26,593 bases of DNA, taken from positions 1-26,593 of IMG/VR virus record IMGVR_UViG_3300026512_000052, one strand, 5' to 3'. Of the stretch, positions 1-26,593 are shown one piece after another. The notes under the pieces were generated by a model that was not told the DNA's origin, ran no database searches, and was given only the letters and a program-made list of their open reading frames with translations. The translations under genes and the position numbers were made by a program. Each line of letters starts with the position of its first letter. Within the stretch, counting starts at the first letter, position 1. This DNA comes from a virus.

Positions 1-84
1 GTTAAGCTTAAACGAAAATTAAGACTAACGACTAACAGTTATTAAGCGTTGTTTAAGTTAATATATGGTAGGTACTAACAGTTA

Positions 85-175
85 GTTATTCACATTTTAC
101 AGTTATTTTTATGTGAATAACTATAAAATAACAGTTATATATTATTCACATACTAACTATCTAAGTGTGAATAAC
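85..175. repeat. Left array of four TTATTCACA boxes (DnaA-box-like)
   Basis: The boxes are GTTATTCACAT at 85-95 (+), its inverse at 111-121 (-), TTATTCACAT at 142-151 (+) and its inverse at 166-175 (-). Orientation alternates +,-,+,-. Start-to-start spacing, counting 11-mer positions, is 26, 30 and 24 bp. All four fit the loose DnaA-box consensus TTWTNCACA. An equivalent array with the same spacing series lies at the right end. The boxes could bind host DnaA, the element's own initiator, or the protelomerase. Confidence 0.75.
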
Positions 176-185
176 TTTTTATAAT
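167..185. repeat. 19-bp subterminal inverted repeat, left copy
   Basis: GTGAATAACTTTTTATAAT at 167-185 is matched exactly by its reverse complement at 26406-26424. In both cases it is the innermost part of the box array, followed inward by TA-rich DNA. It is part of the evidence that the two ends are related. Confidence 0.8.
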
Positions 186-418
186 TCTATATACATTAAT
201 ATAGTATTATAGTAATGTACTATAAGCTTTTATACAGTATTTTAAACAAAAGTATAATTTTATAATAGTGTGTATAATAATATAATATTTTATGTGCGAG
301 AGTTATTTTTTTTTACTATTGACATTAATCGGCATAATTTTTTACTTCGCATGATTGGTTTGTCGTTCAAATATAAGAACCATTGCACCCCATCATGCTT
401 ATAATGATATTTATCCAT

Positions 419-859
419 TTATAAATCTAAAAAGTCCTGCAATATATTTTGAGCATTAACAAGATATTTTATATTAATAGTTCCAGTCTCTGTAATAATT
501 GAACTTGTATTTATAACAAGTGGTTGGCTCTCTGTAATAGCTCCTGCATCTCTTGCTTGTTTGATACTGAACTCTGTATCGTTGTAGCCTCCAAATATGC
601 CCTGAGCTTTTAAATCTTTGGTTACATAACCTAAATGTGTGAGTTCTACTTCCAAAATGTCTTTTAAGTAGTTTATAGCCCATATTGCTACCGTTTCGTT
701 TCCATCATCATCCATGATAATAACTTCCTGCTCAGTTACACCCATATATGAGCTAAAAGAGGCTATATCTCGCCCTAAAAACTTTAATAGAGTAGTAAGA
801 GCCTCTTTATCTGTTTGAGCCGTTATAGTGAAGCTCTGTGTACTTATTTTATATGCCAT
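419..859 (-). CDS. Unknown 146-aa protein, co-regulated with the tail operon
   Basis: I do not recognise this protein. It is soluble, acidic in its central part (an IIMDDDGNE stretch), and has no signal peptide, membrane segment or Cys motif. The start is supported by GGAGG seven bases upstream of ATG. It stands alone on the minus strand between the left end and the origin. Its promoter region is strikingly similar to that of the tail operon: an A-tract, TATTGATTAATCAAC, then ACTATCACA against ACTATTACA. It is therefore probably expressed together with the tail genes. An accessory, immunity or regulatory role for the tailocin is possible, but nothing in the sequence shows which. Confidence 0.75.
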   Translation of the reverse strand: MAYKISTQSFTITAQTDKEALTTLLKFLGRDIASFSSYMGVTEQEVIIMDDDGNETVAIWAINYLKDILEVELTHLGYVTKDLKAQGIFGGYNDTEFSIKQARDAGAITESQPLVINTSSIITETGTINIKYLVNAQNILQDFLDL

Positions 860-904
860 CTAGCACCTCCATTTTTTAAGTGTGATAGTTTTGCATTTTG
901 CAGG

Positions 905-916
905 TTGATTAATCAA
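905..916. promoter_or_regulatory. Activator-site palindrome upstream of the 146-aa gene
   Basis: TTGATTAATCAA is a perfect 12-bp palindrome 45 bp upstream of the start codon at 859. Read towards the gene, the context is an A-run, then TATTGATTAATCAAC, then ACTATCACA about 14 bases later. The same arrangement precedes the tail operon at 6801-6812. It probably binds a dimeric activator near the -35 position. Confidence 0.65.
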
Positions 917-1001
917 TATCTTTTTTTTTGCTGGAGTGAAAAACAGATACAAAACTTCGACTGTTTAACAAGAACTCCTTTTCTAATAGATTTTCTTCTC
1001 T

Positions 1002-1083
1002 GAAACACCAAAAGAGCTTAGAAACACTAAAAAATATACTAGAAACACACTAGAAACACTACTGAAACACTACTGAAACACTA
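1002..1083 (+). repeat. Iteron array A: six GAAACACYA repeats
   Basis: Nine-base repeats GAAACAC(C/T/A)A or close variants start at 1002, 1021, 1042, 1053, 1064 and 1075. Spacing is 19, 21, 11, 11 and 11 bp, so the sites lie roughly on one face of the helix. A mirror-image array lies at 1235-1309. Phased iterons beside replication genes are typical of plasmid origins bound by an initiator. Confidence 0.85.
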
Positions 1084-1091
1084 CATAAAAA

Positions 1092-1125
1092 AGCTATAAA
1101 GCTCATAAAATAGGGCTTTATAGCT
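1092..1125 (-). terminator. Hairpin terminator of the early operon
   Basis: AGCTATAAAGC and GCTTTATAGCT form an 11-bp perfect stem around a 12-base loop. On the minus strand it is followed directly by a run of T, as expected for an intrinsic terminator of the leftward replication operon ending at 1323. On the plus strand ACTTTTT follows, so it may work in both directions. Confidence 0.6.
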
Positions 1126-1215
1126 ACTTTTTACAATACAATATAAAAATAATTTGAAAATGAAAAAAAATAATTTTTCAAAACGAAAATGAAAAAAATG
1201 GTTTTTGTGTTTATT

Positions 1216-1229
1216 CCCTATATATAGGG
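1216..1229. repeat. Palindrome CCCTATATATAGGG, origin copy
   Basis: A perfect 14-bp palindrome lies just before iteron array B. A near-identical copy (CCCTATATATAGG) occurs at 26353-26365 in front of the protelomerase gene. The two sites may bind one protein. Confidence 0.6.
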
Positions 1230-1234
1230 GTTTG

Positions 1235-1309
1235 TGGTGTTTCTGTTGGTGTTTCTATGGTGTTTCAGTAGTGTTTCAGTAGTGTTTCTATGTAAGTAAG
1301 TGGTGTTTC
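1235..1309 (-). repeat. Iteron array B: six inverted GAAACACYA repeats
   Basis: On the plus strand the repeats read T(G/A)GTGTTTC and start at 1235, 1247, 1258, 1269, 1280 and 1301, with spacing 12, 11, 11, 11 and 21 bp. This mirrors array A: tightly 11-bp-phased copies towards the core and a 21-bp step at the outer side. The array ends 14 bp before the helicase stop codon. Confidence 0.85.
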
Positions 1310-1322
1310 TAGCTAGAGTTAG

Positions 1323-3179
1323 CTAGAAAATTTGTTGCTCTTGTTCTATGGCAATTTTAGAAGATGAGAATATAAATGTTTTTTTGCTGAAATAAAAAGT
1401 GCTTGGCAGCTCATGTTGATTTATTGCTCTGAATCTCTCTCCGTGTTCTACTTCTATCGTTTGGATTGAGCCATCTATACTTTGATTCTCTTTCCATCTT
1501 AGTTTTATGATTGAAGCTTTTGTTAAAACGAGATTCCAAAAGTTACCAAACTTTGTATCACTTTTAAGGATGTGTTCTATATTTGTAACTTTAGAAAACC
1601 ATTTTAAGCTGGTGTTTGATATAAATCCAGCTTTAAACTCATCCATGAACATAAGTTTCATCTCTGCATTATTATAAGGGAATGGAATTTGTTTTCTAGC
1701 TTTTACCATCTCATATTCGCCCTGTATGGATACTTCTACTTCTTGCTTTATTAAAGTATCCGTTTTAGTATCTGCAATAGCTTCATCAAGTATCTCTGCA
1801 ATTGTCTCAAGGTCGTGGCTTCTGAATGCTGTTTTTAAAACTGATTGAGTCGTGCTTGTTGCATCTTGTATCGCTTTTTTAGTTTTATTTGCTATTGTAC
1901 TCATCGCTAGTTGTTTGGAGTAGTTACACATTTTTAAATGTACTAAGAACTCATCTCGTTCTTTCTCTAAAAGAGATATAAACTCAGCGATTTCATAACC
2001 CATGCCACGAGCTACTTGTAAGAGTGTTTTAGAGTTTGTTTCTATAACTGATAATCGCTCATCTGATTGATCCATTGAAATTGGTAAATCTTCATTACTT
2101 AAAAAGATACAGTTTGCATTGAAGCGAATCATGTATGGGTTTGTGTGCATAGCTCTGATTTGGATGCTTTCCTCAGATACTATGAGCTTGATTTTATTAG
2201 TGATGTCTTTCTCTTTGTTAAAATCGCCTTTGACTTCATCAAAAGTGATGAATAACTTATCTTCTAAAAAGTTATTGAAGTTATCTGTTAAGTTTGCATT
2301 TGTAGCTATAAAACAGTTGCTCTCGTGCATTGCATATTCTATAATTTTACTAGCAAAAACACCTTTACCTGTTCGCTGGATTCCTTTTAATACAATAGCT
2401 GTTTTAGTCTTTTTAGCTGTGTTTAAAATCGTACTTAACCAGTTGAGTAAAAATACTCGCTCATCTTCATACGGTGCTATATTTTCAAGTAGTGCATTGA
2501 TGATAGGGTATCTCTTTGGAAGTGTGATTGTTGTAAACTTATCTACATTTAAAACATTATCTACTTTTACATCTAAAAAACCGTTTGGAATGTAAGTGTT
2601 GAAAAACTCTCCATAAAAAGATGGTTTAAGTGGTGCAAACTCTTTTCTAAAAACTCTAAGCTCTCTTAGAATTGCTGTTCTGTTCTTAGTGTTTACATGA
2701 ATACCAGCTAACTCTTTGCTCTCTCTATCTATGTACTTATAAACTGTTGTATCTTTTAATCGGTCCGTTAAAATTCTATCGTGCTTATTTCCCTCTGTAT
2801 CAATATCTACATAACGAGATATTCTTACATACATACCTGTCATAGCATCAAAGAAAACTGTTGCTTTCCCTAATCTATCAAGTGAAGCGTTTTTCTTTGC
2901 GTATTTCACATAAGCATTCTCAATAAGATTTATTTTGTCTTTGAGTGTCATTTCTGCTTTGTTTGCTTCGTACTGTTCATTTATAAGTTGCTTCTCTTTG
3001 TAGAAATCATTTAAAAGCTTTTGTGCCTCTTCTTCGTTGTGATGTTTGTTCGACTCACGAATAAAATCAACTTGTTTAATGTAGTTTGGAATTTTGTTAT
3101 AAAAATCTGCTTCTGCTGTCAGCTGTTGTTTTGCACTCTCTTTTATAGCTTGTACTTTTGCATTTATATTTACACTCAT
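1323..3179 (-). CDS. Replicative helicase, SF3/D5-like (DUF5906-type)
   Basis: This 618-aa protein is a probable hexameric helicase of phage and plasmid replication. The ATPase core is clear: Walker A GIQRTGKG near residues 266-273, Walker B ITFDE near 311-315, and a sensor-like NCIFLSN near 356-362. The roughly 240 residues before it are helical and charged and may serve in loading or DNA binding; the C-terminal part is unassigned. Its ATG lies immediately after the primase stop codon, so the two are probably translationally coupled. Primase and helicase are joined in N15 RepA and many P4-type proteins; here they are separate genes. The gene ends next to the iteron origin, which fits a role as initiator-helicase. 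Confidence 0.85.
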   Translation of the reverse strand: MSVNINAKVQAIKESAKQQLTAEADFYNKIPNYIKQVDFIRESNKHHNEEEAQKLLNDFYKEKQLINEQYEANKAEMTLKDKINLIENAYVKYAKKNASLDRLGKATVFFDAMTGMYVRISRYVDIDTEGNKHDRILTDRLKDTTVYKYIDRESKELAGIHVNTKNRTAILRELRVFRKEFAPLKPSFYGEFFNTYIPNGFLDVKVDNVLNVDKFTTITLPKRYPIINALLENIAPYEDERVFLLNWLSTILNTAKKTKTAIVLKGIQRTGKGVFASKIIEYAMHESNCFIATNANLTDNFNNFLEDKLFITFDEVKGDFNKEKDITNKIKLIVSEESIQIRAMHTNPYMIRFNANCIFLSNEDLPISMDQSDERLSVIETNSKTLLQVARGMGYEIAEFISLLEKERDEFLVHLKMCNYSKQLAMSTIANKTKKAIQDATSTTQSVLKTAFRSHDLETIAEILDEAIADTKTDTLIKQEVEVSIQGEYEMVKARKQIPFPYNNAEMKLMFMDEFKAGFISNTSLKWFSKVTNIEHILKSDTKFGNFWNLVLTKASIIKLRWKENQSIDGSIQTIEVEHGERFRAINQHELPSTFYFSKKTFIFSSSKIAIEQEQQIF

Positions 3180-4217
3180 TTATTTACCCTCGCTTTGAAG
3201 ATAGTCCACAAAATCTTGATTGCTATCAAATTTTAAAAAGTTATCAACTTCTAGTCCAGCTTGTAGTTTGAAATTTTCGTAAGCTTTAGCTCCAGCTTTG
3301 TCGCCATCAAACATACAAATAATATTAAAACCTTTTGAGTGATAATCTCTTATATAGTTGATAAGATTGTTATTGATTTTATTAGATGAGCTTTCAAGCG
3401 TTATAAATGGTACAGAATAAAGAAGTGCATTGAGTCCGTTCTTTATTCCCTCGCCTACTATTAAGTATTTTTCACGATGGATAATAGGTTCAACTTCTTT
3501 TCTAAAAGGGTAAAGAAAATTGTCACCTCTGTTGTGTGAGTTTTTATAGATATATTTAGGATTGCTCCACTCGTTGTAATTGTCAGGCTTGTTTGGTCTG
3601 TATGCTATTAAATCAACTATTCGACCGTTATCATCTTTTATGATGATACTTGAGCATTTAAAGTGCTTATTCCATCCAACTAAAGTAGTAAACATATAAT
3701 CAAGCTTTTGTTTATAATCTGCAGGGAGTGTTTTTGCTTCAAAAAGTTTCTCTATTTCTGATGGAACTATGAAGTGAATAAGTTTACCTTGTTTTGTTTG
3801 ATACTCAATAGGTCTATGCCCACCAACAAGTTTTAATTCTTCATTTCCCCACTCTTGAAGCTTATTAAAATCAACTTTTTTCTTAGCTTTTGATTTTCGT
3901 TGCACCTGTAGCGATGGGTCGACTTTGTAAGTGTCAAGTGAACTTAACTCTTTTAGTTTTGCTATTGCAGTTTTTAGGTCGACTTTCTCCATATACATAA
4001 TAAGGTCAAGAACTGAGCCTCCTGTTATGTCTCCATTAAAGTTGCTAAAAATCTGTTTAGCTGGATTGATTACTATTGATTTATCTTCTTTATAAGAGAG
4101 ATTAGCCCCGTTTTTCTTGAGTTCTCCGTAGAGTTCTGCAACTGTTACAATGTCTAAAGATTGTTTTATTTGTTCGAGTGTAGGTTCGTTTGTATTATTT
4201 GTCATATTATTAGCCAT
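3180..4217 (-). CDS. Toprim-domain DNA primase
   Basis: A 345-aa primase-like protein that would make primers for the helicase encoded next to it. Residues 15-95 resemble a CHC2-type DnaG N-terminal domain (SLDIVTVAELYGELKKNGAN, then a GGSVLDLIMY segment) but lack the zinc-binding Cys/His set. A Toprim fold follows: the VGEG motif with Glu257 and MFDGD with Asp304/Asp306, which coordinate metal in this family. It is preceded by a small RHH gene and followed without a gap by the helicase. The upstream box TATTCGTATTATA at 4249-4261 (minus) probably supplies its promoter. Confidence 0.85.
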   Translation of the reverse strand: MANNMTNNTNEPTLEQIKQSLDIVTVAELYGELKKNGANLSYKEDKSIVINPAKQIFSNFNGDITGGSVLDLIMYMEKVDLKTAIAKLKELSSLDTYKVDPSLQVQRKSKAKKKVDFNKLQEWGNEELKLVGGHRPIEYQTKQGKLIHFIVPSEIEKLFEAKTLPADYKQKLDYMFTTLVGWNKHFKCSSIIIKDDNGRIVDLIAYRPNKPDNYNEWSNPKYIYKNSHNRGDNFLYPFRKEVEPIIHREKYLIVGEGIKNGLNALLYSVPFITLESSSNKINNNLINYIRDYHSKGFNIICMFDGDKAGAKAYENFKLQAGLEVDNFLKFDSNQDFVDYLQSEGK

Positions 4218-4248
4218 TTATTTTATTGTTTTTTTAATTTTAAATAGC

Positions 4249-4261
4249 TATAATACGAATA
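4249..4261 (-). promoter_or_regulatory. Promoter-like box TATTCGTATTATA before the primase gene
   Basis: This 13-base sequence ends 31 bases upstream of the primase ATG. An identical copy lies 22 bases upstream of the small ORF at 23332, in the same orientation to its gene. TATTAT or TATTATA fits a -10 element; the shared TATTCG in front is unusual. Confidence 0.5.
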
Positions 4262-4286
4262 ACCACAAACGGCTTATAGCTATTAA

Positions 4287-4306
4287 GGGTAAAATTACTT
4301 TTACCC
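4287..4306. terminator. Hairpin GGGTAAAA-TTAC-TTTTACCC
   Basis: A perfect 8-bp stem with a 4-base loop lies 14 bases after the stop codon of the RHH gene. The T-run on the minus strand is poor, so it is more likely a partial terminator or attenuator between the RHH gene and the replication genes. An outer inverted pair, AGCTATAA and TTATAGCT, brackets the primase promoter region. Confidence 0.5.
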
Positions 4307-4319
4307 TTTCTTACTTACT

Positions 4320-4520
4320 TCAGTCTTCTTTGTTATTCTCAATAAAATTCTCTATTAAGACTTGAATCGTTAATGATTTGTTTAATCTGTTCTTCTTACA
4401 AAACACATCAAAATCATGCAATACATCAGCACTCATAGTATGTGTAATTTTCTGCTTTTTGTACTCTACAGGAAATAAACTCATATCTCTTGGTGTTGTG
4501 TAATTTAACTTTTCATCCAT
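4320..4520 (-). CDS. Small ribbon-helix-helix-like DNA-binding protein
   Basis: This 66-aa protein is likely a CopG/Arc-type repressor. The segment KITHTMSADVLHDFDVFCKK, followed by a second helix (SLTIQVLIENFIE), matches the strand-helix-helix plan. I start it at the internal ATG (MDEKLNY), which has GGAG eight bases upstream, rather than at the ATG 33 bases earlier. A nested dyad in its promoter (4555-4593) suggests it represses itself. By position, just before primase and helicase, it could set replication or copy number. Confidence 0.65.
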   Translation of the reverse strand: MDEKLNYTTPRDMSLFPVEYKKQKITHTMSADVLHDFDVFCKKNRLNKSLTIQVLIENFIENNKED

Positions 4521-4554
4521 CTGAAAAACTCCATAAATAAATATAACCATCATA

Positions 4555-4593
4555 GTATTACAAACTTACTTAATGTAAGTTAAAAAGTAATAC
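4555..4593. promoter_or_regulatory. Nested dyad operator upstream of the RHH gene
   Basis: The outer pair is GTATTAC (4555-4561) with GTAATAC (4587-4593); the inner pair is AACTTAC (4563-4569) with GTAAGTT (4575-4581). All arms are perfect inverted repeats. The site is 35-73 bp upstream of the RHH start and probably overlaps its promoter. Confidence 0.6.
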
Positions 4594-4641
4594 AATTCGC
4601 TTACCTATTTAAAATTAAAAAAAATCCTCCCTTTTTAGATT

Positions 4642-4860
4642 TCATATTTCGCCCTCTTTTAGTTCTCCATCGATAGCTAAAGGGCTGATGATATATTCGT
4701 TTAAATTTTGCTCTTGAATGTCAATAGCTCTCTCTATAAAATTCCATGCTTTCTTATCAAAATCTTGTTTTGACATATAGAGCTTAGTTGCATATTCTCT
4801 TAGCTCTGTTTTAGTACAAGTGGAAATTTTAATAATTATAGATTGCACTTTCTTTTTCAT
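4642..4860 (-). CDS. Unknown 72-aa early protein
   Basis: I do not recognise this protein. It is a small, mostly helical, charged protein (KKKVQSIIIKIS at the N-terminus, an acidic C-terminus) with no membrane segment. Its ATG overlaps the stop codon of the Mor-like gene (ATGA), so the two are translationally coupled and likely work in the same early programme. Confidence 0.6.
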   Translation of the reverse strand: MKKKVQSIIIKISTCTKTELREYATKLYMSKQDFDKKAWNFIERAIDIQEQNLNEYIISPLAIDGELKEGEI

Positions 4861-5318
4861 ATAAAAACACCTCTGTTTTGGTTTACTATATTTTTAATGC
4901 TCTCAAGTGATAGGTTATATTTATCTGCTAGTTTTTTGTATCTGTTACCTAGATAACGGTCATATCTTATAGATGCATCTCTTTTGTATATGATAAAGTC
5001 TTTAAATTGTGGAATCTCGCTTGATACTTCTTGATATTTCTTTTTAAAAGTATCTAATGAAATTGAGTCGTTTTGTAAATCTGAAACGATAAAAGCTAAT
5101 AATTTTACTTGCTCATCTGTTAGCTTTTTAGATGGACCTCTCGAAGAGTATCTTACTTGTGAATCATAATACTCATCTCTAAATGTGTAGTAGTCTTTTG
5201 GAGTTATTTTATAAAAGCCGTCAGTCATAGTTGCTTTTAGGTGTCCTTGTCTTATGTAGTAATTTACATTTGCACGGTCAGTTCCTAAAAATGATGCTAT
5301 ATCTGCGGTTGTGTACAT
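4857..5318 (-). CDS. Two-HTH regulator with Mor-like C-terminus, candidate tail-operon activator
   Basis: This 153-aa protein has an N-terminal MerR/excisionase-like helix-turn-helix (TTADIASFLGTDRANVNYYI, residues 3-22, followed by a wing-like GFYKIT). Its C-terminus, about residues 118-147 (RYLGNRYKKLADKYNLS and onward), resembles the DNA-binding end of the Mu Mor/C activators, which bind dyads near -35 of middle and late promoters. It is the second gene of the early operon, after the Cro-like gene. That makes it a good candidate to bind TTGATTAATCAA upstream of the tail operon and the 146-aa gene. The family call is from remembered motifs only. Confidence 0.6.
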   Translation of the reverse strand: MYTTADIASFLGTDRANVNYYIRQGHLKATMTDGFYKITPKDYYTFRDEYYDSQVRYSSRGPSKKLTDEQVKLLAFIVSDLQNDSISLDTFKKKYQEVSSEIPQFKDFIIYKRDASIRYDRYLGNRYKKLADKYNLSLESIKNIVNQNRGVFI

Positions 5319-5533
5319 TATTTAGTATTCTTTATTGATTTTCTAATATCTACCCAAGCTCGTGCAGGTATGTTAAATTTATCTTCAATTTTTACAGCTT
5401 TATCAAGAGGCGGATAACTCTTAAAATTCTTATATTTTTCTGCCATATTGCGAGATACTCCAACAAGTTCAGCGAGTTCAATAGTTCGTATATTGTTAAT
5501 AGATATTAAAAAATCATTTATCTTTGTTTCCAT
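5318..5533 (-). CDS. Cro-like HTH protein
   Basis: A 71-aa protein with a single helix-turn-helix (IRTIELAELVGVSRNMAEKY, residues 16-35), diverging from the CI-type repressor gene. This is the normal position of Cro. It is the first gene of the leftward early operon; its last codons abut the start of the Mor-like gene. The operator at 5564-5582 overlaps its likely -10 (TATAAT on the minus strand, 5569-5574), so repressor binding should shut off the whole early operon. Confidence 0.75.
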   Translation of the reverse strand: METKINDFLISINNIRTIELAELVGVSRNMAEKYKNFKSYPPLDKAVKIEDKFNIPARAWVDIRKSIKNTK

Positions 5534-5665
5534 GAATAAAATCTTAACCTTATTATGCTTAATAGTTAATTATATTATGTATTCTTTGATAATGTTAATT
5601 TCTTTATGCCAATAGTTAGTATAATTATATGATACATAATTAAATTATGCAAAAAGGATTTTAAA
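5534..5665. promoter_or_regulatory. Divergent cI/cro control region with three operator-like sites
   Basis: The best site is ATACATAATTAAATTATGC at 5632-5650, with the perfect dyad CATAATT-A-AATTATG at 5635-5649. Related sites are 5564-5582 (15 of 19 match, over the cro -10) and 5619-5637 (14 of 19, over a TATAAT at 5620-5625 that probably serves cI). A direct repeat TTATGC-(C/T)-AATAGTTA links the two halves (around 5553 and 5605). The match counts were made by eye. The layout is that of a lambda-type switch, with the cI RBS AAAAAGG following. Confidence 0.7.
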
Positions 5666-6349
5666 ATGTTTAGTGAGAATCTTAAAAAATATAGAAAACT
5701 GTTTGGAATTACACAAGAGGAATTAGCAGAGAAGATAAATTCTCTTTTATTTAGCAACTATACTAAAAATAATGTTCAATCTTGGGAGAGAGGTGTAAAT
5801 CCTAAAATAGAAGTTATTAGTGCAATAGCTGAAATATTAGAAATTACAGAACAGTATCTATTTGATGATAGTGAGAATGCACTAGATTTTATTGTAAGTA
5901 GACGAATACCTGATTTAAAAGAAATTATAGAACATACAGTTAAAATACCTCTTTTTAATGGATATATAGGTGCTGGTAGCGGTGGTATAATTGATAGTTT
6001 TGATAATAAATTTATGTATGTTGATAGTCTTAATATAAATAAAAAATATTTAGATGATACAGTTTTAGCTTTAACAGTTATTGGGGATAGTATGGAACCG
6101 TATGTTTATCAAGATGATATTATTTTATTTACACCGTTAAAGCATGATAATATTAATCGTTCTGATGGAAAATATATAATTCAAACTATAAACGGTACTA
6201 TGGTTAAAAATCTTAAATTTATGTGTAGTGGGGATATTATAATCTCATCATGCAATAAAGCATATAGTGATGAGATTATAAATTCAAATGAATCGCAAGA
6301 GTTGTTAGATATACTTGGAATAGTAGTTGGTAGAATTTTAAAAAGTTAA
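5666..6349 (+). CDS. CI/LexA-type phage repressor (HTH plus S24 peptidase)
   Basis: A 227-aa repressor. The N-terminal helix-turn-helix is at residues 4-62 (FGITQEELAEKI, then NVQSWERGVNPKIEVI). The C-terminal S24 domain carries a likely Ala103-Gly104 self-cleavage site (GAGSGG), nucleophile Ser142 in GDSMEPYVYQDD, and Lys181 in GTMVKNLKF. Such repressors are cleaved with RecA help after DNA damage, so the element is probably induced by the SOS response. It should bind the operators at 5564-5650 and the copy at the methylase promoter. The start is set by AAAAAGG nine bases upstream. Confidence 0.9.
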   Translation: MFSENLKKYRKLFGITQEELAEKINSLLFSNYTKNNVQSWERGVNPKIEVISAIAEILEITEQYLFDDSENALDFIVSRRIPDLKEIIEHTVKIPLFNGYIGAGSGGIIDSFDNKFMYVDSLNINKKYLDDTVLALTVIGDSMEPYVYQDDIILFTPLKHDNINRSDGKYIIQTINGTMVKNLKFMCSGDIIISSCNKAYSDEIINSNESQELLDILGIVVGRILKS

Positions 6350-6741
6350 TTAAAACTTATTGAATAACTCCAATTAACACCATCTGTAACCTCTCCTGAT
6401 CCTTTGTAAGCTATGTTACATTGATAATTCTTTTTTAGTTTAGCACCGTATTTATTTTGTGTGATAACCGTTGATTTAATTATATATTCATTTATGCCTG
6501 TTTCATTTATAGTTCGTTCTCCCCATGGAAATTCTGCCTTATAAGGTTTTAGTTCTTTCTCTACGAGTATTTTACAAAAAGTGTATGCTTCGTTAGATAA
6601 GTCTTTTTTTTCAACTGTTTTAATTTCTTCTTTTTTAACTTCTTTATTACTCTCTTTTTGTGGTGGATTTGGTAGAAACATACCAATAACTGTGAGTATT
6701 ACAAAGCCTATAATTAACTTTTTTTTTGTCTCTTTTTTCAT
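6346..6741 (-). CDS. Unknown membrane-anchored protein
   Basis: I do not recognise this 131-aa protein. It has a short basic N-terminus, one membrane segment (LIIGFVILTVIGMFLPNPP, residues 9-27), a charged Lys/Glu linker and a C-terminal domain of about 85 residues, with Cys56 and Cys108 possibly forming a disulfide outside the cytoplasm. It lies tail-to-tail with the repressor, with stop codons overlapping, a typical place for a gene expressed in the repressed state. It could alter the host surface or protect against the element's own particles; this is a guess from position. Confidence 0.65.
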   Translation of the reverse strand: MKKETKKKLIIGFVILTVIGMFLPNPPQKESNKEVKKEEIKTVEKKDLSNEAYTFCKILVEKELKPYKAEFPWGERTINETGINEYIIKSTVITQNKYGAKLKKNYQCNIAYKGSGEVTDGVNWSYSISFN

Positions 6742-6800
6742 GCAAAACCCTTTTTTAAAATTAACAAAATTATATCCTAAAAATTTAAAAAAAATAGGTA

Positions 6801-6812
6801 TTGATTAATCAA
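6801..6812. promoter_or_regulatory. Activator-site palindrome and promoter of the tail operon
   Basis: TTGATTAATCAA lies 50 bp upstream of the first operon gene. The context is an A-run, then GGTATTGATTAATCAAC, then ACTATTACATTAAT about 12 bases on, which probably holds the -10. The same module, in the same orientation to its gene, precedes the 146-aa gene (905-916). No CI-type operator is seen here, so control by the repressor is likely indirect, through the activator. Confidence 0.65.
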
Positions 6813-6862
6813 CTGCCTAAATGGAACTATTACATTAATGAAAAACAGATTAAGGATTTTTA

Positions 6863-7204
6863 GTGCCAGATAAGGTTTTAATTAATGTAGCGAATGCCTA
6901 TTTTCAATATGGGGTTTTAGGAATAAGCGTTGTTGTTTTATTACTTGTAAGTGCTGGATTATTATTATCAATTTTAAAAGATAAACAAACACATAAACAG
7001 TTTGCTGATGCAATTAGCAGCACGGCTCAAAATCAAAAAGAATTTACTATTATTTATCAAGAGTCACAAAAACAGCATAAAGAGGTTTTAAATGTGCTTA
7101 ATGAGACTTTGGACATTGAGCGAGAAAATACTAAGACTTGTTACATAGGTGTAGCAAGTAAACTCGACAAACTTCATTATATTTTAGAAAAACAAGGCAA
7201 ATAA
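6863..7204 (+). CDS. Holin-like single-span membrane protein
   Basis: A 113-aa protein with one N-terminal membrane segment (about residues 15-37, VLGISVVVLLLVSAGLLLSI) and a long charged, coiled-coil-like tail. This is the plan of BhlA/UviB-type holins. The start is GTG, with AAGGA six bases before it. It is first in the operon, just as a holin gene precedes the tail genes in Pseudomonas R-pyocin clusters. It would let the endolysin encoded at the far end of the operon reach the cell wall. A structural or spanin-like role cannot be excluded. Confidence 0.55.
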   Translation: MPDKVLINVANAYFQYGVLGISVVVLLLVSAGLLLSILKDKQTHKQFADAISSTAQNQKEFTIIYQESQKQHKEVLNVLNETLDIERENTKTCYIGVASKLDKLHYILEKQGK

Positions 7205-7205
7205 G

Positions 7206-7730
7206 ATGATGCAGTATGGCACAATCACTCAATACAGATACACAACTGATAAAGCAGGGAAAAAGCTTGAGGTAAAAGTTAGTGTGGATGAGAGAGTTAC
7301 TGATTGGCTTCCTGTTAAAACTCAAGCTTCTTCTTTTTTAGTGGTTCACATACCTGTAAGAATTAACGATCAAGTTATAGTCTTTAATCCTTTTGGAAAT
7401 AATGAGAACGGTTTTGTTGATAGAAACCTCACTTACAAAGATATTCCACTTCCTGATGGTGCTGATGAGGATACATATATATATGTATTTGAAGATGGTA
7501 CTACTTTTACACATAATACTAAAACAAAAATGATAAATCTTACAACTGATTGTGATGTGTTTGTAGAGAGTAAAAAAATGATAACTTTAAAATCTCCAAA
7601 TGTAGTTTTAGATGCAGAAGTCTCTATTACAGGCAATTTAAAAGTATCTAAAGAGATAAATGATGTTCTCGGAACTCTTACTAATCATAAACACGATGTT
7701 AAAGACCATGCTGTGGCGGTTCCAAGATGA
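7206..7730 (+). CDS. V: Baseplate spike protein gpV
   Basis: This 174-aa protein has the plan of the P2 gpV spike: an N-terminal OB-fold-like region (YGTITQYRY and onward, with PVRINDQVIVFNPFG), a repetitive beta region, and an HxH motif near the end (NHKH, residues 158-161) that in P2-type spikes binds iron at the membrane-piercing tip. It is the central tip of the contractile tail. It overlaps gpW by ATGA. A second ATG directly follows the first, so the exact start is uncertain by one residue. Confidence 0.85.
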   Translation: MMQYGTITQYRYTTDKAGKKLEVKVSVDERVTDWLPVKTQASSFLVVHIPVRINDQVIVFNPFGNNENGFVDRNLTYKDIPLPDGADEDTYIYVFEDGTTFTHNTKTKMINLTTDCDVFVESKKMITLKSPNVVLDAEVSITGNLKVSKEINDVLGTLTNHKHDVKDHAVAVPR

Positions 7731-8017
7731 GTTATTTAGTAAGTGTAGAAGATAGCTTTAAAGATGCTCTTATGACTCTTAAGGGTTCTGTTATTGGTAA
7801 GCCTGATTATGGCACGAATTTACCACGACTCAAGCATCGCTCATTTAATAGTGAATGGGTAATAGATTTTAGAAGATGTTTAAAAGATGCTTGTAAACAC
7901 GACCCTCGTTTAGAGTTTAAAGGTGCAGATATAGACTCTTCAAGAGCTGGAGAGGGTGTAGTAGGATACAAAGTCTATATAGTGAATTATATAATTGAGG
8001 GGGCTGTAAATGTATGA
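7727..8017 (+). CDS. W: Baseplate wedge protein gpW (gp25-like)
   Basis: A 96-aa protein of the GPW/gp25 family, the conserved wedge piece that nucleates the sheath in T4, P2 and R-pyocins. The family pattern is visible as GSVIGKPDYGTNLPRLKHR (about residues 20-38), an aspartate- and arginine-rich middle and a beta-rich end. It overlaps gpV upstream and gpJ downstream, and the V-W-J-I order is that of P2. Confidence 0.85.
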   Translation: MSYLVSVEDSFKDALMTLKGSVIGKPDYGTNLPRLKHRSFNSEWVIDFRRCLKDACKHDPRLEFKGADIDSSRAGEGVVGYKVYIVNYIIEGAVNV

Positions 8018-9119
8018 GAATATAGAAAAACAACTCTCTTCTCTAAAAGAGCCTTTAGCTTTTAGTTTAAAAACTTTTGAAGAGCTTTTGAGTGAAAATA
8101 TATCACTTGCTAAAGAGGTTTTAGGTTCTGATTGGTTGCCTTTAGAGAGCGACCCTTATATGAAAAAACTTAGAGTTTTAACTCTTCGACAACTTCATAA
8201 TCAAGCAGATAAAAAAGAGACAGTTAAACAACTTTTAGTAACTACTGCTACAGGTGTAAACTTAGACAATTTAGGTGCGAGTGAAAATGTTTTTAGAGAT
8301 AGGGGGGAGTTTCCTTATGCTAACTTTGAATTTAAACTTTTAGTCGAGAGAGATGAGCAGGTAGTTATACCAAAAGGCTTAGTTCTTAACGATGATGATG
8401 ATTTGTATAGAGCTAGAGTTGTTGAAGATGTAATCATACCAGCTGGAGAGTTAAGCGGTGTTTCTAAAGTTGAGTTGGAGTCGTTTGTAGTTGAGAGCGA
8501 TGTAAAAACTGAAAACATAGTTACAGAGTTACCGTTTGGGGTTGATGTTAAACAATTAGATATTTTTAAAAATGGTGCAAATGCAGAGAGTGATGATAGA
8601 TATAGACTTCGCATAATTGCTTCAAATGATAGACATTCAACTGCTGGAGCTGAAGATGCATATAAGTATTTTATTTATAGTGCAGATAAAAGAATAGATG
8701 ATGTTTCAATCCCTGAGGATAATAAGCCTCTTGAGGTTGATATTTATTTAGCTTCTTTTTCTAGTAGTGTAGATGATTTGATGATAAGCCGAGTATATGA
8801 AGCTCTGAATGCTAAAAAAACAAGACCTCTTAACGACTTTGTAAATGTTTATCCTGCAAAAAAGATAGAGGTTTCTATAAATGCAACTATTGAGCTGTTT
8901 GATTTATTAAAGCAAAATTTAGTAGATGAAACAATAAGAGCAAATTTTGAAAATACATTTTTTATAGGTCAAAATTTTGTAAGAAGTGATTTAATAAGAA
9001 AAATGCACATAGATGGTGTTTATAGAGTTACGAGTGATTTTACTGATGTAATAGTTAGTGATAAAGAGATAATTGAAATAGTACAAATAAATCTTAATTT
9101 TGTAAAGGCTGAATTATGA
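8010..9119 (+). CDS. J: Baseplate wedge protein gpJ
   Basis: A 369-aa Baseplate_J-type protein, the main wedge component that forms the baseplate ring with gpW and gpI. Family hallmarks are the N-terminal helical segment, a beta region with VIPAGELSGVSKVELESF, and ESDDRYRLRI (about residues 192-201) followed by STAGAEDAYKYF, the usual conserved core. Length is near the P2 value of about 300 aa, slightly longer. Its start overlaps the end of gpW and its end overlaps gpI by ATGA. Confidence 0.9.
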   Translation: MYENIEKQLSSLKEPLAFSLKTFEELLSENISLAKEVLGSDWLPLESDPYMKKLRVLTLRQLHNQADKKETVKQLLVTTATGVNLDNLGASENVFRDRGEFPYANFEFKLLVERDEQVVIPKGLVLNDDDDLYRARVVEDVIIPAGELSGVSKVELESFVVESDVKTENIVTELPFGVDVKQLDIFKNGANAESDDRYRLRIIASNDRHSTAGAEDAYKYFIYSADKRIDDVSIPEDNKPLEVDIYLASFSSSVDDLMISRVYEALNAKKTRPLNDFVNVYPAKKIEVSINATIELFDLLKQNLVDETIRANFENTFFIGQNFVRSDLIRKMHIDGVYRVTSDFTDVIVSDKEIIEIVQINLNFVKAEL

Positions 9120-9775
9120 GTCTTTTACCTCTTAACTCATCTTTGAAAAATCAAAAGTTTGCTGAACTTATTGATGTTGTGTCTATGGAGGATTATAGTG
9201 CTTTAAATATTGATCCAATGACTTGTGATGAGAGATTATTAGAAAATTTAGCAGTAGGTGCAGGAGTTGATATAAGTGGTCTTAGTGTTAATGAAGCTCG
9301 TATCTATATACACAATGCAAAAGAGATAAAAAGATATGCAGGGACTGTTTATGCAGTAGAGCAAAGTATCAATGTATGTTTTGAAGATGGAAAACTTAAA
9401 GAGTGGTTTGAAGCAGGACTTGATAAAGGGCTTTTTGATGTAGAAGTGAAACTAAAAGCAGATAGTAGCTTAGTATATCTTCCATCTAAGTTTGACAAAG
9501 CAAAACAGATGATAAGAAAATCTAAAAATGTAAGAAGCAAATTAAATGCTTTTAAAATCTCTTTTCCTAATGGAGAGGGTGTTGTAGAAAAAAGTGAAGC
9601 TATGAATTTTAAAATAGATTTAGACTCAAAACTTGGGTGTAGAGATATAGATACTCAAGTGAGTGCTATTACAGGAGCTGAGTTTGATTTTGTAGCAAAT
9701 ACGACTAAAAATCTACAAGATACTCCTGTGGTATGCACAAATAATTTTATAGGAGGTGCTGAGTGGCGAATTTAA
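9116..9775 (+). CDS. I: Baseplate/tail protein gpI
   Basis: A 219-aa tail protein I family member, linking baseplate to fibres. The N-terminus (SLLPLNSSLKNQKFAELID, then DPMTCDERLLENLAVGAGVD) and the following AKEIKRYAGTVYAVEQSI fit the P2 gpI pattern. The C-terminal 60 residues look beta-rich. It overlaps the fibre gene by 13 bases, and AGGAGG inside its last codons serves that gene. Confidence 0.8.
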   Translation: MSLLPLNSSLKNQKFAELIDVVSMEDYSALNIDPMTCDERLLENLAVGAGVDISGLSVNEARIYIHNAKEIKRYAGTVYAVEQSINVCFEDGKLKEWFEAGLDKGLFDVEVKLKADSSLVYLPSKFDKAKQMIRKSKNVRSKLNAFKISFPNGEGVVEKSEAMNFKIDLDSKLGCRDIDTQVSAITGAEFDFVANTTKNLQDTPVVCTNNFIGGAEWRI

Positions 9776-10299
9776 CTGCTGTTCCAACAGAAGAGGGATT
9801 AGAGATACTTAATAGCGAACTGAAATCAAGTGTCACTAACTTTGTTCTAATAGGGGCAGAAACACATGACTTGACTGTGCTTGATGATTTGATGAGTCAA
9901 GATACAGTTACATACGAAGATATAGAGCCGTATGTTTTTTACAATAACTTAGTTGAAACAAGTTATTACGATGACAATGGTGTCTTAACTTTTGTTCTGA
10001 TTATACCAGTTGAAGAAGATTTGGGGAGTTATACATACGGAGTTGGGATTATCACAGATGATAATAAACTCGTGAGTTTGACTGCTACTCCAAAGATTGT
10101 TCCAATCGTTGGTATAGGTGGTTCGTTTGTTGTAAAAGTTGCCGTAAAGGGAACTGTTGGGGAGGTTGTATTTAAAAGTAGTGATTATATAACACCTGTT
10201 GAAGCTGAGGAGTTGTTCTTAACTCCATTAATAGCAAACACTAACTTAGTGATTGCACTACAAAATAAACTTATAGATAAGGGGATTATAGATGGCTGA
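9763..10299 (+). CDS. Tail fibre N-terminal/adaptor protein (gpH-like)
   Basis: A 178-aa protein matching the N-terminal attachment domain of P2-type fibres (DUF3751-like): an opening LTAVPTEEGLEILNSEL, a beta-rich middle, and a C-terminal helix. In P2 this domain leads a long fibre. Here the protein ends early and the receptor-binding part seems to be the next gene, so the fibre is split. The start is GTG with AGGAGG six bases upstream. It is placed exactly where H lies between I and the fibre chaperone. Confidence 0.7.
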   Translation: MANLTAVPTEEGLEILNSELKSSVTNFVLIGAETHDLTVLDDLMSQDTVTYEDIEPYVFYNNLVETSYYDDNGVLTFVLIIPVEEDLGSYTYGVGIITDDNKLVSLTATPKIVPIVGIGGSFVVKVAVKGTVGEVVFKSSDYITPVEAEELFLTPLIANTNLVIALQNKLIDKGIIDG

Positions 10300-10996
10300 T
10301 ACAAATGAGGAATTAGCAAATTTAAACAATAATGCAAGACTTCTTTTAGAGAAGTATGATGGTGTGTTTGCTCAACTTGATGAACAATCTAAACAAGCAC
10401 TTATAGATATAGCAAATAAAAGTGATGAGGGACTTCAAGTGATACAGACTCTTTTAGATAATGGTTCTGTTGCAGAAGCTGAAAATGCTTTGAAACTTGG
10501 TGGTAAGACATTAGATGAAATTACTGGAACTGTTATTCAAATATATCACTATAAAACAAATGTTAGAACAGAATTAAGTTCGGCTCAAGAGACTTCTGAT
10601 GATTTAACTGCAAATAGTGGTGTTAAATGGATATCTTTCCCTTTTACACCAAAGAGAAGTGATAGTAAGTTAATTCTAATTTCTAATATCATCTCATTAG
10701 CTGAAGATAGTAATGGTTCTGATAGTCAATTTGCTTTAGCAAAATATGATGATACTTTAATAGGTGTTGCTATGGCAACAGTTGGTCATACTGCATACAA
10801 AGATAGTATGAATGCTTCTTTTAGTGCTTTTAATCATTCTTTTTTGAGTTGGGGTGCTGATGAAAAAGAGATAGAAATAAGAGTTGGACAGCGTGGAGAT
10901 AATAAATTATATGTAAATACTCCAACTGTTTATACAGACCAGTATCAAAACTTCTTTGAGATTGGTTTTACAATAATGGAGGTTTCTAATGCTTAG
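10292..10996 (+). CDS. Tail fibre distal/receptor-binding protein
   Basis: A 234-aa protein. Residues 1-75 are helical (ANLNNNARLLLEKYDGVFAQ and onward), suiting a trimeric stalk. The rest is beta-rich with many aromatic and Asn/Asp residues, ending in FFEIGFTIMEVS, like a compact globular tip. Position and architecture make it the likely host-range determinant. It overlaps both neighbours. No family was recognised for the tip, as is common for such proteins. Confidence 0.6.
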   Translation: MADTNEELANLNNNARLLLEKYDGVFAQLDEQSKQALIDIANKSDEGLQVIQTLLDNGSVAEAENALKLGGKTLDEITGTVIQIYHYKTNVRTELSSAQETSDDLTANSGVKWISFPFTPKRSDSKLILISNIISLAEDSNGSDSQFALAKYDDTLIGVAMATVGHTAYKDSMNASFSAFNHSFLSWGADEKEIEIRVGQRGDNKLYVNTPTVYTDQYQNFFEIGFTIMEVSNA

Positions 10997-11477
10997 TAGT
11001 GCTTTAAATATATTAGTTGATAAACCTAAATATCGCATAGATAATGGCAAGTTGAAATGGTTAGATGATAGACCACAACCAACTGATGAAGAGATAGCTG
11101 AAAAAGTAGCAGAGCTTGAAGCTCAAGCAGAGATAGAAGCAAAATATAAAGCGATTGAAGATGCTATTTATAAATTCTACTCTGCAAAACAACAAGCTCA
11201 AGATGAAAAGTGGGTTAGCTCATTTACTACAAAACTAAAAGCTCAAGGTGTGGCTGATTTGGAAGTGAAAATTGTTGACTTGGTAACTTCTTTTTTTAAT
11301 GGAGCAACTTTGAGTGAAGTTATCGCTGATGTAGATGATGAGCAAAAACCACTTTTTGAAAAACTTGTAAAAGTTGGGATTAGAACAGAGTGGGCTGAAT
11401 TGTGTGTTACAGAGGGTAAAAGTGCAATAGCAGAAAATAGAGAACCAGTTTATCCTGAGTTCCCAGTAATTAATTAA
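10989..11477 (+). CDS. Tail fibre assembly protein/chaperone-like
   Basis: A 162-aa protein beginning KPKYRIDNGKLKWLDDRPQP, followed by a Glu/Ala-rich helix (residues 34-60) and a helical C-terminal domain. Fibre assembly proteins (P2 gpG, Mu gpU, XkdW-type) have this kind of N-terminal strand and helix and sit directly after the fibre gene. It may fold or trimerise the split fibre. The sequence match is by pattern only. Confidence 0.5.
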   Translation: MLSSALNILVDKPKYRIDNGKLKWLDDRPQPTDEEIAEKVAELEAQAEIEAKYKAIEDAIYKFYSAKQQAQDEKWVSSFTTKLKAQGVADLEVKIVDLVTSFFNGATLSEVIADVDDEQKPLFEKLVKVGIRTEWAELCVTEGKSAIAENREPVYPEFPVIN

Positions 11478-11492
11478 TAGGAGGGTTGAAAT

Positions 11493-12683
11493 ATGCCAAA
11501 TGGAATAAAAGTTTTACCAACTAAGAATGCGAGTGCTACTGCTACTATTATCACTTCGCTTACAGTTATAGGGATTGTAGGTTCTGCTTCTTTAGCAGGG
11601 ATTGATGTAGACATAAAAGCAAAATTAGATGATGTAAGTCAAAGTGGCTTACTTAAATTTGGAAATGCTGAGGAGGCTTTAGAGATATTTGCTTCTCAAG
11701 CTGGAACGATTAGAGAAGATTTATGGGATATTAAATCTCAAAATGTGAAGAGTCCTGTTGTTATCTCTTTAGTAGAACTAACTGATGAAATGGCAGATAA
11801 AGAACCTCAAGTGTTTTATGAAGATGCAGAGTTTAAAAGTGCGATTGTTTTAGCAGTTGGTAACTTACAAAAAGCTCGTACTCTTTTTGGTGCAAAAGTT
11901 AGAATTGCGATAGCTTCTTACTTCTCACATGATGCAACCGTAAGAGGTGCTTTAGATAGCTTTGCTAGTGGTACTAAAACGATTGCAATCGTTGATATGT
12001 ATCAGAGTGATAAAAATGATGCAATCGTAGCACTTCAAGAGCTTGGCTCAATGAGATACTTAGCATTTCCTTTTTATCGCAGAGCCTGGTCTGTGTATGA
12101 GAATGCAACTGTTTTAAAACCAAACTCGGCTGTAGTCGCTGGTCACATTGCAAGATGGGATGCACTACTTGGAGAGTTCGGTCCGTGTTTCGACCATGCA
12201 AATAAACTCATTTATGATGTAGAGGGTATTGCAATTCCTCTTACATACGAAGAGGGCGAAGATACTTGTGATGTGAATACACTTGTAAATGCTGGTGGTG
12301 CTCTTCTTTTAAATGATGATGGAAATCGTTTATATAACTTTGAGACTCCAAGCGATGATGCTCGTTTTAACAAACTTGAAACGATCCGTTTCTTTGACTT
12401 AATTAATGAGAATATGCAAAAGTCGCTTAAAAAGCATAAACATCGTCCGACTACTGATGTTCTTACACTTGCTAAAGCTGATGCAGAGGCATTTTTAAAT
12501 AAGGCTATCAGAAACGGTGCAGCGATTGGTGCAAAAGTTTGGTGGAGTGATAAAAACTCGCCTGAGGAGATTGCAGCAGGTATCTTATATATGGATTATG
12601 ATGCTGGAAATAATGTTGGGGTAAGAGCTATTGTTATTCAGCCTTATGCTACGAATGACTACTACACTGTGGAGGTTAAATAA
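11493..12683 (+). CDS. FI: Contractile tail sheath protein gpFI
   Basis: A 396-aa sheath protein, identical in length to P2 FI (396 aa). It starts PNGIKVLPTK with an inserted handle region, has a Rossmann-like middle (TKTIAIVDMYQSDKND around residues 161-176, FPFYRRAWSVYENATVLKPN near 195) and a C-terminal arm with the conserved RAIVIQPYATNDYYTV ending. It contracts to drive the tube through the target envelope. RBS AGGAGGG precedes the ATG. Its stop overlaps the tube start by one base (TAATG). Confidence 0.93.
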   Translation: MPNGIKVLPTKNASATATIITSLTVIGIVGSASLAGIDVDIKAKLDDVSQSGLLKFGNAEEALEIFASQAGTIREDLWDIKSQNVKSPVVISLVELTDEMADKEPQVFYEDAEFKSAIVLAVGNLQKARTLFGAKVRIAIASYFSHDATVRGALDSFASGTKTIAIVDMYQSDKNDAIVALQELGSMRYLAFPFYRRAWSVYENATVLKPNSAVVAGHIARWDALLGEFGPCFDHANKLIYDVEGIAIPLTYEEGEDTCDVNTLVNAGGALLLNDDGNRLYNFETPSDDARFNKLETIRFFDLINENMQKSLKKHKHRPTTDVLTLAKADAEAFLNKAIRNGAAIGAKVWWSDKNSPEEIAAGILYMDYDAGNNVGVRAIVIQPYATNDYYTVEVK

Positions 12684-13159
12684 TGACTAAGAATGGATTA
12701 GGTGCTGATGCACAACTATTAACAGGGCTATCAATTATGATAGCTGGAAAAAATACTTTTGGTTATACAGGCGATGGAACTAAGGCTCCTGAGTTTGAGT
12801 TTGAAACTGTAAATGAGCAGAGTACTGGGCTGGTTAAACAACCTAAAATGACTCTTGAAGTTTTAGACTTGAGTGCTGAATATGTAGCTCATATTGCAAG
12901 TGGTTTGCCTTTTGTTCTAAAGGGGAATACTCGTAAAGATGGAGAGGACAAACCTCTACTTGTAACAGTTCAAGGCGAACTTATGAAAACAGGTGGCGAA
13001 TTAAAAGAGGGCGATGCAACTAAACGAACTTTTGAAATTCGTGTGGATATGTATAGTGAGATTGTTGATTTTATTCCAACGATTGTTTACACTCGTGAGC
13101 CGTACAATATCATTTTAGGTGGTATTCCGATGGCTCCTGATTTTTCAAATAACATATAA
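12683..13159 (+). CDS. FII: Tail tube protein gpFII
   Basis: A 158-aa FII-family tube protein, the subunit of the inner tube. Typical features are the FEFETVNEQSTGLVKQPKMT strand pair, a beta-rich middle and the C-terminal YTREPYNIILGGIPM. P2 FII is about 172 aa. It follows the sheath with translational coupling, as in all P2-type tails. Confidence 0.88.
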   Translation: MTKNGLGADAQLLTGLSIMIAGKNTFGYTGDGTKAPEFEFETVNEQSTGLVKQPKMTLEVLDLSAEYVAHIASGLPFVLKGNTRKDGEDKPLLVTVQGELMKTGGELKEGDATKRTFEIRVDMYSEIVDFIPTIVYTREPYNIILGGIPMAPDFSNNI

Positions 13160-13171
13160 AGGTAGGTTTTT

Positions 13172-13480
13172 ATGAGTAAAAGCATTTATGAAAGTAAGCA
13201 AGTAGTTTTAAGTCGTGTTTATCCTTTTGGAGATAAAAGAAAAGCAAAAGTTCGTGGTGTTGCTAAAGATGTAACAGTTCTTACAGTCAATGAGTTAAAC
13301 GGTCTTGATGATGAGCAACTGCTTAAAAAAGAGAATCCGTCTGTTTATGATGAGATTGCTGTTTCATGTGGTCTTACAGTTGAGGAAGCTAAAAAGCTAA
13401 CTCGTACAGATGCACAACTCATTAATGAGGTTCAGCAAGGTTTTTTGTACGGCTCGGAGGAGATAGAGCTACTAGACTAG
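13172..13480 (+). CDS. E: Tail assembly chaperone gpE
   Basis: A 102-aa protein in the position of P2 gpE, the first tape-measure chaperone. It shows the E-family plan: a beta-strand start (VVLSRVYPFGDKRKAKVRGV) and an all-helical end rich in Glu. It contains the slippery heptamer T TTT TTG at 13441-13447, twelve codons before its stop, from which a longer gpE+E' product can arise. RBS AAAGGTAGG is upstream. Confidence 0.85.
   Translation: MSKSIYESKQVVLSRVYPFGDKRKAKVRGVAKDVTVLTVNELNGLDDEQLLKKENPSVYDEIAVSCGLTVEEAKKLTRTDAQLINEVQQGFLYGSEEIELLD
13441..13447 (+). promoter_or_regulatory. Programmed -1 ribosomal frameshift site T TTT TTG
   Basis: In the gpE frame this reads GG(T TTT TTG), an X XXY YYZ heptamer; the P2 E/E' slip site is of the same kind. 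A slip back by one base opens 58 further codons with no stop until 13621. The purine-rich GGCTCGGAGGAG directly downstream may add an internal Shine-Dalgarno-like stimulus. Confidence 0.85.
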
Positions 13481-13623
13481 AAGCTTATTCTTTAGTTACA
13501 GAGTTTTTCTTTCTATCAGTAAATGAGCAAAAGCTTTTAGCTGTTAGAGAGTGGCTTGAGTATTTTGAGGTCGCACTTAAAAAACACAAGCAAAAGATAG
13601 AACTACTTAGTTTAAATAGGTAG
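13447..13623 (+). CDS. E': gpE' extension (gpE+E' by -1 frameshift)
   Basis: After the slip the frame reads VRLGGDRATRLEAYSLVTEF and on to KQKIELLSLNR, then TAG at 13621-13623. The fused product from 13172 would be about 150 aa (92 encoded up to the slip plus 58), close to the P2 gpE+E' size. The extension is helical and Leu/Glu-rich, as in other E' segments. There is no start codon or RBS of its own, so it is made only by frameshifting. In P2-type tails E and E' together chaperone the tape measure. Confidence 0.85.
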   Translation, partial: VRLGGDRATRLEAYSLVTEFFFLSVNEQKLLAVREWLEYFEVALKKHKQKIELLSLNR

Positions 13624-13693
13624 AAAACTCCCTGCAAGTTTTGATGTAGGTTGGCTTTGCTGTAAAACAAATTTTTTTATAAAGGGATTTATC

Positions 13694-14008
13694 ATGGATA
13701 AATTACATACATTAAACGAAAAAGAGCAGAGAGAAGCTGTACATGCAGGTCTTGTAGATGATGGTGTTAAAGTTACTAAAACTTTAGTAGACACAATCAT
13801 GGACAAACAAAATGATTTGCTTTTTAACGCTCTTGCTAGTGGTAAAGGTATCAAAGTAAGTGGTCTTGGAACTCTTGAAGTTCGTCCTCATGCTGAGAGA
13901 AACTATAAGTTACCTGATGGTACAACTGGAACTGCTGATGCAGGTTTTCATGTTAAGTTTGTTGAGAGTGACAAACTTATGACTGCGATGAATACTACTG
14001 AAGCGTAG
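13694..14008 (+). CDS. HU/IHF-family DNA-binding protein
   Basis: A 104-aa protein with the HU fold signature: an N-terminal helical half, then GKGIKVSGLGTLEVRPHAER (residues 51-70), an arm region, and a C-terminal FHVKFVESDKLMTAM. Canonical HU is about 90 aa; this one has some 15 extra residues at the N-terminus. It lies between E' and the tape measure gene, an unusual location for a DNA-bending protein. It may bend DNA for the phage regulators, the telomere or the origin, or have been captured into the tail operon. RBS AAAGGG is upstream. Confidence 0.75.
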   Translation: MDKLHTLNEKEQREAVHAGLVDDGVKVTKTLVDTIMDKQNDLLFNALASGKGIKVSGLGTLEVRPHAERNYKLPDGTTGTADAGFHVKFVESDKLMTAMNTTEA

Positions 14009-14107
14009 TTTTTAGAGTGGGAGTCATTTCTCCTGCTCCTGCATCGTTTTATAGAGTTTCTTTTTAGTGGTTTTATAAAGTGATTTAATTTCAAAAAGGG
14101 TTTTTTT

Positions 14108-16717
14108 ATGGCTGGTATTGGTGCGGTAAGTCTGAATATGGTGTGGAACCCAGCCATAAAGGGTTCAAATTTTTTACAAGCAAGTGTTAAGGGTATTCAT
14201 ACTTATGCTCAAAAGGTTACAAAAGCGAACCTTTTACAAAGCACTAAATTTTCTCTTCTTAATAGAAATCTCAAACAGTTAGATAACCATTTAGGGCATA
14301 TAAGAAAAACAACTGCGAAGATAAGTGCTAATCCGATTAAGTTAGATATTAAAACATCAAGAACGAGTTTAAAAGAGGCTCGTAAGGATATGACTGCGAT
14401 TGAGCATGATGCAAAGCAAGTGGCTTTTTGGACTAAAAAGAGTTCTGAGAATTTAAAAGCTGGTGCAAATGCTCAAAGAAAAACAATGCAAAAAAAAGCT
14501 AAAAGTTCTCAAGTAAGTGGTTCTACGATAGTTGGAGCTGTTGCCGTTGCTAGTGTTTTAACTTTACCATTTAAGGCGAGTATTGAGTTTGAAAGTAAGA
14601 TGGCGAGAGTTAAGGCTCTAAGTGGTGCTACTGATAAAGAGTTCAAAGCTTTAAATAATACGGCTTTAAAGCTTGGTGCTACGACTGAGTGGTCAGCTGG
14701 TCAAGTTGCTGAGGGTATGCAGTTTTTGAGTATGGCTGGATTTAATGCTAATCAAACAATAAGTGCGATGCCAGGTCTTTTGGCTCTTGCTACTGCTGGA
14801 GCTACTGATTTGGCTACGACTTCGGATATTGCCTCAAATATTATGGGTGGTTTTAATATCGACCCTACGGACACAATAAACGGAATGAGTGCCATGAGCT
14901 ATGTGAGTGATGTTTTAGCAAAAACAATCACTTCTGCAAATGTAGATATGAGAATGCTCGGCGATACCATGAAGTATGTAGCACCTGTTGCAAAAACTGC
15001 TGGTATGAGTTTACAAGAGACTTCGGCAATGGCTGGGTTACTTGGAAATATCGGAATTCAGGGAAGTATGGCAGGTACAACTTTGAAAAGTATGGTTTTA
15101 AGACTTGCTAGTCCAACTGGTAAAGCACGAAAAGCACTTAGTGAACTTGGAGTTTCAGCTTTAGATGCTCAAGGAAATATAAGAAGTATGCCTCTTCTTT
15201 TAAAAGAGGTTGCAAAAGCTACTGAAAATATGGGTAGTGGGGATAGGCTCGGATTTATAAAAAGAGTGTTTGGAACTGAACCTGCGGCGGGTATAAATAA
15301 ACTGATAGAACAGAGCGGAAGTGGTGCTTTAGATAAATACTTGAGTGTTGTAAATCAGTATAAAGGTTCGGCGAAAAAAATAGCTGATATACAACTACAA
15401 TCAACGGCAGGGCATTTTAAACTACTTGGTTCAGCAATGGAGGGTTTAAGTATTAGTGCTACTACAGGACTGCTTCCTGCAATTAAGTTTGTAACAAAAG
15501 GATTGACGAGTGTTGCTTCTAAAGTTCAAGGGTTTACAAAGTCATTTCCTGAGGCTTCTAAGTGGATATTTGGGCTTGGTGCTGCTTTTGTGATTGGTAG
15601 TGTTGCTCTTGCTGGATTTGGGCTTGTTGCAAGTGGTGTCGGTGCTGGTTTGGCTCTTTTGGCTTCGCCTGTAACTGCGATAGTTTTAGGAGTGGTTGCG
15701 ATTGGTGCAGGGCTTGTTTATCTTTATAATAAATTTGATTTTGTAAGTAGTGCTGTAGATGGTTTTTTTAGTGGTCTACTTGATGGAATCTCTCCTGCTG
15801 TGAATGCACTTAAAAGCTCTTTTGGTGGATTATTTGGTGCTATTGGTGGGTTGTTTAACTCTTTAAAGCCTGTGTTTAGTTTCTTTAGTTCTGCTCTAAA
15901 TATGATAGGGATTAACTTTAATAATACAGGGGGTTTGATTGGTTCAGCTTTTGGATTGATTTTATTTCCTATAAGAATGGTTGTAAAAGCTCTTACATTC
16001 GTAATAAATATCGGTGCTATGGTTGTTGATGGATGGGTAAAAATAGGACAATTAGCAGGTGTTGTTTGGAGTGGTATAGCTAGTTTTATAAGCTCAATAG
16101 GTATCGGAATTAAAAACACTTTTATAGCTATGTTTAATTGGTCTCCGATTGGTTTGATTGTTAATAATTGGGGGAAAATTGGAGCTTATTTTTTAAATAT
16201 TGCAAGTATAATTAAAAAGCCGTTTGTATCGTTTTTTGATTGGATAGGTTCAAAATTTAAAGCCGTTTTCGGTTTGATAGATAAAGCTAAAAGTGTTGTA
16301 AATGCTCCGATAGAGACGATAAAAAGTGGAGCTTCTAAACTTTGGAGCGGTACTAAGTCAATCTTTGGGTTTGGAGATGATAAAAAAGAGCCTATAAAAA
16401 GCAAAATACCAAAAGCAGGTGTGCCTGTTAATAATGTAGATTTTAAACCCTCTTCTCTAAAAGAGGCTCAAATAGCTCAAGTTCCTTTAGAGAGTGTTAG
16501 TGATGTAACGGCTGGTGCGATAAATGAAACTAAATCATTTATGCAAAATAATACAAATAACACTCAAGGTGTAAATCAAAATATTACTAATCATATAACT
16601 GTTAATGCTCCAGCTGGAGGTCAAGTTGATTATGAGGATTTAAAAATAAAGTTAGTACAAGCTCAAAAAGAGTTGTCTCAAGAAGATACAGATTTGCAGA
16701 TGCAAGATGCATCATAG
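14108..16717 (+). CDS. T: Tail tape measure protein gpT
   Basis: An 869-aa tape measure protein of the TP901/PhageMin_Tail type. Residues 1-140 are basic and coiled-coil-like; residues about 150-365 carry the conserved domain (FESKMARVKALSGATDKEFK, then ATTEWSAGQVAEGMQFLSMA). Long hydrophobic stretches follow, rich in Gly/Ala/Val (about 490-710), then a linker and a polar C-terminus with NITNHITVNAPAGGQVDYED. By the rule of about 0.15 nm per residue the tail would be near 130 nm long. RBS AAAGGG precedes the ATG. The 99-bp gap upstream shows a weak TATAAA but no clear promoter. Confidence 0.92.
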   Translation: MAGIGAVSLNMVWNPAIKGSNFLQASVKGIHTYAQKVTKANLLQSTKFSLLNRNLKQLDNHLGHIRKTTAKISANPIKLDIKTSRTSLKEARKDMTAIEHDAKQVAFWTKKSSENLKAGANAQRKTMQKKAKSSQVSGSTIVGAVAVASVLTLPFKASIEFESKMARVKALSGATDKEFKALNNTALKLGATTEWSAGQVAEGMQFLSMAGFNANQTISAMPGLLALATAGATDLATTSDIASNIMGGFNIDPTDTINGMSAMSYVSDVLAKTITSANVDMRMLGDTMKYVAPVAKTAGMSLQETSAMAGLLGNIGIQGSMAGTTLKSMVLRLASPTGKARKALSELGVSALDAQGNIRSMPLLLKEVAKATENMGSGDRLGFIKRVFGTEPAAGINKLIEQSGSGALDKYLSVVNQYKGSAKKIADIQLQSTAGHFKLLGSAMEGLSISATTGLLPAIKFVTKGLTSVASKVQGFTKSFPEASKWIFGLGAAFVIGSVALAGFGLVASGVGAGLALLASPVTAIVLGVVAIGAGLVYLYNKFDFVSSAVDGFFSGLLDGISPAVNALKSSFGGLFGAIGGLFNSLKPVFSFFSSALNMIGINFNNTGGLIGSAFGLILFPIRMVVKALTFVINIGAMVVDGWVKIGQLAGVVWSGIASFISSIGIGIKNTFIAMFNWSPIGLIVNNWGKIGAYFLNIASIIKKPFVSFFDWIGSKFKAVFGLIDKAKSVVNAPIETIKSGASKLWSGTKSIFGFGDDKKEPIKSKIPKAGVPVNNVDFKPSSLKEAQIAQVPLESVSDVTAGAINETKSFMQNNTNNTQGVNQNITNHITVNAPAGGQVDYEDLKIKLVQAQKELSQEDTDLQMQDAS

Positions 16718-16726
16718 GAGGTTGTT

Positions 16727-16813
16727 TTGAATAAATGTGAGTGTGGCTGTAGTGCTGAGTATAAGATACGAGGTAAATGGTACTGTGCTAAATGTACGGT
16801 TGAAGTAATTTAA
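16727..16813 (+). CDS. 28-aa zinc-ribbon peptide
   Basis: A very short gene starting at TTG, with AGGAGG five bases upstream. The peptide contains CECGC (residues 4-8) and CAKC (residues 20-23), a compact four-Cys zinc ribbon. It stops 15 bases before the next gene. Size and motif recall the Com-type zinc-finger peptides of Mu-like phages, which bind mRNA to control a methylase gene. A role in translation control of a neighbour is therefore possible but unproven. Confidence 0.6.
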   Translation: MNKCECGCSAEYKIRGKWYCAKCTVEVI

Positions 16814-16828
16814 TATAAGGGAAAATAG

Positions 16829-17740
16829 ATGAACAAAGATGAAGTTGTTATTTTAACAGATGAGATGAGAGACGGTTTTGATTTTAAAAAAGGTCAAATT
16901 ATTGTTTTAGGTTGTAGTGTTGATGAAAAGGGAAATAATGAGTTTGAGTTACCTGCAATAGTTACAAAAGTGCATGAGAGAGACGAAAACGGCCATTATC
17001 AATATGATTATATTTTTCCTCTAAGAGGTGCTTGTGAATTTGTGAGCTGGGGCGAAGATAAAAAAAGATACTTATGGCGTTTTCATCGTAAAGAAGTAGT
17101 AAGACCTCCTACATGGTTTTTAACTTTATTAAAACAAAGTGCAAAACACTTTCATGAGTGGGATATAGATTTAGCTATTGAAGAGCTTTTTTATATAGAT
17201 AAAGATGTAGCAAACAAGAAAGATATGTTTGTTAATTATCCGTTTAGAAGTGACAGTTTAGAACCTGATGAGATAACTAAAGAAGAAAAAGCATTTTGTC
17301 TTGATTTGGCAGAAAATATCAAGTTTTATGACTTACAAAAACAGTTTAAAAAACTTCTAAAAAAGAAAAAAAAGAAGTGTACACAAATAGAGGGGAAAGC
17401 ATCTTTTGGCGAGATAGTTGAGATTTTTAGAATTTTAGATAGAAATTTTAATCATGCTTTTACTGCAGGTATGGGTGCAAGTTGGAATGATGATGGGAAA
17501 CTTATGTCTGTTGATGGAATGGCTCTTTTTAAACATGGTTATTTTGAAACACATCCATATATTAATCATAGTAATGGGAACGGATATTTACTTAGATATG
17601 AGGGTAACTTGTTTGAAGATACTTATAAAATTTCTGTTCTAAGAGTAGATAAAAATAAGACTATTGATGATATTGCATCAAGAGTAAGAAGATTAGAAGA
17701 TAAAGAACCAATGCATGAAATCAAAGGGGAAGTAGAATAA
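16829..17740 (+). CDS. Unknown 303-aa cargo protein in the tail operon
   Basis: I do not recognise this protein. It is soluble and charged, without signal peptide or membrane segment. The N-terminal 60 residues look like a small beta domain (VVILTDEMRDGFDFKKGQII); an unusual Lys block (LLKKKKKKC, residues 181-189) follows; the C-terminal third is Asn/Gly- and His-rich (HPYINHSNGNGYLLRYEGN) and ends in a helix RRLEDKEP. It sits with the zinc-ribbon peptide and the nuclease between T and U, where P2 and R-pyocins have nothing. Its stop overlaps the nuclease ATG (TAATG). It may be an effector, a regulator or a particle component. Confidence 0.6.
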   Translation: MNKDEVVILTDEMRDGFDFKKGQIIVLGCSVDEKGNNEFELPAIVTKVHERDENGHYQYDYIFPLRGACEFVSWGEDKKRYLWRFHRKEVVRPPTWFLTLLKQSAKHFHEWDIDLAIEELFYIDKDVANKKDMFVNYPFRSDSLEPDEITKEEKAFCLDLAENIKFYDLQKQFKKLLKKKKKKCTQIEGKASFGEIVEIFRILDRNFNHAFTAGMGASWNDDGKLMSVDGMALFKHGYFETHPYINHSNGNGYLLRYEGNLFEDTYKISVLRVDKNKTIDDIASRVRRLEDKEPMHEIKGEVE

Positions 17741-18243
17741 TGAAAAAAATAATTTTAATGATGTTAATAGTGGCTTCACTATTTGCGAATGAATGGCAAG
17801 AAGCAAAAGTTAAGTATGTGATTGATGGGGATACTCTTATGCTTCAGAAAGGTAGTTCAAAACCTTTTAAAGTTCGTTTGATTGCTCTTGATACTTTTGA
17901 AAATAAGTTTAATCATAGAGTTTTTGGACAGTTAGAAACACTTAAAAATGTGCATCCTATGAATAAGCATAATACAGTTAAAAAAGTTATATCTTTTGGA
18001 TATAAAGCTCAGAAATATGTAAGTGATAGATACTTAGGTAAAACAGTTAAATATCATGTATATGGCCGTGATAAATATAAACGCTTGTTGGTTTGGATTG
18101 AGGTTTTAAATTTTTCTTTAGTTCGTCAAGGATGGGCTGTATATTACCCTAATAATCAAATAAGTAAAGAGCGAAAAGCTTATCTCTTAAAATTGAGCCG
18201 TGATGCAAATGTGAATCATCGTGGAATATATGCGAGGTATTAA
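17740..18243 (+). CDS. Secreted thermonuclease (SNase family)
   Basis: A 167-aa staphylococcal-nuclease-like protein with a clean Sec signal (residues 1-16, cut after SLFA). The active site is intact: Arg46, Asp51 and Glu54 in VRLIALDTFE have exactly the spacing of SNase Arg35/Asp40/Glu43, and Arg115 in DKYKR corresponds to Arg87. VIDGDT at 28-32 is the other family hallmark. It would cut DNA or RNA in the periplasm or outside. In a tail operon it may destroy incoming DNA, degrade DNA after lysis, or be delivered with the tail. It directly abuts gpU. Confidence 0.88.
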   Translation: MKKIILMMLIVASLFANEWQEAKVKYVIDGDTLMLQKGSSKPFKVRLIALDTFENKFNHRVFGQLETLKNVHPMNKHNTVKKVISFGYKAQKYVSDRYLGKTVKYHVYGRDKYKRLLVWIEVLNFSLVRQGWAVYYPNNQISKERKAYLLKLSRDANVNHRGIYARY

Positions 18244-18648
18244 ATGAGTTCGTTTTCTAAACTTGTTAATGGTATGGATATGGGAAAGATAGGCGATTTT
18301 AAATTCTATATGAATAAGAATGAGTACAAAAAACTATCTAAATCATTGAGTGCTACTTTTGGAAGTTATAAACCTATAAAAGGTCAAGAACGATTAAGTG
18401 ATGCTGGAGGGTTTGAGCGAAAAATATCTTTAAATGGTGTTTTGGTAGTTCAGCCACAAGATTCACTTAAAAGTTTAGAGGATTATGTAGAAGCTCGTGA
18501 GCCTTTGGAATTTACAACTTTAAGAGAGAGTTTTGAAGTTGTGATAACAAACCTAAATATAAATCAGAGTCATTTTTTAGATAATGGAGATTTTACGGTG
18601 CAAGATTATAACTTATCTCTAAAAGAGGTTTATGATGAGCTTGTATAG
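18244..18648 (+). CDS. U: Tail protein gpU
   Basis: A 134-aa GpU-family tail component. Family pattern: MGKIGDFKFYMNKNEYKKLS at residues 13-32 (P2 U opens similarly with a fold on the F-x-F motif), then GGFERKISLNGVL and a C-terminal DYNLSLKEV. In R-pyocins and P2, U, X and D follow the tape measure, as here. Its ATG comes directly after the nuclease stop. Confidence 0.8.
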   Translation: MSSFSKLVNGMDMGKIGDFKFYMNKNEYKKLSKSLSATFGSYKPIKGQERLSDAGGFERKISLNGVLVVQPQDSLKSLEDYVEAREPLEFTTLRESFEVVITNLNINQSHFLDNGDFTVQDYNLSLKEVYDELV

Positions 18649-18850
18649 AACTAAAGAGGGCGATAGAATTGATTTGATAGTGCTTAAACATTATGGCGAT
18701 TTAAAACACTTAAATGATGTGATAGGTGCTAATAAAGTGCTTTGGGATAAACCTATGAATCTAAATTGTGATTTAAATATAGAGCTTCCTTTGTTTAGTA
18801 CAAAAAGTAATGATCCATATAAACAAAAAGAGAGAGGTCCACTATGGTAA
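18632..18850 (+). CDS. X: Tail protein gpX (LysM-like)
   Basis: A 72-aa gpX family protein: YRTKEGDRIDLIVLKHYGDL is the LysM-like core of the family, and VLWDKPMNLNCDLNIELP fits the conserved end. P2 gpX is of similar size (67 aa). It overlaps both U and D by a few bases. It is thought to help attach the central spike region. Confidence 0.82.
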   Translation: MMSLYRTKEGDRIDLIVLKHYGDLKHLNDVIGANKVLWDKPMNLNCDLNIELPLFSTKSNDPYKQKERGPLW

Positions 18851-19779
18851 ATGACATCATAGAGCTTTTAATAGATGGTCAAAGTGTAAATATTAACGAT
18901 GTTTTATCTCTTACTTTTAGCGATAGTGCTGGAGTTAAAAGCGATAAAGTATCTTTAAAAGTTATGCCATATTTTAAAAAACCTGCACCAAGTACAAAGC
19001 TAGAACTCACTTTTAAAACATTAAAAAATGGTTCAGAGGTAGAGTCACTCGAGTGTGGTTTGTTTCATGTACAAACAGTTACACGAAGTAACACTAAAGA
19101 GCTTTCATTTAGTGCTACAGGTGTGGAGTTTAATGAGAAGCAGAAGGACAAAATTTCGCATCATTATCAAAATACTAAACTCTCCTCGATTTTAGAAATT
19201 GTAGCAGGTCGTTTAGGTCATAAAGTGAAGTTTGAAGCTGAGGATATAGATATAAAATCGCTTAATCAAACAAACGAGAGTGATATAAATTTCTTAGATA
19301 GACTCTCAAAAGATTATAACTGTTTGTTTTCTATCAAGAATGATTTTATATATTTTGTAAATAAAGATGATGGCGAATTGCCTGTAACTCAAATAGATGT
19401 AAGTAAGTGTAGCTCTTCATCATTGAAACACTCTTCAAAACTATTTTATAAATCGTGTGAGGCTTCATGGCATGACACGGACAAAGCAAAAACAAAAAAA
19501 GTCACTTTTGGAGATGGTACACCTGTACTAAAAATCAAAGGTACATATATAGATGAGGAAGATGCTTTAGTGAAAGCAAAATCAAAATTAAAGAGTGTAA
19601 ATAAAGGTACGGTAAGCGGTTCTTTATCTCTAAAAGGGATAAAAGTTTATGCAGGTACTAAAGTCGATTTGGTTAATACATATCAAGGGGAAGATGATGG
19701 CATTTATAGTGTCAGTAGCTGTACTCACTCTTATAGTCGTGGTAATGGCTGGAGTTGTAGTATCGAAATAGAAAATTAA
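18844..19779 (+). CDS. D: Tail hub protein gpD (late control protein D)
   Basis: A 311-aa gpD-like protein, the hub joining tube and spike; the family is also called late control D. Evidence: the strand-rich N-terminal domain with SDSAGVKSDKVSLKV, the central NESDINFLDRLSKDYNCLFS (about residues 140-160) that is strongly conserved in the family, and a C-terminal DGIYSVSSCTHSYSRGNGWS. P2 D is about 387 aa. With V it completes the central spike. Confidence 0.87.
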   Translation: MVNDIIELLIDGQSVNINDVLSLTFSDSAGVKSDKVSLKVMPYFKKPAPSTKLELTFKTLKNGSEVESLECGLFHVQTVTRSNTKELSFSATGVEFNEKQKDKISHHYQNTKLSSILEIVAGRLGHKVKFEAEDIDIKSLNQTNESDINFLDRLSKDYNCLFSIKNDFIYFVNKDDGELPVTQIDVSKCSSSSLKHSSKLFYKSCEASWHDTDKAKTKKVTFGDGTPVLKIKGTYIDEEDALVKAKSKLKSVNKGTVSGSLSLKGIKVYAGTKVDLVNTYQGEDDGIYSVSSCTHSYSRGNGWSCSIEIEN

Positions 19780-19792
19780 ATAAGGGGTAAAT

Positions 19793-20188
19793 ATGAAAGT
19801 AGGTTTTAGAGAGTTTGAAATATTGTTAAGTGTTCCAAGAAGTGGAGATATTAGAACTCTACAAAGTGAGCTAACTTATTTTACTCAAGTGCTGCAGGAG
19901 CAACTGCTTTTAGTGCCTAAAGGGATTAAAACGGATTTAGGGAGCATTCCTTTGTTTTTACAAAATATATTCCCTAAAGATGGTGAAGCGATGTTTGCAT
20001 ACATACTGCATGATTATTTGTATCAAGTGGGGATATTTGAAAAATTAGAGAGTGATGAGATACTTGAAGAGGCTATGGCTTCTTTGGGTGTTGCATGGTG
20101 GAGGCGAAAAGCTGTAAAGCTTGGTCTTAGAGTTGGTGGCTGGGTTGCTTGGAATGAGCATCGAGCGAAAGATAAAAAAGAGGTGTAA
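19793..20188 (+). CDS. DUF1353-like protein
   Basis: A 131-aa protein resembling the DUF1353 family common near tail and lysis genes. The family core is visible as VPKGIKTDLGSIPLFLQNIF, residues 41-60, followed by an AYILHDYLYQVG segment (about 71-82). His and Asp in HDYLY are typically conserved, suggesting an enzyme or a virion-associated peptidoglycan-active protein, but the function is not known. RBS AAGGGG precedes the ATG. It lies between the hub gene and the lysis genes. Confidence 0.7.
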   Translation: MKVGFREFEILLSVPRSGDIRTLQSELTYFTQVLQEQLLLVPKGIKTDLGSIPLFLQNIFPKDGEAMFAYILHDYLYQVGIFEKLESDEILEEAMASLGVAWWRRKAVKLGLRVGGWVAWNEHRAKDKKEV

Positions 20189-20190
20189 AA

Positions 20191-20472
20191 ATGAAGCTTT
20201 TAATTTTAAGTTTAATGATGATGTTTGCTTTAGTAGGGTGTGTTACTGATAAGCCGTATGCAGTTGGTAAGGTTGTTTATACAGGTGCAAGGACTGCATA
20301 TATAGAGTTGCCAATTCCTGAGAATGGTACTTTAAAAAATGTTGATACTGTTTTAGTTCAATATGACAAAGTAAGAACAGGCGTAAGAAGTGTTATCGAT
20401 AGTAAAAAAAAAGAGGATGCAAATACTTCACGACAAGTGGATATTGGATTAAATGTTGGTGGTAAATTATGA
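20191..20472 (+). CDS. Small lipoprotein, possible lysis-related
   Basis: A 93-aa lipoprotein with a signal segment (KLLILSLMMMFALVGC) and lipobox LVGC, Cys17 being the lipidated residue. The mature part is small and polar. It overlaps the endolysin start by ATGA, which suggests a lysis role such as an outer-membrane spanin partner (Rz1-like). However, it lacks the Pro-rich character of Rz1, so this is uncertain. An alternative is a surface-exclusion lipoprotein. Confidence 0.65.
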   Translation: MKLLILSLMMMFALVGCVTDKPYAVGKVVYTGARTAYIELPIPENGTLKNVDTVLVQYDKVRTGVRSVIDSKKKEDANTSRQVDIGLNVGGKL

Positions 20473-20867
20473 TTGATTTAGAAAAACAGTTAAAAAAGTA
20501 TGAAGGTTTTGTGGGTATGCCCTATGAAGACAGCTTAGGGATTCCTACTATTGGATATGGTACTAAGTTACCTATAAATGAGGATGAAGCGGAATTGCTT
20601 TTGAAATATAGACTTGAGCAAAAGAGAGATGAGCTAATAATCGCTATGCCTTTTGTTTATAACTTGCCTGAGGATAAACAAAAAGTGCTTTATGAGATGA
20701 GCTATCAGATGGGTGTGAGTGGAGTACTTCTTTTTAAAAGAATGTGGAGAGCTTTAAAAAGTGGAGATTTTGAGAGTGCAGCTGATGAGATGTTAAAAAG
20801 TCGCTGGGCTGTTCAAACTCCAAAAAGGGCTAAAAAACTAAGTGAAATAATGCGAGGTAAAAAATGA
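20469..20867 (+). CDS. Endolysin, GH24 (T4-type) lysozyme
   Basis: A 132-aa muramidase that would cut the peptidoglycan to release particles. The catalytic triad of T4 lysozyme is present with exact spacing: Glu12 (KYEGF), Asp21 (YEDS) and Thr27 (PTIGYGT), against T4 Glu11/Asp20/Thr26. It has no signal peptide, so it needs a holin; the membrane protein at 6863 is the candidate. It is the last gene of the tail operon. A G9 tract starts five bases after its stop codon. Confidence 0.9.
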   Translation: MIDLEKQLKKYEGFVGMPYEDSLGIPTIGYGTKLPINEDEAELLLKYRLEQKRDELIIAMPFVYNLPEDKQKVLYEMSYQMGVSGVLLFKRMWRALKSGDFESAADEMLKSRWAVQTPKRAKKLSEIMRGKK

Positions 20868-20995
20868 TATATGGGGGGGGGTAAAACCGAATATAAGAGG
20901 AGAGTGAGAAATGAGACCCTACACTCTCCAGAGTGGAATAATATCAAAAGCATAATTAAATTATGTATAATTAAATTACAAAAAGGGTCTGAAAA
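20864..20995 (+). promoter_or_regulatory. Endolysin-methylase junction with G9 tract and short frames
   Basis: An ATG at 20864 overlaps the endolysin stop (ATGA) and leads into nine G (20873-20881). With nine G the frame stops at once (MIYGGG). With eight G it would run 44 codons and end in a TGA (20997-20999) that overlaps the methylase TTG start. An 8-bp hairpin GGAGAGTG/CACTCTCC (20899-20906, 20922-20929) lies between. A homopolymer sequencing error is the main alternative to phase variation. Confidence 0.5.
20950..20971 (+). promoter_or_regulatory. Repressor operator and promoter of the methylase
   Basis: CATAATT-A-AATTATG (20951-20965) is identical to the dyad in the cI/cro gap. With flanks, the reverse complement of 20950-20968 matches ATACATAATTWAATTATGC in that gap over 19 bp. 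TATAAT at 20966-20971 is a likely -10 partly covered by the operator, so the methylase should be off while the repressor is bound. Confidence 0.7.
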
Positions 20996-21787
20996 TTGAA
21001 TACTACTACATTAAAACCACCCCACGGCTGGGTAGGTGGAAAATCAAAACTTGCTAAACAGATTGTTAGTTTTATACCTGATAATCACAATCTTTATGTT
21101 GAAGTTTTTGGAGGTGCATTAAATGTACTTTATGCAAAGGATTGTCCTCAAAATGGGAAATATAGAGAAGTAGCAAATGATTTTAATAGCGATTTGATTA
21201 ATCTGCATAAGTGTATAAGAAATAATCCTACCAAACTGCAAAAATATCTTAATGAGCTTTTTATAAGTCGTGAGCTGTTTGAGGATATAAAACGAAGTAT
21301 TTTAACACCTCGTAACAATATAGAAAAAGGAGCTTTTTTCTTCTATAAGTTACAGATGAGTTTTGGGAGCAAGGGCGATAATTTTGCGATGAGTGCAAAG
21401 AGTCGTAAGCCTAAAAATATATATAAAGATTTTACTAAATGGTCGCAGAGGCTTAAGATGGTAACTGTTGAAAATATGGACTTTGAAAAGCTGATACTTA
21501 ACTATGATAAAGAGGAAACATTTTTTTATTGCGACCCTCCGTATGTTGGAACTGAGTCAATGTATAAAAATAAAAAAACCTTTGATTTAAACGACCATAA
21601 ACGGCTATATATGGCTTTAGCATGTGCTAAGGGTAAGTTTCTACTCAGTTACAATGATTGTGAGTTTGTGAGGGAGTTATATAAAGATTTTAAAATAGTT
21701 GAGAGTGATGCAATACGGTACACTTTAGGAGCGAATGTACATAAAAATAAAAAAGTGGTTAGAGAGCTGTTTATAATGAATTATTAG
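20996..21787 (+). CDS. DNA N6-adenine methyltransferase (Dam/D12 class)
   Basis: A 263-aa D12-class adenine methylase. The SAM site is PPHGWVGGKSKLAKQI near residues 8-23, the partner motif is YVEVFGGALNVLY, and the catalytic motif is FYCDPPYVGTE (about residues 176-186). It probably methylates GATC or a related site, protecting the element's DNA or altering regulator binding. The start is TTG with AAAAGGG upstream; the next in-frame Met would cut into the SAM motif region, so TTG is preferred. No cognate restriction enzyme is adjacent. A CI-type operator at its promoter ties it to induction. Confidence 0.88.
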   Translation: MNTTTLKPPHGWVGGKSKLAKQIVSFIPDNHNLYVEVFGGALNVLYAKDCPQNGKYREVANDFNSDLINLHKCIRNNPTKLQKYLNELFISRELFEDIKRSILTPRNNIEKGAFFFYKLQMSFGSKGDNFAMSAKSRKPKNIYKDFTKWSQRLKMVTVENMDFEKLILNYDKEETFFYCDPPYVGTESMYKNKKTFDLNDHKRLYMALACAKGKFLLSYNDCEFVRELYKDFKIVESDAIRYTLGANVHKNKKVVRELFIMNY

Positions 21788-21789
21788 AG

Positions 21790-21795
21790 TATAAT
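21790..21795 (+). promoter_or_regulatory. TATAAT -10 element of the small toxin-like RNA
   Basis: A consensus TATAAT lies just after the methylase stop, about 90 bases before the small hydrophobic ORF. No clear -35 is seen, as is normal for Campylobacterota promoters. Transcription would start near 21802. Confidence 0.5.
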
Positions 21796-21884
21796 TTCAT
21801 CGTTACAAGTTGTGAGACTCTTGTTTGCAATAGGGCGATAAGGGAAAGAGGTGCGAGGGTAATCCTCTCAAAGGAGTCCTCACA

Positions 21885-21941
21885 ATGTATCTGATACTTA
21901 CATTAGTGGTTTTAATGGTAGTTGCAATACCGTTACATTAA
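21885..21941 (+). CDS. 18-aa hydrophobic peptide, Ibs-like type I toxin candidate
   Basis: The peptide MYLILTLVVLMVVAIPLH is almost wholly hydrophobic, like Ibs or other type I toxins that insert into the inner membrane. AAAGGAG lies eight bases before ATG. The SD region (GGAGTCCTCAC, 21873-21883) can pair with GTGAGACTC near the presumed 5' end (around 21822), hiding the start. The coding region itself is locked in a long stem (21898-21909 with 21963-21974). Such hidden, structured leaders are typical of type I toxin mRNAs. An antisense RNA is expected but not shown. It would act as a plasmid addiction gene. Confidence 0.5.
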   Translation: MYLILTLVVLMVVAIPLH

Positions 21942-21974
21942 AAAGAGAGCCTCGGCTCTCTTCCACTAATGTAA
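21898..21974 (+). ncRNA. Long hairpin in the toxin-like RNA
   Basis: TTACATTAGTGG (21898-21909) pairs perfectly with CCACTAATGTAA (21963-21974), enclosing a second stem AAGAGAGCC/GGCTCTCTT (21943-21951, 21954-21962). On the minus strand the inner stem is followed by TTTTT and could end a leftward RNA. A minus-strand TGATACAAT (21974-21982) might start an antisense RNA. Confidence 0.45.
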
Positions 21975-22043
21975 TTGTATCATATTTTATTGTATTTTTA
22001 GATTGAAGATTTTGTGTTTTTTCATTGTAGCATTGGCAAAAAA

Positions 22044-22077
22044 AAAGCCCTGAAGATATTAATATCCACAGGGCTTT
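22044..22077 (-). terminator. Strong intrinsic terminator, probably bidirectional
   Basis: AAAGCCCTG and CAGGGCTTT form a 9-bp stem, with a second inner stem GATAT/ATATC. On the minus strand it is followed by an unbroken T-run and would end leftward transcripts from 22449. On the plus strand AATTGTTTTT follows and would end the toxin or methylase transcript. Confidence 0.8.
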
Positions 22078-22224
22078 AATTGTTTTTATACTAAAAAACA
22101 TTTGGCTTATATAATTATATTATTATAATGCTTAAATTGTAATATAATTATGTAAATACTATATACATTAACATATTAACCTATTAATTGAATATAGCCC
22201 ATAAAATTGGCTTGTAATAGGTTT
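22078..22224. other. AT-rich non-coding stretch
   Basis: No gene is visible. It holds a weak operator-like TATAATTATGTAA (around 22144-22156) and an ATTAAC-type motif repeated at about 8-bp steps (22167-22190). A centromere-like or regulator site is possible, but the repeats are too degenerate to call. Confidence 0.4.
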
Positions 22225-22449
22225 TTATATTGAACTATTATTTGTTCCATATTGTAATTTTATGCTTGTTGTGAATTTACAAGCAGTTTTTGCAGACCGA
22301 ATATCACTTGTTAAATTTGTGTGAGTATTTTTACTGTTATATACAAAACCACTTTTTGCATCGTATGCAGTTGTAGTATAGTTAAGACCTTCTAACTTTT
22401 CTAAAATACAAGATAACTCTTTTGTACTTTCTAATCTAGCTATTATCAT
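22225..22449 (-). CDS. Unknown 74-aa protein
   Basis: I do not recognise this small protein. I start it at MIIARLEST, which has AAAGGAGG seven bases upstream, not at the ATG 27 bases earlier. The N-terminal half looks like a beta-alpha unit (ARLESTKELSCILEKLEGL) and the end is Thr/Ser-rich. It is the last gene before the terminator at 22044 in the leftward accessory block. Confidence 0.55.
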   Translation of the reverse strand: MIIARLESTKELSCILEKLEGLNYTTTAYDAKSGFVYNSKNTHTNLTSDIRSAKTACKFTTSIKLQYGTNNSSI

Positions 22450-22512
22450 AATGTTTCCTCCTTTATAAATTCTCATATTGTATGAGTTATTTTATTATAC
22501 AATTTTTATAAC

Positions 22513-23229
22513 TTATTGTACATTTGCTTTGTCTTTTTGTTTATAGCCACATTTCTTATTTATTTTTAATCCTTTCCAATCTTTTGAGAAATACTTTCTC
22601 CATCCAAAATTTATCATAAATCCATTTGTTATTTTTTCACTTCCATATTTTGCACTTTCATATAAATCAATTGTTCCAACCGAAAAAAGTTGTGCGAATT
22701 GGCAACTTGTTTTGTACTGTTCTTTTTTTTCATTACTGCTATAATCAAGTATAGTTTCAATAGATAGGTTAGAGAATAATAAAATAAATTCAGGTTCAAT
22801 TTTTAGTTTATTATGGATAAAAAAAGAGTTTGAATAAAAGATGGATTGATAAAATGCTTTAGATATATATGATAAAAATTTATGACTTTTAAAATATTTA
22901 ACTTCTACTCCAAAGTAACCTTTAACAAACCCAGCTTTTATTAAATGTCTTTTTGGATATAACATTAAATCAATACGACCTTTTTTTGAGGTGCATTTAT
23001 TAATTGTTACTACTTCTCTTTCTATGAGAAAATCATCTTTTAAGAAGTCAACAAAAAATTCAATAAGCTTATTTTCTGTATCTATATAATTATATTCTTG
23101 GTGAATATTTCTAAAATTTATACATTCGTCTTCATTTCCATTAAAAACTACTTTGTAATCTGAATCAACAACACAAGATTCTTCAAAAGAATTACAGATA
23201 ATTTCAAATTTATTTATATTATTTTTCAT
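22513..23229 (-). CDS. PD-(D/E)XK nuclease-like protein
   Basis: This 238-aa protein has the core of a PD-(D/E)XK fold: GRIDLML (about residues 88-94) followed some 20 residues later by GVEVKYFK (about 107-114), which supply the metal-binding Asp and the E-x-K pair. An upstream Glu-rich helix (NKLIEFFVDFLKDDFLIERE) completes the pattern. It may act on nucleic acid in defence or replication. It is coupled to a 37-aa ORF directly upstream (overlapping starts and stops). The family is not identified further. Confidence 0.6.
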   Translation of the reverse strand: MKNNINKFEIICNSFEESCVVDSDYKVVFNGNEDECINFRNIHQEYNYIDTENKLIEFFVDFLKDDFLIEREVVTINKCTSKKGRIDLMLYPKRHLIKAGFVKGYFGVEVKYFKSHKFLSYISKAFYQSIFYSNSFFIHNKLKIEPEFILLFSNLSIETILDYSSNEKKEQYKTSCQFAQLFSVGTIDLYESAKYGSEKITNGFMINFGWRKYFSKDWKGLKINKKCGYKQKDKANVQ

Positions 23230-23332
23230 AATTTAAATCCTTTGCAAATTTTGCGAAGTCTGATATTGTTTTTAACTCTATCCCTTGTTTTTTAGCAATA
23301 GTGCTGATTTCTTTCATTTTTTGATAACTCAT
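23219..23332 (-). CDS. Unknown 37-aa leader protein
   Basis: A short gene with GGAGA before the ATG, giving a Lys-rich helical peptide (MSYQKMKEISTIAKKQGIEL at its start). Its last codons overlap the start of the nuclease-like gene, so it likely couples translation or acts as a partner. The promoter box TATTCGTATTATA lies 22 bases upstream of its ATG. Confidence 0.5.
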   Translation of the reverse strand: MSYQKMKEISTIAKKQGIELKTISDFAKFAKDLNYEK

Positions 23333-23341
23333 TTTATTTCT

Positions 23342-23367
23342 CCGTATTATTTGATATAATACGAATA
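23342..23367 (-). promoter_or_regulatory. Promoter and dyad of the nuclease-like gene pair
   Basis: On the minus strand TATTCGTATTATA (23355-23367) is identical to the box before the primase gene. TTGCAC lies 16 bases upstream of TATTAT, a fair -35. CGTATTAT and ATAATACG (23343-23350, 23355-23362) form a dyad that overlaps the -10, a possible operator. No gene is seen from 23333 to 23481. Confidence 0.5.
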
Positions 23368-23481
23368 CTAAATTGCCGTGCAAAGTTTTTTAGTATCCGT
23401 AAATAGTTGGCTCTTATGAGCGACTGTTTACCTCCTTATTGTTAAAATACAATTTTTCTATTGTCCGTTCAGGAGTGACAA

Positions 23482-23682
23482 TTATTTCCCACCAATTATA
23501 TGTTTTATATTTATTTTTCTTAGTTTTTTTAAATCACTAAGTATATTTTCTGCAGATATAAGCTCTATATCATCACAACAATTATATTTATCTGTGCAAC
23601 AAACCCAGCTACTTACAAGTGCTGGGTTCATTTTACTTTCATATCTCTTTTTTTTGCAAATAATACAAGTATGCCTTTTCAT
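23482..23682 (-). CDS. Cys-rich zinc-binding small protein
   Basis: A 66-aa protein with CIICKKK (Cys5/Cys8) and a second Cys cluster CCTDKYNCCDD (residues 28-38), probably a zinc finger. The C-terminal half is helical and basic. It is the last gene of the leftward maintenance operon, three bases after the RHH partner gene. Function is unknown; a DNA- or RNA-binding accessory is likely. Confidence 0.6.
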   Translation of the reverse strand: MKRHTCIICKKKRYESKMNPALVSSWVCCTDKYNCCDDIELISAENILSDLKKLRKINIKHIIGGK

Positions 23683-23685
23683 TTA

Positions 23686-23997
23686 TTACTCTTTACTATG
23701 TAACTCATAATGAGCTAAAAGCAATTTTTTAGCAACTGCATTCGGTGTTCTCTCTTTACGATTAGTTAAATTCTCTAAGTACTCCAGCTGTTCATCGTTT
23801 ATATAAAAAGCGATTTTATTTGTAGCTTTACTTTTTCCCTGTAGTGGACGACCTGCTTTTTTATCTTCACTCTTTGAAGCTACAATCTCTTTAAGCTCTT
23901 TGTGTTCAGCTGCTTTTTTATCTTCACCCTCAAAAGAGTGAGACACTTCTACTTTTGAAACTAAGTCGCCTATTTTTGGTTTATCTTTTTTAATCAT
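23686..23997 (-). CDS. Partition partner with C-terminal ribbon-helix-helix
   Basis: This 103-aa protein has a flexible, charged N-terminal half (residues 1-58, Lys/Glu-rich) and a C-terminal RHH-like domain (NKIAFYINDEQLEYLENLTN, then RTPNAVAKKLLLAHYEL). This is the plan of ParG-type partners in type Ib partition systems: the tail stimulates the ATPase and the RHH binds the centromere. It overlaps the ParA-like gene by eight bases. The centromere was not identified. Confidence 0.7.
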   Translation of the reverse strand: MIKKDKPKIGDLVSKVEVSHSFEGEDKKAAEHKELKEIVASKSEDKKAGRPLQGKSKATNKIAFYINDEQLEYLENLTNRKERTPNAVAKKLLLAHYELHSKE

Positions 23998-24604
23998 TTT
24001 TATCTCCTCTTGATTTTTCTTCTAGTAGCTCAATATAAAGAGCTTCATTATCTAAAACATATTTTAGAATCTCTTTATACTCTGGAATGAAGTTACGACC
24101 AGCATAAGCTATTTGTTTGCTTTCAGCTATAAGCTCAAGTGGACTCATTCCATACTCTAAACCATTTTTTAGCATTTTTGTTTTACGAAGTGGTAGCACC
24201 TCTATATCTTGGAACTGCTCTTGTATATCTGATTTTATCTCTTTAAAATCTTGTGTGTTTTCAAGTCGTGTCGCTACAACCAAAAAACGGTTATTGTATT
24301 TTTTAAGCTCGTTTATTGTTTTGATAGCTTTCATTTTTGAGTTTAAATCGTTTATGCAAGGAACTATTACAATATCACTATGTTTGATAATATCAAGCAC
24401 ACCAGCATCAACAAAGCCACCGAAGTCGTAAACTACATCTTCTATGATTGGAAGCTCCTTTGTGATTTGTGCCATATCTTGATAAACGGCTTCTATCACA
24501 CTATCATCGTTGCTTAGTAGATAATAGTTTAGCTCTTTTGCTATTGCAAAGGCTAGAGCAGTCTTACCTGCTCCACCATCTGTTGTAATTACTGATATTC
24601 TCAT
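23990..24604 (-). CDS. ParA-like partition ATPase
   Basis: A 204-aa ParA/MinD-superfamily ATPase. The P-loop is TTDGGAGKTAL (residues 7-17): the GKT is intact, but the signature Lys of the deviant Walker A (K-GG-x-GKT) is replaced by Asp10. Walker B is DVVYDFGGF near residue 60. The length matches short type Ib ParA. It would segregate the plasmid with the RHH protein. It overlaps its neighbours on both sides, in one operon with the protelomerase. N15 likewise carries a sop-type partition system. Confidence 0.82.
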   Translation of the reverse strand: MRISVITTDGGAGKTALAFAIAKELNYYLLSNDDSVIEAVYQDMAQITKELPIIEDVVYDFGGFVDAGVLDIIKHSDIVIVPCINDLNSKMKAIKTINELKKYNNRFLVVATRLENTQDFKEIKSDIQEQFQDIEVLPLRKTKMLKNGLEYGMSPLELIAESKQIAYAGRNFIPEYKEILKYVLDNEALYIELLEEKSRGDKND

Positions 24605-24900
24605 TTCTCTATCTCCTTAGCAAATTCTCGTATTTTTTCCCACCCATCTTCTTTTATTTCAATATTTACTTCAATATTTCGTATAACTGGGTTTACTATA
24701 ATTAAATATCCACAATTATGTATAATTGTTTCTATATGGACACATTCAGAAGAGTAAGGCTTAGGAAGATTATATTCAATGTGTATTTTAAATTCATCTC
24801 CTAACTTTTCTTTTACTTGTGCAATAATTGATTTTTCAGAAATATCAATTACACCAAATAGTGATACAGGAGGAGGAGTTTTTTTACAAGGATTAATCAT
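24601..24900 (-). CDS. Unknown 99-aa maintenance-operon protein
   Basis: I do not recognise this protein. It is probably an alpha/beta domain, with several beta strands (FKIHIEYNLP, YLIIVNPVIRNIEVNIEIK) and a C-terminal helix (WEKIREFAKEIE). It sits four bases after the protelomerase gene and overlaps the ParA-like gene start by ATGA, so it is likely involved in telomere or segregation functions. Confidence 0.55.
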   Translation of the reverse strand: MINPCKKTPPPVSLFGVIDISEKSIIAQVKEKLGDEFKIHIEYNLPKPYSSECVHIETIIHNCGYLIIVNPVIRNIEVNIEIKEDGWEKIREFAKEIEK

Positions 24901-24904
24901 TATA

Positions 24905-26248
24905 TTATTTCCCCTCTTTTGTCATGTAGTGGTTAGCTGATACTAATCTATCTTTGTTTATTTCATGTCCTAAAATATCAGAGATAAAGTCCTCTTTTTC
25001 TCTATCAGAGCCATTTTTCTTACCGTATTTAAGATAAGCCATTTCAGCAAAAATCTCTCTTAAATCGTGGTAAGTGTATTTGAGTCCTGTAATGTTTTTT
25101 AATGCTCTATTGAAAATATGATTAAACTTGCTGTTTACTTCTTGGTTTGTCATATTTGAAGTGTCTATATCTTCTCTAAGTTGTTTTAAAAGTTTAGATA
25201 ATAGTTCATAATCATCATCTAAGCTATAAGCTTTAACTTCAACACCCTCAGAGCCTTTTTTCATTATGCCCTTGTAATACCATCCATCTTCTTTTTTTAC
25301 CAGCTCAAGAGATTTTAAAATCTCAGTAATTCTGCGACCTGTAACAAAAGCTATGTAAGTGGCGAATAAGTAAGCTCTAGCTCTATCAACTGTTTGTTGT
25401 TTAGATATTGGTAAGCCGTTAGCTTTCCATTGTTCAATAGTTACTTCAGTTCCTAGTGCTAAAGCTGTCTTTACTGTTTCTTTTAAAGTTGATATAGTGC
25501 TTTCAATATCTTTTATTTCAAAAGTTTCTTTGTCTGCATCAAGCTTATCTAGTACTTTTTTAGTGTCTGCTTTTTTAATTCTCTCATAAACATCTTGAGG
25601 AACTGAAAAAAGCTCCAATGCATAATCTTGGAAGTTGTCATTTACATCTTTAATTACATTTCTCATGTCTGCATAATAACGAGCTACTGTTTTGATGCTT
25701 CTTGCACCCATCCAGCAATATGGTAGATATTTAGTAACAGTTAGTGCGGTGTCTCTTTTATTTTCACATTTAAGTAAATCTTGTTTAAAAAGCTCTCTAA
25801 CTTCTTTTAATGAAGTAACACCGTAAAATATTTTAACAATATCATCATGTGTTCGTTCTTCTTGTGGTACATTATCTTTTATAGCCTGAGTTACTTTGTG
25901 TTCAACTGCATCTATAACCTCATCGGCTACAATAGAGGCTATATCATCACTATCAATATCACAAACGGCTTCTGTGTTGCCTTTTGCTTCTTTTAACTCT
26001 TTAACCTCAGCCATAAGCTCTTTTATAAGGTTTAAAACTTCTGTATTGTCTGTGAGTGTTGCTTCACTCTTTGGCTCTACATATAAATCCCACTTTTTTT
26101 CTTTAGAAGCCATCATATTGAAAGTTTTACCCTCGTTATCTACGATTTGACCATCTTTATTGACTACTATATATTTATTCTTATCCCAACTACTAGCTCG
26201 GACTTTAGAACCACTCATAAGCTTTGTAAGTGCTGTATTCTTAACCAT
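24905..26248 (-). CDS. Protelomerase (telomere resolvase)
   Basis: This 447-aa tyrosine-recombinase-fold protein matches protelomerases better than integrases. Residues that fit the active site are Arg305 or Arg306 (TGRRITEI), Lys330/331 (MKKGSEG), His394/Arg397 in YTYHDLREIFAEMAY, His428 in DILGHE, and the likely nucleophile Tyr441 in ANHYM. HxLR followed by a hydrophobic Y/F-A-x-x-A-Y helix is typical of TelN/TelK-type enzymes. Length is like ResT and TelA (about 440-450 aa), shorter than TelN (631). It cuts and rejoins a palindrome to form hairpin ends. AGGAGG precedes the ATG, and the telomere-like palindrome lies about 310 bp upstream, as in N15, where the site is next to the enzyme gene. 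A diverged integrase is the alternative. Confidence 0.85.
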   Translation of the reverse strand: MVKNTALTKLMSGSKVRASSWDKNKYIVVNKDGQIVDNEGKTFNMMASKEKKWDLYVEPKSEATLTDNTEVLNLIKELMAEVKELKEAKGNTEAVCDIDSDDIASIVADEVIDAVEHKVTQAIKDNVPQEERTHDDIVKIFYGVTSLKEVRELFKQDLLKCENKRDTALTVTKYLPYCWMGARSIKTVARYYADMRNVIKDVNDNFQDYALELFSVPQDVYERIKKADTKKVLDKLDADKETFEIKDIESTISTLKETVKTALALGTEVTIEQWKANGLPISKQQTVDRARAYLFATYIAFVTGRRITEILKSLELVKKEDGWYYKGIMKKGSEGVEVKAYSLDDDYELLSKLLKQLREDIDTSNMTNQEVNSKFNHIFNRALKNITGLKYTYHDLREIFAEMAYLKYGKKNGSDREKEDFISDILGHEINKDRLVSANHYMTKEGK

Positions 26249-26405
26249 GTTATGCCTCCTATGTTTTGCTAACTGTTGAAATTGTATCTAAACAAAGCTT
26301 AAATTAATATAATACTATACATACTATTATAAAAATATACTAATTTAAAAAGCCCTATATATAGGATAAAAGAACTAACTATAAATATATATTACTATAT
26401 ATACT
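26249..26405 (-). promoter_or_regulatory. Protelomerase promoter region
   Basis: On the minus strand several TATAAT/TATTAT elements occur (around 26310-26340). TAACTGTTG (26270-26278), one base off the terminal motif TAACWGTTA, lies between these and the RBS AGGAGG. If the protelomerase or a partner binds that motif, the gene would be self-controlled. Confidence 0.5.
26353..26365. repeat. Palindrome CCCTATATATAGG, right-end copy
   Basis: A 12-bp perfect palindrome CCTATATATAGG (26354-26365) with an extra C on the left, matching 13 of the 14 bases of the copy in the origin (1216-1229). Confidence 0.6.
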
Positions 26406-26424
26406 ATTATAAAAAGTTATTCAC
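26406..26424. repeat. 19-bp subterminal inverted repeat, right copy
   Basis: ATTATAAAAAGTTATTCAC is the exact reverse complement of 167-185. It forms the inner edge of the right box array. Confidence 0.8.
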
Positions 26425-26506
26425 ATTTAGGCTTAATTTGTATGTGAATAACAGCAATTCGCTAACAGTTAGTTATTCACTTAGGACGGTTAGCAATGTG
26501 AATAAC
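26416..26506. repeat. Right array of four TTATTCACA boxes
   Basis: Boxes are at 26416-26426 (+), 26442-26452 (-), 26472-26481 (+, last base T instead of A) and 26496-26506 (-). Orientation is +,-,+,- and start-to-start spacing is 26, 30 and 24 bp, the same series as at the left end. CTAACAGTTAGTTATTCAC at 26462-26480 also occurs directly repeated at 75-93. Confidence 0.75.
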
Positions 26507-26557
26507 TTTTAAAAAAATAACTGTTAAAAACCGTTAGTGCCTGAGCAGATTTTTTGC

Positions 26558-26593
26558 TAACTGTTATTTAATTAATTAATTAAATAACTGTTA
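26558..26593. repeat. Telomere-like 36-bp near-palindrome (candidate protelomerase target)
   Basis: The core at 26564-26587 is a perfect 24-bp AT-only palindrome centred between 26575 and 26576. The flanks TAACTG and CTGTTA extend it to 18 base pairs with one T:T mismatch (26562/26589). It ends exactly at the window border. If the last base joins the first, one more pair forms. The mismatch argues against simple read-through of a hairpin and for a true left/right junction site. TAACTGTTA copies at 26518, 26558 and 26585 accompany it. Confidence 0.75.

Follow-up and report, generated by a model that had tools for sequence, protein, structure and literature searches.

A probable hairpin-ended linear plasmid of Campylobacterota with an R-type tailocin-like cargo

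The telomere phages N15, phiKO2, PY54, VP882, phiHAP-1, VHML and Valp1 are linear hairpin replicons that combine phage genes with a protelomerase, a palindromic telomere just upstream of it and a nearby ParA, and the element described here presents the same combination. In N15, telRL is located about 165 bp upstream of the protelomerase gene. However, the telomere phages of gammaproteobacteria are complete phages, of 38-55 kb, that possess heads and a terminase, whereas the elements studied here have 25-27 kb, carry no recognisable head or packaging genes and belong to Campylobacterota. Furthermore, telomere phages have one telRL and identical telomeres, whereas two distinct telomeres were seen here in two relatives, G004 and G411. 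The telocin-carrying Klebsiella telomere phages are likewise telomere replicons that arm the host against competitors, although their telocin, encoded on a complete phage, is a bacteriocin protein that is secreted (PMC12042878), and the weapon here would be the tail itself.

Outside the phages, the hairpin-replicon enzymes TelA of Agrobacterium and ResT of Borrelia share their fold and catalytic residues with the enzyme reported in this work, whose best structural match was TelA (442 aa; E 4.7e-9). They are, like it, small enzymes with neither muzzle nor stirrup, and in both cases two telomere ends are maintained separately. The replicons served by TelA and ResT are chromosomes and plasmids that are not known to carry tail operons. 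As for the cargo, the well-known R-type pyocins and P2-type tailocins sit on chromosomes; they have in common with our element the order V W J I fibre FI FII E T U X D plus lysis, a LexA/CI-type regulator and the lack of head genes, but here the operon appears to be part of a hairpin-ended linear plasmid that replicates autonomously and has genes for partition and replication. A search of a literature library returned no paper on protelomerases that names Campylobacterota or Epsilonproteobacteria, and no paper joining protelomerase with tailocin or tailocin with Campylobacterota. A 2025 survey of telomere phages makes no mention of Campylobacter or Helicobacter (PMC12042878).

The window analysed here, of 26,593 bp, comprises an entire IMG/VR record. 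Relatives were present in viral contigs and in three MAGs with the label Helicobacteraceae or Campylobacterales; a genome scan with the single protelomerase protein gave no match, and a scan with the protelomerase alignment gave the three MAG contigs. The binning of these MAGs supports a Campylobacterota host, as the earlier note had proposed. The replicon size of the family is ~25-27 kb. Because both ends of G004 and of G411 (26,659 and 27,145 bp) are telomeres, the element can be considered complete, and the window, G007 and G009 (25-26.6 kb) present a synteny identical to that of the telomere-bounded elements. All these data suggest that the window is essentially a complete linear replicon.

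The gene at 24905-26248 (minus strand) encodes a protein of 447 aa with a Tad2/DUF2829-like N-terminus (about residues 1-60), a helical linker and core-binding region, and a ResT/TelK catalytic C-terminus (about 294-442), the chain stopping 6 residues past the catalytic Tyr. The HxxR, LGH and NHY motifs reported in the earlier note are all present, within a series formed by TGRR (303-306), KKG (330-332), H394-D-L-R397, L426-G-H428 and N-H-Y441 that is kept in the relatives, L397-type neighbours excepted. The catalytic set R306, K330/331, H394-xx-R397, H428 and Y441 is in the required order and invariant in the relatives; that of TelA is R255, K286, Y363-xx-R366, H394 and Y405, with a His-Tyr spacing of 11 (PMC3558466). 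In the window protein this spacing is 13, constant in its clade including G411, compared with 9 in TelN, TelK and VP882, 11 in ResT and 10-11 in three distant Campylobacterales proteins, so that the difference from TelN and TelK pointed out previously was reproduced exactly.

Several independent searches agree on the identity of this protein. The Pfam family PF16684 (ResT-TelK_cat) matched it with 47.5 bits (cut-off 27) and matched every one of the 13 proteins aligned in A3, that of the window among them; the diverged protelomerase of G411, 35% identical to that of the window, gave 24.2 bits, just under the cut-off. Phmmer led to ResT (8vs5; E 5e-6), and hhalign against a profile of six N15/VP882-type protelomerases (TelN/TelK/VP882) gave a probability of 96.9%, while searches of phages and plasmids with the protein returned weak matches to ResT, VP882 and Leptolyngbya only. 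An AlphaFold model from 6 sequences (pLDDT 54) was set aside, and the addition of diverse relatives (13 sequences) raised the pLDDT to 73.6, with values of about 90 within the catalytic domain. When this model was compared by Foldseek, protelomerases occupied ranks 1-8, TelA being accompanied by TelK (E 9.7e-6) and ResT (E 1.3e-3), and the first Xer appeared at rank 9 (E 0.06); in a viral library the top match was VHML ORF1. The TM-scores were modest (0.36 by query length), indicating that the structural match covers the core and not the whole chain. In a catalytic-domain tree the Campylobacterota proteins are placed apart from the N15-type enzymes, on long branches and with a support of 92-94% only, which is no proof. 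Taken together, these data support the assignment of the predicted product to the ResT/TelK family of protelomerases; the TelN/TelK-type identity suggested in the earlier note is thus upheld, and the possibility it raised that the protein might fall among integrases is not.

The enzyme also has features of its own. It ends right after the catalytic Tyr, lacking the C-terminal extension of TelN/TelK, and its sequence is weakly similar to those of the telomere-phage enzymes. Unlike TelA and ResT, whose fold it shares, it has the catalytic Tyr 6 residues from the end and a Tad2/DUF2829-like N-terminal fusion. Residues 1-60 resemble this Thoeris anti-defence fold in BFVD matches of 1.3-2.3 A rmsd, with an E of about 5e-3 only, and Pfam placed Tad2/DUF2829 below its threshold; in G411 (L065 398-1810) the domain looks duplicated. 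More distant protelomerase-like proteins were observed in other Campylobacterales genomes (L061, L062 and L063). One of their genes adjoins genes for ParA and an RHH protein, and a sheath search there was negative. From these sequences, it is possible that hairpin replicons are more widespread in the Campylobacterales.

The right telomere (telR) of the window is the palindrome TAACTGTTATTTAATTAATTAATTAAATAACTGTTA at 26558-26593, which forms the end of the contig, pairs at 17 of 18 positions and is 309 bp from the start codon of the protelomerase. This coincides with the 36-bp palindrome of 17/18 pairs described in the earlier note about 310 bp upstream; the same note called it AT-only, which is incorrect, as each arm holds a C and a G (TAAC-N-GTTA). 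Chance is not expected to produce such a palindrome (0 in 100 shuffles), and the site is perfect in relatives, with counterparts in G001, G004 and G005. The window does contain one true mismatch, 14 nt off centre (inner arm AAATAACAGTTA, outer arm AAATAACTGTTA), and therefore its terminal palindrome is not a clean hairpin read-through and the window alone proves no hairpin. A telR-telL joint was considered, the end of the window abutting its start as in the telL of G004. However, because the outer arm fits the telR arms of G004 and G005 at 18/18 positions and the telL of G004 at 17/18, such a joint is no more likely than a cross-over, during assembly, to a sister variant. At the other end, base 1 of the window is the exact point at which the telL palindrome of G004 stops, and G004 runs on from this position into a perfect 98-bp palindrome.

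The evidence for hairpin ends comes from the relatives. Several of their assemblies stop either at the palindrome beside the protelomerase or, on the opposite side, at a second one, and past the centre of the palindrome the mirror is perfect as far as the contig extends. The mirrored lengths were 49/49 nt at the left end of G004, 52/52 at both ends of G411, which thus presents perfect 104-bp fold-backs at both ends of its 27,145 bp, 26/26 in G005, 22/22 in G009, and 15/15 both in G001 and at the right end of G004. This folding back past the centre excludes a simple circle, which would run from the arm into the other end. The fold-back contigs fit either hairpin ends or telL-telL and telR-telR replication junctions awaiting resolution, which would have the same appearance and imply the same biology. 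In this way, the relatives support the hairpin linear replicon, with a telomere beside the enzyme, that had been proposed from the window.

Two types of telomere, telR and telL, can be distinguished by their tips, and both centre and flanks differ between them in G004 and G411. Read from the tip inward, the arm of telR is TTAATTAAATAACNGTTAG and that of telL is ATAATTAAATAACNGTTA or ATATATAAATAACCGTTAG. The arms keep AAATAAC-N-GTTA, where N is A, T, C or G and co-varies in both arms of the perfect palindromes. In G411, whose protelomerase is the most diverged, both the box of the telomere and the repeats of the subtelomere are altered, to GAAGATTA / CTAATCTT, and its arms (TTATTAAATGAAGATTA and ATATTAAATGAAGATTA) indicate that the difference between the telR and telL tips is kept while the box changes.

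Next to the palindromes there are arrays of short repeats. The telR subtelomeric array (26415-26526) contains TAACNGTTA boxes at 26463-26471 and 26518-26526, in addition to those in the palindrome arms (26558-26566 and 26585-26593), and DnaA-box-like TTATTCACA sites at 26417-26425, 26443-26451 and 26497-26505. The left subtelomere (1-211), on the telL side, is an inverted repeat of the right end with the telL palindrome just missing from the contig, and has TAACNGTTA at 33, 76 and 129 and TTATTCACA-type sites at 86, 112, 142 and 166. The TAACNGTTA box is clustered in the terminal few hundred bases (7 of 10 copies in the window and 8 of 12 in G004, with ~0.1 expected there) and absent from the ends of G411, which has CTAATCTTA-type repeats instead. 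The TTATTCACA sites are found at both ends and almost nowhere else (3+4 in the window, 3+3 in G004 and 4+4 in G411). These putative DnaA sites fit the Sulfurimonas denitrificans DnaA box HHATTCACA (PMC5043019).

The window also has genes for its own maintenance. An iteron-like array of 11-bp units, TACTGAAACAC / TGGTGTTTCTA, in both orientations (1019-1292) is a putative replication origin, and is followed on the minus strand by a DUF5906-family replicative helicase (1323-3179; Pfam PF19263, 6.7e-21; phrog_1156 DNA primase) and a primase with a CHC2 zinc ribbon and a Toprim-like region (3180-4217; Pfam PF01807, 6.7e-8). The partition pair (23686-24604, minus strand), kept beside the protelomerase in the relatives, consists of ParA (23990-24604; phrog_164, 5e-8) and a ribbon-helix-helix CopG-like partner (23686-23997; RHH_7, 0.013). 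Regulatory functions would correspond to a late-activator-like regulator (4857-5318, minus strand; phrog_836, 4e-4) and to a CI/LexA-type repressor with HTH and S24 peptidase domains (5666-6349, plus strand; HTH_3, 5e-11; Peptidase_S24, 1.9e-10; phrog_4), which is probably SOS-responsive. There is also a Dam-type N6-adenine methyltransferase (20996-21787, plus strand; Pfam PF02086, 2e-31). In the variable accessory zone, G004 encodes a PAPS-reductase-family protein (L027 3908-4999; Pfam 2.5e-23) and G411 a similar-looking ORF (L065 4248-5360); a link of this protein to defence or DNA modification is possible.

The plus strand carries a contractile tail operon with lysis genes, in which the holin, tube and fibre assignments are weak. 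It begins with a small membrane protein (6863-7204), a candidate holin by its single hydrophobic segment and its position before V, with no family match. This is followed by the baseplate genes V (spike), W, J and I (7206-9775; phrog_9992, phrog_43, phrog_6 and phrog_48), a tail-fibre region of three variable ORFs (9763-11477), recognised by position, replacement between relatives and weak PHROG matches, the tail sheath FI and tail tube FII (11493-13159; phrog_23, 1.2e-31, and Pfam Phage_tube, 0.0015, below cut-off), and an E-like tail chaperone assigned by position and synteny only (13172-13480). Further on there are an HU/IHF-like DNA-binding protein (13694-14008; phrog_379, 1.2e-5), the 869-aa tape measure T (14108-16717; phrog_28, 1.9e-109), a secreted-type staphylococcal-nuclease homologue conserved in the tail operon of the relatives (17740-18243; Pfam SNase, 5.4e-11), the tail genes U, X and D (18244-19779; phrog_76, phrog_46 and phrog_52), a DUF1353 gene, and an Rz1-like lipoprotein, with the lipobox LVGC in its translation, together with an endolysin (20191-20867; phrog_7). 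The order V W J I fibres FI FII E T U X D lysis is that of a P2/R-pyocin-type contractile tail, and R-type pyocins have the same gene order. Pairwise dN/dS values of the structural genes were mostly 0.06-0.3, with X and I the highest, indicating that the tails are maintained by purifying selection and are no decaying remnant. One relative, G006, contains a diversity-generating retroelement (L047 12322-15902) with a reverse transcriptase (RVT_1, 9e-18), and 113-bp template and variable repeats in which 18 of the 19 differences fall at template adenines; the variable repeat lies at the end of a 632-aa tail-fibre gene. The retroelement would hypermutate the receptor binder of the G006 tail weapon.

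No head gene accompanies these tails. The terminase and portal profiles PF03237 and PF04860 gave no match in the window, G002, G004, G007, G009 or G411, the phrog_2 terminase profile gave no match, and the phage structural matches in the protein scans of the window were all to tail genes. In the ORF inventory there was no unassigned ORF fitting a terminase, a portal or a major capsid protein, and the larger orphans scanned in the relatives were a PAPS reductase, methylases, a reverse transcriptase and fibres. A head protein that has diverged beyond the reach of every HMM library could be imagined, though the ORF sizes leave little room for one.

We consider it likely, from these sequences, that the window is a hairpin-ended linear plasmid of Campylobacterota with an R-type tailocin-like cargo under the control of the S24 repressor. 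With N15-type replicons it has in common a protelomerase, partition genes and a linear state, the last one read from fold-back contigs and not from native DNA, while head, portal and terminase genes were not found and, in G004 and G411, two different telomeres take the place of a single telRL. From the genes alone, it presents the attributes of an R-type tailocin, that is, a contractile tail operon with lysis genes, selection on it, and no capsid, portal or terminase. The element would replicate from an internal origin by its own primase and helicase and be partitioned by ParA and its RHH partner. Replication through the ends would yield telL-telL and telR-telR palindromic junctions, and the protelomerase would cut them at the palindrome by a Tyr-phosphodiester step and refold each strand, leaving two covalently closed hairpins. 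Upon damage, tails would be made and the cell would lyse, and the released tails could act as tailocins, killing those competitors whose receptors fit the variable fibres.

Other explanations account for part of these data. The element could be a telomere-phage satellite that makes its own tails, takes heads and packaging motor from a helper phage and is transmitted by DNA-carrying particles; this is unlikely, although purifying selection on tail genes without head genes, a phage-type repressor and a Dam methylase common in mobile elements, and the finding of the family in several separate samples speak for it. However, small terminase, head-size and head-joining genes were not found, the different centres of telL and telR argue against a regular packaged form with a joined telRL like that of N15, and the gene order, which is that of R-pyocins, was also counted against a satellite. 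Very improbable, in our opinion, is a complete N15/VHML-like hairpin prophage whose head genes reside in a different contig or in a second segment sharing these telomeres. Among known replicons, a protelomerase and phage morphogenesis genes occur together in the N15- and VHML-type phages, and a sister segment would be visible to a palindrome scan only if assembled and with the exact core kept. Nevertheless, two contigs bounded by telomeres on both sides have no recognisable head genes, which largely refutes the single-segment version, and the palindrome-pattern scan of viral contigs returned one extra element and only members of this protelomerase family, with no head-bearing sister segment. 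Least probable of all is a tyrosine integrase or resolvase on a circular element, with palindromes that are just common inverted repeats at which assembly breaks off: the catalytic core is common to tyrosine recombinases, IMG/VR reports no end repeats, and the window palindrome is imperfect, with the window end abutting the start exactly like the telL flank in G004, but assemblies cross the palindrome centre, fold back 22-52 nt and do not enter the other end, the left and right telomeres differ, and Xer matches are far weaker than those to protelomerases.

The hairpin-ended plasmid with a tail cargo remains our preferred reading, and the finding of the earlier note is confirmed and larger than noted, since it now also comprises a second telomere, an element that is essentially complete and, above all, the headless contractile tail cargo. 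We are inclined to think, with some reserve, that these hairpin-ended linear "tailocin plasmids" of Campylobacterota constitute a novel class of mobile element. Its two types of telomere would differ in function, its protelomerase, telomere box and subtelomeric repeats would change in concert, boxes for the DnaA of the host would lie at either end, and some members would diversify their fibres by a retroelement. Telomere-bounded contigs, in turn, are a simple marker of complete hairpin elements in metagenomes. If this reading is true, it would extend hairpin telomeres to a new phylum, provide a naturally occurring set of telomere/enzyme pairs from which recognition could be worked out, and place a phage-tail weapon outside both the chromosome and the phage life cycle, moving as an independent linear replicon.
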